DNA of 64,000 nucleotides. It comes from Desulfarculus sp. GTDB lineage: Bacteria > Desulfobacterota > Desulfarculia > Desulfarculales > Desulfarculaceae. The DNA is taken from contig QZKP01000075.1 in NCBI GenBank assembly GCA_003605055.1, positions 26,961 to 90,960 of the forward strand, in the 5' to 3' direction. The notes under the pieces are model-generated. The model was not told where the DNA came from and did no database searches. It saw only the letters and a list, made by a program, of their open reading frames with translations. The first letter of the stretch is position 1, and the number at the start of each line of letters is the position of its first letter. Below are positions 1 to 64,000 of the stretch, piece by piece. A program made the translations under genes and the position numbers.

Positions 1-18
1 GTTGAAAGCGAGACCAGA

Positions 19-549
19 ATGGGCCTGACACAGGACGATGTGCTTAACATTATGAAGATGCTTGAGAATTCAAGCTTTAACGAGCTGCACCTGGAAATGG
101 GCGGCTTTAGGTTGTTCCTGAGTAAAAAAGGCTGCTCCTCCGCGGCGCGCCTGCCGGATCAGGGCGCCGGCGTCCCGGTGCGGTCCGTTATGCAGGGGAC
201 CAACGCGGGTAACGCCCCCCAGGCGCCGGCGGCCGCCGCTGCGCCGGATTCTGCGGAGAATGATCCGGCCATCCCCGAGGGCCAGATCCCCATCAAGTCA
301 CCCATGCTGGGCGTGTTCTACCGGGCCTCCGAGCCGGGCGCGCGGCCCTTTGTGGAGGAAGGTTCTTTAGTGGACAAGGGCGACACCCTCTGCATCATCG
401 AGGTCATGAAGCTCTACAGCACCATCACCGCCGAGGTCAGCGGCCGCATAGCCAAGGTCTGCGCGCAAGACGGACAGATGGTGGAATACGGCCAGACCCT
501 GTTCCTGATCGAGCCCGGGGTGGACGCGGACGGCGCGCAGTTGTCATGA
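19..549 (+). CDS. accB: Biotin carboxyl carrier protein (AccB-like)
   Basis: The 176-residue protein has an N-terminal AccB-like helix region, a Pro/Ala-rich linker at about residues 60-85 and a C-terminal biotinyl domain. The biotinylation motif EVMKLYS places the biotinylated lysine near residue 131, and the upstream SPMLGVFY segment is typical of AccB. In the family, the biotin prosthetic group shuttles carboxyl groups between a biotin carboxylase and a carboxyltransferase. The stop overlaps the next start (ATGA), so translation is coupled to the biotin carboxylase. The partner carboxyltransferase here is PycB-like rather than AccA/AccD, so this may serve a catabolic carboxylase instead of fatty-acid synthesis. 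The promoter lies outside the window. Confidence 0.92.
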   Translation: MGLTQDDVLNIMKMLENSSFNELHLEMGGFRLFLSKKGCSSAARLPDQGAGVPVRSVMQGTNAGNAPQAPAAAAAPDSAENDPAIPEGQIPIKSPMLGVFYRASEPGARPFVEEGSLVDKGDTLCIIEVMKLYSTITAEVSGRIAKVCAQDGQMVEYGQTLFLIEPGVDADGAQLS

Positions 550-1901
550 GCCCCCTCGCCCGGGTGTTCATAGCCAATCGAGGGGAGATAGCCGTACGCA
601 TAATCAGGGCCTGCCGGGAGCTGGGCCTGGAGACGGTGGCCGCCGTTTCCGCCGCGGACCAGGACAGCCTGCCGGCCAAAATGGCCGAGCGGGCGGTGTG
701 CATAGGGCCCCACGCTCCCGCCCAGAGCTATCTGAACATCGGGGCCATCGTCACCGCGGCCCTGGGCACCGGCTGCGACGCGGTGCATCCCGGCTACGGT
801 TTTTTGGCCGAGCGGCCGGAATTGGGCCGGGCCTGCGCCAAGCACGGCCTGGTCCTGATCGGCCCCAAGCCGGAGCAGATCGCCTGGATGGGCGACAAGC
901 TGTCCGCCCGTCAGACGGCCCGCGAGTTGGGGATACCGCTGATACCCGGGTCGAGCATGGTCAGAGACGTCGCCGAGGCCCTGTCGGCCGCGGAGAGCGT
1001 GGGCTATCCGGTCCTGCTCAAGGCGGCGGCGGGCGGCGGCGGCAAGGGCATGAAAACAGTCATGGCGCCCGAGAATCTCCAGACCGTATTTTTAGAGGCC
1101 ACGGGCGAGGCCCGCGCCGCCTTTGCCGACGGCCGGCTGTACCTGGAGCGCTTTATACCCAACGCCCGGCACATAGAGGTGCAGATCCTGGCCGACGCCC
1201 ATGGCCAGGCCGTCCACCTCTTCGAGCGGGACTGCTCGGTGCAGCGCCGCTACCAGAAGATGATCGAGGAGGCCCCCTCGCCGGTGGTCAGCCCGGGATT
1301 GCGCGCGGAGGTGTGCCAGGCGGCCTTGCGGATAGCCCGCCACATCGGCTATGAGAGCGCCGGCACCGTGGAGTTCGTGCTGGACCAGGACCGCGGTGAG
1401 TTCTACTTCCTGGAGATGAACACCCGCATCCAGGTGGAGCACCCGGTCACCGAGATGATCACCGGCCTGGACCTGGTGCAGGAGCAGATCCGCATAGCCG
1501 CCGGCGAGCCCTTGGGCCTCAGCCAGGAGCAGGTGACCATCTCCGGGCACGCCATCGAATGCCGCGTCAACGCCGAGCTGGCCGAGGCCGGCTTTCGACC
1601 CTCGCCAGGCAGGATAGGGCAGTGGCGGCCGCCGGAGATGGAGGGGGTGCGCGTGGACACTCATTGCCTCCCCGGCTACACAGTGCCGCCCTTCTACGAC
1701 TCCCTGCTGGCCAAGGTCATCGCCGTGGGGCGTGACCGCGAGGGGGCCCTGGCGCGCATGCAAGAGGCCCTGCACCGATTCCAGGTGGAGGGGATCGACA
1801 CCACCATCCCCTTTCTGTCCTCAGTGTTGAGCCACCCGGATTTCCTGGCGGGGAAGATCAGCACCCGCTGGCTGGAAAACGTGTTTTGCGCCGGTGATTA
1901 A
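546..1901 (+). CDS. accC: Biotin carboxylase subunit (AccC-like)
   Basis: This 451-residue ATP-grasp biotin carboxylase has the usual family length. The N-terminus IANRGEIAVRIIRACRELG, the HPGYGFLAE segment, the glycine-rich ATP loop KAAAGGGGKGMK (about residues 158-169) and the EMNTRIQVEHPVTE active-site segment are all intact. It carboxylates biotin on the preceding carrier protein using ATP and bicarbonate. It overlaps the carrier gene by 4 nt and is followed 9 nt later by a carboxyltransferase, so the three form one complex. Sequence alone cannot tell the acceptor of the carboxyl group; that depends on the next gene. Confidence 0.95.
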   Translation: MSPLARVFIANRGEIAVRIIRACRELGLETVAAVSAADQDSLPAKMAERAVCIGPHAPAQSYLNIGAIVTAALGTGCDAVHPGYGFLAERPELGRACAKHGLVLIGPKPEQIAWMGDKLSARQTARELGIPLIPGSSMVRDVAEALSAAESVGYPVLLKAAAGGGGKGMKTVMAPENLQTVFLEATGEARAAFADGRLYLERFIPNARHIEVQILADAHGQAVHLFERDCSVQRRYQKMIEEAPSPVVSPGLRAEVCQAALRIARHIGYESAGTVEFVLDQDRGEFYFLEMNTRIQVEHPVTEMITGLDLVQEQIRIAAGEPLGLSQEQVTISGHAIECRVNAELAEAGFRPSPGRIGQWRPPEMEGVRVDTHCLPGYTVPPFYDSLLAKVIAVGRDREGALARMQEALHRFQVEGIDTTIPFLSSVLSHPDFLAGKISTRWLENVFCAGD

Positions 1902-1910
1902 GGACCTTCT

Positions 1911-3356
1911 ATGAAGAAAGCTTACTTTGTGGATACCTCCCTGCGCGACGGGCCCCAGAGCCTGTGGAACGGCCGGATCACCACGGCCATGATGCTGCCC
2001 ATCGCGCCGGTCATAGATCAGGTGGGGTTCGAGGCCCTGGACTTTATGGCCCTGATCAGCATGGACTGGTGCGTGCGCAACCTGGGCGAGAACCCCTGGC
2101 AGAGGATACGCCTGATGGCCCAGGCCATGCCCAACACCCCCCTGATCGTGGGCGGGGTCTTGCGCAACTTCGGCAATGTCCCGGACTCGGTCACCGAGTA
2201 CTGGACCCTGAAGATCGCCGAGGCGGGCGCGCGCCGCATCCGCATCAACGACCCCTGTCATGACCTGGGCCAGATTAAAAAGGCCATCAGGTGGTCCCAG
2301 GCCGCGGGCCTGACCACCATGGTGGCGCTCATCTTCTCGCACAGCCCGGCGCACACCGATGAATACTACGCCCGCAAGGCCCGGCAGATGGTCCTGGCCG
2401 GGGCGGAGCGGATTTTCATCAAGGACGTGGACGGCCTGCTGACGCCGGAGCGGACCCGCAGCCTGATAACGGCGGTGGCGAGCCAGATGCAGGGCATCCC
2501 CCTGGAGATACACGGCCACTGCACCACGGGCCTGGAGCCCCTCTGCTACCTGGAGGCGCTCAAGCTGGGGGTGGAAACCGTGCACACCGCCGTGGCGCCC
2601 CTGGCCAACGGCCCCTCCCAGCCCTCGGTGGACAACATCCTGCGCAACGCCAGGATGATGGGCTTTTCCTGCGACCTGAACGAAAAGGCCCTGGCCGAGA
2701 TGACCGACCACTTCCGCTACATCGCCCAGCGCGAGGGCTTCGCCCTGGGCGCGCCGGTGGAGTTCGATCTGTTCCAGTACGAGCACCAGTTGCCCGGCGG
2801 GATGATGTCCAATTACCAGACCGAGCTGGCCAAGCGGGGGCTGGCCGACAAGCTGGCGGAGCTGTTGCAGGAGATAGCCCTCATCCGGCGGGAGTTGGGC
2901 TATCCCATCATGGTCACCCCCCTGTCCCAATACGTGGGCGCCCAGGCCATACTCAACTTCACCTTGGGCGAGCGCTACAAGATCGTGACCGATGAAATTA
3001 TAAAATACACCCTGGGGCACTTCGGCGAGCTGGCGGCCCCGGTGGAAAAACAGGTCATGGACAGGATCAAGAAGCTGCCCCGCGCCAAGGAATTGGCGAA
3101 CTGGCAGCCGCGGGAGAGGTCCCTGGCGGAGCTGCGGCGGGAATTCGGGCCGGAGCTGTCCGGCGAGGAGTTCCTGCTGCGCGTGTTGTCCTCCAACCAG
3201 GAGGCGGTGGACAGGGTCCTGGCCCGCGGACCCCAGGGCGGCCAATATCCCAGAGGAGACAAGCCGGTGCTGGCCCTGATCCAGGAGCTGACCACGCAGA
3301 GTGACGCGACCTACGTTCACATCGAGAAAGAGGGGCTGTCCCTGACGCTAAGCTAG
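1911..3356 (+). CDS. PycB/OadA-type biotin carboxyltransferase, variant active site
   Basis: The 481-residue HMGL-like TIM-barrel protein belongs to the carboxyltransferase family of pyruvate carboxylase subunit B, oxaloacetate decarboxylase alpha and transcarboxylase 5S. Visible landmarks are the DTSLRDGPQSLW start, FIKDVDGLL, the metal-binding HGHCTTG and the HQLPGGMMSN motif. The usual RDAHQS and HTHDTSG are altered to RDGPQS and HGHCTTG, so the acceptor may not be pyruvate or oxaloacetate. There is no attached biotinyl domain; the carrier is the first gene. An AAGGA ribosome site precedes the ATG. Likely role: transfers carboxyl between biotin and an unidentified acyl substrate of this catabolic cluster. 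Confidence 0.8.
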   Translation: MKKAYFVDTSLRDGPQSLWNGRITTAMMLPIAPVIDQVGFEALDFMALISMDWCVRNLGENPWQRIRLMAQAMPNTPLIVGGVLRNFGNVPDSVTEYWTLKIAEAGARRIRINDPCHDLGQIKKAIRWSQAAGLTTMVALIFSHSPAHTDEYYARKARQMVLAGAERIFIKDVDGLLTPERTRSLITAVASQMQGIPLEIHGHCTTGLEPLCYLEALKLGVETVHTAVAPLANGPSQPSVDNILRNARMMGFSCDLNEKALAEMTDHFRYIAQREGFALGAPVEFDLFQYEHQLPGGMMSNYQTELAKRGLADKLAELLQEIALIRRELGYPIMVTPLSQYVGAQAILNFTLGERYKIVTDEIIKYTLGHFGELAAPVEKQVMDRIKKLPRAKELANWQPRERSLAELRREFGPELSGEEFLLRVLSSNQEAVDRVLARGPQGGQYPRGDKPVLALIQELTTQSDATYVHIEKEGLSLTLS

Positions 3357-3393
3357 GGCAGGGCCCCCAGGCCAGACCCCGAAGGGCGAGTGC

Positions 3394-4254
3394 ATGTCCC
3401 AAAACGAGCGGAAAATCGCCAACCCGGCCCACAAGCTGATCATCACCGCCGCCATCACCGGCAGCCGCAACCTGCGCGATATATCGCCTTACATCCCCTA
3501 CAGCCCGGCGGAGATAGTGCAGTCGTCCCTGGAGTGCTGGCGGGCCGGGGCCTCGCTGGTGCACATCCACGTGCGCGACCCCCAGACCGGCCTGGGCACC
3601 CAGGAGGCGGATCTGTTCCGCCAGGTGGTGGAGCCCCTGCGGGCCCAGACCGACCTGGTGCTGTGCCTGACCACCTCCGGCATCGCCGGCCGCAACCTGC
3701 CGGTGCAGGACCGGCTGGCCTCCCTGGAGCTGGAGCCGGATCTGGCCTCCTTTGACGCCGGCTCCATCAACCTGGGCAAAGGGGTGTTCAGCAACCCGCC
3801 CGATTTTCTGGATCAGGCCGCGGCCCAGATGCTGGCCAAAGGGGTCAAGCCCGAGATCGAGATCTTCGACTCGGGCATGATCGTCACCGCCCTGCGCATG
3901 CGGGATCAGGGCAAGCTGCGGGAGCCTTTGTATTTCCAGTTCGTGCTGGGCACACCCTGGGGTGCGCCGGCCACGCCCAAATCCCTCCTGCATCTCTACG
4001 ATATGATTCCCGATGACGCAGCCTGGTCCGTCATCGGCGTCGGCAAGGGCCACCTGCCCATGTCAATCATGGCCCTGGCCATGGGTGGGCACATCCGGGT
4101 GGGCCTGGAGGACAACATCTATTACCAGCAGGGAGTGCTGGCCCAAAGCAACGCCCAGTTCGTGGAGCGCATAGTCCGCCTGTCCCAAGAGTACGGGCGG
4201 GAGATCGCCTCCCCCCAGGAGGCCAGGGAGATTCTGGGCCTGCGGAAGATATAG
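3394..4254 (+). CDS. Beta-keto acid cleavage enzyme (BKACE, DUF849) 1
   Basis: The 286-residue protein belongs to the BKACE/3-keto-5-aminohexanoate cleavage family. These Zn-dependent TIM barrels convert a beta-keto acid plus acetyl-CoA to acetoacetate and a new CoA ester. Family landmarks visible are KLIITAAITGS near the N-terminus, the zinc-binding VHIHVRD (HxH near residue 50), VLCLTTSG, and the C-terminal GGHIRVGLEDNIYY. It lies 37 nt downstream of the carboxyltransferase and is followed by a paralogue. Two BKACEs in tandem could have different keto-acid specificities or form a heteromer. The exact substrate is unknown. Confidence 0.88.
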   Translation: MSQNERKIANPAHKLIITAAITGSRNLRDISPYIPYSPAEIVQSSLECWRAGASLVHIHVRDPQTGLGTQEADLFRQVVEPLRAQTDLVLCLTTSGIAGRNLPVQDRLASLELEPDLASFDAGSINLGKGVFSNPPDFLDQAAAQMLAKGVKPEIEIFDSGMIVTALRMRDQGKLREPLYFQFVLGTPWGAPATPKSLLHLYDMIPDDAAWSVIGVGKGHLPMSIMALAMGGHIRVGLEDNIYYQQGVLAQSNAQFVERIVRLSQEYGREIASPQEAREILGLRKI

Positions 4255-4296
4255 GCGATTCAGGAGCAACAATCTCTAAGTAGGGAGGCAAGGCAG

Positions 4297-5178
4297 ATGC
4301 GGATCGCTCTGGAAGTTGCGCAGATGGAAAAACTGATCGTCACCGTGGCCCAGACCGGCGGCATCCACGGCAAGGACATCAACCCCGCCCTGCCGGAGCA
4401 GCCCGACGAGATAGCCCAGTCCGCCCTAGACTGCTACAACGCCGGCGCCTCGGTCTGCCATATCCACGCCCGCGACAAAAAGGGCCACACCACCGGCGAC
4501 CTGAACGTCTACACCGAGATCATCAGCCAGATAAAGGCCAAGTGCCCCATCATCACCCAGGTGGGCAACGGCATCGGCGGCGTCCCCCAGCCGGACGGGA
4601 CCCTGCGGGCGGCCACCCTGGAGGAGCGTATGGAGCTGGTGAACATCCAGCCCAAGCCGGACATGCTCACGGTCAACATGGGCACCTTTGAGTTCGGCTA
4701 CCTGGACACCTTCGAGAACCCCTTGGCCTGGAACGCGGAGTTCATCAAACGGAGCTATGAGAGAGACATCCCCATCGAGTGCGAATGCTATGACATGAGC
4801 CACATCTTCAACGCCCTGGAGCTGTTGCGCCGGGGGGTCCTGCGCCAGCCGGTGCACTTCAGCCTGGTGCTGGGCATCAAGGGCGGCATGCCCTTCTCGC
4901 CCAAGCTGCTGGCCATGATGGTGGACCACATCCCCGAGGGCTCCACCTGGCAGGTCATCACCATCAGCAAGTTCCAATTGTCGGCCACGGTGATGGCCAT
5001 GTGCCAGGGGGCCAACATCCGGACTGGCCTGGAGGACAACATCTACTACGCCAAAAACGAGTTGGCCAAGAGCAACGCGCAGATGGTGGAGAGGATGGTG
5101 CGCATCGCCCGGGAGGTAGGGCGCGAAATAGCCACCGTGGAAGAGGCCATGCAGATATTGGGGGTCAAGCGGGATTGA
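4297..5178 (+). CDS. Beta-keto acid cleavage enzyme (BKACE, DUF849) 2
   Basis: This is a 293-residue paralogue of the preceding gene with the same family signatures: LIVTVAQTGG at the N-terminus, the metal-binding CHIHARD, and ANIRTGLEDNIYY near the end. The start at 4297 is preceded by a GGGAGG ribosome site. An internal ATG at 4324 would match the usual family N-terminus more closely, so the first nine residues are uncertain. It probably cleaves a beta-keto acid made by the 3-hydroxyacid dehydrogenase later in the cluster. Whether the two BKACEs act together or in succession cannot be told from sequence. Confidence 0.88.
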   Translation: MRIALEVAQMEKLIVTVAQTGGIHGKDINPALPEQPDEIAQSALDCYNAGASVCHIHARDKKGHTTGDLNVYTEIISQIKAKCPIITQVGNGIGGVPQPDGTLRAATLEERMELVNIQPKPDMLTVNMGTFEFGYLDTFENPLAWNAEFIKRSYERDIPIECECYDMSHIFNALELLRRGVLRQPVHFSLVLGIKGGMPFSPKLLAMMVDHIPEGSTWQVITISKFQLSATVMAMCQGANIRTGLEDNIYYAKNELAKSNAQMVERMVRIAREVGREIATVEEAMQILGVKRD

Positions 5179-5240
5179 TATCAAAGGGCGAGGTTACAGA
5201 GCAATCATATAAACCGAGGCCTTTATAAGGGAGGAGCGAG

Positions 5241-6320
5241 ATGAAACTCATTAAACTGGCGACGCTGATCGCGGCGGGCTGTCTCCTGTGGTCCATGTCC
5301 GCCCTGACAGACGCGAGCGCGGCCGAGGTGATCGAACTGAAGGTCGGCGTATGGCAGCCGCCCATGCACCCGGTGGTGCAGCAGGTCTATCTCCCCTGGG
5401 GCAAGATGATCGAGGAGCGCACCAAGGGCCGGGTGAAATTCAAATGGTTCCTGGGCGGCACCCTGGTCAAGAACGAACAGGGCCTCAGCGCCGTGAAAAG
5501 CGGCCTGGCCGACATCGTGATGCCCCTGAGCGTCTGGGCTTTCAACAAGCAGTTCCCGGTCACCTCGGCCATGTTCCTGCCCTTCCAGTTGGAGAGCGAG
5601 CTGCATGCCTCCCAGTCTTATTACGAGGGCTTTAAGCATCTGCCGGCCCTGGCCGCCGAGTACAAGGGCATGAAGGTCCTGGGCTTCTTTTCTTCGGGCA
5701 TAGCCAACTTCCATATGAAGACCGTGCTCATAAAAAAGATCGCGGACATGAAGAATGAGAAGATATGGGCCGCCAACACCATGGGCGTCACCTGCTTTAA
5801 GATTTGGGGAGCCTCTCCCCGGGTGGTGAAGATGGCCGATATCTACATGTCTCTGCAGAGGGGCGCCCTGGACGGCGTGCTGTTCCCCACCCCACCCCTG
5901 CACTCCTTCCGTTTCACCGACCTGCTGAACAAGCACACCATCAGCGGATTCGTCCCCGGCGCCCAGATCGCGGCCATGAACCTGAAGAAGTGGAACTCCC
6001 TGCCGCCGGACATCCAGAAAGCCTTCAATGACCTGAACCTCTCCCTGAGCATCGCGGTGGGCGCCAAGTTCATGGAGATGAACCAGTTCATCCTGGCGCA
6101 GTTGAAAAAGCGCGGCGACCAAATTTACGTCGTGCCCCAGAAGCAGAGAGAGAAGTGGAAGGCGACTCTCAAGCCGGTCTATGATGACCACATCAAGGAC
6201 ATGGACAAGGCGGGCCTGAAGGGCAAGGCGCTCATGGCCAAGATCGAGGCCGTCGTGCAGAAGGCCTCCGCTCATCCTCTGAAGCGGGACGCGTTCTGGA
6301 AGCCCCTGGGCGCCAAATAA
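5241..6320 (+). CDS. dctP: TRAP transporter solute-binding protein (DctP family)
   Basis: The 359-residue periplasmic binding protein has a cleavable signal peptide (Lys-rich start, hydrophobic stretch, cleavage near DASAAE). It contains TRAP-type segments such as VKFKWFLGGTL, the RxPxxN-like IWAANTMG region and KKWNSLPPDIQKAF. It captures an organic acid and delivers it to the DctQM permease encoded immediately downstream. A strong AAGGGAGGAGCGAG ribosome site precedes the ATG. A GC-rich hairpin follows the stop, which may keep binding-protein mRNA more abundant than permease mRNA. The ligand is unknown but is probably the hydroxy or keto acid degraded by the surrounding enzymes. Confidence 0.9.
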   Translation: MKLIKLATLIAAGCLLWSMSALTDASAAEVIELKVGVWQPPMHPVVQQVYLPWGKMIEERTKGRVKFKWFLGGTLVKNEQGLSAVKSGLADIVMPLSVWAFNKQFPVTSAMFLPFQLESELHASQSYYEGFKHLPALAAEYKGMKVLGFFSSGIANFHMKTVLIKKIADMKNEKIWAANTMGVTCFKIWGASPRVVKMADIYMSLQRGALDGVLFPTPPLHSFRFTDLLNKHTISGFVPGAQIAAMNLKKWNSLPPDIQKAFNDLNLSLSIAVGAKFMEMNQFILAQLKKRGDQIYVVPQKQREKWKATLKPVYDDHIKDMDKAGLKGKALMAKIEAVVQKASAHPLKRDAFWKPLGAK

Positions 6321-6339
6321 GTCATCTACGCTTTAAGCT

Positions 6340-6381
6340 GCCCGTGGGCCGGTCGCGTGCTTAAGCGGCCGGTCCACGGGC
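6340..6381 (+). terminator. Intra-operon hairpin between dctP and dctQM
   Basis: A 13-bp stem (GCCCGTGGGCCGG pairing with CCGGTCCACGGGC, one G-U) closes a 16-nt loop. No T-run follows, so it is more likely an mRNA-stabilising or partially terminating hairpin than a full terminator. Its position just after the binding-protein gene fits differential expression of transporter subunits. Confidence 0.6.
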
Positions 6382-6478
6382 TAGGCACATGCCCATGGCC
6401 GGCATGAGTCATGGCTAGGTGGAAGACACCGAGGGTCGCCTGAGTGCCTTGTCGTATCCTGATGGGGCGGAGAGGCCT

Positions 6479-8434
6479 ATGAGCAGCCAAGAGTCAACCG
6501 TCATTCGGGCCAGCGGCCGGCTGCTGAGTTGGGCGGCGGCCCTGGACAAATGGGTGGGCTACCTCAGCCGGAAGTGCACCTCCTTGAGCGCCATTCTGGC
6601 CCTGGTCATGGCCCTGACCATCATCGTTGACTTGGCTCTGCGGAATTTCCTCGGGGTGGTCTTCGACTTCATTATCGAGGGCGAGACCTTTTTATTGATC
6701 ATAGTCACCTTCCTTAGCCTGGCCGAGACCCAGAGAAACGGTCGGCATATTTCAGTCGATATCCTGACCAACAAATTGCCCACCAAGACACGCCTCTTCC
6801 TGGAGATTATATTTTCCCTCTGCGGACTCTATCTTTTTTTGATCATCACCTGGCAGCTATATCGAAGGGGAATGCTGGAGTACGCCGAGGGCAAGATCAC
6901 CATGGTATCCGAGATCCCCTTCGCGCCTTTCACCTTCCTGGCCGCGCTCGGCTGTCTGCTGATGTGCGCAGTGCTTTTTCAGCAACTGCTGGCCAGCCTG
7001 GGCCGGGTGTTGGCCGAGTATAAAAAGCCCCTGCCTTTCTTATTGTTGGCGCTGGCCATCGCGGCCGCATTTATCAGCCTACCCTTTGCGTATCAGGCGG
7101 CGGGAATCGCGCTCAACAAGACCGCCCTGGCCTTGCTGATGCTGGGGCTGGCGCTCGGGTTCATGTTTTTGGGCTTCCCGGTGGCCTTCGCCATGGGCTT
7201 TATCGGCATCCTGGGGACCTGGTGCCTAACGGGCGCGGAGATCACCCTGGGCTCGGTGCGGCTGGCGGCCTATGACAGCGTGGCCGAATATTTCCTCTGC
7301 GTCATCCCTTTCTTCATCCTCATGGGACTGTTTTGTCTGCATTCGGGCATCAGCAAGAACTTGTTCAGGGCCGCCCACACCTGGCTGGCCAGGATGCCCG
7401 GCGGCCTGGCCATAGCCACCATCCTGGGCTGCGGGGGGTTCGCGGCCATCTGCGGCGACAGCATGGCCAACGCCGCCACCATGGGCTCGGTGGCCCTGCC
7501 CGAGATGAAAAAATACAAATACCAGGACTCCCTGGCCACCGGGTCCGTGGCCGCCGGGGGCACCCTGGGCATCCTCATACCGCCCAGCATCGGCTTCATC
7601 GCCTACGGCATCATCACCGAGCAATCGGTGGGCAAGCTTTTCATGGCCGGGATTCTCCCCGGCATGTTGATGATTTTGCTGTTCTCGGCGATCATCTTTA
7701 TCCGCTGCCGATTGAACCCATCCCTGGGGCCCACCACCGCGGGCTCGACCTGGCTGGAAAAGATATCGTCCCTCAGGGGGACCTGGCAGGTCGTGGTGCT
7801 CTTCGTCTTGGTCATGGGCGGAATTTATTCCGGGATAGTGACCCCCACCGAGGCCGGGGGGGTGGGCGTGATCGGCGCCCTGGTCCTGGCGGCCTTTTCT
7901 CCTGAGTTCACCTGGAAGACGCTCTTTGAATCCCTGACCCTGGGGATCCAAATGTCGGCCATGATCATAACCATGCTGATCGGGGTGGCCCTGCTGGGCA
8001 ACTTCATCACCCTTACCGAGCTGCCCCTGAGCCTGTCCACCTGGCTCCAATCCCTGAACCTGTCCCCCTATGTCTTTTTCGTCTGCATTCTTATCCTTTA
8101 TCTCTTCTTGGGCATGGTCATGAACATTATCCCCATGATAATGGTCACCCTGCCCATTGTTTACCCCTCCATCCTGGCCCTGGGCTTTGACCCCATCTGG
8201 TTCGGCGTGGTCATGGTCATCATGATGGAGATGGGACAGGTCTCGCCGCCGGTGGGCATAAACGTGTTTGTCATCCACGCCACGGCGGGCAATGTATCCA
8301 TGATGACGATATTCCGGGGCATAACCCCCTTCGTCGCCATGCAGGTCGTTACAATAATATTGCTTACTCTATTCCCAATTATCGCCCTGTACCTGCCCAA
8401 CCTAATGGCGGTGCTGCCTTCCATCGGCAAGTGA
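6479..8434 (+). CDS. dctQM: Fused TRAP transporter permease (DctQ-DctM)
   Basis: The open frame runs from a GTG at 6419, but the ATG at 6479 follows a GGCGGAGAGG ribosome site, giving 651 residues. About residues 1-200 form the small DctQ subunit with four membrane segments. The rest is the large DctM subunit with about twelve segments; GGFAAICGDSMANAATMGSV and the GGVGVIGALV region are typical DctM sequences. It is a sodium- or proton-driven symporter that receives ligand from the preceding DctP. A DctQ-DctM fusion is a known arrangement in the family. The substrate is unknown. Confidence 0.9.
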   Translation: MSSQESTVIRASGRLLSWAAALDKWVGYLSRKCTSLSAILALVMALTIIVDLALRNFLGVVFDFIIEGETFLLIIVTFLSLAETQRNGRHISVDILTNKLPTKTRLFLEIIFSLCGLYLFLIITWQLYRRGMLEYAEGKITMVSEIPFAPFTFLAALGCLLMCAVLFQQLLASLGRVLAEYKKPLPFLLLALAIAAAFISLPFAYQAAGIALNKTALALLMLGLALGFMFLGFPVAFAMGFIGILGTWCLTGAEITLGSVRLAAYDSVAEYFLCVIPFFILMGLFCLHSGISKNLFRAAHTWLARMPGGLAIATILGCGGFAAICGDSMANAATMGSVALPEMKKYKYQDSLATGSVAAGGTLGILIPPSIGFIAYGIITEQSVGKLFMAGILPGMLMILLFSAIIFIRCRLNPSLGPTTAGSTWLEKISSLRGTWQVVVLFVLVMGGIYSGIVTPTEAGGVGVIGALVLAAFSPEFTWKTLFESLTLGIQMSAMIITMLIGVALLGNFITLTELPLSLSTWLQSLNLSPYVFFVCILILYLFLGMVMNIIPMIMVTLPIVYPSILALGFDPIWFGVVMVIMMEMGQVSPPVGINVFVIHATAGNVSMMTIFRGITPFVAMQVVTIILLTLFPIIALYLPNLMAVLPSIGK

Positions 8435-8520
8435 GGCGGGGCGTCTGGTGCGCTGGTGAGCTTGCAATCTCTTTCGCGCGGCGCGGTGTAAGGCCGGTTC
8501 TTTAAAGGAGACGGGAGTTA

Positions 8521-9444
8521 ATGGCTGAGAAAATCGAAAAAGTGGCGGTGGTGGGCATGGGCATTTTGGGTGCCCAGATAGCCGTGCAGGCCGCCTGCTA
8601 CGGCTACCAGGTCTGCGGCTTTGACCAGGTGGAGGGCTCCTTTGCCAAGGCCAGTCAGGGCCTGTTGCAGGCCCTGGCCGCCGGGGGAGGCAAGGGGCCC
8701 GTGATGGGCCTGGCCGCCTGGAAAGAGGGCCTCAAGAAGGTGAAGCTGACCAGTTCCCTGGAGCAGGCCGTGGCTGATGCGGACCTGGTGATCGAGGCCG
8801 TGCCCGAGAATCTGGAGTTGAAGCGCAAGGTCTTCGCCCAGATTGACGCCCTGGCCCCGGCCCCGGCCATCCTGGCCACCAACAGCTCCTCCATCCCCAT
8901 CTCCAAGATAGAAGGCGCCACCCAAAGGCCGCAGCAGTGTCTTAACCTGCACTTCTATTTCCCGATCATGGGCATGAACTTGATAGACGTGATGGGCGGG
9001 AGCCAGACCAGCGAACAGACCATGCAGGCCGGCATCGCCTGGACGCGATCCATTGGCTGCATACCGCTGCTGGTGAAAAAGGAGATCTTCGGGTTCTGCT
9101 TCAACCGCATCTGGCGGGCGGTCAAGCGGGAGGTCCTGCACATGTGGGCCGATGGGTTCGTTGATTTAGAGGACGTGGACCGGGCCTGGATGGTGTTCAC
9201 CGGCATGCCCTACGGCCCCTTCGGCCTGATGGATCAGGTGGGCCTGGACGTGATCTACAACGTGGAGCTGAGCTATTTCGGCGATTCGCAGGACCCCAGG
9301 GACCGGCCGCCGGAGGCCCTCCAGGCCATGGTGGAAAGGGGCCACCTGGGCTTCAAGACCGGCAAGGGGTTTTACGACTACCCCAACCCCGCCTATAAGG
9401 ACCCCGGGTTTTTGCCCCCCGCGGGCCCGGCAGCCTCGGATTAG
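8521..9444 (+). CDS. 3-hydroxyacyl-CoA / 3-hydroxyacid dehydrogenase
   Basis: The 307-residue NAD-dependent dehydrogenase has a Rossmann motif at the N-terminus (VAVVGMGILGAQIA), the VIEAVPENLELK segment, the active-site LNLHFYFP region, and a C-terminal helical domain ending in GHLGFKTGKGFYDYP. Length and layout fit single-domain HADH, L-carnitine dehydrogenase or L-gulonate 3-dehydrogenase relatives. A strong AAAGGAGACGGG site precedes the ATG. Known carnitine and related pathways pair such a dehydrogenase with BKACE, so the likely job is oxidising an imported 3-hydroxy acid to the BKACE substrate. Usual HADH contains a catalytic His near LHFY; HFYFP is present here. Confidence 0.85.
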   Translation: MAEKIEKVAVVGMGILGAQIAVQAACYGYQVCGFDQVEGSFAKASQGLLQALAAGGGKGPVMGLAAWKEGLKKVKLTSSLEQAVADADLVIEAVPENLELKRKVFAQIDALAPAPAILATNSSSIPISKIEGATQRPQQCLNLHFYFPIMGMNLIDVMGGSQTSEQTMQAGIAWTRSIGCIPLLVKKEIFGFCFNRIWRAVKREVLHMWADGFVDLEDVDRAWMVFTGMPYGPFGLMDQVGLDVIYNVELSYFGDSQDPRDRPPEALQAMVERGHLGFKTGKGFYDYPNPAYKDPGFLPPAGPAASD

Positions 9445-9541
9445 CCCGGACCGGCATCAGGCCCGCTGAAGCCTGCTTGCTTGGGGGTGTCGGCGGCCCT
9501 GATTTCCTGTGGCCGGCCGGAGCGCGCCCCGCCGCATTGGC

Positions 9542-10990
9542 TCAGTTCAGGGAGTACCGCTCCATCTTGTTGTAGAGGGAGGAGCGGGATATGCCCAGCA
9601 TCTTGGCCGCCCGGCTCTTGTTGCCCCGGCAGAAGCTCAGGGCCCGCTTTATCAGCAGCACCTCGTCGTCGCTGAACTTGCGCTTCATGTCCAATTGCTC
9701 AGCGGCGTCGTCAGTCTGATCGGGATTGTTCAACCGGTTGAGGGAAGCGGCGGTGATGTGCCCGGGCAGCTCGTCGAGGTCTATGACATTGCCGTGCTGG
9801 GCCAGGCAGACCGCGCGATCCAGGGCGTTCTTTAGTTCGCGCACGTTGCCAGGCCAGGAATAGGTCATCAGGGCCCGCAAGGCCCGGTCGGTTATCTCCA
9901 CGGGGCGGGTGGAAATCTGTTTCAGGAAATGCTGGCTCAGGATCAGGATGTCTTCCCTTCTCTCCCGCAGGGGCGGGATGTGCAGGGTCAGGCCGGACAA
10001 ACGGAAGTACAGGTCCTGGCGAAATTTGCCCTCGTCCAGCAGAAAATCCATGTTCCGGTTGGTGGCCGCCACCAGCCGGAAATCCACCTCCTCGGGGATG
10101 ACGGCGCCCACCTTTTCCACCCTTTTTTCCTCCAGGACGCGCAGCAGCTTGGCCTGGGCGATCAGGGGCAGCTCGCCTATTTCGTCCAGGAAAAGGGTGC
10201 CGCCCCGGGCCATCTCGATCTTGCCGGTCTTGCCTTTGTTGTGGGCGCCGGTGAAGGCCCCGGCCGTATAGCCGAATAGCTCCGACTCCAGCAGCTCGCT
10301 GGGAATGGAGGCGCAGTTCAGGCAGACAAAGGGGCCGCGGCGGCCATTGCTGGCGTTATGTATGGAGTGGGCCAGCAGCTCCTTGCCGGTTCCGGTTTCC
10401 CCGGTGATTAAAATGGGGCTTTCGGCCTGGGCGTACCGGCGGGCCATGTCCTTGACGTGATTGAGGCCCTCGCTCACCCCCAGGATGTCCCGGAAGGTGT
10501 ATTTGGGCTTGAGCAGGTCCGACAACTGGGCCTTGTAGGTGTGGACCTTTTCCCTGAGCAGGTCCAGGCTGCGGGCCATGTCCTTGAGCTCGGATATGTC
10601 CCGGAAGATGCACTGGGTCAGGGCCCCGATCATCTTTTCGTCCCGCAAGATGGGGATGCGGTTCACCACCAGGGTTGTGCCGCCCGGGTAATGGTATTTC
10701 CAGCCCATCTCCGCCTTGCCGGTCTGGATGACCACGGGCAGGCGAGAGTCAGGGAAGTACTCGGTTATGTGCTTGCCGTAGGTGGCATCCCTGTCCACCC
10801 CGATCAACTCTTCGTACTGCTTGTTCATGAAGCGGATTATGCCTTCAGTATCCACGAATACCAGGCCCAGGTAGGCCTGATCCAGTATCAACTCCAGCGT
10901 GCTCAGAAAGTCGCGCAGCTCCCGGTAATCAGCCTTTTGATCAGGATTTAAGGACACCGCGCACATGCTCTTTTTACTCGGGGCCGCCAT
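9542..10990 (-). CDS. PAS-containing sigma-54-dependent transcriptional activator
   Basis: The 482-residue enhancer-binding protein has a PAS domain at about residues 25-140 (YLGLVFVDTEGIIRFMN), then an AAA+ domain with Walker A GETGTGKE, the sigma-54-contacting GAFTGA, and Walker [12 protein letters not shown] Fis-type helix-turn-helix closes it (NKSRAAKMLGISRSSLYNK). It should sense a small ligand or redox state through PAS and activate -24/-12 promoters. It is convergent with the TRAP/BKACE cluster and divergent from the aconitase-X operon, whose promoter is a good -24/-12 match. It most likely controls that operon and possibly the cluster on its other side. Confidence 0.93.
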   Translation of the reverse strand: MAAPSKKSMCAVSLNPDQKADYRELRDFLSTLELILDQAYLGLVFVDTEGIIRFMNKQYEELIGVDRDATYGKHITEYFPDSRLPVVIQTGKAEMGWKYHYPGGTTLVVNRIPILRDEKMIGALTQCIFRDISELKDMARSLDLLREKVHTYKAQLSDLLKPKYTFRDILGVSEGLNHVKDMARRYAQAESPILITGETGTGKELLAHSIHNASNGRRGPFVCLNCASIPSELLESELFGYTAGAFTGAHNKGKTGKIEMARGGTLFLDEIGELPLIAQAKLLRVLEEKRVEKVGAVIPEEVDFRLVAATNRNMDFLLDEGKFRQDLYFRLSGLTLHIPPLRERREDILILSQHFLKQISTRPVEITDRALRALMTYSWPGNVRELKNALDRAVCLAQHGNVIDLDELPGHITAASLNRLNNPDQTDDAAEQLDMKRKFSDDEVLLIKRALSFCRGNKSRAAKMLGISRSSLYNKMERYSLN

Positions 10991-11132
10991 GATCGGTTAC
11001 CTCAAATACAGGCAGCCGGACCAAGCCGTTAACCGGACAACGCTTACTAAGCGCGAACCGATTTCCAGGAGCGCCTGGGAATCTCTAGGTTCGGCAAAAA
11101 CTATCAGATCGTAATTTCTAATAAAAATCAAC

Positions 11133-11219
11133 TTGTATAGATACAATACACATATGGACCCCAAAATGTCCAAACAAAAGACAACTAGGTCGTTTGGTTT
11201 GAGTTGTTAACTCCCAACT
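11133..11219. promoter_or_regulatory. Candidate activator-binding inverted repeats upstream of sigma-54 promoter
   Basis: The AT-rich intergenic region 10991-11406 (416 nt, no gene) holds three inverted repeats: TTGTAT-AG-ATACAA at 11133-11146, CCAAAC-N16-GTTTGG at 11170-11197, and AGTTG-N8-CAACT at 11202-11219. They lie about 30-115 nt upstream of the -24 element, where enhancer-binding proteins commonly bind. Which repeat is used cannot be told from one copy. Confidence 0.4.
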
Positions 11220-11245
11220 AGCGGGTTTTAGATATAATTTTTCCG

Positions 11246-11261
11246 TGGCCTGGTTTTTGCT
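11246..11261 (+). promoter_or_regulatory. Sigma-54 (-24/-12) promoter of the aconitase-X operon
   Basis: TGGCCT-N5-TTGCT has the invariant GG and GC separated by exactly 10 nt, and only two changes from TGGCAC-N5-TTGCW. Transcription would begin near 11272, giving a leader of about 135 nt before the AcnX small-subunit gene. The divergent gene on the left is a sigma-54 activator, which supports the call. Confidence 0.75.
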
Positions 11262-11406
11262 AAAAATTATGACAGGTTCTTTGGTTATCATCAGGGAGCA
11301 CCGACCTGTATTTCATAGCCAGAAATTACCCCAAACCTTTCCCGGGGCCTGAAGACGGGCCGCGGGCGCGGCCGTTGGTACGTGACCAAATCTTCAGGAG
11401 GTAGCC

Positions 11407-11844
11407 ATGGCGGCAAAGAAAGTTTTGAAAGGCATCACCCGCTCTAAAGGCCACGCGGCGGGAGAAGCCCTGGTCAGCGAACAGCCTCTGAGCTGGGCCC
11501 CTTTCACCATACCCAACGAAACCGGCATCATCAGCATCTTCGGGCACAAGCTCTCCGGCCAGAGCGTCAAGGACAAGATAGTGGTCTATCCCACGGTGAG
11601 CGGCTCCACCACGGGCTCCATCGGGCTTTTCTTCAAGGTCAAGGAATCCAAGGTCGGGCCCAAGGCCATCGTCTGCCGCCAGGTGCACCCCATAGACCTG
11701 GGCGGGGCCATCGCGGCCGAGATTCCGGCCGTGGACGGCCTGGACAAAGACCCCATCCAGGAGATCCAGACCGGAGATTGGGTCGAGATTCAGGCGGCGG
11801 AGGTGGGCCAGGAGGCCGTCGTCACCATCAGCCGCAAGGCATAG
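11407..11844 (+). CDS. Aconitase-X swivel (small) subunit, DUF126
   Basis: The 145-residue protein matches the DUF126 swivel domain of the aconitase-X family, with VLKGITRSKGHAAGEALVSE at the N-terminus and the conserved VVYPTVSGSTTGS segment. In two-subunit AcnX enzymes it packs against the large catalytic subunit encoded next. Characterised members are archaeal phosphomevalonate dehydratase and bacterial cis-3-hydroxyproline dehydratase. This one sits with radical-type acyl-CoA dehydratase genes, so its substrate is probably different. The gene follows a sigma-54 promoter and a CAGGAGG ribosome site. Confidence 0.85.
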   Translation: MAAKKVLKGITRSKGHAAGEALVSEQPLSWAPFTIPNETGIISIFGHKLSGQSVKDKIVVYPTVSGSTTGSIGLFFKVKESKVGPKAIVCRQVHPIDLGGAIAAEIPAVDGLDKDPIQEIQTGDWVEIQAAEVGQEAVVTISRKA

Positions 11845-11892
11845 CCGCGCACCTGTTCAAACCCAGCACCATATCCCGGAGGAGGGGTTCCC

Positions 11893-13218
11893 ATGAAACT
11901 GACCAGGCACGAGCAGGAGATGCTCGCTGGCAAGCAGGGCGAGGCCAAACGCGTCGCCATGGAGAAGCTGGTGGATTTCGGCGTGGCGGTGGGCGCGGAA
12001 GAGATGGCGACCCTGTCCAACGTGCACTACGGCACCTGTTTGATTATGCCGCGCTCCACGCCCGGATACTCCAAGTATGAGTTGGGGCAATCTTCGATAA
12101 TGAGGGAATTCATCGAAATGGGGGCCAAGGTCACCGACGATCCGAACTGCATCTGCTCCACGGACCCCCTGTTCCTGCAACTGGATAAGTACGAAGAGGA
12201 AGGCTATCCCTGGAACCATAAGCACTACAAGATGCCCAGGGTCATCTATGAGGCGGTGGTCAAGGGCTACGAGGAGTGCAAGAAGATGGGCATGGTGCTG
12301 CCCCAGTCCTGCACGCCGCACTTCAACACGGTCATCCCCAAGAAGGACGAATACGTGGTCTCGGTGGAGTCCAGCTACGCGGCCTACATCAACAGCATTC
12401 TGGGCGCTCGCGCCAACCGGGAGAACACCGTGACCCTGATCTACGCCGCGTTCACCGGCGTGCACCCCAAGTACGGCACCATGCTGGACGAGAACCGCCG
12501 CGCCCAGATGGTCTTTGAGCTCACCGACGAGGTCAGGGACAACCTGGTCTATTCGGCCGACTGGGCCGCCCTGGGCGCCGCCGTGGCCATGAAGGCCAAC
12601 AACCGGGTGCCGGCCATCCTCAACCTGCCCAAGCCCATGAGCAACGAGGGCGCCAAGCTTCTCACCGGCTGCGCCTCCCCGGGCATGAACGATCCCATGC
12701 TGCACTTCATCGGCATCAGTCCCGAGTCCCCCACCCTGGCGGCTGCCTTTGGCGGCAAGGTGCCCAAGGACGTGGAGCGCATCACCGTCACCTTGTCCGA
12801 CCTCAAGCAAATCTACCAGGCGCTCTGCTCGGCCAAGAGCGACAAGGTGGATATCGTCCACGTGGGCTGCCCCCACCTGACCTACTACGAGATACGCCAG
12901 ATCGCCAAGCTGATCGAGGGCCGCAAGGTCAGCGACAACGTTTACTTCTGGGTGCAGACCGACACCCCCACCTACTATATGGCCCATCACCACGGCGAGG
13001 CCCAGGTCATCGAGAAGGCCGGCGGCAAGATTTACCACTCCACCTGTTTCGGCCTGCTGCCCATACGCGACTGGGGCAATGACCTGAACATCGCCACCAA
13101 CAGCTTCAAGGGCGTCAAGCTCTTCGGCGGCCAGGGCCAGGGCTGGATGTTCGGGGCCATGCCCGATCTCATTAACGCGGCCGTGACCGGCAAGTTCGCC
13201 TCCACCCGCTGGTCCTAG
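11893..13218 (+). CDS. Aconitase-X catalytic (large) subunit, DUF521
   Basis: The 441-residue large AcnX subunit shows the family-typical LTRHEQEMLAGKQGEAKRVAMEKLV opening (quoted in part: HEQEMLAGKQGEAK), SCTPHFNTVIPKK, a SSYAAYINSILGARANRE stretch, and CASPGMNDPMLHFIG. Cysteines at SCTPH, VGCPH and STCFG are candidates for the iron-sulfur cluster ligands. It should catalyse a dehydration on a hydroxy acid together with the preceding swivel subunit. A GGAGGAGG ribosome site precedes the ATG. The usual TCTPY motif reads SCTPH here, and the substrate is not predictable from sequence. Confidence 0.85.
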   Translation: MKLTRHEQEMLAGKQGEAKRVAMEKLVDFGVAVGAEEMATLSNVHYGTCLIMPRSTPGYSKYELGQSSIMREFIEMGAKVTDDPNCICSTDPLFLQLDKYEEEGYPWNHKHYKMPRVIYEAVVKGYEECKKMGMVLPQSCTPHFNTVIPKKDEYVVSVESSYAAYINSILGARANRENTVTLIYAAFTGVHPKYGTMLDENRRAQMVFELTDEVRDNLVYSADWAALGAAVAMKANNRVPAILNLPKPMSNEGAKLLTGCASPGMNDPMLHFIGISPESPTLAAAFGGKVPKDVERITVTLSDLKQIYQALCSAKSDKVDIVHVGCPHLTYYEIRQIAKLIEGRKVSDNVYFWVQTDTPTYYMAHHHGEAQVIEKAGGKIYHSTCFGLLPIRDWGNDLNIATNSFKGVKLFGGQGQGWMFGAMPDLINAAVTGKFASTRWS

Positions 13219-13331
13219 GCGGCGAGGCGTAATATGGGCGGCCTCCCGGCGTGGTTCCCAGGCCAGGGCGCCCCGGGCCCCGCCGGGCGCGGGGACCGGA
13301 TTCACGGGGGAGTGCAGAGGAGGTTCAACCG

Positions 13332-14462
13332 ATGAAGGCTTTGGATACCTTGATCCAGTACGGCCAGAGCAACCCCAGCGCTGCGGTGCAAGAGTGGAAG
13401 GCCGCGGGCGGCAAGGTGCTGGGCTATTGGTGCTCCTACATCCCCATAGAGTTGATATACGCCGCCGGCGCGCTGCCCTACCGCGTGCGGGGCGCCGGAG
13501 CCACGGGCACGGACCAGGCCGATCACGACATGTCCCCGGTGTGCAACTGCTCCTTCCCCCGCGCCGTCCTGGACCTGGCCCACCGGGGGGTATATGACTT
13601 CCTGGACGGCATCATCGGCATGAACGAGTGCGACCACGGCCGCCGGGCCTTCGAGCTGTGGGTGGAGAGGCTGCACCCCCCGTACCATCACTTCGTTTAC
13701 GTCCCCCGCACCCGCAAACAGGCCTCTATAAGGCAGTATGCGGTGGAGCTGGAGAAGCTCAAGGCCAGCCTGGAGCAGCACCTGGGCACTGAGATCACGC
13801 CCCAGGCCCTGCAAGAGTCGGTGAGCCTGTGCAATGAAAACCGGGCCCTCTTGAAGCAACTGCAAGAGGTGTTTCAGGAGGACCACCCGCCCCTCACGGG
13901 CACCCAGCGCCACCACATAGTCAACGCCTCGGTGAGCATCCCGCCCGAGACCTTGAACAAGCTGCTGCGCGAGCTGCTGGCGGAGGTTAAGCAGATGCCC
14001 CGCCTGGACGGGCAGCGGGTGCGGGTCATGATCGCCGGCTGGGTGGGCGACGACACCCTGGTGCACCGGGCCATAGAGGATTCCGGCGGGCTGGTGGTGG
14101 TTGACAACTGCTGCTTCGGGGCCCGGTCTTATTGGGACCCGATCAACTTCGATCCCCTGGACCCCCTGGGCTCCCTGGCCCTGTCCTACCTGAGCCGGCT
14201 GGGCTGCCCGCGCATGTTCGCCACCTTCGGCGACCGCTTCGCCATGCTGGAGCAGGCGGCCCGGGACTACCGGGTGGACGGGATCGTGCACACCCGCTTG
14301 CAGTTCTGCGACCTGCACGGCCTGGAGAACGTTTTTTTGACCAGGCGCAAACAGCAACTGGAGGTCCCGGTCAGCGCCACCCTGGTGCTGGACTACATCG
14401 GACAGGACGAAGGCCGCGTCCGGACCCGCATGGAGGCATTTATCGAGCAACTGGGCAAGTAG
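13332..14462 (+). CDS. 2-hydroxyacyl-CoA dehydratase / benzoyl-CoA reductase-type subunit (HgdB family) A
   Basis: I place the start at ATG 13332 behind AGAGGAGG, giving 376 residues; the ORF track extends further upstream without a ribosome site. Family features are LGYWCSYIPIELIYAAGALPYRV at the N-terminus (first part: LGYWCSYIPIELIYAAGA), the SPVCNCSFPRAVLDL cysteine segment, and a C-terminal DGIVHTRLQFCDLHG. These proteins bind an iron-sulfur cluster and accept single electrons from an ATP-driven activator to dehydrate or reduce acyl-CoA substrates. It probably pairs with the next gene. Benzoyl-CoA reductase and 2-hydroxyacyl-CoA dehydratase cannot be separated reliably by eye. Confidence 0.85.
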   Translation: MKALDTLIQYGQSNPSAAVQEWKAAGGKVLGYWCSYIPIELIYAAGALPYRVRGAGATGTDQADHDMSPVCNCSFPRAVLDLAHRGVYDFLDGIIGMNECDHGRRAFELWVERLHPPYHHFVYVPRTRKQASIRQYAVELEKLKASLEQHLGTEITPQALQESVSLCNENRALLKQLQEVFQEDHPPLTGTQRHHIVNASVSIPPETLNKLLRELLAEVKQMPRLDGQRVRVMIAGWVGDDTLVHRAIEDSGGLVVVDNCCFGARSYWDPINFDPLDPLGSLALSYLSRLGCPRMFATFGDRFAMLEQAARDYRVDGIVHTRLQFCDLHGLENVFLTRRKQQLEVPVSATLVLDYIGQDEGRVRTRMEAFIEQLGK

Positions 14463-14492
14463 GCGCGTCGCTGCTTACCACAGGAGAGAGTG

Positions 14493-15827
14493 ATGCCTAA
14501 TCTCAAGGGATTTCAGTTCAAGACCTACGATTTTTCCAAGCGTCTGGACACCAAGGTCGATCTCATAGAGGTCATCAATAACACGGTGGCGAAGGCCTTC
14601 AGGAACCAGCCCGAGCCGGTGCGCTGGATTTTCGAACCCCTCCTGCAATACATAGACGAGCTCAACTACTGCCGGGAACACCCGGACAAGGTGGTGTACC
14701 GCCACTTCACCTTCGCGCCGGAAATGGTCTATGCCATGGACTGCGTGTCCTTCGTGCCCGAGGCGCTGACCTTCATCATGCCCACGGAGTATTTGTGCGC
14801 CCTGGTGGACGAGGGGCGGGAGATGGGCATGCCGGATCACTGGTGCGGGTTCCTGGGCGGGGTGCTGGCCCCCATAATGTACGGCCGCCTGCCCCAGCCC
14901 AAGGCCATCCTGCACTGCAACCAGCCCTGCGACAACAGCGTGGCCCAGGGCACGGTCTTGGCCGAAAGCTACCCGGACACGGAGATGTTCATACTGGACA
15001 ACCCCTACACCGACGACGAGGCGGGGGTGCAGTTCTGCGCCGAGCAGCTCCGGGAGGGCTTTAAATACCTGGAGCGCATGACCGGCCAGAAGCTGGACCT
15101 GGACCGGTTCCGGCAGGTGATGAAGAACTCGGCCCGGGCCTACGAGCTGATCTACCAGATCAACGAATACAAGAAGGCGGTTCCCTGCCCCATTCCCACC
15201 AGCGTCATCCTGCGCACCACCAGCGGGGCCTTTTACGGGCTCACGGGCACGGGGGGTCTGGTGCAGTGGCTGGAGAAGCACCTGGCCGACGCCAAGATGC
15301 GCTACGAGAAGGGCATCGGCGGCTTCCGCCAGGAAAAGCTGCGGGTGGTGTGGAACCTGTCCTGGCCGGTTTTCGATTACAGCGTGTACGATTGGATGGA
15401 GGAGGCCTTCGGCGCCATCGCCGTGGCCTACCACTCGGCGGAGCCGTTCTACCAGCCGCCGCCGGATTTAGATTACAGCAAGGCCTCCTTCGAGGTGCTG
15501 CTGCGCGAGCTGGCGCTACGCAACAACAACCACGCCATGGGCCGGCAGGGCCGCGGGCACATGATGACCTTCGTGGACGACTCGCTGAAGTGGTGCCGCG
15601 AGTTCAAGGCCGACGCCGGCATCTTCGCCGGCCACTGGCAGTGCCAGGCCAACTGGGCCGCGGCCCAGCTCACCAAGGAGAAGCTCATGGAGGAGCTGGG
15701 CATCCCCATGCTGGTGATGGTGGTGGACCAGTTGGACCCCCGCGTGGTCTCCGCCGAGCAGATGGCCTCGCGCATGGAGCCTTTCCTGGAGATGGTGACC
15801 GCCAAGAAGGAAGGTAGTGTCCAATAG
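14493..15827 (+). CDS. 2-hydroxyacyl-CoA dehydratase / benzoyl-CoA reductase-type subunit (HgdB family) B
   Basis: ATG 14493 follows AGGAGAG at good spacing; the ORF track's GTG three nt earlier is less likely. The 444-residue protein has ILHCNQPCDNSVAQ with paired cysteines, the FILDNPY segment, and a C-terminal FAGHWQCQANWAAAQ followed by LVMVVDQLDPR, as in the catalytic subunits of this family. It is larger than the preceding subunit and likely forms the heterodimer with it. The activating ATPase is the next gene. The substrate is unknown; the presence of AcnX in the operon suggests a hydroxylated acid. Confidence 0.85.
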   Translation: MPNLKGFQFKTYDFSKRLDTKVDLIEVINNTVAKAFRNQPEPVRWIFEPLLQYIDELNYCREHPDKVVYRHFTFAPEMVYAMDCVSFVPEALTFIMPTEYLCALVDEGREMGMPDHWCGFLGGVLAPIMYGRLPQPKAILHCNQPCDNSVAQGTVLAESYPDTEMFILDNPYTDDEAGVQFCAEQLREGFKYLERMTGQKLDLDRFRQVMKNSARAYELIYQINEYKKAVPCPIPTSVILRTTSGAFYGLTGTGGLVQWLEKHLADAKMRYEKGIGGFRQEKLRVVWNLSWPVFDYSVYDWMEEAFGAIAVAYHSAEPFYQPPPDLDYSKASFEVLLRELALRNNNHAMGRQGRGHMMTFVDDSLKWCREFKADAGIFAGHWQCQANWAAAQLTKEKLMEELGIPMLVMVVDQLDPRVVSAEQMASRMEPFLEMVTAKKEGSVQ

Positions 15828-15912
15828 GGACAGGCCGGTTAGCGCCCTGGAGTATTGCTTAAGGCCGCCAGGCCGCGGGCGGCGTGGTTTGCGGAAAGGA
15901 CGTTGGGCGGGC

Positions 15913-16710
15913 ATGGCCATAGTGGCGGGATGCGACATCGGCTCGGTCTCCGGCAAGGCGGTCCTCTTTGACGGCCAGCGCATACTGGCCAGCGCGGTCA
16001 TACCCTCCCGGCCCCTGCCGGCCGTAACCGCGGAGGAGGTGCTGGGCCTGGCCGCCGGACAGGCCGGCGTGTCCCCCGGAGACATCGCCTACCTGGTGGG
16101 CACGGGCTACGGCCGGGTGAAGGTGCCGGGCGCCCAGAAAACAGTGTCGGAGATCACCTGCCACGCCCGGGGGGCGGCCTTTTACAACCGCGACGCGGCC
16201 ACCCTGATTGACGTGGGCGGGCAGGACTCCAAGGTCATCTCCCTGTCGCCGGAAGGCAGCGGCCAGGTCCTGGAATTCTCCATGAACGACAAGTGCGCGG
16301 CGGGCACCGGGCGCTTCCTGGAGGTGATGGCCAAGGTCTTTGAAATGCCCATCGAGCGCTTCGGGGGCGCGGCTCTGCGGGCCCGGCGCTGCCTGGCCAT
16401 CTCCAGCCAGTGCACCGTTTTCGCCGAAAGCGAAGTGGTCTGCCTCATCGGCCAGGAAAAGGACATGAACGAGATCATCGCCGGCATCTGCGACGCGGTG
16501 GCCGCGCGGGTGGCGACCCTGGTGGGCCGCGTCACCCTGCGGGAAAAGGTCTATATGTCCGGCGGGGTGGCCAAGAACCAGGGGGTGAGGCAGAGGCTGG
16601 AAAGCCGGCTCGGCGTCAAGATATGGGAGTTGGCCGGCGACCCTCTCATCGCCGGCGCCCTGGGGGCCGCCTTGATCGCCATGGACGCCCTCAACAAACA
16701 ACGTCCGTAA
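15913..16710 (+). CDS. BadF/BcrA/HgdC-type ATPase activator of the dehydratase
   Basis: I choose ATG 15913, giving 265 residues and the canonical start MAIVAGCDIGSVSGKAV, over the upstream frame extension. The ASKHA ATPase fold is clear: phosphate loops CDIGSVSGK and DVGGQDSKVI, the cluster-ligand segments NDKCAAGTGRFLEVMA and SSQCTVFAESEV, and SGGVAKNQGV. In characterised homologues the homodimer shares one [4Fe-4S] cluster and uses ATP hydrolysis to shoot a low-potential electron into the dehydratase or reductase. It should serve the two preceding subunits. Confidence 0.93.
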   Translation: MAIVAGCDIGSVSGKAVLFDGQRILASAVIPSRPLPAVTAEEVLGLAAGQAGVSPGDIAYLVGTGYGRVKVPGAQKTVSEITCHARGAAFYNRDAATLIDVGGQDSKVISLSPEGSGQVLEFSMNDKCAAGTGRFLEVMAKVFEMPIERFGGAALRARRCLAISSQCTVFAESEVVCLIGQEKDMNEIIAGICDAVAARVATLVGRVTLREKVYMSGGVAKNQGVRQRLESRLGVKIWELAGDPLIAGALGAALIAMDALNKQRP

Positions 16711-16732
16711 GTCAGGCTGGCTGGAAGATGCA

Positions 16733-17533
16733 ATGACCGTATCAGAGGCGGAAGAAAACTTTTTCCCGGGGTGCAGGTTCCGGCTGGCGGTCACCGGCAA
16801 GGGCGGCGTGGGCAAGACCATCATCGCCGCCCTGATCGGACGCCGCCTCAAGGAACAAGGCAAGAGGGTCCTGCTGGTGGACGGGGACCCGGCCATGGGG
16901 CTGGCCTATGTCTTCGGCGCCGACACCAGCAAGACCATCGGCGGGTTCCGCGACCAGTTGCGCAAGAACCCAAAGTTGAAGCGGGAGGCCGAAACGGCCC
17001 CCATCAAGGAAATGCTGGTGCGGGAGGGCCTGATCCATCTGGATGAACAGACCAGCATGCTCATCATGGGCAAGGACGAGAGCGACGACTGCTTCTGCGG
17101 GGTCAACAGCCTGCTCAAATACGGAATCGGGAGCATCGCCAGGGACTATGAGGCCATGGTCATTGACTGCGAGGCAGGCCTGGAGCAGGTCAGGCGGCGG
17201 GTCCTCAACACGGTCAACGTCCTGCTGGTGGTATCGGATATGAGCGCCCGGGGCACCTGGACCGCCCGCCAGATAGCCGGGGTTCTCGCCCGCCAGGAAG
17301 CAGACGTGGTGTTGCCGGCAAGAGCCGGCTTGGTCATCAACCGGTACCAGGGGAATCAGGCTTTCCTGGGGCGGGCCCAAGAACAGACCGGCCTGGAGCT
17401 TCTGGCCGCGATCCCCGAGGATGGCTGGGTCTCCGAGTTGGACCTGAGCGGCAGAACCATCAACGAGCTGCCCGCCGAGGCCCCCAGCTATGCCAGCGTG
17501 CAGGCTATGCTGGAGCGGCTGCGGCTTTCTTAG
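16733..17533 (+). CDS. cooC: CooC-type ATPase (nickel/iron-sulfur enzyme maturation)
   Basis: The 266-residue MinD/ParA-superfamily ATPase has a deviant Walker A TGKGGVGKT near residues 21-29 and a DGDPAMGLAYVFG segment. A CFC pair near residues 120-122 matches the CxC metal-binding motif at the CooC dimer interface. CooC proteins help insert nickel into carbon monoxide dehydrogenase. No CODH gene is visible here, so this copy may act on the dehydratase, AcnX or the following iron-sulfur protein, or on a CODH elsewhere. It follows the activator gene by 22 nt and is clearly part of this operon. Confidence 0.85.
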   Translation: MTVSEAEENFFPGCRFRLAVTGKGGVGKTIIAALIGRRLKEQGKRVLLVDGDPAMGLAYVFGADTSKTIGGFRDQLRKNPKLKREAETAPIKEMLVREGLIHLDEQTSMLIMGKDESDDCFCGVNSLLKYGIGSIARDYEAMVIDCEAGLEQVRRRVLNTVNVLLVVSDMSARGTWTARQIAGVLARQEADVVLPARAGLVINRYQGNQAFLGRAQEQTGLELLAAIPEDGWVSELDLSGRTINELPAEAPSYASVQAMLERLRLS

Positions 17534-17550
17534 GGTACGGGAGGAACACA

Positions 17551-18627
17551 ATGGACGTTTACCAGCGCCTGGCCCAGAAGCTCGATCAGTTGCCCGAGGG
17601 CTTTCCGGCCACCGGTAGCGGCGTGGAACTCCGTATTCTGCGCCAGATATTCGAGCCCGCGGAAGCGGAGATGGCCTTGCAAATGAGCCCCCTGCCCGAG
17701 ACGGCCGAGGCCATCGCGGAGCGCTTGGGCAGGCCCGTGCCGGAGATGCGGGCCACCCTGGAGGACATGGCCCGCAAGGGGCAGATCGCCAGCTTCAAGA
17801 TGGGCGGGCAGCAGATGTACAGGATGGCTCCCTTCGTGGTGGGCATATATGAATTTCAGCGGCGGGAGCGGCTGACCAAGGAGCTGGCCGAGCTGGTCGA
17901 AGAATACATGCCCTCGCTCAGCCAGAAGGTGGGCGGCTTCGGGCCGCATCTGACCCGGGTGATCCCGGTCAACGCGCCGCTCAAGGCGGACCTGAACATC
18001 CTGCCCCGCGACGACATCCGCCAGATCATCGCCAAGGCCAAGTCCTTCCGGGTGCAGGACTGCGTCTGCCGCCGGGAGCAGGGCCTGCTGGACAACCGCT
18101 GCCAGCACACCCTGCACTGCTGCCTGCAGTATTCCATGGAGGAGGACGCCTACGCCTATTTCAACCTGGACGGCGAGGTGGTCAGCCGGGAGGAGGCCCT
18201 GCGCATCGTGGAGGCGGCCGAGCAGGAGGGCCTGGTGCACTCCACCTACAACGTGGAGGAGGCGCCGGGCGGCTTTCTGTGCAACTGCTGCCCCTGTTGC
18301 TGCGGGCTGCTGCGCAGCCTGAAAGAGTTCGATTCGCCCTACGTGCTGGCCCGAAGCAGCTACCTGGCCAGCATTGATCAAGACACCTGCCAGGCCTGCG
18401 GCCTGTGCAAGGACGAGCGCTGCCCCATGGACGCCATCAGCGAAGAAGACGGCGTCTACCGCGTGCTGGCCGAACGCTGCCTGGGCTGCGGGGTTTGCGC
18501 GGTCACCTGCCCTTCGGATTCAATCACCCTGCTTGCGCGGCCCCAGGCGGACCGCGTCGACATCGCCAAGAATATGATTGACTGGGCCCAGAGGCGCTTA
18601 GCGCAAAGGGAGCAGGGTCAAGGCTGA
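17551..18627 (+). CDS. Cys-rich 4Fe-4S protein with winged-helix-like N-terminus
   Basis: The 358-residue protein begins with a helical, winged-helix-like region (about residues 30-95) and continues into a Cys-rich middle with DCVCRREQGLLDNRC and CNCCPCCCGLLR. It ends in two ferredoxin-type motifs, CQACGLCKDERCP and CLGCGVCAVTCP (about residues 275-330). The CNCCPCCC string is typical of certain ferredoxin-like proteins in anaerobes. It likely supplies low-potential electrons to the ATPase activator of this operon. The gene ends 76 nt before a strong terminator. I do not recognise a named family. Confidence 0.75.
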   Translation: MDVYQRLAQKLDQLPEGFPATGSGVELRILRQIFEPAEAEMALQMSPLPETAEAIAERLGRPVPEMRATLEDMARKGQIASFKMGGQQMYRMAPFVVGIYEFQRRERLTKELAELVEEYMPSLSQKVGGFGPHLTRVIPVNAPLKADLNILPRDDIRQIIAKAKSFRVQDCVCRREQGLLDNRCQHTLHCCLQYSMEEDAYAYFNLDGEVVSREEALRIVEAAEQEGLVHSTYNVEEAPGGFLCNCCPCCCGLLRSLKEFDSPYVLARSSYLASIDQDTCQACGLCKDERCPMDAISEEDGVYRVLAERCLGCGVCAVTCPSDSITLLARPQADRVDIAKNMIDWAQRRLAQREQGQG

Positions 18628-18703
18628 CGACCCCAAGCAGGGGGTCTTGAAGGCAGGAACTCAGGCCAGGGCGGGCATGGCCTGGACCAGGCGAAAAAAC
18701 AGA

Positions 18704-18733
18704 GGGGTTGGCCCAGCGGCCAACCCCTTTATT
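18704..18733. terminator. Bidirectional intrinsic terminator
   Basis: GGGGTTGGCC-CAGC-GGCCAACCCC forms a perfect 10-bp stem, followed on the plus strand by TTTATT and preceded by AAAAAACAGA, which is a U-run on the minus strand. It can end both the AcnX operon (plus) and the tRNA-Arg transcript (minus). Confidence 0.85.
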
Positions 18734-18736
18734 GCC

Positions 18737-18813
<77 letters not shown>

Positions 18814-18928
18814 GTGTTTTCGTTGGGTTTATCTACCACAGCTCCGATTGCTTGTCCACAGCCCAAACCCCGCCGCGGCCCTCCTGGCCGGAGAAAAAAG
18901 TGCCGATTTCCCTTTGCCGGGGATGCGC

Positions 18929-18934
18929 TATAAT
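18929..18934 (+). promoter_or_regulatory. Probable -10 element of the universal stress protein gene
   Basis: A perfect TATAAT lies 43 nt before the ATG. No convincing -35 hexamer sits at 16-18 nt; ATTTCC is the nearest. The call therefore rests on the -10 box and position only. Confidence 0.45.
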
Positions 18935-18976
18935 GGTCCCGAGAATGTTACCTTTTTCGCGCGCAAGGAGTTAGCC

Positions 18977-19465
18977 ATGCAAGATTGCCAAGTTGCCATC
19001 AAGAAGGTCATTGCCGCCCTGGACCTGAGCGGCTATTCGGAGATCACCTTCGTCCACGCCCTGGACCAGGCCAAGACTCATGGCGCAGAACTGATTATCG
19101 TCAACGTAATCAATGACAAGGGCCTGGAGGCCCTGGACAAGCTGCAGGTGGAGGGCTACGATGTGCTGGGCCGCGACGGCTTCATCCGCACCGTCACCGA
19201 GCAGCGCACCGAGGAGTTCCAGCGGGACTACCTGAGCCGCACCGGCGACGTGCCCACCCGCCTCATTTTCCGAGTGGGCACCCCCTACCACGAGTTGGTG
19301 GAGGTGGTCAAGCAGGAGGGCGCGGAAATTATCGTCACCGGCACCAAGGGCCGCAGCAACCTGGCCGGCACCCTGTTCGGCTCCACGGCCGAGAAGGTGT
19401 TCCGCCGGGCGCCCTGCCTGGTGCTGTCGGTGCGCGGCCCCGAGCACTGCCGCATGCCCAGCTAG
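18977..19465 (+). CDS. Universal stress protein (UspA family)
   Basis: I place the start at ATG 18977 after AAGGAGTTAGCC, giving 162 residues, which is normal for the family. The N-terminal strand IKKVIAALDLSGYSE and the nucleotide-binding VTGTKGRSNLAGTLFGSTAEKV (G-2x-G-9x-G(S/T)) motif are intact, so it should bind ATP. UspA proteins accumulate under starvation or stress. The gene converges on, and overlaps by 4 nt, the small Cys-repeat gene on the other strand. Confidence 0.92.
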   Translation: MQDCQVAIKKVIAALDLSGYSEITFVHALDQAKTHGAELIIVNVINDKGLEALDKLQVEGYDVLGRDGFIRTVTEQRTEEFQRDYLSRTGDVPTRLIFRVGTPYHELVEVVKQEGAEIIVTGTKGRSNLAGTLFGSTAEKVFRRAPCLVLSVRGPEHCRMPS

Positions 19466-19767
19466 GGCAGGTCAGTGCCCTCGTCAATCTGACAGGCGCC
19501 CTCCGGGCAGAACAGGCTCAGCCACAGGCCCCGGCCGCCCTGGTCGCGGGCCATCTTGAACAGGGGCTTGCCGGTCTCGGCCTCGCTGAGGCACGACTCG
19601 TCCGGACAGAAAACCTTCAACCATAAGCCCTGAGTGTCCTTGACCCCCGGAGCTTGCCTGAGCTCCGGGGGCAGGCCGGCCAGCTCCTCCTCGGTGAGGC
19701 AGCGGGCCTCGGGGCAATATACGTTCAGCCAGGCCCCCTTGACCTTGGGTCGCTTCTCCTGGGACAT
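19462..19767 (-). CDS. Small protein with three W-L-x-x-[FY]-C-P-x-x-x-C repeats
   Basis: I do not recognise this 101-residue family. It contains three copies of one motif: AWLNVYCPEARC, LWLKVFCPDESC and LWLSLFCPEGAC, spaced about 35 residues apart. That gives six cysteines in CPxxxC pairs, suggesting metal or iron binding, or a thiol function. No signal peptide or membrane segment is visible, so it is probably cytoplasmic. A GGAGG ribosome site precedes the ATG. It lies just upstream of the 3' end of the dsr operon and overlaps the convergent usp gene. Function unknown. Confidence 0.75.
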   Translation of the reverse strand: MSQEKRPKVKGAWLNVYCPEARCLTEEELAGLPPELRQAPGVKDTQGLWLKVFCPDESCLSEAETGKPLFKMARDQGGRGLWLSLFCPEGACQIDEGTDLP

Positions 19768-19855
19768 CTTCGCCTCCGGGTGATGGGTTACGCCTTGCGT
19801 GCGGCGTTTACCTTTAATGATAAGACATAACCTAGCTCCCGCCTAGGCGGGGCGC

Positions 19856-19886
19856 AAAAAACACCGGCCCCCACGGGGGCCGGTGT
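19856..19886 (-). terminator. Intrinsic terminator of the dsr operon
   Basis: On the minus strand ACACCGGCCCCCGTGGGGGCCGGTGT forms a near-perfect stem followed by a run of six T residues. It lies 29 nt after the dsrP stop codon. Confidence 0.9.
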
Positions 19887-19914
19887 GGTTGCCGGATGCG
19901 GCGGCTGGAGGGGG

Positions 19915-21075
19915 CTAGAGCGCCTCCTCCTCTTGCTTTACGCCGATGGCCACCTTGTAGAGGATGGTCAGGATTAAGAGGCCGGTGGCGTACACGCCGA
20001 AGGTGATCATCAGCTCCAGGCCGGTGGGGGCGTACTCGGTGATCTCGTGCAGGGGGTTGGGCACGAAGCCGCCGGCGATCATGCCCATGCCCTTGTCGAT
20101 CCAGGTGCAGACGAACACCAGCACGCAGGCGACACCCAGCACGGCGGGGTTCTGCCGGGTGCGCGGGTTGACCAGCAGGATGATGGCGACCACGCCGGAG
20201 GCCAGGGCCGTCCAGACCCAGGGCACCAGCATGCTGTAGCCATGGTAGCCGAAGTAGAGGTACTCCAGGTGGGTCATGTGGCTGGGGATGGCGCTGTAGC
20301 CGACCGTGAACACCTCCAGTAGGAAGAAGAAGATGTGCAGGATGATGGCGTAGGTGACGATCTTGGCCAGGGTCTCGAAGGCCTCCTTGCCTGCGTCGAA
20401 GCGGGTGAGCTTCTTGACCAGGTAGCCCAGGAGGATCAGCACCGCCGGGCCCGCGGCGAAGGCCGAGGCCAGAAAGCGCGGGGCCATGATGGCGGTGAGC
20501 CAGTAGCCGCGGCCGGGCAGGCCGGCGTAGAGGAAGGCCGTGACCGTGTGGATGGACACCGCCCAGGGGATGGACAGATAGATGATGGGCTTGATCCACC
20601 CCGGCGGCGCCACCTGCTTGCGCTCGGCCTCCAGGGTCACCCAGCCAGCCACCAGGTTGATGATCAGGTAGCCGTTGAGCACGACCATGTCCCAGAACAG
20701 CACCGAGTTGGGCGTGGGGTGCAGCATCACGTTCAGGATGCGGGTGGGCTTGCCGAGGTCCACGGTGATGAACAGGATGCACATGATCACCGAGGCTATG
20801 GCCAGAAACTCGCCCAGGATGGTGATGCGGCCGAAGGTCTTGTAGTGGTGCAGGTAGTAGGGCAGCACCAGCATCACCGCGGAGGCGGCCACGCCCACCA
20901 GGAAGGTGAACTGGGCGATGTAGAAGCCCCAGGACACGTCCCGGCTCATGCCGGTGATGACCAGACCTTTGTTGTACTGCACCAGGTAGGAGCCGAAACC
21001 GGCGGCGATGACCACCACCAGGGCGATGAGCCAGGCCCAGTACAGCTTGCTTCCGCTTAATGCCTTCTCAAGCAT
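19915..21075 (-). CDS. dsrP: DsrP, NrfD-like quinone-interacting membrane subunit
   Basis: The 386-residue integral membrane protein has about ten hydrophobic segments, starting after LYWAWLIALVVVIAAGFGSY, and belongs to the NrfD/PsrC family. In the DsrMKJOP complex it exchanges electrons with the menaquinone pool and passes them via DsrO to DsrJ. It is the last gene of the operon, 8 nt after dsrO, and is followed by a strong terminator. Length and order agree with sulfate reducers. Confidence 0.93.
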   Translation of the reverse strand: MLEKALSGSKLYWAWLIALVVVIAAGFGSYLVQYNKGLVITGMSRDVSWGFYIAQFTFLVGVAASAVMLVLPYYLHHYKTFGRITILGEFLAIASVIMCILFITVDLGKPTRILNVMLHPTPNSVLFWDMVVLNGYLIINLVAGWVTLEAERKQVAPPGWIKPIIYLSIPWAVSIHTVTAFLYAGLPGRGYWLTAIMAPRFLASAFAAGPAVLILLGYLVKKLTRFDAGKEAFETLAKIVTYAIILHIFFFLLEVFTVGYSAIPSHMTHLEYLYFGYHGYSMLVPWVWTALASGVVAIILLVNPRTRQNPAVLGVACVLVFVCTWIDKGMGMIAGGFVPNPLHEITEYAPTGLELMITFGVYATGLLILTILYKVAIGVKQEEEAL

Positions 21076-21083
21076 GACTACCT

Positions 21084-21854
21084 CTACACCAGGTAATAGA
21101 CCTGGGGATCGGTGCCCAGGTTGGGTTTACGCCGAATGCTGTAGCGCCCCCGCAGCATTTTGCGCAGCTCGCTGCCGGCGTTGTCCACGTCGCCGAAGAC
21201 CATGGCCCCGCCGGAGGCCTCGGCGCAGTAGGGCAGCTCGCCCACCGCCAGGCGCTCGGCGCAGAAGTTGCACTTCTCCACCACGCCGCGGGAGCGGGTG
21301 GGGAAGTTGGGGCTCTCCTTCTTGATGAAGGGCCGCGGGTCCTGGAAGTTGAAGCTGCGCGAGCCGTAGGGGCAGCCGGCCATGCAGAAGCGGCAGCCGA
21401 TGCAGCGGTGGAAGTCCATCATCACCACGCCGTCGGCGCGCTGGAAGGTGGCTTTGGTGGGGCACACCCGCACGCAGGGCGGATTGTTACAGTGGTTGCA
21501 CATGGTGATGTACTGCAGGCTGGCGTACTCGCCGGCCTGGGGGTTGTCCGTCTCCGGGAAGACGTTGGCGTAAGGCGCCAGCCAGATCCACTTGACGTTC
21601 TGCTTGGTGGGGATCAGGGGGACGTTGTGGTAGTAGTGGCAGGCTTCGATGGCCGCCCGGGCCGTGGCCGGGGTGAACTTCTTCATGTCGATGGCCATGC
21701 CCCAGCGCTGCCCCTTGAGGGCGCGGGGGTTGGGCCCCTCCTGGGCGGCGTCCAGGTGGCCCGGCCGCAGGAGCTGGAAGCCCACGCCGCCGCCCACGCC
21801 AAGGGCGACGGAGATTCCGGCGATTTTTAAGAAATCTCTCCTGTCGACGCCCAT
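21084..21854 (-). CDS. dsrO: DsrO, periplasmic iron-sulfur protein
   Basis: The start is ATG 21854 (256 residues), sharing one base with the dsrJ stop (TGATG); the longer frame in the ORF track is spurious. The N-terminus DRRDFLKIAGISVALG is a Tat-type signal. Ferredoxin-like motifs follow: CNHCNNPPCVRVCP, CIGCRFCMAGCPYGS and CNFCAERL, consistent with several [4Fe-4S] clusters. The protein relays electrons between DsrP and the DsrJ cytochrome on the outer face of the membrane. Confidence 0.95.
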   Translation of the reverse strand: MGVDRRDFLKIAGISVALGVGGGVGFQLLRPGHLDAAQEGPNPRALKGQRWGMAIDMKKFTPATARAAIEACHYYHNVPLIPTKQNVKWIWLAPYANVFPETDNPQAGEYASLQYITMCNHCNNPPCVRVCPTKATFQRADGVVMMDFHRCIGCRFCMAGCPYGSRSFNFQDPRPFIKKESPNFPTRSRGVVEKCNFCAERLAVGELPYCAEASGGAMVFGDVDNAGSELRKMLRGRYSIRRKPNLGTDPQVYYLV

Positions 21855-22243
21855 CACTTTTTCTCCTTCGGCACCAGATGGCATTCCCAGCAGAACGGCG
21901 CCACGGCCAGGTAGTTGTGACACTGGTCGCAGAACTTTTCCTTGCTGTCGTGGCAGCTCAGACAGGTGTTGGTCAGGCTCATGTTGAAGTGCTTGCCGTC
22001 GTCGGCGACGTACACGCGCAGGCCGTCGCGCACCACCGCGTCCCGCCAGTCGTTGAGTAGCTTCATGTGGCTGGCGCGCATGTAAGGCGTGGCGGTCACG
22101 CACTGTTTGGCCACGGTCTTGGCCGGCAGCACCAGTTTGGGCGTGGGCGCCGCCTTGCCCAGGCTGCTCCAGAAGGGGAAGGTGAAGATGAGCAGGAAGA
22201 TGACCAGGCCTGTGATGATCTTGCCTCCATCGTAGAGCTTCAT
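21854..22243 (-). CDS. dsrJ: DsrJ, triheme cytochrome c
   Basis: The 129-residue protein has one N-terminal membrane anchor (LVIFLLIFTFPFWSSL) and three heme-binding motifs CLSCH, CDQCH and CWECH in the C-terminal half. This matches the three-heme DsrJ of the DsrMKJOP complex. It overlaps dsrK by one base at TAATG and dsrO by one base at TGATG, so the three subunits are translationally coupled. The hemes face the periplasm. Confidence 0.95.
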   Translation of the reverse strand: MKLYDGGKIITGLVIFLLIFTFPFWSSLGKAAPTPKLVLPAKTVAKQCVTATPYMRASHMKLLNDWRDAVVRDGLRVYVADDGKHFNMSLTNTCLSCHDSKEKFCDQCHNYLAVAPFCWECHLVPKEKK

Positions 22244-23898
22244 TACTCAGCTCCCTCCTCTCCGGCCTCTGCGGGGGCCTCCTCGTCGGCGGGGGGCTTG
22301 TAGGAGAGGTTCTCCTCGCCGCGCAGGTTGTACTCGCGGGGGCCTTGGCCTTCCATGACCAGGGCGTTGGCCACCAGCTCGGTCACCCCGCAGACGCCCA
22401 CGCCGGGCACCCAGTAGTCCATCAGGGGCGGCAGCACCGCGCGGTCAATGGCGCAGACGCAGGCCAGCATGTTCACGCCTTTGTCCTCGTGCACCCTGTG
22501 CACCGCGTTGGCCCGGGGCAGGCCGCCGCGCAGGCGCATCTCCAGGTACTCGCCGGCGTTCAGGCCCGAGCCCGAGCCGCAGCAGAAGGTGTTCTCCCGC
22601 GTCGCCTGGGGCGCCATGTCCACGAAGTTGTTGCACACGTTATTGATCACGTAGCGCGGCTCCTCCAGCAGGCCCATGCCGCGGGAGGTGTTGCAGGAGT
22701 CGTGGAAGGTGACCGTCAGGTGGTCGTTCTGGCTGGGGTCCAGCTTGAGCTTGTCGTTCTTGATCAGGTCGGCGGTGAACTCGGTGATGTGCACCATTTT
22801 GGTGGCGGCGGCGTTATTAAACACCGTGCCGGTGATGGGGCTGGCCGGCTTCTCCAGGAAGTCCGCCGGACCGTTCATGGTGTCCATGTACTGGTGCACC
22901 ACCCGCCACATGTGGCCGCACTCGCCGCCCAGGATCCACTTGACCCCCAGGCGCTTGGCCTCGGCGTACATCTTGGCGTTGAGGCGCTTCATCATCTCGT
23001 GGGAGGTGAAGAAGCCGAAGTTGCCGCCTTCGGAGGCATAGGTGGACCAGGTGTAGTCCAGGCCGATGTGATCAAAGAGCATCAGGTAGCCCATGAAGGT
23101 GAAGATGCCCGGCTCGGCGAAGATGTCGCCGCTGGGGGTGACGAAGAGTATCTCGGCCCCCTTGCGGTTGAAGGTGGGCTCGATGCGCACCCCCACGTAC
23201 TCCTCGATGTCGTCCAGGAGGAACTCGGCGTTCTCCTTGAAGGTGTGGGGTTGCAGGCCCAGGTGGTTGCCGTTGTGGAAGCAGTTGTTCACCGGGCCGG
23301 CGATCCAGTCAATGTTGCAGCCCAGCAGGTTCAGGAGCTCGCGGGCGATGATGGTGACCTCGGCGGTGTCTATGCCGTAGGGGCAGAACACGCTGCAGCG
23401 CCGGCACTCGGTGCACTGGAAGAAGTAGTAGAACCACTCCTTGATGACGTCCTCGGTGAGCTTGCGCCCGCCGGCCAGCTTGCCCAGTATCTTGCCCGCG
23501 GTCTTGAACTCGCCGCGGTAGACGCTGCGCAGCAGCTCAGCGCGCAGCACCGGCATGTTCTTGGGGTCGCCGGTGCCGATGAAGAAGTGGCACTTGTCGG
23601 CGCAGGCCCCGCAGCGCACGCAGATGTCCATGAACAGCTTGAAGCTGCGGAAGCGGGTCAGGCGCTCGGCTATGCCCTCGCGCACCGTGCCCTGCCAGTC
23701 GGCGGGCAGCTTCCAGTCGTCATCGGCGGGCGACCACTCCCGGGGGTTGGGCAGGCCCACGCCCTCCAGGTTGCCCGGCTGGGCGCCGTAGAGATAGCTG
23801 CCCGGCTTGAACTCGGGCTTGGTGTCCATCCACTTCTGGCGCGGCGGATGGTGGTCTATCTGGGAGACTACTTGCGGACTAGGAGTCTTGACTGCCAT
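22243..23898 (-). CDS. dsrK: DsrK, HdrD-like catalytic iron-sulfur subunit
   Basis: The 551-residue cytoplasmic subunit has two [4Fe-4S] motifs (CVRCGACADKCHF near residue 95 and CTECRRCSVFCPYG) and CCG-domain segments HDSCNTSRGMG and NTFCCGSGSGLN, as in heterodisulfide reductase HdrD. With DsrM it is thought to reduce the DsrC trisulfide or disulfide produced during sulfite reduction. The gene starts 1 nt after dsrM ends. The C-terminal Ala/Glu-rich tail is ordinary for the family. Confidence 0.96.
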   Translation of the reverse strand: MAVKTPSPQVVSQIDHHPPRQKWMDTKPEFKPGSYLYGAQPGNLEGVGLPNPREWSPADDDWKLPADWQGTVREGIAERLTRFRSFKLFMDICVRCGACADKCHFFIGTGDPKNMPVLRAELLRSVYRGEFKTAGKILGKLAGGRKLTEDVIKEWFYYFFQCTECRRCSVFCPYGIDTAEVTIIARELLNLLGCNIDWIAGPVNNCFHNGNHLGLQPHTFKENAEFLLDDIEEYVGVRIEPTFNRKGAEILFVTPSGDIFAEPGIFTFMGYLMLFDHIGLDYTWSTYASEGGNFGFFTSHEMMKRLNAKMYAEAKRLGVKWILGGECGHMWRVVHQYMDTMNGPADFLEKPASPITGTVFNNAAATKMVHITEFTADLIKNDKLKLDPSQNDHLTVTFHDSCNTSRGMGLLEEPRYVINNVCNNFVDMAPQATRENTFCCGSGSGLNAGEYLEMRLRGGLPRANAVHRVHEDKGVNMLACVCAIDRAVLPPLMDYWVPGVGVCGVTELVANALVMEGQGPREYNLRGEENLSYKPPADEEAPAEAGEEGAE

Positions 23899-23899
23899 G

Positions 23900-24967
23900 T
23901 TACTCTTCCTTCTTCCCCTCAGCCGCCGGAGCCGCGGGCTCCTCGGCCGCCGTCTCTCTCTCCACCGGTATGCCGGCCCCGATCATCTTCTCGCGGAAGT
24001 CGTCCTCGTACTCGTGGTAGTCGTGGGTCTTGACCGGGTAGTTCCAGGGGTTGACGTGGCGCACGCTTCGGCTGTTGTTGGCCAGGTTGCGGGTGGGGCT
24101 CAGGAACACCCCGCCCAGGTGCATCAGCTTGCTGAAGGGGAAGTAGGCGAACAGCACGCAGACCAGGAACAGGTGGACATAGAACCACGCGCTCACGCCC
24201 TGGGGCACCACCGGGTGGAAGGTGGCCAGGCCCATGGCCAGCTCCTTGATGGAAACCACGTCCACCCTGACCACGTAGCGCATCAGGATGCCGGTGAGGC
24301 CGATGGCGGTGATCAAAAACAGGGGGAACCAATCCGCGGCCAGGGATATGTAGCGCACCTGGGGGATGACTATGCGCCTGAGCAACAACAGGCTCACCCC
24401 GCCCAGGAGCACCAGGCCGCTGAGCTGCACGGTGGGCAGGCCGATGCCTACGGCGGCCAGGTTGAACTCCAGGAAGCCGTCCACGGCCTCCAGGGCGGCC
24501 AGCAGCTTGGGCACCGGCTCCAGGAAGAAGCGGGCGTGCCGGATCAGCACCACCAGGAAGGCGTAGTGGAACATGATGGCGAACAGCCAGAGGAACTTCT
24601 CGGAGCTGTAGCGGATCTTGGGCCCCTGGCGGTAGTCCAGCTTCATGTTGCGGAACAGGCTGCGGAAGGTGAGGATCTCGAGGGCCATGCGCAAGAGGAC
24701 CGCACCGCCGCTGGCGGGGTTGTCTATCTTGTTGCGCTTGATCCAGGGGAGTGATTTCTCCTGGCCGCAGGTGGTGGGGATGCGGAACGGCACCGGGGAG
24801 CGCGACCAGTCCAGGACCTTATAGACCATGCCCGCGAAGAAGGTGATTAGCGCCGCGTAGGGGACAATCACCCCGAACAAGATTCTCAGGTCCAGCCCCC
24901 AGACACCCACCACAGCTATCCCCACGAGTACCAGCACTGCGACTATGCTCAAAAGGAAACCAATCAT
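23900..24967 (-). CDS. dsrM: DsrM, NarI-like cytochrome b membrane subunit
   Basis: The 355-residue protein has an N-terminal pair of membrane segments followed by a NarI-like heme-b domain with about five more. Histidines in MFHYAFLVVLIRHARFF and FYVHLFLVCVLFAY are likely heme ligands, and YFPFSKLMHLGG is a characteristic segment. It oxidises menaquinol and hands electrons to DsrK. It follows the RsbRD-like gene by 20 nt. Confidence 0.94.
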   Translation of the reverse strand: MIGFLLSIVAVLVLVGIAVVGVWGLDLRILFGVIVPYAALITFFAGMVYKVLDWSRSPVPFRIPTTCGQEKSLPWIKRNKIDNPASGGAVLLRMALEILTFRSLFRNMKLDYRQGPKIRYSSEKFLWLFAIMFHYAFLVVLIRHARFFLEPVPKLLAALEAVDGFLEFNLAAVGIGLPTVQLSGLVLLGGVSLLLLRRIVIPQVRYISLAADWFPLFLITAIGLTGILMRYVVRVDVVSIKELAMGLATFHPVVPQGVSAWFYVHLFLVCVLFAYFPFSKLMHLGGVFLSPTRNLANNSRSVRHVNPWNYPVKTHDYHEYEDDFREKMIGAGIPVERETAAEEPAAPAAEGKKEE

Positions 24968-24987
24968 GGACTGCTACCTCGTTTTGG

Positions 24988-25536
24988 TTAGCCTCGCCGG
25001 TTGGCGTCGTTATCTTGCCGGCCTGGGCCGGGTTTTTCCACCAGTATTTCGGCCCGCCGCAGCAGCAGATAGGCGTTCTGCTGCACCTCCTTGGCCTTGA
25101 GCTCGTAGACCTTCTCCCGGCAGGCCATGTAGACTTCAAAGGCCATCAGGGCCATCATGTCTATGCTGGCCTCCAGGTCCACCAGCTCCTGCTCCAGGGC
25201 CTCGCTGTCTATCTCCTGGCCGATCTCCTCGCGGATGATGTACTTCAGGGCGAAGACGAAGTACAGGGCCTGGGAAGGCGTGAAATCCTGGATGGCCCGC
25301 ACCCGGATGATGCGGTCCAAGAAGGGAGTCACCTTCGCTCGGTCCAGGCCTTCCAGGAGATGCTGGAACAGATTCTCGGTCTCGGCCAGGATGGTGTGAC
25401 CCACCGGGTTGTGGTACTGGTCCCTCTTGCTGCGCAGGAACTGGGCCGTCTCCGGCGGGTAGGTCTCCACGATGGAGTCCACCCACCGCCTGAGAATGGC
25501 GGGCCTGTGCTTGGCCAATATGGTGAAAATTTTCAT
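24988..25536 (-). CDS. RsbRD N-terminal-like globin-fold protein leading the dsr operon
   Basis: I use ATG 25536 (182 residues, MKIFTILAKHRPAILRRWVD) rather than the longer frame. The protein is helical and resembles the RsbRD/RsbR N-terminal sensor domain often encoded beside dsrMKJOP in sulfate reducers. Without a STAS domain it cannot be a full stressosome protein. It may sense redox or bind a partner of the Dsr complex; that is inference. It is 20 nt before dsrM and so shares its transcript. Confidence 0.7.
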   Translation of the reverse strand: MKIFTILAKHRPAILRRWVDSIVETYPPETAQFLRSKRDQYHNPVGHTILAETENLFQHLLEGLDRAKVTPFLDRIIRVRAIQDFTPSQALYFVFALKYIIREEIGQEIDSEALEQELVDLEASIDMMALMAFEVYMACREKVYELKAKEVQQNAYLLLRRAEILVEKPGPGRQDNDANRRG

Positions 25537-25674
25537 AAGCGTACTGCCTTCGGTGGCGGCTCCCCTATTGGCCGCGGCACCCGCGTGAAGCAAAATCCTG
25601 GCCTTCCAGCGCGGGGAACTATAGGCAATTATTAGTACAATAGAATAGTTAGCGCCGGAATGTCAGTGGAAATA

Positions 25675-25702
25675 CTTATCACAAGCCCCAATGGGCAGTC
25701 AA
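25675..25702 (-). promoter_or_regulatory. Candidate sigma-70 promoter of the dsr operon
   Basis: On the minus strand TTGACT is followed after 16 nt by an extended -10, TGT-GATAAG. The start would be near 25668, leaving a leader of about 130 nt before the RsbRD-like gene. The AT-rich stretch 25621-25660 offers alternatives. Confidence 0.4.
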
Positions 25703-25849
25703 GCTTTAACGCTAGGGGTACAAGCAGTTTATGGGGCCTGGGCCCGGGCCGGGGCCGCCGGGCCTGGCCAGGAGCCAGCGCGGTCTTTACAATGAAAAGC
25801 AAGGGGGCCGCCGACCGGCCCGTTTCCCTTCACAGCCAGGGAGCGAGAC

Positions 25850-26479
25850 ATGGTGCGATACAAAGGCGTCAACCACCTGGCCCTGGCCACCGGCGACATG
25901 CAGGCCACCATCCGCTTCTGGCGGGATCTGCTGGGCCTGCGCCTGGTGGTGGGGCTGGGCAAGCCGGGCTACCGCCACTACTTTTTCGAGCTGGGCCCGC
26001 ACGACTTCATAGCCTTTTTCGAGTGGCCCCAGGTGGGGGCCATAGAAGAAAAGGACCACGGCGTGCCCGTGCAGGGTCCGTTCGTGTTCGACCACGTGTC
26101 CCTGGGCGTGGAGCGGCGCCAAGACCTGTGGGAGATCAAGGACCGGCTGGAGGCGGCCGGGTTCTGGGCCAGTGAGGCCATAGACCACGGCTTCATCCAC
26201 TCCATCTACTCCTTTGACCCCAACGGCATCGCCATCGAGTTCTCCTGGGACGTGCCAGAGTTGGACCTGCGCCGGCAACCGGTGATGGCCGACCACCACC
26301 CCGTGGCCGCGGCCCTGGAGGGACCGGAGCCCCAGCCCGGCCGCTGGCCGCCGGTGAGCCGGCCCACGGCCCAGGAGGACCGGGCGGTCTACCCCGGCGA
26401 GGGCGGCGTGGTGCGCGACCCCAGCCGCAACCATTGGGCCGGGCCCAGCCAGGCCGAAAAAGCTGAAGGCGATTCATAG
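25850..26479 (+). CDS. VOC-superfamily (glyoxalase/dioxygenase-like) protein
   Basis: The 209-residue protein has a VOC fold: VNHLALATGDMQATIRFWRD at the start, then a strand-rich core with FVFDHVSLGVERR and SFDPNGIAIEFSW. Metal-ligand candidates are His near residue 9, His 82 and the terminal Glu of AIEFSW. Family members are epimerases, lyases or dioxygenases acting on CoA esters or ring compounds. The C-terminal 60 residues, rich in Pro, are extra and not conserved in VOC. A GGGAGCGAG ribosome site precedes the ATG. It precedes the second dehydratase operon but that operon has its own promoter. Confidence 0.75.
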   Translation: MVRYKGVNHLALATGDMQATIRFWRDLLGLRLVVGLGKPGYRHYFFELGPHDFIAFFEWPQVGAIEEKDHGVPVQGPFVFDHVSLGVERRQDLWEIKDRLEAAGFWASEAIDHGFIHSIYSFDPNGIAIEFSWDVPELDLRRQPVMADHHPVAAALEGPEPQPGRWPPVSRPTAQEDRAVYPGEGGVVRDPSRNHWAGPSQAEKAEGDS

Positions 26480-26480
26480 G

Positions 26481-26509
26481 TTGACACCGCTGCGGCCCAA
26501 TCCTATACT
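26481..26509 (+). promoter_or_regulatory. Sigma-70 promoter of the second dehydratase operon
   Basis: TTGACA-N17-TATACT is a near-consensus promoter starting 2 nt after the VOC stop codon. Transcription would begin near 26516, about 38 nt before the ATG at 26554. Confidence 0.8.
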
Positions 26510-26553
26510 GCCGGGAATCCCGCAGAGTTAAGCCCCCCGCCCTTGAGGTGAAA

Positions 26554-27651
26554 ATGACCGCGCAACCCCTGGCCATACCCAGCCGCAGCCACTACCTGAC
26601 CGCGCAGAAAGAGCGGGGCCGCAAGGTGCTGGGCGTGTTCCCGGCCCAGTACCCCCGGGAGATCCTCTGGGCCCACGACATCGCGCCCATGGAGATATGG
26701 GACCCGCCCCTGGAGCCGGGCTCGGCACCGGCCCACTTGCAGCCCTACATCTGCGCGGTGGTGCGCCAGGGCCTGGAGCTGGTGCTGCGCGGCGGGGCGG
26801 CGCGGCTGGACGGGCTGCTGGTGCCCCACACCTGCGACTCCCTGCAGAACCTGGCCTCGCTGCTCAACGACTACCTGGAGCTGCCGGTGCCGGTGCTGTT
26901 CTTCTACCACCCCAAGGAGCCCTTCCGGGATTCGGCCCGCGCCTACTACCGCCGGCAGCTCACCATACTGGACCAGAAGCTGGCCGCCCGCTTCGGCCCG
27001 CGCCGAGAGGGCGCCCTGGAGCAGGCGGTGGCCTGGGGGCAAAGGGTGGCTGAGCTGGCCGGCCGGACCTACGACCTGCGCGCCCGGGGCCAGTTGAGCG
27101 CCCCGGCCCTGGAGTTCTACCGGGTGCTCCGGGCCGGCGAGTTCCTGCACCCCGAGGACCACATCCCGCTGCTGGAGGAGTTCCTGGCCGTGCACCAGGG
27201 CCCGGCCCCGGCCGGGCCGGTGGTGCTGCTCTCGGGGGTGCTGCCCAACCCCAAGGAGCTGCTCAGCCTTCTGGACCAGCAGGGCGCCCGGGTGGGGCAC
27301 GACGACTTCCTGGGCCTCAGCCGGCGGCTGCTCTTCCCGGCCAGCCAGGCCGCCGATCCCTTTGACGCCCTCTGCGAGCAGTACTTCGCCCTGCCGCCCT
27401 GCTCCACGCGGGGCTCGGCCCTGTCCCAGCGCCTGGACTGGCTGAAGGGCCTGGCCCAGGCCAGCGGCGCGCGGGGGGTGATATTTTACGTGGTGAAGTT
27501 CTGCGAGCCGGAGCTATTTGACGTGCCGCCCTTGATGGCCGGGCTCAAGGAGCAGGGCCTGGCCACCATGTCCCTGGAGGTGGAGCTTAACCAGGGGGTC
27601 AGCGGCCAGATCGCCACCCGGGTGGAGGCCTTTTTGGAGATGCTGTCATGA
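26554..27651 (+). CDS. 2-hydroxyacyl-CoA dehydratase-type subunit (HgdB family) C
   Basis: ATG 26554 follows GAGGTG, giving 365 residues. Family features are GRKVLGVFPAQYPREILWAH at the start, LLVPHTCDSLQNLASLLND with a cluster-ligand cysteine, and a C-terminal YVVKFCEPELFDVPP followed by LEVELNQGVSGQIATRVEAF. It resembles the smaller subunit of 2-hydroxyacyl-CoA dehydratases or benzoyl-CoA reductase. It overlaps the next subunit by 4 nt. The substrate is unknown, and it is only distantly similar to the module at 13332. Confidence 0.85.
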   Translation: MTAQPLAIPSRSHYLTAQKERGRKVLGVFPAQYPREILWAHDIAPMEIWDPPLEPGSAPAHLQPYICAVVRQGLELVLRGGAARLDGLLVPHTCDSLQNLASLLNDYLELPVPVLFFYHPKEPFRDSARAYYRRQLTILDQKLAARFGPRREGALEQAVAWGQRVAELAGRTYDLRARGQLSAPALEFYRVLRAGEFLHPEDHIPLLEEFLAVHQGPAPAGPVVLLSGVLPNPKELLSLLDQQGARVGHDDFLGLSRRLLFPASQAADPFDALCEQYFALPPCSTRGSALSQRLDWLKGLAQASGARGVIFYVVKFCEPELFDVPPLMAGLKEQGLATMSLEVELNQGVSGQIATRVEAFLEMLS

Positions 27652-28970
27652 GTCTGGCCGGCAAAGCGCGCTTTCAGTTCATGAAGGATGTGGGCGCCCC
27701 GGCCCTGTTCGCCCTGAACAAGTCCGCGGCCCGCAAGAAACGCCGCCCCCGGCCGGCCAACCCGGACTTCGGCCCGCCCCTGGCCTGCGCCGGCCGCCTC
27801 AAGGAGATCATGGCCCGGCACTACTACCTGGCCCGCTTCGCCAAGGGCGCCCGGCCCGTGGCCTGGGTCACCAGCGGGGCGCCGGTGGAGCTGCTCAGGG
27901 CCTTCGGCTACTACACCATCTACCCGGAGAACCACGGCGCCCTCTGCGGGGCCCAGAAGATGGGGCCCGAGCTGTGCCAGGCCGCCGAGGAGCAAGGCTT
28001 CAGCCCGGACCTGTGCTCCTACGCCCGGGTGGACCTGGGCCACTTCTTCAGCCGCAAGACCCCGGCCGGCCGCCTGCCCCGGCCGGACCTCTTGTTCTGC
28101 TCCAACAACATCTGCCAGACGGTGGTGTACTGGTACAAGGTGCTGGCCCACTACCTGAAGGTGCCCCTGGTGATGTTCGACACCCCCTTCCACTTCGAGG
28201 AGTTCACGGAGGCCGACCTGGACTACATGGCCCGGCAGATACAGGAGATGATCCCGGAGCTGGAGCGGCACTCGGGCCGTCGCTTCGACGAGGCCTATTT
28301 CCGCAGCGTCACCCAGCTCTCCCGCGACACCTCCCTGCTCTGGGGCCAGTGCCTGGCCACCATGAAGGCCCGGCCCGCGCCCATGACCATCTTCGACGCC
28401 TTCGTGCACCTGGCGCCGGTGGTCTCCCTGCGCGGCCTGCCCGTGGCCCAGGAGTACTACAAGATTCTGCTGGCGGAGCTAGAGGAGCGGGCGGCCAAGG
28501 GCGTCGGGGCGCTCAGGCAGGAGAAGAAGCGCCTGATGTGGGACAACATCGCCATTTGGTACAAGGTGCGCGACTTCTCCAACCTCTTCGCCAGCCGGGG
28601 CATGAACTTCGTGGTGGCCACCTACACCAACGCCTGGGCCGAGACCATCCAATACCTGAACCTGGACGACCCCTTTAAGTCCGTGGCCCAGACCTACGGC
28701 CTGGTGATACTGAACAACAACCTGGAGCACCGGCTCCAGCTCATGTCCCAGATGGTCAAGGACTACGCCGTGGACGGCCTGGTGCTGCACTCGGCCCGCT
28801 CCTGCAAGCCCTACTCCGTGGGCCAGTACGACCTCAAGCGGCTGATCAGCCAGCGCCTGGGCATCCCGGCGGTGGTGATCGAGGCCGACATAACCGATTA
28901 CCGCATGTTCTCCGAGGAGCAGGCGGCCACCCGGCTGGAGGCCTTCTTCGAGGCCCTGGAGGCGGCCTGA
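27648..28970 (+). CDS. 2-hydroxyacyl-CoA dehydratase-type subunit (HgdB family) D
   Basis: The 440-residue larger subunit starts in an ATGA overlap with the previous gene. It carries the family motifs AWVTSGAPVELLRAFGYY, DLCSYARVDLGHFF, LLFCSNNICQTVVYW and a C-terminal LVLHSARSCKPYSVGQYDL. These cysteines are the usual [4Fe-4S] ligands. The heterodimer receives electrons from the BadF-type activator encoded two genes downstream. Benzoyl-CoA reductase-like activity remains an alternative. Confidence 0.87.
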   Translation: MSLAGKARFQFMKDVGAPALFALNKSAARKKRRPRPANPDFGPPLACAGRLKEIMARHYYLARFAKGARPVAWVTSGAPVELLRAFGYYTIYPENHGALCGAQKMGPELCQAAEEQGFSPDLCSYARVDLGHFFSRKTPAGRLPRPDLLFCSNNICQTVVYWYKVLAHYLKVPLVMFDTPFHFEEFTEADLDYMARQIQEMIPELERHSGRRFDEAYFRSVTQLSRDTSLLWGQCLATMKARPAPMTIFDAFVHLAPVVSLRGLPVAQEYYKILLAELEERAAKGVGALRQEKKRLMWDNIAIWYKVRDFSNLFASRGMNFVVATYTNAWAETIQYLNLDDPFKSVAQTYGLVILNNNLEHRLQLMSQMVKDYAVDGLVLHSARSCKPYSVGQYDLKRLISQRLGIPAVVIEADITDYRMFSEEQAATRLEAFFEALEAA

Positions 28971-28993
28971 GCCCGCAAGCAAAGGAGTCAGCG

Positions 28994-29530
28994 ATGCCCC
29001 TGATAAATGTAGTGCCGCCGGAGCAGGCCCAGGGCAAGGTCAAGCAGGGCTACGCCCTGTTCGAGCGCCTGGGCATGGTGCCGGCCCCCTTCCAGATGTT
29101 CAGCTCCTCGCCGGAGCTGGTGGACCTGCGCCGCCAGACCATCACCTACTTCATGAGCCACCCCAGCCTGAGCCTGGCCCTGCTGGCCCTGATCCGCATG
29201 CTGGTGGCCGAGGAGCTGAAATACTACTACTGTATCTCTCTGAACCGCGAGATACTCAAGACCGTGGGCATCCTGGACGAGGACGCCGCGGCCAGGGTCC
29301 TGGCCGACCCGGCCAGCGCGCCTTTGGGCGACAAGGACAAGGCCATGCTCTTGTTCGTGCGCAAGGCCATCAAGACCCCGGAGGAAGTGGCGGCCGGGGA
29401 CGTGGCCAAGTTGCGGGACCTGGGCTGGAGCGACCGGGACATCCTGGATGCCACCGCCCACGGCGCGGGCATGGTCAGCGACGGCATCCTGTTCAAGGCC
29501 TTCCAGATGGAGCAGGCTCCGGCCTGCTGA
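28994..29530 (+). CDS. AhpD/carboxymuconolactone decarboxylase-like protein lacking the CxxC motif
   Basis: The 178-residue helical protein resembles the AhpD-like/CMD family (PLINVVPPEQAQGKVKQGYA; FELVDL-like helices). In peroxidatic members the core reads CxxC followed by His. Here the equivalent segment is YYYCISLNRE, with a single Cys and no His, so peroxidase activity is unlikely. It sits inside the dehydratase operon, 23 nt after the large subunit, with an AAAGGAG ribosome site. It may be a lyase or structural helper; function unknown. Confidence 0.65.
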   Translation: MPLINVVPPEQAQGKVKQGYALFERLGMVPAPFQMFSSSPELVDLRRQTITYFMSHPSLSLALLALIRMLVAEELKYYYCISLNREILKTVGILDEDAAARVLADPASAPLGDKDKAMLLFVRKAIKTPEEVAAGDVAKLRDLGWSDRDILDATAHGAGMVSDGILFKAFQMEQAPAC

Positions 29531-29542
29531 CGAGGACAGCCC

Positions 29543-30322
29543 TTGCCCTTCTACGCCGGCATAGACGTGGGCTCGCTGTCCAGCGACGCGGTGATCATAG
29601 ACCAGGAAGGCCGCATGCTGGGCAGCGCCATCACCGAGACCGGGGCCCACTCCACCCAGGCCGCCGAAAAGGCCCTGGACCTGGCCCTGGCCCAGGCCGG
29701 CCTGAGCCGCGGCGACCTGGCCTTTTCCGTGGCCACCGGCTACGGCCGGGTCTCGGTGCCCATGGCCCAAAAGACCATCACCGAGATTTCCTGCCACGGC
29801 CTGGGGGCGCACGCCATCTTCCCCAACACCCGCACGGTGATAGACATCGGCGGCCAGGACTCCAAGGCCATCAGCCTGGACGAGAGGGGCAAGGTGGTGG
29901 ATTTCGTCATGAACGACAAGTGCGCCGCCGGCACCGGCCGCTTTCTGGAGGTGATGGCCGGCAAGCTGGGGCTGACCCTGGACGACCTGGGCCGCCTGTC
30001 CCTGGCCGCCGCGGGCGAGGTGAGCATCTCCAGCGTGTGCACTGTCTTCGCCGAGAGCGAGGTGGTCTCCCTGGTGGCCCGCAACCACCCCCGGGAGCAG
30101 ATCGTCCGGGGCCTGCACCGGGCCATCGTCAACCGGGTGGCGGCCATGGTGGGCGGCCTGGGGGTCAAGGAGGCGGTGACCATGAGCGGGGGGGTGGCCA
30201 AGAACGCCGGCGTGGTGGCCCTGATGGCCGAGCGCCTGGGGATCAATATCCAGGTGCCGCCCGAGCCCCAGATCGTGGGCGCCCTGGGCGCGGCGCTCTT
30301 GGCCCGGCGGCAGGCGGGGTAG
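29543..30322 (+). CDS. BadF/HgdC-type ATPase activator of the second dehydratase
   Basis: The 259-residue ASKHA ATPase starts at TTG behind GAGGAC. Its signatures FYAGIDVGSLSSDAVIID, DIGGQDSKAI, NDKCAAGTGRFLEVMA, SSVCTVFAESEV and SGGVAKNAGV are intact, including both cluster cysteines. It should drive ATP-dependent electron transfer into the 26554/27648 heterodimer. It is a paralogue of the activator at 15913, with the same domain order but clearly divergent sequence. Confidence 0.93.
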   Translation: MPFYAGIDVGSLSSDAVIIDQEGRMLGSAITETGAHSTQAAEKALDLALAQAGLSRGDLAFSVATGYGRVSVPMAQKTITEISCHGLGAHAIFPNTRTVIDIGGQDSKAISLDERGKVVDFVMNDKCAAGTGRFLEVMAGKLGLTLDDLGRLSLAAAGEVSISSVCTVFAESEVVSLVARNHPREQIVRGLHRAIVNRVAAMVGGLGVKEAVTMSGGVAKNAGVVALMAERLGINIQVPPEPQIVGALGAALLARRQAG

Positions 30323-30388
30323 GGCGGGCGCGGGGCGGACCGTGGACCGCGGCGCGGGGCTGGATCATCAGCAAGTACGGAGCCAGGC

Positions 30389-31420
30389 ATGCAACAGCGC
30401 CGGCTGGGCAACACCGGCCTCACGGTCACCGAGGTGGGCTTCGGCGGCATCCCCCTCACCCGCCTGGGGCTGGAGGAGGGCGCGGAGTTAGTGCGCCAGG
30501 CCGTTGGCCTGGGCTTCCGGTACTTTGACACCGCCAACCTCTACGGCGACTCCGAGGTCAAGATGGGCCTGGGGCTCATGGGCCTGCGCGAGCAGGTGGC
30601 GCTGGCCACCAAGACCCGGGCCCGCGACGGCGACACCGCGGCCCGGCACCTGGAAAAGAGCCTGCAGGACCTGCGCACCGACTGGATAGACCTGTACCAA
30701 CTGCACAACCTCTCCGAGGCCGGCGGCCTGGAGCGCGTGCTCGCTCCGGACGGGGCCTGGCCAATGCTGGAGCGGGCGCGAGAGCAGGGGATGATCCGGG
30801 CCCTGGGCTTCAGCTCCCACAACCCGGACCAGGCCCGGGCCGCCATCAACAGCGGCCTGTTCGCCAGCGTGCAGTTCGCCTTCAACTTCGTGGAGCACGA
30901 CTCCTACCAGCGGGTGTTTTCCGCGGGCCTGGCGCGGGGCATGGGCCTGATCGCCATGAAGCCCCTGGGCGGCGGACTGTTGCAGCGGGCCGATTTGTGC
31001 TTCCGCTTTTTGCAGGCCCACCCCGAGGTGGTGCCCATTCCGGGCATCCAGAGCCTGGCCGAGGCCCAGGAGATACGGGACCTGTACGAAAACCGCCGCC
31101 CCCTGAGCCAGCAGGACCAGCAGGACATGCGGGCCATACGCGCCGAGCTGGGCGAGCGCTTTTGCCACCGCTGCGAGTACTGCCTGCCCTGCGAGCAGGG
31201 GGTGGCCATCCCCAACGTGATGCTGTTCCAGACCCAGCAGCGCCGCTTCTCGCCGGAGATGATCAAGAACATCTCCAGCCGGGCCATGGCCACGGTGGAA
31301 AACTGCATCGAGTGCGGCCAGTGCGCGGAGCGCTGTCCCTACGACCTGCCCATCCCCCAGATGATGCGGGAGCTTTACCAGCAGTACGAGCAGTTCCTGG
31401 CGCAGCACGGCCTGAGCTGA
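30389..31420 (+). CDS. Aldo/keto reductase with C-terminal ferredoxin-like domain
   Basis: The 343-residue protein has an AKR barrel with the catalytic tetrad visible in YFDTANLYGDS (Asp, Tyr), ATKTRARD (Lys) and LYQLHNL (His). The C-terminal third carries CHRCEYCLPCEQGV and CIECGQCAERCPYDLP, as in known AKR-ferredoxin fusions. It may link NAD(P)H or ferredoxin to a carbonyl substrate or supply electrons to the dehydratase. It is the last gene of the operon; the intergenic gap of 66 nt holds no obvious terminator. Confidence 0.9.
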   Translation: MQQRRLGNTGLTVTEVGFGGIPLTRLGLEEGAELVRQAVGLGFRYFDTANLYGDSEVKMGLGLMGLREQVALATKTRARDGDTAARHLEKSLQDLRTDWIDLYQLHNLSEAGGLERVLAPDGAWPMLERAREQGMIRALGFSSHNPDQARAAINSGLFASVQFAFNFVEHDSYQRVFSAGLARGMGLIAMKPLGGGLLQRADLCFRFLQAHPEVVPIPGIQSLAEAQEIRDLYENRRPLSQQDQQDMRAIRAELGERFCHRCEYCLPCEQGVAIPNVMLFQTQQRRFSPEMIKNISSRAMATVENCIECGQCAERCPYDLPIPQMMRELYQQYEQFLAQHGLS

Positions 31421-31430
31421 GGCGGGCCCA

Positions 31431-31456
31431 AGAAAAAGGGGCCCGCGCGGGGCCCC
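31431..31456 (-). terminator. Intrinsic terminator on the minus strand
   Basis: GGGGCCC-GCGCG-GGGCCCC is a 7-bp GC stem. On the minus strand it is followed by TTTTTCT, so it ends transcripts of the STAS gene just upstream of it on that strand. It also lies after the plus-strand AKR gene. Confidence 0.75.
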
Positions 31457-31483
31457 TGGTCAAGTTGCCTGGTTGGTTCAGGG

Positions 31484-31846
31484 CTAGGCGACGACCCACT
31501 TCCAGGCCGCGTCCTCCTGGCCGGCCGCGAAGGTCTTGATCTCCCCGGACATGAAGTGGCCGCCCACCTTGGCCCCCCAGTTGACCCAGCTGGGGGCGCC
31601 CACCACCGCCAGCTTGGCGCAGTCCTTGCGGTGCTTCAGGCCGAAGGCGGCGTCGTCCCAGGCCGCCTTGGCCTCCCATCCCCGGAAGTCCATGGCGAAG
31701 ATGAGCATGACCTTGACCCGGCCATGCTGCTTGATGAGCGCCTCCAGGCGGGGGATGAACACCTTCTGATAATCCGCGTCCGTGAGCTTGCCGCTGGCCC
31801 GCACGGCCAGGGCCGCGCCCGCACTCTGGGTCAACACCTCCAGCAT
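31484..31846 (-). CDS. SpoIIAA-like STAS/SEC14-type protein
   Basis: The 120-residue protein belongs to the SpoIIAA-like (DUF3478) family of STAS-fold proteins: a beta-rich N-terminus with LAVRASGKLTDADYQ, then VKVMLIFAMDFRGWEAKA and a hydrophobic C-terminus. Members are small lipid- or partner-binding proteins of unclear function. A TAAGGAGG ribosome site precedes the ATG. It sits downstream of the NYN/cold-shock gene with a 69-nt gap. Confidence 0.75.
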   Translation of the reverse strand: MLEVLTQSAGAALAVRASGKLTDADYQKVFIPRLEALIKQHGRVKVMLIFAMDFRGWEAKAAWDDAAFGLKHRKDCAKLAVVGAPSWVNWGAKVGGHFMSGEIKTFAAGQEDAAWKWVVA

Positions 31847-31915
31847 GTCGCGCCTCCTTAGGCCTCGGTCAGCCGGCCGGCCAAGGGCGCCGCGGACGGC
31901 GGGCGGCCGCTCTGC

Positions 31916-32983
31916 CTACTCCGCCGCCTCCTCCGGCGGCCGCACCCTTTGGGCGGCGCCGGCCTTGCCTCCCTTGGGCAGGGCCTTGACCTCGAAAATC
32001 ACCTCCTGGCCCTCGTCCAGGTTCTCGAAGGCCAGGCCTCCCTCCAGGTCGGTCAGGTGGAAGAAGAAGCTGACGCCGTCGTCGGTGGTGATGAAGCCGT
32101 AGCCCTTGTCCTCCTTCTTGAAGTCCACCACCCCGCCCAGGGTCTCGCCGAGGCCGGGCATGCCCTCCTGGGGCGGGTAGTCCTCGTAGTCTTCGCCCGC
32201 ATCCTGTTGCTGGCCGCCGTTGCGGCGCTCGGCGTAGGCCTGGCGGCAGGCGTCGCAGTAGACCGGCTCGCCCCGGCGGGGGCGGTAGGTGGTCCAGAAG
32301 TGGCGGTCGCCCTGGTGGTCCGGCGACTGGCACTCCAGCTCCTGGGGCTCGTATCTCAGCTCCAGCTCATCCAGCAGGTCGTCCATCCAGATGACCCCGA
32401 AGTCCTTGACCCCGGCTTGGTCGTGGGGCTCGGCCAGCTCCTGAGCGCAGGAGGAGCGCACGCTGACGATGGCCACCCGCTTGCCCAGGCGGCGGGCGGT
32501 GTTCAGCATGGGGATGAAGTCCCGGTCGCCCAGCACCACCACCGCGATGTCCATGGCCGAGGGCAGGGCGGCGTAGAACAAAAGCTGGGAGGCCAGAGCG
32601 ATGTCCACGCACTTTTCCCGCGGCTGGAAGGTGTCCTCCGGGTTGCGGTCGCCGTGGCGCACCCGCCGGCCCCGGAAGTCGATGGCGAATATCTCGGTCT
32701 GGTAGTGGTAGTCCTCCTTGAGCAGCCGGTAGAATTCCTCCTGACGGGTGATGAGCTGGGCGTCCTGGGGGTCGTAGTTGGTGGGCAGGCTGGCGAAGAG
32801 ATGGTTGCGCACCACGTCCACCCCCAGGGCGCCCACCCCCAGGTACTCGCCCAGCTCCCGGGCGATCACCTTGGGCAGGATCCCATAGTCCACTTTGAAC
32901 TCCTGCTTGCCGCAGGACTCGGCCAGGCGGGGCAGGGTGCGGTAGAGCCAGGTGCCATCGATGAAAATCATAATCTTATACAT
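31916..32983 (-). CDS. NYN-domain ribonuclease fused to a cold-shock domain
   Basis: I choose ATG 32983 behind GAGAGGTG (355 residues). The N-terminal half is a NYN/LabA-like nuclease domain starting at IMIFIDGTWLYRTL, with acidic residues in AVVVLGDRDFIPML and VAIVSVRSS. The middle has a PVYCDACRQAY segment like half of the zinc motif found in some cold-shock proteins. The C-terminus is a cold-shock fold with DKGYGFITTDDGVSFFFH. The combination suggests an RNA-binding nuclease. A structured leader RNA lies upstream. Confidence 0.85.
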   Translation of the reverse strand: MYKIMIFIDGTWLYRTLPRLAESCGKQEFKVDYGILPKVIARELGEYLGVGALGVDVVRNHLFASLPTNYDPQDAQLITRQEEFYRLLKEDYHYQTEIFAIDFRGRRVRHGDRNPEDTFQPREKCVDIALASQLLFYAALPSAMDIAVVVLGDRDFIPMLNTARRLGKRVAIVSVRSSCAQELAEPHDQAGVKDFGVIWMDDLLDELELRYEPQELECQSPDHQGDRHFWTTYRPRRGEPVYCDACRQAYAERRNGGQQQDAGEDYEDYPPQEGMPGLGETLGGVVDFKKEDKGYGFITTDDGVSFFFHLTDLEGGLAFENLDEGQEVIFEVKALPKGGKAGAAQRVRPPEEAAE

Positions 32984-33247
32984 ATTCACCTCTCAGTTTT
33001 GAATCTTGGCCGGCCGCAGAATAGCCGGCCCATCAGCGCGGCGGGGGACAATGGCAACACCATGCTGCACAACCCTGGGCAGGCTTCGCCCCGCCGCCAG
33101 GACAGACGGCTAAAGTAAACATCATGCCCGCCTTTTAGTCAAACGATGCCGGCAGGCGCCCGAGGTCCGTCCATTTCCCCGGGCAGGGTGCAACGCACGG
33201 GAAAACCATATGGCCGGCCCCGGCCGCGGGCCAGGAAGGCAGCGCAC

Positions 33248-33348
33248 AAAAAAACCCCGGCCGGTGCGGCCGGGGTTAAGTGAGGGAGGGATGCCCTCGG
33301 CAGTGAAGGGAGGGGTCTGCCGAATGCCATTAGTGATCTGCAAACCCC
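33248..33348 (-). ncRNA. Structured RNA: switching hairpins plus intrinsic terminator
   Basis: Read on the minus strand, three elements follow in order. GGGGTTTGC pairs with GCAGACCCC (33340-33348 and 33312-33320, all paired with one G-U). TCGGCAG pairs with CTGCCGA (33317-33323 and 33297-33303) and shares bases with the first stem. A terminator AACCCCGGCC-N5-GGCCGGGGTT ends in seven T residues (33248-33277). The first and second stems are mutually exclusive, and the GGGGTT arm could also pair with the terminator's AACCCC. No coding frame fits it. It may be a small RNA or an attenuator upstream of the NYN gene. The remaining 33349-33608 region shows no gene. Confidence 0.55.
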
Positions 33349-33608
33349 TTGCCAGGAGGGCCGGCTGGCGGCCTGTTTTTAATTTCGCCAATTAATTGAA
33401 GATCATGGCCCGTGGAGTGCGCGCCGGTTGGCCCATCCGCGGCCGGCCTTCCTACGGGCAGGTAGCCTTTGGCGGGGAAAAGTTACAATTTGGTAGGCGC
33501 CTGGCGCGGCCCAGAATGGCCAGGGGCTTAATTATCAACCGTTACCTAAGGTTATAAATATGGACTCAACCCGAGCCCCGAGGCACGGATTTTGCTGCGT
33601 TCCATGGC

Positions 33609-35087
33609 ATGTCCGCCGCCTGGAGCGATAAAGAGCGCCTGCTGCTCACCGAGATGGCCCTGTTGGTGGACCAGGCCCTGGACCTGCCCCAGGTGCTGGA
33701 CCGGGTGCTGGCCGTGCTGTCCCGGGCCCTGCCCGGCCGTTGGGCGGAGGTGGCCTGGCTGGACCCGGCCCGGGGCCAGTTGCTGCGCCGGGCCCTGGAC
33801 GGCCCGGCCGCGCCGGAGCCGGGGCCGGACCCCGCCGCGGAGCTCTACGCCCGGGTGATGCACGGCGGGCGGCCCTTCCTGGCCGCCGGCCCCCTGTGGG
33901 CCGTGCCCCTGTTTCTGCACGGCAGCGCGGCCGGGGTGCTGGCCGTGGAGGCCCAGGGCCAGGAGGCAGCCCCGGAGCAGCGGCGGGTGCTGGGCGCGGC
34001 CGGGGAGATGCTCAGCCGACTGCTGCACCTGCACCGGCGCATCCAGGCCCGCCTGGCCCCCTTGCAGGGCCCGCCCGGCGAGCCCTCCGGCCAGGAGGCG
34101 GCCGAGGCCAGCCACCTGCTCCTGGAGGGCCAGAGCCAGGCCATGGCCCAGGTGCAGGAGCTCTTGCACAAGGTGGCGCCCAGCGAGGCCTCGGTGCTGC
34201 TGCTGGGTCCCCTGGGCAGCGGCAAGGCCCAGGCCGCCGGGCTCATCCACCGGCTCAGCCCCCGGGCGGACCGGCCCCTGCTGCGCCTGGACTGCGCCTT
34301 TGTCAGCCAGGAGGTCTCGGAGCGCCGCCTGTTCGGCTACGAGAAGGGCGCCTTTTCCGGGGCCACCGAGCCCCGGGCGGGCCTCTTGGAGCGGGCTCAG
34401 GGCGGCTCGCTGTTCATGACCGACATCACCAGCCTGGGGCCGCCCCTGCAGGCCAAGCTGCTGCGCGTGCTGCAGGAGCGCCAGTACGAGCGCCTGGGCG
34501 GCAGCCAGACCCGCAGCTCCCAGGCCCGCATCCTGGCCGCCAGCCGCCAGGACCTGGCCGCGGCCGTGGAGCAGGGGCAGTTCCGCCAGGACCTGTACTA
34601 CCGCCTCAACGTCTTCCCCATCACCCTGCCGCCGCTGGCCCGCCGCCGGGAGGACATACCGCTGTTGGTCCGCTTCTTTCTGGAAAGGGCCGCGGCCGCG
34701 GTCGGCCGCCGCCTGTCCCTGAACCAGCAGGCCCTGGACGTGCTCACCCACTATGCCTGGCCGGGCAACGTGGCCGAACTGGAAAACCTCTGCCAGCGCC
34801 TGGCCCTGCTCACCCAAGGCGATGCGGTGACCCTGGCGGACCTGCCCTCTTTCGTGTTCCAGCGCGAGGCCAAGGAGCCCAGCCAGCGGGCCGGGGCCCT
34901 CTCCCGCCTGGAGGAGATGGAGCGGCGGGCGGTGGTGGCGGCCCTGGAGCGCAACCAATGGGTGCAGTCCCACGCCGCGGCCGAGCTGGGCCTGACCCTG
35001 AGGCAGATCGGCTACCGCATCAAGAAGTTCGGCCTGGAGGGGGCCATTCGCCGCGGCCGGGGGCAGGCCCCCGAGGCCAGAACCTGA
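33609..35087 (+). CDS. GAF-containing sigma-54-activator-like protein with altered motifs
   Basis: The 492-residue protein has a GAF-like N-terminus (about residues 1-160), an AAA+ domain and a NifA-like HTH ([19 protein letters not shown]). The AAA+ motifs are unusual: Walker A reads GPLGSGKA rather than GETGTGKE, GAFTGA reads GAFSGA, and Walker B DE reads TD in GSLFMTDIT. Arg-finger region [18 protein letters not shown] is normal. It may not hydrolyse ATP well and could be an inhibitor or a dedicated regulator. The ATG has only a weak ribosome site and no recognisable promoter. Its targets are unknown. Confidence 0.85.
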
Positions 35088-35150
35088 GGCGGGCGGCCCC
35101 CTGATTCCGCCCCCGCCGGCGGCTGAGGGCCTGAAAAGGGGAGGCGGCGT

Positions 35151-35549
35151 TCAGTCCTCTGGCTGGACCGGCGGGCCCAGCAGGGGCCGCAGCACCTCGC
35201 ACTGCCGGCAGACCTTCATCTTTTCCTGCCAGTCGCGGTACACCACGCCCTCGCAGATGGTGCCGTTGACGAACCAGCACAGGCCGCCCACCTGAAACTC
35301 CCAGGCCGGACAGCGCCGTCTGGTCTCCGGTGGGCAATGCTTGACCTTCCAGCAGGCGGCCAGCCTGCCCTCCCGGTTGCGCTGGCAGGCCAGCAGAAAC
35401 AGCATCTGCCGCTCCACGTGCCCCGGCACCTTGCGCCAGCCCTGCTCATAGCTGTGCACCGCCTTGAGCGAGGTGCCCAGGAGTTGGGCCATCTCGTTCT
35501 GGGTCTTGCTCAACTCGGCGCGCAGGCGCTTGAATTCCTGGCTGTCCAT
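35151..35549 (-). CDS. XRE-type HTH regulator with C-terminal Cys-rich (two-CW) domain
   Basis: The ATG at 35549 gives 132 residues; the ORF track's GTG start at 35588 falls within the -10 box found here, so it cannot be translated. Residues 1-55 form a Cro/CI HTH (QNEMAQLLGTSLKAVHSYEQG). The remainder has CWKVKHCPPETRRRCPAW, CWFVNGTICEG and MKVCRQCEVL, likely metal or iron-sulfur binding. Three copies of its probable operator lie in the divergent intergenic region. It should autorepress and control the HEAT-repeat gene, perhaps in response to metal or redox state. Confidence 0.82.
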   Translation of the reverse strand: MDSQEFKRLRAELSKTQNEMAQLLGTSLKAVHSYEQGWRKVPGHVERQMLFLLACQRNREGRLAACWKVKHCPPETRRRCPAWEFQVGGLCWFVNGTICEGVVYRDWQEKMKVCRQCEVLRPLLGPPVQPED

Positions 35550-35586
35550 GGCCCCGTAACGCTGAGAGTTGACCCCGATACTATTC

Positions 35587-35616
35587 ACTATGCCACAGAG
35601 TGGTATTAGTTTTCAA
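35587..35616 (-). promoter_or_regulatory. Promoter of the XRE gene with operator in its spacer
   Basis: TTGAAA-N18-CATAGT lies on the minus strand, with operator copy 1 (35591-35605, TGCCACAGAGTGGTA) covering the spacer and -10. Repressor binding there would block RNA polymerase, giving negative autoregulation. Confidence 0.7.
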
Positions 35617-35710
35617 TTCCACCCGCGGGCCCTTCCGGGAAAACATCTAAATACCGCTACATCAACGGCTTAGCTTCAAAATGCAGGCCCAATGGGTCAG
35701 GGAAAAAATA

Positions 35711-35725
35711 TACCACAAAAGGGTA
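35711..35725. promoter_or_regulatory. Operator copy 2 (TACCACAAAAGGGTA)
   Basis: It matches TACCAC-N3-GTGGTA with two mismatches in the right arm and lies 33 nt upstream of copy 3. It may help cooperative binding. Confidence 0.6.
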
Positions 35726-35733
35726 TTTTTCAG

Positions 35734-35763
35734 TAGACGACGCATACCACAATGTGGTATAAA
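35734..35763 (+). promoter_or_regulatory. Promoter of the HEAT-repeat gene with perfect operator (copy 3)
   Basis: TAGACG-N18-TATAAA is a plausible sigma-70 promoter. The perfect palindrome ATACCACAATGTGGTAT at 35744-35760 fills the spacer and overlaps the -10. The region 35606-35914 contains no other gene. The leader to the ATG at 35915 is about 145 nt. Confidence 0.65.
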
Positions 35764-35914
35764 ATTCTTATACGAGGGGGCGGCGCAGCCGGGGCCCGGT
35801 CCCTGCCTAGGGCGCCAGAGCGGCGCCGCGCTCCGGCCGATCCGGGTTTCCGGCGCGGCCGCCGGCCGCGAACGCCGGAGCAGTTCCGGCCGGCCGGAGA
35901 AAAGGAGGATTCAC

Positions 35915-36481
35915 ATGAAGGCGGTGAGGGTTTTGTGGTTGCTGGCCCTGGGCCTGGCCCTTTCCCTGGGCGCGGCCCAGGCCAAGGTTTCGCCTCCGCC
36001 CCAGGCGGACGCCGTCACCATCAAGCCTTACGTGCAAAGGTCCCTGCTGGAGGCCTGCCAGGCCGCCGTACGCATGGGCCACCTGAACGAGGTGCCCCAA
36101 CTAGACTTCCAGGCCGTGGTCCAGTTGCTCTATGGCAACTGCCCCGACGTGCGGCCCATCGCAGCCTACTCCCTGGGCGAGATCGGCGACCCGCAGGCCT
36201 ATGGGGCCCTGGTGGGCCAGCTCAAGCACCAGGACGGCCACCTGCGCGCCGCCGCGGCCCGGGCCCTGGGCAAGATCGGCGACCCGCGGGCCGTGCCTTA
36301 CCTGGCCAACCTGGTGCTGGACCAGTCCCAGCCCACCTATGTCCGCTGTGATGCAGCCGCCGCCCTGGGCATGATCGGCGGCCAAGGGGCCGCGGCGCCT
36401 TTGCGCCAGGTGGCCTCCGGCGAGAAGGGTCAACTGCAAAGGGACGCGGCCCGCTCCCTGGCCCGTCTGTCCCCGCTATAG
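35915..36481 (+). CDS. Secreted HEAT-repeat protein
   Basis: ATG 35915 follows AAAGGAGG, giving 188 residues. A signal peptide (VLWLLALGLALSLGAAQAK) is followed by three to four HEAT/PBS-lyase-like repeats, for example AAYSLGEIGDPQAYGALVGQ, AARALGKIGDPRAVPYLANL and AAAALGMIGGQGAAAPLRQV. Such repeats mediate protein binding, so the protein is probably a periplasmic scaffold or adaptor. It is controlled by the divergent XRE regulator via the operators above. No enzymatic motif is visible. Confidence 0.8.
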   Translation: MKAVRVLWLLALGLALSLGAAQAKVSPPPQADAVTIKPYVQRSLLEACQAAVRMGHLNEVPQLDFQAVVQLLYGNCPDVRPIAAYSLGEIGDPQAYGALVGQLKHQDGHLRAAAARALGKIGDPRAVPYLANLVLDQSQPTYVRCDAAAALGMIGGQGAAAPLRQVASGEKGQLQRDAARSLARLSPL

Positions 36482-36567
36482 CTCCCCCCAGCTCCGCGGG
36501 CGGGCGCCGCGCCGTCCCGGAACGCCGTCCGAAGGGCGTTGCTTCCCGGCCGCGAGCTGACCTCCTG

Positions 36568-36608
36568 CCACCCCTCCGCCCGCGCCCATGGCCCGGGCGG
36601 AGGGGTGG
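36568..36608. terminator. Long GC hairpin between convergent genes
   Basis: CCACCCCTCCGCCCG pairs perfectly with CGGGCGGAGGGGTGG across an 11-nt loop. There is no clear T-run, but its place between convergent HEAT and ANTAR genes suggests a shared terminator. Confidence 0.6.
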
Positions 36609-36629
36609 CCTCTCTTGGCCTCCAGCGGC

Positions 36630-37220
36630 CTACTCCGGCTGACCGTTGAACAGGCGGTAGGACGACAGCACCCGCTGGGCCACCTGCACCAGCCGCTGGT
36701 TGGTGTTGCGGGCGTGCTTCTGCAGGCGCTGCATGGCCTCGGCCTCACTGATCTGCAGGCTGGCCATGAGCACGCTCTTGGCCCGCTCGATCACCTCCCG
36801 TTCGGCCAACTGCTGCTCCAGGGAGGCCTGCTCGGCCAGCAGCCGGCAGGCCCGCTCCTGGCCGGCCCGGGCCAGGTCCAGCACCAGGGCCGCGGCCTGG
36901 GCCGGGAGATCGGCGGTGACCAGGCCCAGGGCGCCTAGGCGCAGGGCCAGGGCAACCAGCTCGGGCTCCATCTGAGCCAGGGCCAGCACCACCCCCACCG
37001 AGGGCGGCGCCAGCTCCGGCTCCCAGGCCTGGCGCTCCGCGGCGCTGAAGCCCCACAGGTCCCAGATCACCAGCAGGCCCTCCTGGGAGGCCGCCGGCAA
37101 CAGGGGGGGCGCCTGGGTCTGCAGCAGGGGATGCTCCAGGACCTGGGCCGCGGCCTCGGCGATGACCGGGGCCAGGGGGGAGCCGCTCTTTTCAAGCAGG
37201 ACAACATGGATGTCGGACAC
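36630..37220 (-). CDS. ANTAR-domain RNA-binding regulator with receiver-like N-terminus
   Basis: GTG 37220 follows AAAGGAGG, giving 196 residues. The N-terminal 120 residues resemble a receiver fold but lack an obvious phosphoacceptor Asp. A coiled-coil linker (ERACRLLAEQASLEQQLAER) leads into the C-terminal ANTAR domain, EREVIERAKSVLMASLQIS through EAEAMQRLQKHARNTNQR. ANTAR proteins bind paired hairpins in leader RNAs to prevent termination. No target leader is evident here, so it may act elsewhere. Confidence 0.8.
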   Translation of the reverse strand: MSDIHVVLLEKSGSPLAPVIAEAAAQVLEHPLLQTQAPPLLPAASQEGLLVIWDLWGFSAAERQAWEPELAPPSVGVVLALAQMEPELVALALRLGALGLVTADLPAQAAALVLDLARAGQERACRLLAEQASLEQQLAEREVIERAKSVLMASLQISEAEAMQRLQKHARNTNQRLVQVAQRVLSSYRLFNGQPE

Positions 37221-37383
37221 GGGCCGCCTCCTTTGGCGGCCGGTGCCTTGCAAACCCCCCTCCAAGGGGGCGAGGGAAAATTGTCCCGTAATAAAGGCTG
37301 GTTGACTTTGGGGGCCTGCTTGCCCTTCAGCCCGGGTTTCGGCAAGAGGCCTGCTGAACTACCGTAGTTGAGCGCAGAAGGGA

Positions 37384-38415
37384 TCAGGTGCGGCGGGTGA
37401 CCACGTAGGGGGCCAGCTCCAGCAGGGTCTCCATCTCCGGGGCGGGTTCGCCGGGGCCCAGCAGGGGGATCAGGGCCTGCTGGGCGGCCAGGGCATGGGC
37501 CCGGGCCTGGGCAAAGGTGTGCTCCACCCCGCCGCGAGCCCGCACCAGCTCCTTGGCCTGGGGGATCACCCCGGGGTCCTGGGGTATGGCCCGGGCCAGC
37601 TCCAGCAGGCGGTGGCGCACCTCGGCCGGGGCCTGGTCGCGCACCTCTATGAAGGGCAGGGTGATCTTGCCCTCGGCCAGGTCGTGGCCCACCGGCTTGC
37701 CGAACTCGTGCTCGCTGCCCACGTAGTCCAGGGCGTCGTCCACCATCTGGAAGGCGATGCCCAGCGCCAGGCCGTAGTCGTAAAGGCTCTTGACCGTCTT
37801 TTGGTCCGCGCCCGCGTAGATGGCCCCCATCTGGCAGGCGGCGGCGATGAGCACCGCGGTCTTGGAGACGATGATCTCCTGGTAGCGGGCCGGGCTCAGC
37901 TCCAGGTCGCCGGTGTGCAAAAGCTCCAGCACCTGGCCCTCGGCCATGATGGTGGTGCAGTCGGTGAGTGCGCTGACGAAGCGGTGGTCGGCCACCTCGG
38001 CGGCCAGGGAGTAGCTCTTGGAGAACAGGAAGTCCCCCACCAGGATCACTGCGTCGTTGCCGTAGCGGGTGCGGGCCGCGGGCCGGCCCCGTCGGCGGCC
38101 GGCCTCGTCCACCACGTCGTCGTGCAGCAGGGTGGCCGCGTGCAGGAACTCGAAGATGGCCGCGTGGCGTGGCCGGCCCTGGCCCCCGGCGGCCGCGGCG
38201 GCCAGCAGATACAGCACCGGCCGCAGGCGCTTGCCGCCGCTGAAGATGATGTAGTCGCTCACCTCTTCTATGAAGGGCACATGGCTGCGCAGGGTCTGCT
38301 CCAGGGCCTGGTCCGCCGGACCGGCCAGGGACAGCACCCGCTCTTTGAGCTCCTCGGCGCTCAGGCGGCTGACCAGCGCCTCGGGGCCGGGCGCAGGGGG
38401 TTGCGGCGAACTCAT
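37384..38415 (-). CDS. ispB: Polyprenyl diphosphate synthase
   Basis: The 343-residue all-helical trans-prenyltransferase has GGKRLRPVLYLLAAAAAG near residue 60, the first Asp-rich motif LLHDDVVDEAGRRRG and the second FQMVDDALDYVG. It elongates isoprenoid diphosphates to the chain length used for the menaquinone side chain. The first motif DDxxD is followed by RRR, typical of octaprenyl/heptaprenyl synthases. The gene stands alone upstream of tRNA-Leu on the other strand. The exact product length cannot be given. Confidence 0.9.
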   Translation of the reverse strand: MSSPQPPAPGPEALVSRLSAEELKERVLSLAGPADQALEQTLRSHVPFIEEVSDYIIFSGGKRLRPVLYLLAAAAAGGQGRPRHAAIFEFLHAATLLHDDVVDEAGRRRGRPAARTRYGNDAVILVGDFLFSKSYSLAAEVADHRFVSALTDCTTIMAEGQVLELLHTGDLELSPARYQEIIVSKTAVLIAAACQMGAIYAGADQKTVKSLYDYGLALGIAFQMVDDALDYVGSEHEFGKPVGHDLAEGKITLPFIEVRDQAPAEVRHRLLELARAIPQDPGVIPQAKELVRARGGVEHTFAQARAHALAAQQALIPLLGPGEPAPEMETLLELAPYVVTRRT

Positions 38416-38561
38416 GGGCCTTCCTCTTCCTGCCGATGGCGGCTGGGAGTCGAATACCGCAACGCCAGGGCCCTGTCAATGGCCCGGGCGCGGCCTACCC
38501 CCGGACCGCAAAGGATGATATATATGGTCCGCGCCCTGGTTTAAGGGGGCGCCTGGCCAAC

Positions 38562-38649
38562 GCCTGGGTGGTGGAACAGGTAGACACAGGGGACTTAAAA
38601 TCCCCAGGGTGAATAGCCCGTGCGGGTTCGAATCCCGCCCCAGGCACCA
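38562..38649 (+). tRNA. tRNA-Leu(TAA)
   Basis: The 88-nt sequence has the acceptor pair GCCTGGG/CCCAGGC, anticodon stem GGGGA/TCCCC with loop CTTAAAA (anticodon TAA), a class II variable arm (AGGGTGAATAGCCCGT), GGTTCGAATCC, and an encoded CCA. A TATATAT stretch upstream may be its -10. Confidence 0.95.
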
Positions 38650-38760
38650 AAGAATGTAACTTAATCAAATTATTTTTAGGCGCGATTATTAGCCCGCCCG
38701 GCGCGGACCCTCAGCAGGCTATCAGCATCCAGACAGCATCCGTTGGAGATTCTGGTGCTT

Positions 38761-38786
38761 GGGTTGAGCTTGTCTTGGCTCAGCCC
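38761..38786 (+). other. Hairpin in the tRNA-Leu/dehalogenase intergenic region
   Basis: GGGTTGAGC pairs with GCTCAGCCC (one G-U on the plus strand) across TTGTCTTG. No T-run follows, so a terminator role is uncertain. Nothing else is visible in 38650-38831. Confidence 0.35.
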
Positions 38787-38831
38787 CCTCCGCGTGCTGG
38801 GATCCCGCCATGCCGGCCCTGGGCCCCGGCC

Positions 38832-39710
38832 CTAGCCCCGCCCGCGCAGCCAGGCGGCCACGGCCCGGCCGATCTCATCAGGCGAGTCCTCTTGCAGGTA
38901 GTGGATGCCCGGCACCGTGATTTCTTGCTGGTGGGGCCAGGAGCGGCAGAACTCCCGCTGGGGGCCGATGAGGATGCCGCCGGGCTCGGCGTTGATGAAC
39001 AGCTTGGGCACGGGGCTTTGGCTCATGAATTCGGCGTAGGCTGCGGCGAGGGCCGCCACCTCAGCCGGCTGGCCCTCGATGGGAATCTGGCGGGGCCAGG
39101 TGAGGGTGGGACGGCGGTCCTCGCCGGGCTCGCGGAAAGGGCGGCGGTACTCGTCCATCTCCGCCGGGCTGAGCCGGCGCAGGATGGAGGCGGGCAGGAT
39201 GCCCTCCACGAACAGGTTTTTCCTTAGGATGATCTCCTCGCCCTGCTCGCTGCGGATGTTGGCGATGATGGCCCGGGCGGCCGGAGGCCACTCCTGCCAG
39301 GTGACCGGCCGCACGATGGCCTCCAGGTAGGCGATGCCCTTGACGGCCTGCGGGTGGCGGCGGGCCCAGTCAAAACCCAGGGCCGAGCCCCAGTCGTGGA
39401 TCACCAGGGTAACTCGTTCGCTTACGCCCAATAGATCCAGCAGCCGGTCCAGATAGCGGCGGTGCTCCAGGAAGGTGTAGCGTCCCGGGCCGCTGGGGCT
39501 GAGCTTGTCCGAGTCGCCCATGCCGATGAGGTCCGGGGCCAGGCAGCGGCCCAGGCCCTCCAGGTGCGGGATCACGTTGCGCCACAGATAGGACGAGGCC
39601 GGGTTGCCGTGCAGAAGGACGATGGGGTCCCCGGCCCCGGTCTGCACGTAGGCCATGTGGCTGCCCAGCACCGAGGCCTTTTGCTTGGCGTAGCTCATCT
39701 TGGCTTCCAT
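38832..39710 (-). CDS. Haloalkane dehalogenase-like alpha/beta hydrolase
   Basis: I use ATG 39710 (292 residues); a GTG 3 nt upstream is an alternative. The fold is clear: IVLLHGNPASSYLWRN with the halide-binding Asn, nucleophile Asp and halide-binding Trp in VIHDWGSALGFDWARRH, and the catalytic His in ITVPGIHYLQEDSP. This is the haloalkane dehalogenase pattern, with HDWG rather than the GxSxG of esterases. It is the last gene of the Liv operon, 17 nt after the MetE-like gene. Hydrolysis of another small substrate remains possible. Confidence 0.85.
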   Translation of the reverse strand: MEAKMSYAKQKASVLGSHMAYVQTGAGDPIVLLHGNPASSYLWRNVIPHLEGLGRCLAPDLIGMGDSDKLSPSGPGRYTFLEHRRYLDRLLDLLGVSERVTLVIHDWGSALGFDWARRHPQAVKGIAYLEAIVRPVTWQEWPPAARAIIANIRSEQGEEIILRKNLFVEGILPASILRRLSPAEMDEYRRPFREPGEDRRPTLTWPRQIPIEGQPAEVAALAAAYAEFMSQSPVPKLFINAEPGGILIGPQREFCRSWPHQQEITVPGIHYLQEDSPDEIGRAVAAWLRGRG

Positions 39711-39727
39711 CACGGTGCGACTCTCCG

Positions 39728-40780
39728 CTATGGCGCCGGGGCCGCCAGATGGCGGGCGGCTATGTCCCGGGACAGGATCCCGGTCAGCTCCCAGGCCCGC
39801 AGGGCCTCGGTCTCGGACAGGGTGGAGGGGGTGCAGCAGGGGGTGATGAAGGCCCGCTGCACCAGATAGTAAACGCCCCGGCCCACGGCCCGGGCCACAA
39901 TGGCCAGGGCCTCTTCCAGGCGCCTGAGCAGGCTGGCCTGGTCCTCGCCGGCCAGCCGGTCGGGGTTGACCGGGACTATGCCCCAGGCCAGGAGGCCGCC
40001 CCGCTCCAGGTATTCCCGCAGCGGGGAGGCGTACAGGGCCAGCTTGTCCGCGTACTGAAAGGCGTCGAAGTTGATGACCCCTACCCCGGCTTTCATCAAC
40101 AGGGACCAGTCCATGTTGGAGCAGCAGTGCACGCAGCGCAGGCCCTGCACGCCGGCCAGGACCTCGGACAGGTTGGCCACCACCTCCTCGGCGGACATGG
40201 AGCCGTAGGCGCTCTGCACCATGCCCAGGGAGGGCTCGCCCAGGGTGACCATGGCGCCCACCCCGGGCAGGACCCGCTGCACCTCGCGCTCCTGCCAGCG
40301 GGCCTTCATGCTCAGGGCCTTGACCAGCACCTCGCGCATGGTGGCGTCGTACCAGCCGGCCCGGCCGCTGCGGCTGTCCACCAGGCTCAGGCCCCAGGTC
40401 ACCGGCCCGGGCAGCTCCAGGTGCACCAGGGCCAGCCCCGGCGGCGGCGCGGCGGCCAGCATCTCCAGCAGCCGGTAGAAGCCCGGCGCGTGGCGCGGGT
40501 CCAGGGCGAAGTGGTCCAGGTCGTCATCCAGGCAGGCCTGGTAGAAGCGCGCCAGCTCCTCGGTGCGCTCCAGGTCAAACAGGAGGCGGCGCTTGGCCTT
40601 GTCCACCACCAGGCAGGGCAGGCCGTCCATGTACATGCGCACCGACAGGCTCAGGCGGGGCACGCTGGGGGCCTGGGGGAACAGGGCCAGCATGTGCTTA
40701 CAGGCCAGCTCCACGTCGCGGAAGGGCAGGATGTGCAGGGTGGCGGCCATGCCGCCGGGCAAGAACGCACCCATGCCCAT
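39728..40780 (-). CDS. MetE/UroD-like methyltransferase-superfamily protein
   Basis: The 350-residue protein resembles the C-terminal half of cobalamin-independent methionine synthase or uroporphyrinogen decarboxylase-like methyltransferases found in anaerobes. Visible segments are ELPGPVTWGLSLVD, LRCVHCCSNMDWSLLM (His-Cys zinc-ligand candidates) and the terminal FITPCCTPSTLSE. It may transfer a methyl group, possibly one released during substrate degradation. It lacks the N-terminal half of full MetE. It sits between thiolase and dehalogenase in the operon. Confidence 0.65.
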   Translation of the reverse strand: MGMGAFLPGGMAATLHILPFRDVELACKHMLALFPQAPSVPRLSLSVRMYMDGLPCLVVDKAKRRLLFDLERTEELARFYQACLDDDLDHFALDPRHAPGFYRLLEMLAAAPPPGLALVHLELPGPVTWGLSLVDSRSGRAGWYDATMREVLVKALSMKARWQEREVQRVLPGVGAMVTLGEPSLGMVQSAYGSMSAEEVVANLSEVLAGVQGLRCVHCCSNMDWSLLMKAGVGVINFDAFQYADKLALYASPLREYLERGGLLAWGIVPVNPDRLAGEDQASLLRRLEEALAIVARAVGRGVYYLVQRAFITPCCTPSTLSETEALRAWELTGILSRDIAARHLAAPAP

Positions 40781-40807
40781 CGCCGCTCCTCCCGCCTCCG
40801 CCCCGGC

Positions 40808-42016
<1,209 letters not shown>

Positions 42017-42046
42017 GTGCTTCCTCCTTGATCCGGCGGCCGGCGC

Positions 42047-43546
42047 CTACTTCTTGGCGCCTTTGGCAACGGCGGGGTTCCTGGCGTCGTCAATGCCCGC
42101 CAGGCGTTTGACCATCTCCTTGCGGCGGTTGATGTCGTACTGGCTGGTGATGGCGATCTTCTCCATGATGGGCGAGCCGCCGCCGTGCACCGCGGCCACG
42201 GCCATGACTCCGCCGTAGGCCGAGCAGAGGATGTCGCCCACGTGGCGCCAGAGGCGCTGCTGGTTGTCCGGGGCCACGCCTGGGTTGCGGCGGCTGTATT
42301 TCTCCAACAGTCCGGTGATCTCGGGGTTGGCCCAGTCCTCCTCGTAGGGAATGGTGCTGGGGACCCCGCCGGAGATGTCGGCCAGGGTCTCCAACTCGTG
42401 GTAGTAGGCCTCGCCGGACAGGCAGCGGCCAACGTTGCAGTAGATGGAGTCCGGGATGTAGGTGCCCGGGCCGTAGGGCACCAGGCCCTGGCCGGGCATG
42501 AAAACCTGGGGCGCGCCCTTTTCCGAGGCGGTGAAGCCCGCGGCATAGCCCAGCTCGGCCACCAGGATCATGTGGGCCAGCTTGTCGCGCACGTGCCGCT
42601 CGCGTTCCACCCCGTTGTACTCCGCGGCCAGGGCCACGGTGCCCATCATCAGCTCCGAGACCGCCGGCTTGCAGCCGGAGTAGCTGTGCCGGTGGTACAG
42701 GGCGAACAACAGGGCCAGCACGCCGCCGTGCTGCGCCTCGCCGCAGAGGAACACCCGCTCCCAGGGGATGAAGGCGTCCTCGAAGATGACCATGGCCTCG
42801 GTGGTGCCCTGCAGGAAGCCCTTGGGGTAGTGCTGCCGGGGCCGCTGGTTGGTGGCCCGCACCACCAGCTTGACCCCCTCCCAGTCGCCGGGCACCGCAA
42901 AGGACACCGCCCAGTCTTTTTCTGTGGGCAGCAGGGCGCGGGTGGGCACCACCAGGATCTCGTCGGCCTGGGGGGCCACGGTGATGTGGATCTTGCAGCC
43001 CCGCACCACGATGCCGTCCTTGTTCTTTTCCACCACCCGCAGATACAGGTCCGGGTCGTCCTGCTGGCTTGGGCGCTTGGTGCGGTCGCCCTTGACGTCG
43101 GTCTGGGCGCAGCAGCCCACCAGGTCCTGGCGCTGGAAGCGGTCCAGCCACTGGAGGAAGTTCTGGTAGTACTGGGTGGCGCCCTTATTGTCCTTGTCCG
43201 CCTCGTAGCTGGCGCAGCTTATGGCGTTGAGCGCGTCGGTGCCCATGCAGCGCTGGGTGCAGCCGCCCACGTTCTGGCAGAGCAGGCGGGTCATGTCCTG
43301 CTTCTTGTGCAGGTCCTCCCGGCTCTGGTGCACGTGGCAGAAGCGGTTGATCCTCTCTCCGCTCAGGTGGGAGATGGCGGTCATCACCTCGGCGTGCTCG
43401 GGCATCTGGGCGAAGTCAAAGGTGGCGCCGATGGTGTTGAGGGGCCCGATCATGCTCTCGTCGTCGCGGTCCACCTTGTCGCCGTGCAGGTAGACGTTGC
43501 GGCGCATCTTGCGCAGGCCCTCTATCCACTGCTGCTTGGCTCTCAT
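42047..43546 (-). CDS. abfD: 4-hydroxybutyryl-CoA dehydratase-family enzyme (AbfD-like)
   Basis: The 499-residue protein belongs to the 4-hydroxyphenylacetate 3-hydroxylase/AbfD family. The [4Fe-4S] ligands of 4-hydroxybutyryl-CoA dehydratase (Cys99, Cys103, His292, Cys299 in the clostridial enzyme) have exact counterparts in CTQRC (Cys96, Cys100) and HRHSYSGC (His285, Cys292). It should therefore be an oxygen-sensitive FAD/iron-sulfur dehydratase or vinylacetyl-CoA isomerase, not an FAD monooxygenase. It would convert 4-hydroxybutyryl-CoA to crotonyl-CoA. A CCGGAGG site precedes its ATG. A related substrate cannot be excluded. Confidence 0.88.
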   Translation of the reverse strand: MRAKQQWIEGLRKMRRNVYLHGDKVDRDDESMIGPLNTIGATFDFAQMPEHAEVMTAISHLSGERINRFCHVHQSREDLHKKQDMTRLLCQNVGGCTQRCMGTDALNAISCASYEADKDNKGATQYYQNFLQWLDRFQRQDLVGCCAQTDVKGDRTKRPSQQDDPDLYLRVVEKNKDGIVVRGCKIHITVAPQADEILVVPTRALLPTEKDWAVSFAVPGDWEGVKLVVRATNQRPRQHYPKGFLQGTTEAMVIFEDAFIPWERVFLCGEAQHGGVLALLFALYHRHSYSGCKPAVSELMMGTVALAAEYNGVERERHVRDKLAHMILVAELGYAAGFTASEKGAPQVFMPGQGLVPYGPGTYIPDSIYCNVGRCLSGEAYYHELETLADISGGVPSTIPYEEDWANPEITGLLEKYSRRNPGVAPDNQQRLWRHVGDILCSAYGGVMAVAAVHGGGSPIMEKIAITSQYDINRRKEMVKRLAGIDDARNPAVAKGAKK

Positions 43547-43585
43547 GACACTAACCTCCGGTTGGGAGCGCGCCAGGCGGCCGGC

Positions 43586-44392
43586 TCAGGCGGCGCCGCG
43601 CTGGCCGCACTCCTTGATGATCTCTCCGCCGTCCACGATCAGGCACTGGCCGGTGATGAAGGAGCCGGCCGGCGACAAGAGCAGCAGCGCCGCGCCGGCC
43701 AGGTCCTGCGGCCGGCCCACCCGGGGCAGGGGGTTGCTCTGGATGCGCCGCCGGCCCTCGGGGCTCTCCCACAGGGCCTGGCTGAAGCTGGTCTGCACCA
43801 GCCCCGGCGCGATGGCGTTGACCCGCACCCCCTGGGGCCCCCACTCGCTGGCCAGACAGGCGGTCAGGTGGTTCAGCGCCGCCTTGGTCACGCTGTAGGC
43901 GTTGATGCGGGCCGTGGGCACATAGGCGGCCAGGGAGGAGACGTTCAGGATGGCCCCGCCGTGCTGGGCCATCCAGGCGCGGTAGGCCAACTGGCTGAGG
44001 AAGAGGCTGGCCTTGAGGTTGACCGCGAAGACCTTGTCCCAGGCCGCCTCCTGTACCTCGGCCAGGGGCCCGTAGCTGGGATTGGCCCCGGCGTTGTTCA
44101 CCAGGATGTCCAGGCGGCTGGCCCAGGCCAGGGCCCGCTCCACCAAACGCCGCCGGTCCTGGTCGCGGCTGACGTTGGCCGCCACGGCCAGCACCCGGCC
44201 GCCTGCGGCGGCCAGCTCGGCGGCGGCCGCCTCCAGCCCCGGAGCCTTGCGCGCGGCCATGACCACCGCGGCCCCGGCCTGAGTCAGGGCCCGGGCGATG
44301 GCCAGGCCGATGCCCCGGCTGGCCCCGGTGACCAGGGCCGCCTGGCCGGCCAGGGACAGACTCTGCCTCACGTCCGCTGGGCTTTCGCTCAC
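43586..44392 (-). CDS. Short-chain dehydrogenase/reductase (SDR)
   Basis: I choose GTG 44392 behind GAGGG (268 residues); GTG 44407, overlapping the ligase stop as GTGA, is an alternative. The Rossmann motif is ALVTGASRGIGLAIA, NNAGAN follows, the active site is YSVTKAALNHLT, with Ser in VSSLAAYVP, and the substrate loop PGLVQTSF is present. All catalytic residues of the classical SDR are visible. It likely oxidises the 3-hydroxyacyl-CoA produced after the dehydratase and hydratase steps. The ORF track's longer frame is not real. Confidence 0.9.
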   Translation of the reverse strand: MSESPADVRQSLSLAGQAALVTGASRGIGLAIARALTQAGAAVVMAARKAPGLEAAAAELAAAGGRVLAVAANVSRDQDRRRLVERALAWASRLDILVNNAGANPSYGPLAEVQEAAWDKVFAVNLKASLFLSQLAYRAWMAQHGGAILNVSSLAAYVPTARINAYSVTKAALNHLTACLASEWGPQGVRVNAIAPGLVQTSFSQALWESPEGRRRIQSNPLPRVGRPQDLAGAALLLLSPAGSFITGQCLIVDGGEIIKECGQRGAA

Positions 44393-44403
44393 GGCGCCCT
44401 CGC

Positions 44404-45711
44404 TCACAGCTTGCGGGTGTCCACCAGGCGCTTGGCCTTGTGGGAGAAGCGGGGCAGGCTGCCCACCGGCACCAGCTCCACCTTGAGGTTGGAGCCCAGG
44501 AAGGCCCGCGAGAACGCCGCCTTGAGCTTGGCCGCCAGCTCCGGTCCGGGCTGGGCCGCCTCCACCTTCACGGTCAGGGAGTCCACCGCGGCCTGGGAGC
44601 GGTCCACCAGCATCTGGAACTCGCTGTCCTTGACCTCCTCCACCCCGCGGATCACCGCCTCCACCTGGGAGGGGAAGATGTTGACCCCCTTGACCTTGAC
44701 CATGTCGTCGGTGCGCCCCATGATGCGCCGCACGCGCAGGTGGCTGCGACCGCAGGAGCAGGGGGAGTCCTCCAGCACGGTGATGTCCTTGGTCTGGTAG
44801 CGCAGCAGGGGCATGGCCTGCTTCATCAGGCAGGTGAGCACCAGCATGCCCTTTTGGCCCGGCGGGAGCTGCTGGCCGGTATCCGGGTCTATGATCTCGG
44901 CCAGGAAGGATTCTTCGTTGATGTGCAGGCCCTGGTGGTGCGGGCACTCCACGCAGAAGTGCGGGCCCAGCTCGCACATGCCGTAGATGTCGCTGTAGAT
45001 GGGCGCGTTGAAGGCCTGGGCGATCTTGACCCGGGTCTCCTCGGAACTGGGCTCGGCGCCGGTGACGATCTTCTGCACGCCCAGCTCGGCGATGGGCACG
45101 CCCTGCTCCCGGGCCACCTCCGCGATGTGCAGCAGGAAAGAAGGCGTGGCCGCCAGCACCGTGGGCCGGAACTCCTGCATGATGTCCAACTGGGTGGCGC
45201 TGGGCAGGGCCGCCCCGGCCGGGATCACCGCCGCGCCCAGCATCCGCTCCCAGGCCGGGTGGCAGATCACCGAGCCGGCGAACAGGCCGTAGCCGAACAT
45301 GAGCTGGGCCAGGTCGCCGGGCCCCACGCCGGCCGCGGCCCCGCAGCGGGCCAGGGCCTCCTCGGCGCGGAACACGTCGTCCCGGGTCAGGGGGCTGATG
45401 GTGGGCTTGCCGGTGGTGCCGGTGGTCATGTGATAGCGCTGCACCTCCTCCCGCGGCACGGCCAGGAGCCCCTTAAGGGGATAGCGGCTGCGCAGGTCCT
45501 CCTTGGTGGTGAAGGGCAGCCGGGGCAGGTCCTCCACGGAGCGCACGTCATCCGGCTTGAGCCCCAGCTGATCGAACTTCTCCCGGTACATGCCCATGTT
45601 CTGGTAGCAGCGCTGCACCACCGCCCGCAGCCGCGCGTCCTGCACCCGGCGCAGGCGCTCGCGGGGCATGGCCTCCACCGCGGGGTCCAACATGTATGGC
45701 TGGCCTGGCAT
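44404..45711 (-). CDS. Phenylacetate-CoA ligase-family acyl-CoA synthetase (PaaK-like)
   Basis: The 435-residue ligase has the ANL motifs of the PaaK type: RYHMTTGTTGKPTISPLT (P-loop-like), SDIYGMCELGPHFCVE and a C-terminal GRTDDMVKVKGVNIFPSQVE. The C-terminal lysine segment LPRFSHKAKRLVDTRK is also present. It activates a carboxylic acid to its CoA ester with ATP. It is the only ligase in the operon and probably activates the compound imported by the Liv system. Aromatic and aliphatic acids are both possible. Confidence 0.92.
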   Translation of the reverse strand: MPGQPYMLDPAVEAMPRERLRRVQDARLRAVVQRCYQNMGMYREKFDQLGLKPDDVRSVEDLPRLPFTTKEDLRSRYPLKGLLAVPREEVQRYHMTTGTTGKPTISPLTRDDVFRAEEALARCGAAAGVGPGDLAQLMFGYGLFAGSVICHPAWERMLGAAVIPAGAALPSATQLDIMQEFRPTVLAATPSFLLHIAEVAREQGVPIAELGVQKIVTGAEPSSEETRVKIAQAFNAPIYSDIYGMCELGPHFCVECPHHQGLHINEESFLAEIIDPDTGQQLPPGQKGMLVLTCLMKQAMPLLRYQTKDITVLEDSPCSCGRSHLRVRRIMGRTDDMVKVKGVNIFPSQVEAVIRGVEEVKDSEFQMLVDRSQAAVDSLTVKVEAAQPGPELAAKLKAAFSRAFLGSNLKVELVPVGSLPRFSHKAKRLVDTRKL

Positions 45712-45771
45712 GAGAATTTCCTCGCGAGGTTGAGGGCCGGGGAGAACGCCCCTCCCCGGCCCGTGGCGGAT

Positions 45772-46299
45772 CTACTTCTTCTTGGGTTGCAGGGTGATGC
45801 CCGGCTTGGCGTCTATCATCACCGGGTCCTGGTACCGGATGCTGGCCAGGGTGCACAGCACGCCGTTGGCGTCCTTGGGGGAGACGTAGTTCTCGGTCCA
45901 GGACTCCAGGCCCAGGCCCTGCATGTGCTCGGCCAGCCACTGCTTCTGCTGGCCGCCCCAGGCCGGCTTCAGGCCGGTGTCCTTGATCTCCTGGGCCACC
46001 TCGTCGGCGGTGCCCTCGGTCTCCAGGGTGATCATGTACAGGCCCTCGCCGCGCTCCCTGATGAACTTGCCCAGCAGCAACTCACCGTTGGGGTCGTCCA
46101 GGGGCGAGAGGAACTCGATGGTCATCTCGCCGTCGCCGCGGGTGTCGCCGATCTGGAAGGCCACGTAGTGGTAGCGGTCCTCAGGCTCCTTGCCGTACTG
46201 GAAGGGCTTTACGCCAAAGAGCTTCTGCCAGTTCTTCACCGCCTGGTCCAGGTCCTTGACCGCCACCGCGATCCTCTTTACTCTCTTGATCCTGATCAT
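45772..46299 (-). CDS. VOC-superfamily protein (methylmalonyl-CoA epimerase-like)
   Basis: ATG 46299 follows GGAGG at a better distance than the GTG at 46302; this gives 175 residues. The VOC fold shows IKRIAVAVKDLDQAVKNWQ, GDTRGDGEMTIEFLSP and LYMITLETEGTADEVAQ. It may be an epimerase for the CoA intermediates of the operon, or a lyase. It lies between the ligase and the Liv transporter genes. The C-terminus (ENYVSPKDANGVLCTLA) is typical of epimerase-like VOC proteins. Confidence 0.75.
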   Translation of the reverse strand: MIRIKRVKRIAVAVKDLDQAVKNWQKLFGVKPFQYGKEPEDRYHYVAFQIGDTRGDGEMTIEFLSPLDDPNGELLLGKFIRERGEGLYMITLETEGTADEVAQEIKDTGLKPAWGGQQKQWLAEHMQGLGLESWTENYVSPKDANGVLCTLASIRYQDPVMIDAKPGITLQPKKK

Positions 46300-46431
46300 C
46301 ACTAGCCTCCAAGTAATAACTACGGTTAACAGGGGCAGCGGATTGTCTCCGCGTTTGGTCGTGGATGGTCTCTAGCCTTGCCCTATCCGGTTGCTTGCAC
46401 CTCCTCCCGGCTGGGCCGGCTCCCGGCCGCC

Positions 46432-47145
46432 TCAGGCCAGCCCCAGGTAGGCTTCCTTCACATGGGGGTCGGCCAACAGGCTCTCAGTGGAGCCGGCGAT
46501 GTTAATCCGTCCGTTCTCGAGCACATAGGCTTTCTCCACCGCTTCGAAAGCCAGCTTGGTGTCCTGCTCGGACAATAAAATGGTCAGACCCCGCCGCCGG
46601 ATGTGCAGCAGGGTCTGCATGATGGCCTTCTTGACCAGGGGGGCCAGGCCGAAGGAGGGCTCATCCAGCATCAACAGCTCGGGCCGGGACATCAGGGAGC
46701 GGGCCACGGCCAGCATCTGTTGCTCGCCGCCGCTCATGGTGCCGGCCTGGTTGTGCAGCCGCCGACCCAGGGCCGGGAACAGCTCCAGCACCTCCTCCAG
46801 GTCGCGGCGGATCTCCGCCTTGTCCCGGCGCAGGTAGGCGCCCATCTCCAGGTTGCGGCGCACGCTCATCTCCGGGAACAGGCGGCGCCGCTCCGGGCAG
46901 AGGATCACCCGCCGGCGCACGATGCGGTGGGCGGGCAGGCTGTTTATCCTCTCACCGGCGTAGCGGATGTCGCCCTCGCTGGGGGTCAGCCCGGCGATGG
47001 CCCGCAGCAGGGTGGTCTTGCCCGCGCCGTTGGGGCCTATGACGCCCACCACCTCGCCTTTTTCCAGGGCCAGGGACACTCCCTTGAGGATGGCCGCCTT
47101 GCCGTAGGCCACCCGCAAGTCCTGTATTTCCAACAGCGGCGCCAA
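46432..47145 (-). CDS. livF: LivF, branched-chain/aromatic acid ABC transporter ATPase
   Basis: The 237-residue ATPase uses a TTG start behind CCGGAG. Walker A GPNGAGKTT, signature MSGGEQQMLAVARSLMSRP and Walker B LLMLDEPSFGL are intact. It energises the LivHM permease. The 129-nt gap to the next VOC gene holds no terminator, so catabolic genes are probably co-transcribed. Confidence 0.95.
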   Translation of the reverse strand: MAPLLEIQDLRVAYGKAAILKGVSLALEKGEVVGVIGPNGAGKTTLLRAIAGLTPSEGDIRYAGERINSLPAHRIVRRRVILCPERRRLFPEMSVRRNLEMGAYLRRDKAEIRRDLEEVLELFPALGRRLHNQAGTMSGGEQQMLAVARSLMSRPELLMLDEPSFGLAPLVKKAIMQTLLHIRRRGLTILLSEQDTKLAFEAVEKAYVLENGRINIAGSTESLLADPHVKEAYLGLA

Positions 47146-47146
47146 C

Positions 47147-47878
47147 TCAGTCTCCGGTCCCCAGATAGGCTTCGATGACCCGGGGGTGGCTGGTGATCTC
47201 CTGGGGCGTGCCCTCGGCGATCTTTTCCCCGAAGTCCAGGGCCACCACCCGCTGCACGATGCGCATCAGCTCGCGCAGGCGGTGCTCCACGATGATCATG
47301 GTCACGCCCCGGCCGTGCACCTGCTCTATCAACTGGCTGATGCCGGCGATCTCGGCGTTGGTCAGGCCGGCGAAGGGCTCGTCCAGAAGCAAGAGATGGG
47401 GCGAGGTGGCCAGGGCCCGGGCGATCTCCAGCTTCTTCAGGTCGCCCTGGGTCAGCGCCTCGGGCAGCATGCCCTCCTTGTCCGCCAGGCCGGTGGTCTC
47501 CAGGATCAGGCGGCTGCGGCGCAGCATCTCCGGGTCGTGCCGCCGGGCCAGGCCCGTCTTGGCCACCATAGACACGGCCACGTTTTCCAGGCAGTTCAGG
47601 GAGCCGAAGGGCTTGGGTATCTGGAAGGTGCGGGTGACCCCCCGGGCCACGATCTTGTGCGGCTTGAGCCCCGCTAGGCGGCGGCCCTGGAAGTAGATCT
47701 CCCCCAGGTTGGGGCGCAGAAAGCCGGTGATCAGGTTGAAAAGGGTGGTCTTGCCCGCGCCGTTGGGGCCGATCAGGCCCAGGATCTCGCCGGTGCTCAG
47801 GGCGAAGCTGAGCTCGGATATGGCGGCCACTCCGCCGAAGAACCGCGAGATGTTGGCCACCTTAAGTATCGGAGGCAT
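47147..47878 (-). CDS. livG: LivG, ABC transporter ATPase
   Basis: The 243-residue ATPase has Walker A GPNGAGKTT, a signature segment LTQGDLKKLEIARALATSP and Walker B LLLLDEPFAGLTNAE. The second ATPase of the Liv complex, it overlaps livM by 17 nt. The signature LTQGD differs from the usual LSGGQ but is normal in LivG proteins. Confidence 0.94.
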   Translation of the reverse strand: MPPILKVANISRFFGGVAAISELSFALSTGEILGLIGPNGAGKTTLFNLITGFLRPNLGEIYFQGRRLAGLKPHKIVARGVTRTFQIPKPFGSLNCLENVAVSMVAKTGLARRHDPEMLRRSRLILETTGLADKEGMLPEALTQGDLKKLEIARALATSPHLLLLDEPFAGLTNAEIAGISQLIEQVHGRGVTMIIVEHRLRELMRIVQRVVALDFGEKIAEGTPQEITSHPRVIEAYLGTGD

Positions 47879-48860
47879 CGCCCAGGCCTCCTTTCCAGCC
47901 GCGCCGCCGGCGCGGGGTGAGTCGCCGCAAGACGCGGTGGAGCAGGTTCAGCAGCGGCGGCATGACTCCCTTGGGCAGGGCCAGCATGATCACCACCGTG
48001 ATCACCGTGTAGATGAGCAGGCGGGCCTCGCCCACCTCGCGCAGGGCCTCGTTGAGGATGATGAGCAGATAGCTGGCCCCGATGGAGCCGGTGATGGTGC
48101 CCAGGCCGCCCACGATGGCGATCATGATGATGGTCAGGGCGATGTGCAGGCCGAACATGTTGGGGCCTACGTGCATGGTGTAGTGGCCCAGGAAGCCGCC
48201 GCCCACGCCGCCCAGAAAGCTGGCCAGCACGAAGGCCAGCAGCTTGTAGCGGGTGGTGTCAATGCCCACCGCCTCGGCCGCCTCCTGGTTGTCCTTGATG
48301 GAGTTGAGCACCAGCCCCACCTTGGAGCGCACCACCATCAACAGGGCCGCGGTGCCGGCGGCCATCACCAGCAGGGACAGGTAGTAGTCCAGCAGGGGGT
48401 GGGAGGAGATGGGGTCCAGGCCCGAGAGGCCCTCGTGCCCGTTGGTGAGGTCGTAGAAGACGATCACCACCTTCTCGCAGATGGCCGCGGCGGCGAAGGA
48501 GGCCAGGGCCAGGTACAGGCCCTTGAGGCGCAGGCAGGACAGGCCCAGGAGCAGCCCGAACACCGCCCCCCCCAGGCCGGCCAGGGGGACGGTCAGCCAG
48601 GGAGGCAGGCCGAAGCTCAAATTCAACAAGGCCGCCAGATAGGCGCCCACCCCCACGAACAGGCCGTAGCCGATCACCGGCAGGCCGGCGTAGCCCAGGA
48701 GGATGTCGAAGCCGGCGGCCAGAAAGGCGTAGAGGTTGGCCATCACCAGGATGCCCCAGATATAGGGGTCGGGCACCACCGCCGGCAGGAGCAGCATGGC
48801 GCCCAGGCCCAGCAGGCCCGGCAGGTGGTTGTACAGGCTGCGCGCTTCGCCCATCTGCAT
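47862..48860 (-). CDS. livM: LivM, ABC transporter permease
   Basis: The 332-residue permease has about nine hydrophobic segments and the conserved SHPLLDYYLSL and NSIKDNQEAAEAVGID loop that contacts the ATPase. With LivH it forms the membrane channel. The C-terminus, rich in Arg, overlaps the livG start. The ATG at 48860 lacks a strong ribosome site; ATG 48854 is an alternative. Confidence 0.93.
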   Translation of the reverse strand: MQMGEARSLYNHLPGLLGLGAMLLLPAVVPDPYIWGILVMANLYAFLAAGFDILLGYAGLPVIGYGLFVGVGAYLAALLNLSFGLPPWLTVPLAGLGGAVFGLLLGLSCLRLKGLYLALASFAAAAICEKVVIVFYDLTNGHEGLSGLDPISSHPLLDYYLSLLVMAAGTAALLMVVRSKVGLVLNSIKDNQEAAEAVGIDTTRYKLLAFVLASFLGGVGGGFLGHYTMHVGPNMFGLHIALTIIMIAIVGGLGTITGSIGASYLLIILNEALREVGEARLLIYTVITVVIMLALPKGVMPPLLNLLHRVLRRLTPRRRRGWKGGLGDASDT

Positions 48861-48869
48861 CCGGGCCCC

Positions 48870-49727
48870 CTAATTGCCCACCCGGCTGCCCATCAGGCCG
48901 GAGGGGCGCAGGATGATCACCAGGAACAAAATGGCCAGAGCCACCAGCTCGGTCAGCCGCGAGGAGAGGGCGAAGGAGACGATGGTTTCGCTGAAACCCA
49001 GGATGACCGCGGCCAGGATGCTGCCCCATATGCTGCCCAGTCCGCCCAGGATGACGATGGTGAAGGCCTTGACCAGCGGCCAGAGCCACATGCCCGGGTT
49101 GGTGCTCAGGAAGGGCGAGACCAGGATGCCGGCGGTGGCCGCCAGAAAGGCGGCCAGGAAATGGATCAGGAGGGTGATGCGGCCGCTGTCCACGCCCATC
49201 AGGGCCGCGGCCTCGGGGTCCTGGGCCACGGCCAGGATGGCCCCGCCCACGCGGGTGCGGGCGATGAACAGCCACAGGCCCAGGATCACCCCCAGGGCCA
49301 CGGCCACCACCAGCAGGCGCTGGTCGGGCACGCTGACCCCGAAGATGAGCAGCCGGCCGTCTATGAAATAGGGCACCGGCCGGGGCCGGGGGCCGAAGAT
49401 GAGCTGGATGACCTCCTCGAACATCAGGGCCAGGATGAGGGTCATCACCAGCATGGCGTCTATGTTGCCCTTGAGCGGCCGCAGGCAGATGCGGTTCAGG
49501 GCCACCGCGATGCAGCCCACCGCGGACACCGAAAGGGCGAAGGCCGCGGCCAGGGGCAGCCCCAGCACCACCGCGCCGGTGAAGACGCCGTAGGCCCCCA
49601 GCATGTAGAAGGTGCCGTGGGCCAGGTTCATGACCCGGGCGATGCCGATCATCAGGCTCAGGCCGATGGCCAGCATGGCGTACACCGCGCTGGCCACCGA
49701 GCCGTATATGAGTATCTCAATCAGCAC
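48870..49727 (-). CDS. livH: LivH, ABC transporter permease
   Basis: I use GTG 49727 (285 residues, LIEILIYGSVASAVYAMLA) instead of the longer frame, which reads through a hairpin. The protein has about eight hydrophobic segments, the RVMNLAHGTFYMLGAY segment and the RTRVGGAILAVAQDPEAAA loop that meets the ATPase. It is the second permease subunit. A 14-bp hairpin separates it from livK. Confidence 0.92.
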   Translation of the reverse strand: MLIEILIYGSVASAVYAMLAIGLSLMIGIARVMNLAHGTFYMLGAYGVFTGAVVLGLPLAAAFALSVSAVGCIAVALNRICLRPLKGNIDAMLVMTLILALMFEEVIQLIFGPRPRPVPYFIDGRLLIFGVSVPDQRLLVVAVALGVILGLWLFIARTRVGGAILAVAQDPEAAALMGVDSGRITLLIHFLAAFLAATAGILVSPFLSTNPGMWLWPLVKAFTIVILGGLGSIWGSILAAVILGFSETIVSFALSSRLTELVALAILFLVIILRPSGLMGSRVGN

Positions 49728-49747
49728 GCTGCGGGCTCCCGGGGTGG

Positions 49748-49779
49748 GGCGTTCCGGCCGCGGCCGCGGCCGGAACGCC
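49748..49779 (-). terminator. Intra-operon hairpin between livK and livH
   Basis: GGCGTTCCGGCCGC-GGCC-GCGGCCGGAACGCC is a perfect 14-bp stem with a tetraloop and no T-run. It lies just after the binding-protein gene, so it probably protects the livK transcript and lowers expression of the following genes. Confidence 0.65.
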
Positions 49780-49796
49780 ATGGAGTGCCTGAACCT

Positions 49797-51062
49797 CTAC
49801 TTCTTCAGCCAGGGGGGATTCTGGAACTGGCTGGTGGCGAAACGCGCGGGCACCAGGATGGCCCACTTGCCACCCGCCTGCCACTGGGTGATCAGGAAGG
49901 GGATGAAGTCGGGCGAGTACTTGGCGTCGTGGGTCTTTTTGTCGAACACCACCCGCCCGGCGGTGCCGATGTAGTCCGTGCCCTCCAGGGCCACGACCAG
50001 GGCGTCGGTTTTGAAGCCCTTGGCCCGCTTGGCCGCGTCGGCCAGGACCATCACGCCGTCATAGGTGGTGCTGGCGCAGCCGTGGGGCGCGCCCTTGAAC
50101 TGCTTGCGGTACTGATCGAAGAAGGGGACGGTCTTGTCCGTGATCTTGGAGCGGATCAAGGCGCCCCAGGCCACGTTGACCTCGCCCACGGCCGCCCCGC
50201 CGGTCTTTTCCCAGAACTCGGCGTGCAGGCCGGGGTTGTTGAAGCCGGCCAGCCGGAAGGGCGCCTTCATGGCGTTGTACTGCTTGAAGAAGCTCACGGC
50301 GTCGGTGTGGGCCAGCAGAGGCACGGCCACCTGGGCGCCGCTGGCGGCGATCTTGGAGAAGATGGGGGCGAAGTCCGCGGTGGCGGGGTCGAACTTCTCG
50401 GTGGCCACCACCTGGCCGCCCACGCTGGGGATGTTCTTCTGCAGGAAGCCCACCAGGCCGCGGTTCCAGGCCGCGTCCTCGGCCAGTACGGCGAACTTGG
50501 TGTAGCCGTGCTTGACCATCAGGGCCAGCTCATCCTTGATGATGGCGTTGGCCAGGTTCAAGGCGTTGATGGTGGTGCGGAACTGGTACTTGTACTTGTT
50601 GTAGTCCTTGGCCACCTTGCCGCCGATCATGGGCGAGGACACGCCGGTGGACATGAAGATTATGTTGTAGCGCTTGAGGTAGTCCATGGCCGCCAAGACC
50701 ACCCCGCTCATGGCCCCGCCGGCCAGGATGTGCACCTTGTCCTTCTCCACCAGCCGCTTGAGGGCGGTGATGCCCTTCTCGGGGTTGCTCTCCGAGTCGG
50801 CCACGAAGATCTTCACCTTGCGGCCCAGCACGCCGCCCTGGGCGTTGAGCTCCTTGGCGGCCATGTTGGCCGCGTTGATGGAGGCCTGGCCGCACTCCAT
50901 CTTAAAGGAGGTCAACAGGCCGATGCGCAGCTCCTTCTCCGCCGCCTGGGCTGGCTGGGGGGCCAGGACCAACACGCCCAGGGCCAGCGCCAGCAGGCAA
51001 CTCAGCCCCATGACCATCAACGCCTTGCCGGATCTGTGTTTCTTTAGGATCGTGCCAATCAT
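49797..51062 (-). CDS. livK: LivK, periplasmic substrate-binding protein
   Basis: ATG 51062 follows AGGGAGAGAG and yields 421 residues with a signal peptide (LMVMGLSCLLALALGVLVLA, cleavage near QAAEKE). A 39-residue in-frame upstream extension lacks a ribosome site and is rejected. The type I periplasmic-binding fold is evident from LRIGLLTSFKMECGQASINA, GRKVKIFVADSESNPEKGI and AMSGVVLAAMDYLKRYN. It delivers the operon's substrate to LivHMGF. The ligand is not evident but is probably a carboxylate activated by the downstream ligase. Confidence 0.93.
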   Translation of the reverse strand: MIGTILKKHRSGKALMVMGLSCLLALALGVLVLAPQPAQAAEKELRIGLLTSFKMECGQASINAANMAAKELNAQGGVLGRKVKIFVADSESNPEKGITALKRLVEKDKVHILAGGAMSGVVLAAMDYLKRYNIIFMSTGVSSPMIGGKVAKDYNKYKYQFRTTINALNLANAIIKDELALMVKHGYTKFAVLAEDAAWNRGLVGFLQKNIPSVGGQVVATEKFDPATADFAPIFSKIAASGAQVAVPLLAHTDAVSFFKQYNAMKAPFRLAGFNNPGLHAEFWEKTGGAAVGEVNVAWGALIRSKITDKTVPFFDQYRKQFKGAPHGCASTTYDGVMVLADAAKRAKGFKTDALVVALEGTDYIGTAGRVVFDKKTHDAKYSPDFIPFLITQWQAGGKWAILVPARFATSQFQNPPWLKK

Positions 51063-51343
51063 CGCTCTCTCCCTTTTCCTTGGGGCCTTGCCCGGGATCC
51101 GCAGTGGGCGGCGGCGCGCATTTGTTAAGCGGTGGTGTGCGCAGAGCCACATCTGGTCGTAGAGCGGCAGGCTGATCATGTGCCCTGGGGCCCGAACTAT
51201 CTCTAGGTCCCCGTCCTGCTCCGCCCGCAGCCGATCCCAGGATGGGGCGGGTGCGACACCGGCGCCCCTTAAATTGGAATCAGGCCTTTGCTCAATCCCG
51301 GTTTCTTATGTGGAAAGCCCATGGGCTCTTGCATCCTAAGCTG

Positions 51344-51359
51344 AGCAAGACGAGTGCCA
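51344..51359 (-). promoter_or_regulatory. Consensus sigma-54 promoter of the liv catabolic operon
   Basis: On the minus strand TGGCAC-N5-TTGCT matches the -24/-12 consensus exactly. The start would be near 51334, giving a leader of about 270 nt before livK. The adjacent divergent gene is a sigma-54 activator. No gene is seen in 51063-51615. Confidence 0.9.
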
Positions 51360-51470
51360 ACCCATTATTTATAATTTAAGCTGTGATAACAATATGTTTG
51401 CTGGTTGGGCCCACCCGCGCGGGAAAAACCGGAACCGAATGCTGAGCATAAAAAACCAATATTAGTGCTT

Positions 51471-51503
51471 GGTGTTGACACCATATGGTTCCCCGGGTAA
51501 CAG
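51471..51503 (+). promoter_or_regulatory. Candidate activator promoter overlapping a palindrome
   Basis: GGTGTTGACACC is a perfect palindrome at 51471-51482, immediately followed by CCATATGG. It lies about 115 nt upstream of the liv -24 element, a normal enhancer distance. It also contains TTGACA followed 17 nt later by a weak TAACAG, a possible sigma-70 promoter for the plus-strand activator gene. One site could thus serve both as enhancer and autoregulatory operator. Confidence 0.5.
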
Positions 51504-51615
51504 TAAAAGAGAAACTCTTGGTCGCATCTCTGCCCGCCCGGCGGGCGCGCGGCTGGGCCGCGCGGGGGCCCGGGTCGGTTTTTCTTAGTAACGGCCATGC
51601 CTTGAGGTGAATACC

Positions 51616-54788
<3,173 letters not shown>

Positions 54789-54792
<4 letters not shown>

Positions 54793-55034
54793 AGCCGGTG
54801 GTGGGAGGAGAGGCTGATGTCCTGCACCTGGGGCAGTATCCGCTTGAGGAACTGACGCGCCTCGCGGCTGAGGTGGGTCACGCCCCCCATTTCCAGGCGG
54901 ATCCGGCGGTGGCCCAGGTGGCGGCCGCAGACCTCTTCCAGGACCTGGAGGGCCTCTGTATCCAATACCCCCTCCACCTGGATGCGCACGGTGCCGGGAT
55001 CGGGGAAGCTCTCTTGCAGATATATGGTGGCCAT
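54789..55034 (-). CDS. Small STAS-like protein
   Basis: I choose ATG 55034, giving 81 residues, because the upstream frame is low-complexity and unlikely. The sequence [20 protein letters not shown] and [20 protein letters not shown] suggests a short STAS or anti-anti-sigma-type fold. No clear ribosome site is present. It overlaps the 3' end of the large activator and could modulate it; this is inference. Confidence 0.5.
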
Positions 55035-55167
55035 GGCAGTACGTACCCATGCTTGCGAAGCAGACCAGTTCCCTGGAAAAGCATAGCAATGCCCGTGCCT
55101 GATTGGCCGTGGAGAACATAGTGATATTGTTTTATTAATTTGTTGGAGCCGGTGAAGAGGGCCGAAT

Positions 55168-55207
55168 TGCACCATATTTTGTTGGCGATAAAACCAATAA
55201 TGGTGCA
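55168..55207. repeat. Imperfect inverted repeat in a gene-poor stretch
   Basis: TGCACCAT and ATGGTGCA form an 8-bp stem, with inner TTGG and CCAA. The 55035-55428 stretch holds no complete gene. The repeat could be a binding site or remnant of a lost gene's promoter. Confidence 0.4.
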
Positions 55208-55272
55208 CAGAATCGCCCGCATTAGGGGGCCTGCCCTTAGCGCGGTCCATCTGGCGCCACTCGCTTAAATGA

Positions 55273-55380
55273 CTTCTGCGGGGCCCCCAGCTTTTTTGCA
55301 GCCAGGGCGTGCTGGGCTTCGGGGTGGGCAACCTGGACGGAACCTATCCCTGGTTCGGCATCCCCCAGATACGCTTTTGA
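55273..55380 (+). pseudogene. Possible gene remnant (C-terminal fragment)
   Basis: An open stretch of 35 codons after an in-frame TGA encodes SQGVLGFGVGNLDGTYPW, then FGIPQIRF and a stop. The composition is protein-like, but there is no start codon or ribosome site. It may be the end of a deleted gene. Family not recognised. Confidence 0.3.
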
Positions 55381-55428
55381 CCAAGCAGGGCCTGCGGCGG
55401 CCTTAGCTTACCTAGGTAATGCAGGAGA

Positions 55429-55779
55429 CTATTCCGAGTCCTGTTGGGCCGCCAGCAGGGCCCCCCGCAGCAGGCCCTCAGGCGGCAGCTTGGTCAGCCG
55501 GCCGTCCTGGCCGGCGTAGGTCCTTCAGCCCAGACCGAAGTTCAGGGCCCTGTCAGCCTCCGGCTCCAGGTCCAGGCCGTTGATGCGCACCGTGGGCGAG
55601 CCGGGGAACCTGAGTTCCTGGGCCCTCTCCGGCGTGTCCACCACCGTGGTCAGGAAAGAGGCCTCCGGAGCCAGCTCATTTAGCAACTCGCTCAGCCTTC
55701 CCTCTAGGGGCTCGCGGCTGGCGCAGCCTGGAACCACCAGAAGCTCCACCCGCAGAGGCCTCTTCCCCTCGGTTTTCAC
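55429..55779 (-). CDS. Thioredoxin-like selenoprotein (Sec at codon 85)
   Basis: The GTG at 55779 overlaps the preceding thioredoxin stop (GTGA). The frame runs 84 codons to a TGA at 55525-55527, then continues to TAG, giving 116 residues. The N-terminus has RVELLVVPGCASREPLEG. The core RFPGSPTVRINGLDLEP and the segment NFGLG-U-RTYAGQDG match a thioredoxin-like family in which other members have GLxCRxY; the TGA replaces that Cys. After the UGA comes a 7-bp GCCGGCC/GGCCGGC stem with AGGAC loop, as in bacterial SECIS elements. It is encoded with a MerR regulator and thioredoxin. Confidence 0.8.
55497..55515 (-). promoter_or_regulatory. bSECIS-like hairpin 1
   Basis: On the minus strand, nine nt after the UGA, GCCGGCC-AGGAC-GGCCGGC forms a perfect 7-bp stem. 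The apical loop starts 17 nt after the UGA and has G in its first two bases. Both agree with the bacterial SECIS consensus. Confidence 0.7.
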
Positions 55780-56042
55780 AGCGGCTGGCCCACCCCGGCG
55801 GCCCTGAGCGCCGCCTGGTCCAGCCTCTGGCCCATGCAGCAAGGGGCCAGCCGGCCGTCAACGGCCACCGCGGGCACCTGGGTCACGCCCAGCTCCCTGG
55901 CCCGCGCGGCCGCATCCGGGTCGCGCATGTCGCGCATTGTCACCTGGCAGTGCTCGCAGGCCAGGCCGCGCACCATCTCCTCGGCCTCCTGGCACAGGAC
56001 GCAGCCTGCGCTGAAGATTTCAATCTGACGTTTGGCTTCCAT
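55776..56042 (-). CDS. Small thioredoxin-like protein
   Basis: ATG 56042 follows AAAGGAG, giving 88 residues. The redox motif is FSAGCVLCQEAEEM (CxxC near residues 13-16), and ELGVTQVPAVAVDGRLAPCC contains the conserved cis-Pro. An additional CEHC and CC may bind metal. It resembles glutaredoxin-like proteins of metal-resistance loci. It is 20 nt downstream of the MerR gene and overlaps the selenoprotein gene, suggesting that the two redox proteins work together. Confidence 0.8.
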   Translation of the reverse strand: MEAKRQIEIFSAGCVLCQEAEEMVRGLACEHCQVTMRDMRDPDAAARARELGVTQVPAVAVDGRLAPCCMGQRLDQAALRAAGVGQPL

Positions 56043-56062
56043 GCTGCTTGCTCCTTTCTGTC

Positions 56063-56467
56063 CTATTCCTCGGCGTCCAGCGCCTCCAGGATGGGGCAGG
56101 CGCTGGTGGGGCCCCGGCCCCGGCATTGGGCGGCCAACCTGGCCAGGGCCTGTCTCATCTGGCGCAGAGCAACGACCTTCCGGTCTATGTCGGCGATCTT
56201 GGCCTGGGTCTGGGCCTTGACCTGCTGGCAGGTGCTCCGCGGGTCCACCCGCAGACAGAGCAGCTCGGCGATCTCCCGCAGGGAAAAACCCAGGGACTGG
56301 GCCCGCCTGATGAAGCGGATGCGGCCCGCCTCTTCGGCGGGATACAGGCGATAGCCGCCTGGGCTGCGGGGCGGCGCGGGCAGCAGGCCCCGCCGCTCGT
56401 AGTAGCGCACCGTCTCCACCTTGACGCCCGCCCGCGCGGCGAGTTGTCCTATGGTCAGGTTGGCCAT
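56063..56467 (-). CDS. merR: MerR-family mercury-type regulator
   Basis: The 134-residue protein has the MerR HTH (LTIGQLAARAGVKVETVRYYERRGLLP) quoted here as IGQLAARAGVKVETVRYYER, and a dimerisation helix. Three cysteines occupy the positions of the Hg(II) ligands Cys82, Cys117 and Cys126 of Tn501 MerR: STCQQV, QCRGRG and SACPIL, with the last two separated by nine residues as in MerR. It therefore probably senses Hg(II) or a related soft metal. It is the first gene of its own operon and binds the dyad in its promoter. No merA or merT is visible in this window. Confidence 0.88.
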   Translation of the reverse strand: MANLTIGQLAARAGVKVETVRYYERRGLLPAPPRSPGGYRLYPAEEAGRIRFIRRAQSLGFSLREIAELLCLRVDPRSTCQQVKAQTQAKIADIDRKVVALRQMRQALARLAAQCRGRGPTSACPILEALDAEE

Positions 56468-56485
56468 GCTCTCACCTCTGCTTGC

Positions 56486-56517
56486 AGCCTACCCCCTGTA
56501 CCTAGGTGCAGGGTCAA
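56486..56517 (-). promoter_or_regulatory. MerR-type promoter with 20-bp spacer and dyad operator
   Basis: On the minus strand TTGACC is separated by 20 nt from TAGGCT, with the dyad CTGCACCTAGGTACAG filling the spacer. A 19-20 nt spacer plus central dyad is the hallmark of promoters activated by MerR-family DNA distortion. The leader to the ATG is about 12 nt. Confidence 0.85.
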
Positions 56518-56580
56518 GGCCTTTTTAGCAGGGCGGGCGCCAAGGTGGCTTGACCGGGTTGCGGGTGTCCAGGGCCTTCC

Positions 56581-57024
56581 TTAGCGCCAGCCGTTGCCCC
56601 AGCGGCCGGAGTTGGGGTAGTTGTCGCAGATGCCGTCGCCGTTGTTGTCATACCAGGGCCCCTGGTGGTATTGGCTCCAGAGGGAGGGGCTCTGGGCGTA
56701 GTCCGCGATGCCGTCGTGGTTGGCGTCCATCCAGGCCGGGCCCATGTTGCCCATGCCTCCCCAGCCGCGCATGGGGGCCGCAAAGGCCGGCCGCGGCCCC
56801 CACAGCCCGTCCACGGAGGAGGCGGCGGAGCGGAAGCCGTTCATCTGGCTCCAGGTGGACTGATTCTGGTAGGCGTCATAGACGCCGTCGTTGTTGGCGT
56901 CCACCCAGTCGCCCCGCAGCAGGTTGCCGGTGGCGCTGCCGCCGCCGGAGCCTCCCCCGCCGCTGCAGGCCACGGCCAGGGTCAACAGGGCGCTTACGAT
57001 CAATATCCTGCGAAGCTTGCTCAT
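56581..57024 (-). CDS. Lipoprotein with three EF-hand-like repeats
   Basis: ATG 57024 follows AAAGGAAG and gives 147 residues. A lipobox (TLAVACSG) marks a lipoprotein, followed by a Gly/Ser linker. Three repeats contain EF-hand-like or dockerin-like loops: WVDANNDGVYD, WMDANHDGIAD and WYDNNGDGICD. Each has D-x-N-x-D-G-x-x-D spacing, so Ca(II) binding is likely. Trp residues recur between repeats. Function unknown; it could be a surface adhesion or metal-binding protein. Confidence 0.8.
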   Translation of the reverse strand: MSKLRRILIVSALLTLAVACSGGGGSGGGSATGNLLRGDWVDANNDGVYDAYQNQSTWSQMNGFRSAASSVDGLWGPRPAFAAPMRGWGGMGNMGPAWMDANHDGIADYAQSPSLWSQYHQGPWYDNNGDGICDNYPNSGRWGNGWR

Positions 57025-57062
57025 GATGTCTTCCTTTCTGGGCGGGGCCGGTGGCCCCGTTT

Positions 57063-57890
57063 TCAGTCCAACGGCCCCGGGGCGGGGCTGGCGCCCGGGC
57101 CGGCGTGAGTCTTGCGCCAGGGCCAGGGCAGGTCCCGGATCTGGCCCGGGGTCTGTATCTCGCTGAGGGCCCGCAGGGCCTCTTGCAGCACGGCCCGCTG
57201 CTGGGCCGCGTCGCCCGGCCGGCCCAGGGGGTGGCCGAAGGGCCAGTCCAGGAACACGGTGCGCGGCGGCCGCACCTTCTCGCTGAGGGCCCGCACGATG
57301 GAGATGCCCACGGTGGGTATGCCGCGGCGCTCGATCTCCCGCTGGATCAGCCCCACGGACTGATTGCACAGGCCTCAGCCCGGGGTGAGCAGCACGGCCT
57401 GGGCCCCGTCCGCGGCCAGGCGGCGGGCCGCCTCCGGCGCGGTCTGGTCCAAGAGGGTGGGCAGGTGGCGGCCGGTGATGTGGCCCATGAAGCCGTAGTG
57501 GCGGGGGGCCACGCCGCCGATGACCCCCTCCCGGGCCAGCTCGTGCAGGCGCTGCAGGGGAAAGACGATGTTCAGGTCCTGGTCCGCGTCGCGGTGGTCG
57601 TAGTAGTCGTGGGTGATCATCAGCCGGCTCAGGGGGCCGTCCGGGATGACTCTGTAGCTGGGGTCGCCCTCGGGGTCGGCCATGTCAAAGGGCGCCTGGT
57701 CCCGCGGGTGCACGCCGGCGGTGGTGACCAGGGCCAGGGTGCACTCACTCAGGGGCCGGGCCAAGGGCGTCCAGGGCACCTCCCGGCTCTCCAGCGAGGC
57801 CCAGCGGCCGGCCGCGGCCTTGCCCAGGCCCGGCCAGCGGGTGAGCAGCCTGGCCAGCAGTTTGTTCTTGGCCCGGGCCAGGGAGGGCAT
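57063..57890 (-). CDS. Selenoprotein B family (GrdB/PrdB-like), Sec at codon 172
   Basis: The frame is open from ATG 57890 to a TGA at 57375-57377, then continues in the same frame to 57063, giving 275 residues. The ORF track splits it. The context AVLLTPG-U-GLCNQSVGLIQREI yields a U-x-x-C redox motif in the middle of a GrdB/PrdB-like protein, with AGVHPRDQAPFDM and DGPLSRLMITHDYYDHRDA upstream as in glycine/sarcosine/betaine/proline reductase B subunits. The SECIS-like hairpin follows. No partner Grd subunits are present, so the role is uncertain. ATG overlaps the methyltransferase stop (TGATG). Confidence 0.88.
57346..57364 (-). promoter_or_regulatory. bSECIS-like hairpin 2
   Basis: Beginning ten nt after the UGA, ATCAGTCC-GTG-GGGCTGAT forms an 8-bp stem (one G-U) with a GTG loop. 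The loop starts with G about 19 nt after the UGA, which fits the bacterial SECIS model. Confidence 0.65.
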
Positions 57891-58591
57891 CAGCGCGTCT
57901 CCCCGGCCGCCCCGGTCGGGGCCGGCTCGGGCGCCCTCCCGCCTCCCCGGGGCCGCGCCTCGAGCAGCCAGACAATGCCGCCGGCCAGGTTCTCCGCCCG
58001 TTGAAGCTCCCAGCCGGCGGCCTCCAGGTTTTCCCGGGTGCGGCGGTTGATGTTGGCCCCGGTAAGGCGCACGGCCGGGGGGTTGAGCCGGTCAAAGAGC
58101 CAGCCCAGTAAGCGGCCGGCCGGCCGCAGGTGCTCCAGCAGCAGCAGCCGGCCCGCGGGCCGGCAGACCCGCCGCAACTCCCTGAGGCCCTGCACCGGGT
58201 CGGGCACCGAGCAGAAGACAAAGGTGGCGAACACGGTGTCGAAGCTCTGGTCCGGAAAATCCAGGGCCTGCACGTCCATCTCCAGCAGGGTCACGGAGGC
58301 GGCCAAGCGGGCGGCTCTCTGGCGGGCCCGGGCCAGCATGCGGGGGCTCAGGTCAAGGGCCGTGATCTCCACCCCCGGCGGGTAGTAGGGGAGGTTCTTG
58401 CCGGTGCCCGCGCCTGCTTCCAGGGCCCGGGGGCCCTGCAGGCGGGCCAGGAGCCGGCGGCGCCAGGCGGCCAGGCGCAGCCCCTCCAGGGGAGCTTCCA
58501 GGAGGTCGAAAAAGGGGGCCAGGCGGTCGTAGCGGCGCCGGGTGAGCTGGGTCTGCGCGTCGGTCATGCCTCCCGCCGTTGCGCCCCGCAT
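57890..58591 (-). CDS. UbiE/MenG-like class I SAM methyltransferase
   Basis: The 233-residue protein has the SAM-binding motif ALEAGAGTGKNLPYYPPG, ITALDLSPRMLARARQRA, LDFPDQSFDTVFATFVFCSVP and LRPAGRLLGWLF. These are methyltransferase motifs I-III. The start at 58591 is the ORF-track choice; ATG 58567 is an alternative. It is translationally coupled to the selenoprotein gene by a shared base. It could methylate a quinone or a metal/selenium compound. The substrate is unknown. Confidence 0.85.
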   Translation of the reverse strand: MRGATAGGMTDAQTQLTRRRYDRLAPFFDLLEAPLEGLRLAAWRRRLLARLQGPRALEAGAGTGKNLPYYPPGVEITALDLSPRMLARARQRAARLAASVTLLEMDVQALDFPDQSFDTVFATFVFCSVPDPVQGLRELRRVCRPAGRLLLLEHLRPAGRLLGWLFDRLNPPAVRLTGANINRRTRENLEAAGWELQRAENLAGGIVWLLEARPRGGGRAPEPAPTGAAGETR

Positions 58592-58593
58592 CC

Positions 58594-61047
58594 CTATATG
58601 CGCCTGCGGCCCAAGCGCAGGCTGTTGAGCACCACCGAGACGCTGGAAAAGGCCATGGCCGCGGCGGCCATGACCGGGTGCAGGTCGCGGATGAACAGGG
58701 GCACCCAGATCACGCTGTGCAGCACGCCGGCGGCCACCGGCACCAGGCCTGCGTTGTAGAAGAAGGCCCAGAACAGGTTCTGCTTGATGGTGCGCATGGT
58801 GGCCTTGGACAGGCGGATGGCCCGGGCCACGCCCGCCAGCTCGCCGCCCACCAGGGTCACGTCGCTGGCCTCCATGGCCACGTCGGTGCCGGTGCCGATG
58901 GCCACGCCCACGTCGGCCCGGGCCAGGGCCGGCGAGTCGTTGATGCCGTCGCCCACCATGGCCACCACGCCGCCCTCCTCCTGGGCCTGGCGCACCACCC
59001 GCTCCTTGTCCTCGGGCAGCACCTCGGCCTTCACCCGCTCTATGCCCACCTGGCTGGCGATGGCCTGGGCCGCGCGCTGGTTGTCGCCGGTGAGCATCAC
59101 CGGGGTGATGCCCATCTGCTTGAGGTCCGCCACCGCCTCGGCCGCGCCCTCCTTCTTGCCGTCGGCCACGGCCAGCACCCCGGCCAGCTCGCCGTCCAGC
59201 TCGGCCAGCATCACGGTCTTGCCCTGGGCCGAGAGCTCCTCCACCAGGCGGGCGGCCCGCTCGGGCAGGGGCTTGCTTTCGGCGAACCAGGCCGGCTTGC
59301 CCACCCGCACCCGGCGGCCGTCCACCCGGGCCGACACCCCGAAGCCGCTGGCCGCCTGGAAATCCTGCACCGGCGGGACGCTCAGGCCCCGCTGGCGGGC
59401 GCCGGCCACCACGGCCTGGGCCAGGGGGTGTTCGCTGCCCGCCTCGGCGCCGGCCACCAGGGCCAGGGCCTGCTCGCCGTCGTGGTCCAGGGCCTGCCAG
59501 TCGGTGAGGGACGGCTGGCCCTTGGTGATGGTGCCGGTCTTGTCAAAGAGCACCGTGGTCAGCTTGTGGGCGGTCTCCAGGGCCTCGCTGTTCTTGAACA
59601 GGATGCCCATGCCCGCGCCCTTGCCGGTGCCCACCATGATGGCCGTGGGCGTGGCCAGGCCCAGGGCGCAGGGGCAGGCGATGACCAGCACCGCCACCAT
59701 GCGGATCATGCCCGGCACGAAATCGCCCTCGATGTACCACCACAGGCCCAAGGTGAAGAAGGCGACGACGATGATGATGGGCACGAAGTAGGCCGAGACC
59801 TGGTCGGCCAGGCGCTGGATGGGGGCCTTGGAGCCCTGGGCCTGGCGCACCAGGCGGATGATCTGGGCCAGGGCCGTGTCCGCGCCCACGCCGGTGGCCT
59901 TGATCTTCAGGAGCCCCTGCTGGTTCACGGTGGCCCCGAAGACCGAGTCGCCGGGGGTCTTGTCCACGGGTATGGACTCGCCGGTCATCATGGACTCGTC
60001 CACCGCCGAAGAGCCCTCCAGCACCTGGCCGTCAATGGGGATGCGCTCGCCGGGTCGCACCACCACCACCTGGCCGGGCCGCACCGAGCTGGCCGGCACC
60101 TCCCGCTCCTGGCCGCTGTCGTCCAGCACCTGGGCCATCTTGGGGGCCAGGTCCATGAGCTTTCTGATGGCCGCCGAGGCCTGGCCCTTGGCCGCGGCCT
60201 CCAGGAGCTTGCCCAGCTTGATCAGGGTGATGATCACCGCCGCGGTCTCGAAGTAGGTATGATGGCCCACGCCGGGCAATACCATCACCGCCAGGGAGTA
60301 GAAGTAGGCGGCCGAGGAGCCCATGGCCACCAGCACGTCCATGTTGGCCGAGCCGTTTCTAACGCTCTTCCAGCCGCCGGTGTAGAAGCCCCAGCCGGTG
60401 TAGAACTGCACGGGCGTGGCCAGGATGAAGAAGAGCCAGTTCACCCAGGCGGCCTCAATCCAGGGGCCGGCCAGGCTGAAGTCCCGCAGCATGGAGAGCA
60501 CGAACAGGGGCAGGGTGAAGGCCACGCCCACCCAGAAGTAGCGCTTCTGGGCGGCCAGCTCCCGGTCCCGGGCGGCCTGCTCCTCGTCCCCGGCCGCCGC
60601 CCCTTCCCGGGGCAGCACCAGCTCGTAGCCCGCGGCCTTGACCGCCCGGGCCATGTCCTCCAGGGTGGCCTGGGAGGGGTCGTAGTCCACGCTGGCGGTC
60701 TCGCTGCCGAAGTTGACGGTGGCTGCGATGACCCCGGGCACCTTCTTGTTCAAGGTGCGCTCCACGGTGGCCGCGCAGTTGGCGCAGGTCATGCCCACGA
60801 TGGGCAGCTCCACGTGCTTCTTGGCCTCGGGCACGATCAGGGTGTAGCCGGCCTTGGCCACCGCCGCGGCCATGTCCTGGGGCGAGGTCTGCTCCGGGTC
60901 GTACTCCACGGTGGCCGACTCGGTGCCGAAGTTGACGCTGGCCGCGGTGACGCCGGGCACCTTCTTGTTCAGGGTGCGCTCCACGGTGGCCGCGCAGTTG
61001 GCGCAGGTCATGCCCACGATGGGCAGCTCTATCTTGCGGGTAGCCAT
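58594..61047 (-). CDS. copA: Copper-translocating P-type ATPase (CopA-like)
   Basis: The 817-residue P1B ATPase has two N-terminal HMA domains with [15 protein letters not shown], eight membrane segments, the CPC metal site in [15 protein letters not shown], the phosphorylation motif DKTGTITKG and [10 protein letters not shown]. The [16 protein letters not shown] hinge is also present. It exports Cu(I) from the cytoplasm. The HMA domains are almost identical to one another in DNA as well as protein. It is followed by UbiE-like and selenoprotein genes and preceded by 115 nt without a clear terminator. Confidence 0.96.
60734..61029. repeat. Near-identical direct repeat within copA
   Basis: The 77-nt segments 60734-60810 and 60953-61029 differ at one position only. 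They encode the metal-binding core of the two HMA domains, which indicates recent duplication or gene conversion. Confidence 0.9.
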
Positions 61048-61097
61048 GCCTCTCCTCCTGGGGGTTGGCGGGGGCGGGGGGCCCGCCCGCGGCGGGC

Positions 61098-61127
61098 GCC
61101 GTGTCTGTTAATTTAATCCTACACGGC
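61098..61127. promoter_or_regulatory. Inverted repeat upstream of copA
   Basis: GCCGTGT-N16-ACACGGC at 61098-61127 has 7-bp arms around an AT-rich centre. It may be an operator or a weak hairpin for the copA gene. There is no T-run. Confidence 0.4.
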
Positions 61128-61162
61128 AGCGGAAAATTCCGCCGGCCCCGGCTCCGCCGGCC

Positions 61163-61579
61163 TTACTTCTTCAGCTCCCAGGCGAAGCTGCGCTGGGCGG
61201 CCGTTCCGATGCCCCGCAGGGTCAGGGTGACCCGCGCGGCCTTGCTGCTCAAGGGCGGGAAGGTCAGGGTGCCGCTGCGGTGGTGTCCGCCCGGCGGGGA
61301 TCCCTGCCAGGAACGGGGCCGGTACTGGTTGCCCGCATCGTCGCTCAGGGCGGCGACCTTGGTCAGGTCCTGGCTCAGCTCCACGGAGTGGGTGCTCAGG
61401 CGCAACTGGAACACCGCCGGCTGGCCCGGGGCCAGCTTGCTGGGCTGCACCTCCACATTCACCGCGGCCTGGCGGTCCGTCTGGCGGTCATAGGCCAGGG
61501 AGGCCCCGGTCAGGGAAAAGACCAGGACCAGGGCGGCCAACAGGGCCGGCCCCGCTTGCTTTAGGTATGCCAGCTTCAT
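61163..61579 (-). CDS. Secreted beta-rich protein, function unknown
   Basis: The 138-residue protein has a signal peptide (LLAALVLVFSLTGASLAYDR) and a beta-sandwich-like remainder, VNVEVQPSKLAPGQPAVFQL then SKAARVTLTLRGI. It resembles the small periplasmic Ig-like proteins found near copper-export genes. No cysteine or Met-rich motif is visible, so direct metal binding is not indicated. It lies 15 nt downstream of the HMA membrane gene and is probably co-transcribed with it. Confidence 0.7.
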   Translation of the reverse strand: MKLAYLKQAGPALLAALVLVFSLTGASLAYDRQTDRQAAVNVEVQPSKLAPGQPAVFQLRLSTHSVELSQDLTKVAALSDDAGNQYRPRSWQGSPPGGHHRSGTLTFPPLSSKAARVTLTLRGIGTAAQRSFAWELKK

Positions 61580-61594
61580 TTCAACCTTGCTCCT

Positions 61595-62476
61595 TTAGTG
61601 ACCGGCCCTGCCCATTCCCAGAGGCAGGCGGAAGAAGATGGAACTTTCCTTGAACATGCCGTGGCTGGCCATCATGCGCAGCATGATCCAGACGCCCAAC
61701 AGGTTGCTGAGCACGCCCGCCAGGAAAAACTCGTGCTGATACTGCTCCAGGGCCGCGGCCGCGCCGGAGAGGAAGGGCAGGCCTATGGCCGGCAGAAAGG
61801 CAGCCAGGTAATGGGAGCAGCAGGCGGCCATGGCCAGGCCCGAGACCCCGCCCGAGGCGGCCAGAGAGGCCCGGGCCGAGCGCCGGGCCCGGTCCTTCAA
61901 GGTGGCCCGGAACAGGGTGTAGAGGGCGGCCTGCAGGCCCAACCCCAGGGCCAAGGCCAGCAGCCACCACCTGTACTCGGCGAACTGGCTGCGGGCGGAC
62001 TGCCAGTCCGAGGTCAGGGTGACCAGCCCCAGGTAGAAACTCAGCACGGCCAGGGCCGCGGCCAGGCCGATCAGATAGGGCCGCCAGCCGTGGGTCAGGC
62101 CGGGCCCGCCGGGCAGGGCGCAGCAGTCCAAGGCGGGGCTGGCCACCTCGGCGTCCCAAAACCGGTAGCCGGCCTTGTCCACCGCCGCCCGCAGGGCGTC
62201 CAGGTCCGCGCCGGGGCGCAGAAGCCTCACCGTGGCCTTGGCCCGGGCCAAATCCACCTCCACGCCTTGCACGCCGGGCACCTGGCGCAGGGCCTTTTCC
62301 ACGCGCCGGGCGCAGGAGGCGCAGGTCATGCCCTGGACCCCGAAGGTGAGGGTCAGGCTGTCGGCCTGCGCCGGGGCCTCCCGGGGCGCCGGAGCATCCC
62401 CGCCGGCCGCTTCCCCGCAGCAGGCCGAAGGCGCCGGGGCCGGGTCCTGCTCATAATTGGCCTGGGTATCGCTCAT
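61595..62476 (-). CDS. HMA-domain membrane protein with CCSHY motif
   Basis: The 293-residue protein has a Cys-rich N-terminus (SACCGEAAGG), an HMA domain with GMTCASCARRVEKAL (about residues 48-62), and a C-terminal module of about four membrane segments. One segment contains the conserved-looking MAACCSHYLAAFLPAIG, a possible intramembrane metal site. It may pass copper or another soft metal across the membrane or to CopA. A sigma-54 promoter is found 54 nt upstream. I do not recognise a named family. Confidence 0.75.
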   Translation of the reverse strand: MSDTQANYEQDPAPAPSACCGEAAGGDAPAPREAPAQADSLTLTFGVQGMTCASCARRVEKALRQVPGVQGVEVDLARAKATVRLLRPGADLDALRAAVDKAGYRFWDAEVASPALDCCALPGGPGLTHGWRPYLIGLAAALAVLSFYLGLVTLTSDWQSARSQFAEYRWWLLALALGLGLQAALYTLFRATLKDRARRSARASLAASGGVSGLAMAACCSHYLAAFLPAIGLPFLSGAAAALEQYQHEFFLAGVLSNLLGVWIMLRMMASHGMFKESSIFFRLPLGMGRAGH

Positions 62477-62529
62477 CAGAAGACCTCCGCCATGACATAA
62501 TCCTAGTTTCCGTCTTGGTATTATTGTAG

Positions 62530-62545
62530 AGCAACAAGCTTGCCA
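62530..62545 (-). promoter_or_regulatory. Sigma-54 promoter of the HMA/cop genes
   Basis: TGGCAA-N5-TTGCT on the minus strand has the invariant GG-N10-GC and one change from the consensus. The start would be near 62519, 43 nt before the ATG. Confidence 0.75.
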
Positions 62546-62635
62546 TCTGGGTCAAATCCGGTTAGGCTCCATAATTACTATGATAACAGTATGCATTATC
62601 CCGGATCGCTCCAGCCATTGGTGCGAAGACATTAC

Positions 62636-63310
62636 TCATGGCTGCGGCTGTTCGTATAAATTATTCCCGCCCGGCCGCGCACGGCCCAGGCGGGGCAGGA
62701 AGGCCGGCGTCTGGGCTGCGTAGCGGTCGTAGGCCTCGCCGAAGCGGGCCCGGGTCTCCCTCTCTTCGCGCCGGGCCAGGCGCACGTAAATCCACACCAG
62801 AATCGGGAACATCACCAGGGTAGGCAGGGTGGGCCACTGGAGCAAAAAGCCCAGCATTATCAGAATGAAGCCCAGGTACTGGGGGTGGCGCAGGCGCGCA
62901 TAGGGACCGCGCACGGCCAGTTCGCCCTGGCGCTGGGCCCGGTGCAGCACCCGCCAGGCCCAGGCCAGGAGCACGAAACCCCCCAGGATCAGAAAATAAC
63001 TGATGAGGTGCAGGGGGTCGGAATGGGCGTCGCCTTGCCAGCCCAGCAGGGTGTGCCAAAGATGGCCCGCGTTGTGCGAGAGCAGGTCCAACTGGGGGAA
63101 GCGGCTGCCCAGCCAGCCAGCCAGCAGGTAGATGGTCAGGGGGAAGCCGTACATCTCGGTGAACAGGGCCACGATGAAGGCGGCGAAGGCGCCGAAGCTG
63201 CGCCAGTCCCGCTTGCTCTGGGGCCTGAAGAAGCTGAAGGCGAAGATCAGTATCACCAAGGAGTTGACGACCACCAACTGCCACAGCCCGTAGTCCGCCA
63301 GGTTATCCAT
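62636..63310 (-). CDS. Isoprenylcysteine methyltransferase/NnrU-like membrane protein
   Basis: ATG 63310 overlaps the previous gene by 8 nt; the longer frame in the track is unlikely. The 224-residue membrane protein has about five to six hydrophobic segments and the motif VRGPYARLRHPQYLGFILIML. This RHPxY pattern is typical of ICMT/PEMT-type methyltransferases and NnrU-like proteins. It often accompanies metal-transport genes. A methyl donor site cannot be proved from sequence, and its substrate is unknown. Confidence 0.8.
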   Translation of the reverse strand: MDNLADYGLWQLVVVNSLVILIFAFSFFRPQSKRDWRSFGAFAAFIVALFTEMYGFPLTIYLLAGWLGSRFPQLDLLSHNAGHLWHTLLGWQGDAHSDPLHLISYFLILGGFVLLAWAWRVLHRAQRQGELAVRGPYARLRHPQYLGFILIMLGFLLQWPTLPTLVMFPILVWIYVRLARREERETRARFGEAYDRYAAQTPAFLPRLGRARPGGNNLYEQPQP

Positions 63311-63569
63311 GGGACTTCTCGCCGGTCTGGTCTGTCTTGTCCTGGGCCTGAGAGTGGGACCCGCAGCCATGTCCGCCCTTATGGTCCCGGTGCATGAAAA
63401 GGTGCATCAGGGGGCAGAGCAGGAATATGGCAAAGGGCGCCAGACTCCACAACCGCTCGCCGCCCCAGTAGATCAGCAGGCCGCCGCCCAGCACGGCCAG
63501 GACCAGCCAGGGCAGGCGGTTGGGGGCCAAAAGGCGGTTAAGCCAGGCCGGCAGGGTAATTTGGTCCAT
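63303..63569 (-). CDS. Small DUF2933-like membrane protein
   Basis: ATG 63569 follows CAAGGAGG, giving 88 residues. There are two hydrophobic segments (LPWLVLAVLGGGLLIYWGG and SLAPFAIFLLCPLMHLFMHRD), then a His/Gly/Cys tail HRDHKGGHGCGSHS. The tail may bind metal. Similar small proteins accompany copper-resistance loci. It overlaps the next gene by 8 nt and follows a sigma-54 promoter. Confidence 0.75.
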   Translation of the reverse strand: MDQITLPAWLNRLLAPNRLPWLVLAVLGGGLLIYWGGERLWSLAPFAIFLLCPLMHLFMHRDHKGGHGCGSHSQAQDKTDQTGEKSHG

Positions 63570-63609
63570 GAAGGCCTCCTTGGGTTGGATTGCTTTGCCA
63601 CCCAGGTCT

Positions 63610-63625
63610 TGCACAAAAAGTGCCA
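63610..63625 (-). promoter_or_regulatory. Sigma-54 promoter of the DUF2933/ICMT genes
   Basis: TGGCAC-N5-GTGCA on the minus strand has a perfect -24 half and the GG-N10-GC spacing, with one change in the -12 half. The start would be near 63599, about 30 nt before the ATG. Confidence 0.7.
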
Positions 63626-63641
63626 GCATTTTAGTATGATA

Positions 63642-63667
63642 TTAACTAGATGTTAATAGTGACTATT
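63642..63667. promoter_or_regulatory. Two overlapping inverted repeats upstream of the sigma-54 promoter
   Basis: TTAAC-TAGAT-GTTAA (63642-63656) and AATAGT-G-ACTATT (63655-63667) overlap by two bases. They lie within 45 nt upstream of the -24 element and may bind an activator. No gene is seen in 63630-63768. Confidence 0.45.
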
Positions 63668-63768
63668 TAGGCTTAAACCATCAGGTGGACGCCTGAATGA
63701 GGTGGGAATAATTTATGCGTGCCGGCCGCGGTCCCGGGCGCCTGCAGCGGCCTGGGGGCCTGGCCCCC

Positions 63769-64000
63769 TCAGTGGCGGCCAGGAGCGGGCTTGGCAACGG
63801 TTTTGTCTGACGGGGCCTGCTTGGGCAGGAAAACGGTGAACACCGAGCCTGCGCCCACCTCGCTGGTGACCATGACCCTGCCGCCGTGCCCGGTGACGAT
63901 AGCCTCCACGCCGGCCAGGCCCAGGCCGTGGCCGCGGCTCTTGCCCTGGGAGCGCCCCCGGTAGAACATGTCGAAGATATAGGGTAGATCTTCGGTGGCG
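63769..64000 (-). CDS. Sensor histidine kinase, C-terminal part (truncated by window end)
   Basis: Only the C-terminal 76 codons are inside the window. They encode the end of a HATPase domain, ATEDLPYIFDMFYRG then GHGLGLAGVEAIVTGHGGR and GAGSVFTVFLP, which are the F-, G2- and terminal motifs of a histidine kinase. The gene runs toward the metal genes behind sigma-54 promoters, so it may be a ZraS/NtrB-type kinase for a sigma-54 response regulator outside the window. That is inference. Confidence 0.85.
   Translation of the reverse strand, partial: ATEDLPYIFDMFYRGRSQGKSRGHGLGLAGVEAIVTGHGGRVMVTSEVGAGSVFTVFLPKQAPSDKTVAKPAPGRH

Follow-up and report, generated by a model that had tools for sequence, protein, structure and literature searches.

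The aconitase X (AcnX) locus of the window (the whole 64,000-nucleotide stretch of DNA that was analysed) is, on comparison with related loci, a composite of two modules and not one ancient operon. Module 1 comprises the small and large AcnX subunits and a Cys-rich Fe-S protein (AcnXs-AcnXl-Fdx), together with a sigma-54 regulator, beta-keto acid cleavage enzyme (BKACE), hydroxyacid dehydrogenase, biotin carboxylase and TRAP genes. Module 2 comprises HgdB1, HgdB2, one activase and CooC. We lean towards a reading in which module 1 would serve carboxylic-acid catabolism in this sulfate reducer, to which an ATP-driven double-cubane CoA-ester reductase with a dedicated CooC metal or cluster chaperone would have been added.

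Gene content and promoter

The seven genes claimed in the preliminary description were found where it had placed them, on the + strand at 11407-18627; by comparison with the related genome G046, the start sites of HgdB1 and of the activase were corrected to 13332 and 15913. The catabolic context is wider than had been seen, with BCCP-BC-CT-BKACE1-BKACE2-DctP-DctQM-HAD lying upstream. The features are as follows.

19-549, +, biotin carboxyl carrier (BCCP); Pfam/NCBIfam; order as in the congener G047
546-1901, +, biotin carboxylase (BC); Pfam/NCBIfam; order as in G047
1911-3356, +, PycB/OadA-like carboxyltransferase (CT); Pfam/NCBIfam; order as in G047
3394-4254, +, BKACE1, beta-keto acid cleavage enzyme; PF05853 (328 bits)
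4297-5178, +, BKACE2, beta-keto acid cleavage enzyme; PF05853 (294 bits)
5241-6320, +, DctP, TRAP transporter; NCBIfam; kept in G047
6419-8434, +, DctQM fused, TRAP transporter; NCBIfam; kept in G047
8521-9444, +, 3-hydroxyacid/3-hydroxyacyl-CoA dehydrogenase family protein (HAD); PF02737 and PF00725; under all equivalog cut-offs
9542-10990, -, sigma-54 activator (enhancer-binding protein), divergent from acnXs; ORF; orthologues adjoin acnX in G046 and G047
11246-11261, +, sigma-54 (-24/-12) promoter element TGGCCTGGTTTTTGCT; kept upstream of acnXs in G046 and G047
11407-11844, +, AcnX small (swivel) subunit, 145 aa; PF01989, 74.5 bits (cut-off 27)
11893-13218, +, AcnX large subunit, 441 aa; PF04412, 322 bits (cut-off 31.5)
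13332-14462, +, HgdB1, BzdN/DCCP-like subunit; PF06050
14490-15827, +, HgdB2, catalytic-subunit homologue (BzdO/HadB fold); PF06050
15913-16710, +, BadF/BcrA-type (BcrAD/BadFG) activase ATPase, single copy; PF01869, 175 bits; TIGR00241, 222 bits
16733-17533, +, CooC/MinD-type ATPase of the HGD-linked clade; deviant Walker A, CxC, tree
17551-18627, +, Cys-rich Fe-S protein (Fdx); 4Fe-4S matches; adjoins AcnX in G047 and G269

The two HGD-D proteins score 268 and 163 bits against PF06050, and both BKACE genes are kept in G047 at 77-80%. Intergenic gaps of 17-114 bp are consistent with a single transcript, and wherever an estimate of dS is available dN is far lower, so the genes are constrained.

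Position 11246, at which the operon had been said to start, is the start of a sigma-54-type -24/-12 element (TGGCCT-N5-TTGCT). A single match of this kind is expected by chance, but acnXs is preceded by such an element in both G046 (TGGCATGTAATTTGCT) and G047 (AGGCATGATATTTGCT), and a related sigma-54 regulator lies near AcnX-Fdx in G269, a genome of a distant family. Both modules are probably under the control of one sigma-54 promoter.

Distribution of the two modules

Module 1 is present in G047, where AcnXl adjoins Fdx and there is no HgdB, activase or CooC gene. AcnX-Fdx is likewise present without HGD or CooC in G269, with an Fdx that is 63% identical. Module 2 and HGD genes are absent at 17 of 17 AcnX loci examined outside this cluster, linkage of AcnX to HGD was sought across the phylum sample and not found, and HGD with CooC but without AcnX occurs in many families. 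These distributions do not bear out a conserved pathway that unites AcnX with HGD and CooC. Co-occurrence of DUF521/DUF126 with HgdB and CooC, proposed as a check, is seen only in two members of a single genus, the window genome (G000) and G046, which have the order AcnXs-AcnXl-HgdB1-HgdB2-Act-CooC in common at 65-83% identity. A scan of genome contigs gave G046 as the only close relative, and a plasmid search with AcnXl gave one distant match. With two modules present, the idea of a single uniting operon is only partly borne out. Fdx goes with AcnX rather than with HGD.

The genome G046 contains all of these parts and also a disrupted remnant of AcnXl that directly precedes Fdx. The remnant is closest to AcnXl of G047 (84.8/93.5% nt, versus 74.1/82.6% for the intact G046 copy), and is best read as a relic of the earlier arrangement, in which AcnX stood next to Fdx. 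The G046 copy of the cluster is a compositional mosaic. The combination of AcnX with module 2 looks recent.

AcnX and the module 1 pathway

The AcnX large subunit keeps the Fe-S ligands C140, C326 and C385 and the catalytic residues E159, S160 and K406 (residue roles from PMC8184944), and the large and swivel domains both score over the Pfam cut-offs, which places the protein in the aconitase X family. The position of Asn79 in TkAcnX is occupied by D91, and Asp is also found in G046, G047 and G328. In the TkAcnX 47-53 region the alignment is ambiguous, yielding Lys or Glu at 53. The phosphate-binding set of TkAcnX (Asn79, Asn53 and Gly48-Val49-Ser50) is not kept, so that assignment as a mevalonate-5-phosphate dehydratase (AcnX IIb) was rejected. 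Hydroxyproline dehydratase, which has the AcnX fold and catalytic core in common with the window protein, was also rejected: the score is 148.8 bits where the cut-off is 700, and there are two subunits. By its residues, this is an AcnX without the known substrate determinants, although the Fe-S and catalytic residues are kept.

Fdx begins with a winged-helix-like domain, ends in a 2x[4Fe-4S] domain and carries two further four-Cys sets; a fold search gave matches only for the ferredoxin and winged-helix parts, with a best E of 4e-3.

The chemistry of these families suggests that module 1 catabolises a carboxylic acid. AcnX would act on a free beta-hydroxy acid by adding or removing water, the hydroxyacid dehydrogenase would then form the beta-keto acid, and BKACE would cleave it with acetyl-CoA to give an acyl-CoA and acetoacetate. 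The pathway would in effect be a beta-oxidation with early steps that are CoA-free. BKACE1 has Arg at the position of the alignment-inferred Glu14 of Kce, and, with the role that we presume for that Glu, the Arg suggests that the BKACE1 substrate is anionic. As a separate idea, the biotin carboxylase might convert a methyl ketone to a beta-keto acid, for example levulinate to 3-oxoadipate. Module 1 offers a pathway, delimited by its promoter, through which this AcnX subclass can be connected with BKACE and a hydroxyacid dehydrogenase.

Reductase or dehydratase

The cysteines C34, C73, C100, C261, C292 and C326 of HgdB1 correspond to the full [8Fe-9S] double-cubane ligand set of the benzoyl-CoA reductase subunit BzdN (PMC11971306). 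HadC of the dehydratases lacks two of the six (positions 34 and 261), and the term radical dehydratase, used in the preliminary description, probably names the wrong half of the superfamily. HgdB2 has the fold of BzdO, MbdO and HadB and invariant [4Fe-4S] ligands C119, C147 and C385, with Ser150 where BzdO has the active-site His131. The activase is a single copy that scores 222 bits against TIGR00241 (cut-off 125).

Class I benzoyl-CoA reductases are matched in the six [8Fe-9S] cysteines but not in having two ATPase subunits, and scores fall short of the equivalog cut-offs (BzdN, 129 versus 454; BzdO, 31.5 versus 449; BzdQ, 193 versus 380). The best-scoring family for HgdB1 is DCCP (NF040772), at 202 bits against a cut-off of 350, and HgdB2 keeps only three catalytic cysteines. 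The 2-hydroxyacyl-CoA dehydratases are matched in the single activase but not in a HadC-type subunit free of the double-cubane cysteines. Among HgdB1-type proteins the six-Cys set occurs in 30 of 32 that are linked to CooC and in 15 of 19 that are not; a test of close coupling between CooC and this signature was not significant (p = 0.18).

We weighed one continuous pathway, along the lines of the preliminary description, in which the (de)hydrated acid produced by AcnX becomes a CoA ester for a 2-hydroxyacyl-CoA dehydratase formed by HgdB1 and HgdB2, with CooC loading a metal. The gene order common to the two genomes and the single activase suit this scheme, as does the lack of His131, which HadB also lacks (PMC11971306); dehydratase activity is thus conceivable. 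The scheme as a whole is nonetheless unlikely, given the six cysteines of HgdB1, HadB and HadC scores of 49 and 131 bits that are far under the cut-offs of 750 and 700, a G047 that runs the AcnX pathway without module 2 genes, and the lack of HGD at the 17 other AcnX loci.

In the preferred reading, module 2 would be an added ATP-driven reductase of the benzoyl-CoA reductase/DCCP kind, in which the activase would push electrons into the HgdB1 double cubane and HgdB1 would hand them to the HgdB2 [4Fe-4S] active site, acting on a CoA ester. The sequence itself shows the gene content, the limits of the modules, the cluster ligands, the promoter and the clade of CooC; from these we infer the reactions, the part played by CooC, and that module 2 would act on something made by module 1. 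No CoA-activating enzyme is encoded in 11246-18627, and the nearest ligase lies upstream of the window; AMP-dependent CoA ligases adjoin module 2 in three other genomes.

The CooC clade and its client

CooC has a deviant Walker A motif (KGGVGKT at 23) and CFC at residue 120, so the CxC motif is intact, as had been noted. Relatives were collected at E<=1e-36 from a sample of one phylum (n=45). HGD and/or activase genes lie within 8 kb of 24 of the 45, and five adjoin CODH; the linkage to HGD is spread over nine families. With 10 HGD loci in each genome, about 4% of relatives would be so placed by chance, giving P of about 1e-21 for 24 of 45, a value that is indicative only because the rows are related. 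In the CooC tree, a branch (99/97) separates all 26 HGD-linked proteins, along with six unlinked ones, from the rest, and nine of nine CODH-linked proteins lie in another clade (97/96). The CooC of the window is in the HGD-linked clade, outside that of the CODH-linked proteins. A search of the literature available without subscription for CooC with benzoyl-CoA reductase or 2-hydroxyacyl-CoA dehydratase gave no relevant paper, and the matches inspected proved to be false.

A role for CooC in maturing a nickel enzyme elsewhere in the cell (CODH or ACS), with its operon position due to chance, accords with the known client of CooC, CODH (PMC9164220), and with the CODH genes that a check of the window genome located on another contig, C15. 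That genome has a second CooC (C43), however, which is in the CODH clade and has orthologues in congeners at some 2 kb from CODH. With the HGD link of the window CooC recurring so widely, service to CODH was rejected, and this alternative is largely refuted and highly improbable. It is just as hard to credit that CooC assists AcnX, as an accessory ATPase or as a partner in electron transfer, in the loading of the AcnX Fe-S cluster. The two share an operon and that cluster has three Cys ligands, but no CooC is near AcnX in G047 or at any AcnX locus examined outside the cluster, and CooC relatives track HGD.

Rather improbable, but less so, is that CooC and the HGD set make a nickel-containing enzyme, the ancestral client being a CdhC/ACS-like protein that is lost or elsewhere in the window genome. 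Such a protein adjoins CooC in the sister subclade and could be the client there. CdhC-like relatives adjoin CooC at many HGD- or activase-linked loci, and a 245-aa protein in L229, between activases and CooC, scores 43.6 bits against PF03598 (cut-off 24). Where placed, however, the CdhC-like loci are all in this other HGD-linked subclade, and that of the window (L212-L216, L219, L226, G046 and the window) has no nearby CdhC-like protein.

In the preferred reading, the CooC of the window belongs to a clade dedicated to this reductase family and most likely serves the reductase as a chaperone that delivers a metal or cluster at the expense of ATP. More tentatively, the whole branch might be dedicated to BCR/HGD double-cubane reductases and load or repair either the [8Fe-9S] cluster or that of the active site, aided in some lineages by a small ACS/CdhC-like protein that hints at nickel; the window enzyme would then be one recruited into an AcnX pathway. 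We know of no account of the cellular assembly of the [8Fe-9S] double cubane. Double-cubane reductases may rely on a maturation factor of their own, for which the HGD-linked clade is a testable candidate, and not every CooC should be annotated as a CODH maturase. E. coli made BzdNO, double cubane included, from a plasmid whose name lists bzdNO alone (PMC11971306), so CooC is not always needed.

Comparison with known systems

The Type II AcnX enzymes (TkAcnX, 7cnr; ApPMDh) have the heterodimer, Fe-S ligands and catalytic Glu/Ser/Lys in common with the window AcnX, but the latter has extra insertions and Asp for the Asn79 that contacts the substrate phosphate. The CODH maturation ATPase CooC (3kje) shares the deviant Walker A, CxC motif and MinD fold; the window CooC differs in its separate clade and in having HGD/BCR rather than CODH genes as neighbours.

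Class I benzoyl-CoA reductases (BzdNOPQ/MbdONQP; 8s02, 9g87, 9gai) similarly combine two HGD-D subunits with a BcrA/D-type ATPase, and share the six-Cys [8Fe-9S] set of HgdB1 and the three-Cys [4Fe-4S] set and fold of HgdB2. The window set differs in having one ATPase subunit instead of two (BzdP and BzdQ, or BcrA and BcrD), no His131, sub-cut-off equivalog scores and a CooC partner. DCCP/DCCP-R (6eno, 7yyl) has the six cysteines in common with HgdB1, of which it is the top-scoring family, but carries a double cubane in both halves, whereas the window proteins form a heterodimer with only three ligands in the second subunit. HadBC with HadI (3o3m) is alike in its two subunits, single activase and HgdB2 fold, and differs in the cysteines that HadC lacks.

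Gene set and genomic setting

All seven genes of the preliminary description were found in the window by ORF calls and profile searches, and the set is real and unusual. The genes occupy 11407-18627 on the forward strand (acnXs, AcnXl, HgdB1, HgdB2, activase, CooC and the Cys-rich Fe-S protein Fdx), with corrected starts at 13332 for HgdB1 and 15913 for the activase. A sigma-54 promoter-like element lies at the beginning of the interval; its consensus is common enough in the window to arise by chance (34 matches, 38.5 expected). A sigma-54 promoter before acnXs is credible, given that the same element recurs upstream of acnXs in the close relative G046 and the congener G047, beside an orthologous sigma-54 activator.

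The window (G000:C11:26961-90960) belongs to a draft genome of 3.6 Mb in 78 contigs. The host is a sulfate reducer, since the window also bears DsrMKP. The Dsr genes lie directly downstream of the AcnX-HGD cluster, after a tRNA gene:

18737-18813, tRNA-Arg, between the gene set and the Dsr genes
19915-24967, reverse strand, DsrMKJOP-type sulfate-respiration genes (DsrM, DsrK and DsrP over cut-off)

Fdx (17551-18627) belongs to a family with several members in each genome, 5 of them in G000 and 32 in genome G041. The paralogues, found at loci L061-L087, share a winged-helix-like N-terminus and at least 16 conserved Cys.

A CooC clade associated with HGD proteins

Relatives of the window CooC were searched in 375 genomes of the phylum, blind to HGD, and the regions around all 45 matches were compared. 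HGD and/or activase genes lie within 8 kb in 24, CODH genes in 5 and neither in 16; these are non-independent observations, so that their P value is only indicative. In a maximum-likelihood tree, one side holds all 26 HGD-linked CooC sequences, from nine families, with 6 unlinked ones, and a separate clade holds all 9 CODH-linked sequences; both branches are well supported. CxC is present in every CooC compared. The CODH of G000 is on contig C15, and a different CooC, on C43, is placed in the CODH clade. Its place on the HGD-linked side and the separate CODH-clade CooC of the same genome mark the window CooC, by sequence, as HGD-type. That a clade of CooC proteins recurs together with double-cubane HGD/BCR-like reductases is apparently undescribed in the openly licensed literature. 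At one locus (L215:12904-16445), an HGD-Act-Act-CooC module comes after genes for an AMP-dependent ligase and for an aldehyde ferredoxin oxidoreductase.

CODH maturation (PMC9164220) offers an analogy, and the partners that stay constant around this CooC are an activase and Fe-S subunits; on these grounds, the best guess is that it acts as a chaperone for a metal or cluster. Against such a role, BzdNO could be produced in E. coli with no maturase named (PMC11971306), although CODHs too vary in their need for CooC (PMC13056359). The six-Cys set of HgdB1 does not discriminate, as it is near-universal in the HgdB1-type group. In one of two HGD-linked CooC subclades, a CdhC/ACS-like protein of about 250 residues adjoins CooC; it is missing from the compared neighbourhoods of the window's own subclade. 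An example is:

L229:6229-6966, CdhC/ACS-like protein between activase and CooC (PF03598, 43.6 bits)

Its relatives adjoin CooC in L218, L220, L221, L227, L228, L234, L235, L239, L241, L243, L244, L246, L247 and L249, and distantly resemble full-length proteins of 730-760 residues from CODH loci.

Two modules with probably separate histories

The preliminary description treated the genes as one operon and perhaps a new pathway. The gene set is real, but the novelty lies elsewhere than proposed: joining of AcnX to HGD is local and probably recent. In G047, Fdx directly follows AcnXl, and HgdB1, HgdB2, activase and CooC are all missing between them; across this genome, which is 82% complete, HgdB2 finds nothing closer than a remote paralogue (E 1e-17). 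G269 belongs to a different family; it has a fused AcnX and, after it, an Fdx that shares 63% identity with that of the window, with a sigma-54 regulator adjacent. G046 has every part, yet a broken AcnXl precedes Fdx:

L018:3649-3816 (G046), AcnXl remnant in two short pieces with one in-frame stop

The remnant is nearer to the AcnXl of G047 than to the intact AcnXl of G046 itself, and the HGD block of G046 is a compositional mosaic (GC3 0.42-0.78). HGD genes were found near none of the 17 AcnX loci outside this cluster in the regions examined; among these loci are additional AcnX paralogues of G046, G047 and G049. In the simplest history, a regulator/AcnX-Fdx unit would be ancestral, and the HGD-activase-CooC block would have arrived later, probably carrying its own AcnX.

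AcnX and the upstream genes

Profile matches place BCCP-BC-CT, two BKACEs, DctP, a fused DctQM and a 3-hydroxyacid/3-hydroxyacyl-CoA dehydrogenase 5' of the interval on the same strand, with an AMP-dependent ligase, TctA and TctC past the window edge. G047 retains the complete run of these genes, BCCP through to AcnX and Fdx, in unchanged order and at 49-81% identity. The short PycB-like CT, BC and BCCP form a widespread predicted biotin carboxylase. The three recur in other families (L159, L160, L161, L162), adjoining TRAP permease genes and, in some, CoA-transferase-, thiolase- or acyl-CoA-dehydrogenase-like ORFs assigned by eye.

The AcnX Fe-S ligands C140, C326 and C385 and the catalytic E159, S160 and K406 are all present, and are kept in G046, G047, G269 and G328. 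Asp occupies the position of TkAcnX Asn79, a phosphate contact (PMC8184944). The protein would fit among orphan subclasses such as IIc-IIf, which have no assigned function (PMC8184944). Against the NCBIfam hydroxyproline dehydratase model it scores 148.8 bits (cut-off 700). The two AcnX enzymes characterised so far remove water from a beta-hydroxy acid in its free form. From this chemistry and the hydroxyacid dehydrogenase and BKACE neighbours, we infer a route resembling beta-oxidation, with early steps that would be CoA-free. The next-nearest AcnX after the congeners (G328, 52% identity, L125:6062-10390) adjoins a glycyl radical enzyme of the isethionate sulfite-lyase/HpsG-like group, its radical-SAM activase and a permease.

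The HGD pair compared with known enzymes

The window carries a second HGD set, kept in several congeners:

26548-30322, HgdB1', HgdB2', a 178-aa protein and an activase

In HgdB1', position 34 is P and position 261 is L, so that two double-cubane Cys are gone, and HgdB2' scores highest against HadB (286 bits, cut-off 750). This set appears dehydratase-like, unlike that at 13332-15827.

By curated cut-offs, HgdB1 and HgdB2 fall outside both the Bzd and the Had families. BzdN binds its [8Fe-9S] cluster through Cys36/73/100/263/293/327, and BzdO its [4Fe-4S] cluster through Cys95/128/380 (PMC11971306). HgdB1 has Cys in 6/6 BzdN-equivalent columns (34/73/100/261/292/326), whereas HadC has no Cys at positions 34 and 261. 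C119, C147 and C385 of HgdB2 are invariant in an alignment of 16 sequences, and its predicted model (pLDDT 86) matches BzdO, MbdO and HadB. Two features fit a Bzd-type reductase less well: HgdB2 has Ser at the position of BzdO His131, and there is one activase. The six double-cubane Cys, the invariant HgdB2 Cys and the model matches favour a double-cubane reductase over a dehydratase.

Follow-up and report, generated by a model that had tools for sequence, protein, structure and literature searches.

A two-CW XRE-type regulator of Desulfarculus with putative operators in its own promoter and a possible link to sulfur status in Desulfobacterota

The window analyzed here, a stretch of 64,000 nucleotides from a Desulfarculus genome, harbors a gene for an XRE-type HTH regulator that is transcribed divergently from a gene for a small HEAT-repeat protein. 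The intergenic region between them extends from the ATG of the regulator gene (35549, minus strand) to that of the HEAT gene (35915) and contains three copies of the palindrome TACCAC-N3-GTGGTA, which we call operators 1 to 3 (Table 1). On one side, a gene for a NifA-like sigma-54 enhancer-binding protein (33609–35087), whose N-terminal part gives a marginal GAF match, converges on the regulator gene; on the other side, a gene for an ANTAR-domain protein of the RNA-binding antitermination type (36630–37265) converges on the HEAT gene. With a converging gene at either end, both divergent genes are apparently monocistronic.

Table 1 Features of the regulator/HEAT locus in window coordinates, with promoters and operators as predicted.
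Feature	Position	Strand	Description
XRE-type HTH regulator with C-terminal two-CW domain	35154..35549	-	132 aa; ATG 35549, stop codon 35151-35153
Regulator promoter	35587..35616	-	TTGAAA-18-CATAGT, TG before the -10; relatives with the same layout
Operator 1	35591..35605	.	TGCCACAGAGTGGTA; 1 mismatch to TACCAC-N3-GTGGTA; overlies spacer and -10 in the regulator promoter; kept in relatives
Operator 2	35711..35725	.	TACCACAAAAGGGTA; 2 mismatches; overlaps a possible minus-strand extended -10
Operator 3	35745..35759	.	TACCACAATGTGGTA; 0 mismatches to TACCAC-N3-GTGGTA
HEAT promoter extended -10	35755..35763	+	TGG TATAAA; overlaps right half of operator 3
HEAT leader	35780..35914	+	78.5% GC, AGGAGG immediately ahead of the ATG
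Small HEAT-repeat protein with signal sequence	35915..36481	+	188 aa; HEAT_2 2.6e-21, HEAT_PBS 3.1e-14; divergent target

All three copies lie where the original prediction had placed them, and the perfect palindrome that it described at 35744–35760 was borne out by the sequence: operator 3 extends to 17 bp (ATACCACAATGTGGTAT) and represents the only exact TACCAC-N3-GTGGTA in the 3.6-Mb genome. When the 365-bp region is shuffled (first order), the expected number of sites with up to two mismatches is 0.006, and none of 20,000 shuffles contained two or more such sites. Measured between centers, operators 2 and 3 are separated by 34 bp, which would permit cooperative contacts.

The relationship of the palindrome to the neighboring gene was analyzed using 80 relatives of the regulator, obtained in one scan of bacterial genomes; they are 55–66% identical and nearly all derive from Desulfobacterota-type MAGs. 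Absence of the motif from homologous loci, which the original prediction had named as refuting it, is not what we observed. Within 250 nt upstream of the gene, 59/76 distinct upstream regions contain it with at most two mismatches (33 perfect, 7 with one and 19 with two mismatches), compared to about 0.5 expected from shuffles; as a control, the 250-nt stretches on the downstream side of these genes gave 1/72. At the level of whole genomes, three of 60 related genomes encode the regulator, and the exact motif was found in those three only (Fisher p = 2.9e-5). Among 297 genomes of the phylum, 23/48 with a full-length regulator contain the exact motif versus 9/249 without it (p = 3e-14), corresponding to 25-fold higher odds in the presence of the regulator, while a reversed control pattern showed no enrichment (8/48 versus 28/249, p = 0.2). 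Likewise, 50 genomes chosen because they hold a relative yielded about 100 motif matches versus about 10 for the reversed pattern; seven of these genomes have 6–8 sites each, and the regulator gene itself is flanked by 26 of the 99 distinct sites read. Two results count against an operator function: 17/76 relatives show no match within two mismatches, and the exact motif is absent from 25/48 phylum genomes holding the regulator gene. In these relatives and genomes, the operators may plausibly have diverged.

Genome comparison thus reveals a candidate operator, its link to the regulator family and, as described below, an arrangement in which it overlaps the promoter. Since the palindromes occur in the promoter of most relatives' regulator genes, they very probably represent binding sites of the neighboring cysteine-rich regulator. 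That they serve another regulator, or are a by-product of AT-rich promoter composition, is hardly credible. Weak matches are indeed numerous in the window (26 with up to three mismatches versus 12 expected), and sites with two mismatches are not in excess in the own genome (89 versus 110 for a control pattern), but the palindrome tracks this gene across genomes and sits upstream of this very gene.

The original prediction had located two of the copies within oppositely directed promoters, and this arrangement was recovered: operator 1 lies over spacer and -10 in the regulator-directed promoter (35616–35587, minus strand), and operator 3 overlaps the plus-strand extended -10 that serves the HEAT gene. 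The HEAT promoter is missing from a simple promoter scan because its -35 is weak; the same overlap of GTGGTA and -10 is also present in relatives. For operator 2, a position over a minus-strand extended -10 (TGG TATATT) is possible, a weaker claim in which the promoter assignment itself is inferred. In the relatives, TTGACA stands just before the operator and the -10 begins at operator base +13 (first T = 0); the palindrome fills the spacer of about 17 bp and its right half, GTGGTA, forms the extended -10. A TTGACA-like -35 (at least 5/6 positions) occurs at -12 to -9 of the operator in 33/56 cases, with 0–4 at other positions. In the window, this layout is repeated at operator 1 and partly at operator 3, where the -35 is weak. 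The exclusion of an upstream GTG start (35588) for the regulator gene held as well: this codon is placed at the -10 hexamer, and the residue that ATG 35549 encodes is the starting point in 62/62 aligned homologs, which disfavors the GTG as a start. On the other side of the region, the GC-rich 135-nt HEAT leader adjoins a promoter region of 46% GC in a window of 66% GC; a search of this leader for an RNA element gave no Rfam match above chance.

Because the operator fills the spacer and -10 in relatives and window alike, occlusion of the promoter is the best reading of this predicted layout. A protein with XRE/lambda-repressor fold would bind the 15–17 bp palindrome (A)TACCAC-N3-GTGGTA(T), presumably as a dimer. 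Once bound, it would mask spacer and -10 in the promoter of its own gene and, on the divergent side, the extended -10 that serves the HEAT gene. The dimer would exclude RNA polymerase, so that the regulator would repress both itself and the HEAT gene. The third site may add cooperative binding. We infer both direct binding and repression rather than activation, and consider it likely that the two divergent genes are repressed, as originally proposed; here, the operator and autorepression are supported by the relatives, whereas regulation of the HEAT gene is drawn from one genome. It is improbable that the sites, although real, serve activation of one or both promoters, or activation of one and repression of the other. 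At some targets in relatives, over 150 nt separate the site from the start codon, and operator 2 lies upstream of the HEAT promoter in a possible activator position; however, a location inside the spacer and over the -10, as seen in the window and in relatives, is typical of a repressor.

The C-terminal part of the regulator, described originally as a Cys-rich tail, was confirmed as such and corresponds to the two-CW domain NF045718 (46.6 bits, curated cutoff 35), against which relatives score 53–54 bits; the model names the domain and gives no function. For the N-terminal HTH, Pfam HTH_31 and HTH_3 matched weakly, below gathering. The AlphaFold2 model reached a pLDDT of 89.7 (96–98 over the HTH), and Foldseek assigned the HTH a probability of 1.00 to many XRE structures with E-values above 0.01. 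The best PDB fold matches, namely C.Kpn2I, C.BclI, C.EcoT38IS, HipB, Aca2, SinR and the 434 repressor, are confined to about the first 50–60 residues. Judged by this model, the HTH has an XRE (lambda-repressor-like) fold. Searches against PDB and viral models gave no match beyond the HTH, and the two-CW domain modelled in isolation was poor (pLDDT 60). An alignment of 62 homologs shows no variation at seven cysteines (C66, C72, C80, C91, C99, C114 and C117) and three tryptophans within the two-CW part, the CW pairs being kept, nor at HTH residues around the recognition helix. The domain is also found in histidine kinases with recognizable HisKA and HATPase domains, placed either between HAMP and the kinase core or C-terminally and with similar cysteine spacing; its position after HAMP fits an input domain. 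In the regulator, the two-CW domain with its seven invariant cysteines may act as the sensor, most likely holding a metal or Fe-S center that would report the intracellular sulfur status (sulfide, cysteine or Fe-S).

As a further line of evidence, we considered the genes adjacent to the relatives. The next gene downstream is metY (O-acetylhomoserine sulfhydrylase) in 27 relatives, and metY lies within 2.5 kb in 34/80; other neighbors include metX, mnmA, cysK, cysE, a ThiI-like gene, nifU, nadA and thi4, and at least one of the listed sulfur genes is nearby in 48/80. These counts over 80 relatives leave out two copies of the window's own locus, and the identities of the neighbors were read from sequences and mutual similarity, part of them being run against Pfam or NCBIfam. 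In a second sample of the phylum, a sulfur gene is nearby in 15/29, the window's genome aside. Of two genomes from the window's own class, one has the regulator as first gene of a metY-metX operon that carries a perfect operator, and the other has it next to mnmA and a thiF/moeB-like gene. The regulator frame preceding this metY-metX pair is broken within the two-CW part, although the operator is perfect; the break could reflect a misassembly or a pseudogene. The nearest tree neighbors of the window protein adjoin MoaD/ThiS-like sulfur-carrier genes, a weakly supported placement in a poorly resolved tree.

Since relatives under the same operator adjoin genes that fix or pass on sulfide sulfur, a sulfur-status signal is favored. 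For the family at large, we rate sulfur or Fe-S status as slightly better than an even guess. For the genome studied here the same signal seems somewhat short of an even chance. The window does have the operators; their neighboring target, however, is the HEAT gene, and no sulfur gene adjoins them. The window regulator sits on a long branch, is alone in its genus and lacks a sulfur neighbor, which suggests that its signal may have shifted; it was not found in seven congeners and 12 other family members searched. It also counts against a sulfur signal that sites in Desulfobulbales-type genomes precede cytochromes, acetyl-CoA synthetase and porins, a range wider than sulfur assimilation.

Seven Desulfobulbales-type genomes have 6–8 exact operators, some of them at the regulator. 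Their targets comprise small multihaem cytochromes with a DUF2339-like gene, acetyl-CoA synthetase, a sodium/solute symporter with its small subunit, an ExtI-type porin, YcaO-TPR proteins, PsiE and a 381-aa secreted protein.

The original prediction had proposed a metal or redox signal. In this version, the regulator would bind the sites as a metal (zinc/iron) or thiol-redox sensor whose cysteines bind zinc or oxidise, and the sulfur genes would form only one part of a redox or metal regulon. The seven invariant cysteines would fit such sensing, as would Desulfobulbales-type targets such as multihaem cytochromes, a NapC-type cytochrome, an ExtI-type porin and a TonB-receptor-like protein. However, the genes kept beside the regulator mostly encode sulfide-consuming or sulfur-transfer enzymes, and no metal-uptake or efflux gene recurs beside the relatives. 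We consider this alternative rather unlikely, and a general metal or redox stress signal is not the best guess because the neighborhoods of the relatives point to sulfur assimilation and transfer; these neighborhoods still allow a metal or Fe-S cofactor. Extending the sulfur-status reading, we tentatively propose that two-CW is a cytoplasmic sulfur-status sensor (e.g. Fe-S- or persulfide-reactive) shared by repressors and histidine kinases, and that the XRE/TACCAC-N3-GTGGTA branch might be the missing regulator of homocysteine and cysteine synthesis in many Desulfobacterota.

Regarding the divergent target, HEAT repeats were confirmed by profile match, and the protein, originally suggested to be periplasmic, has a Sec-type signal sequence as judged by eye. 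Homologs within the genus are about 40% identical and lack this operator nearby, by which we ruled out regulation of the HEAT gene as an ancestral trait, and no HEAT gene was found beside the regulator among relatives elsewhere. The predicted control of the HEAT gene is thus local wiring, possibly lineage-specific, with a target peculiar to this genome, and the HEAT protein is linked to sulfur only by association. Small secreted HEAT-repeat paralogs with this layout are present in multiple copies per genome in seven congeners, reaching six matches in one of them. Recent horizontal transfer of the regulator gene was dropped as an explanation, as its GC (0.67) and GC3 (0.92) match the genome: its distribution is patchy, not recent. 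A wider regulon in this genome was also rejected on the site counts given above; of four off-locus one-mismatch sites, the two examined fall within long open frames. Altogether, we are fairly confident that the best explanation is an autorepressor with a putatively sulfur-status-sensing two-CW domain that also represses the HEAT gene.

These findings bear on how bacteria living in sulfide control its entry into methionine, cysteine and thio-cofactors where neither MetJ nor S-box is present. The analysis supplies a protein family (with a protein of 15 kDa), a DNA word, a promoter layout and a set of target genes, and it gives the two-CW domain, which NCBIfam names without assigning a function, its first functional handle. 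It points to the regulator family as undescribed sulfur-status switches in sulfate-reducing-type bacteria.

Among known systems, the proteobacterial methionine/cysteine regulators MetJ, MetR, SahR and the S-box likewise control metY/metX-type genes (PMC4239095, PMC545781) but belong to other protein families or are riboswitches. In the delta-proteobacteria studied, no MetJ orthologs were found and S-boxes occur in Geobacter and Desulfuromonas only (PMC545781); a survey of methionine regulons contains no XRE regulator (PMC4239095). The LysX box of Desulfovibrio (GTGGTACTnnnnAGTACCAC; regulator family COG1378, PMC545781) has the words GTGGTA and TACCAC in common with the window operator and stems from the same phylum, but its half-sites stand in opposite order with a longer spacer, and its regulator belongs to another HTH family. 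This different arrangement rules out that the window palindrome is the published LysX box. Neither 'two-CW domain' nor the palindrome gave a match in the open-access literature, with subscription papers and RegPrecise outside the scope. Within the two-CW proteins (NF045718), where the window regulator scores above the cutoff, the other carriers found are histidine kinases in which it follows HAMP.

The nearest architectural analogue is the MqsA antitoxin family, which combines an HTH of the same type with a cysteine metal domain, but in reversed order relative to the window regulator. The MqsA operator is an inverted repeat with a short spacer. An identity as MqsA antitoxin was rejected, as the regulator scores below both cutoffs (Pfam 17.2 bits, cutoff 30; TIGR03830 22.7, cutoff 61.8) and has no mqsR-type toxin beside it, the neighbors being the enhancer-binding protein and the HEAT protein; comparison with the MqsA structures 3fmy and 3gn5 gave E-values of 0.02–0.06. 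Autoregulated repressors of the XRE/lambda-repressor-like type, such as restriction-controller C proteins, SinR, HipB and phage repressors, share the HTH fold and carry a short palindrome in their own promoter. An inverted repeat, the putative binding site, is kept in the own promoter of the regulator relatives. Those repressors have no cysteine domain, whereas the window regulator has one; its fold and predicted style of autoregulation are the ones known from XRE repressors.
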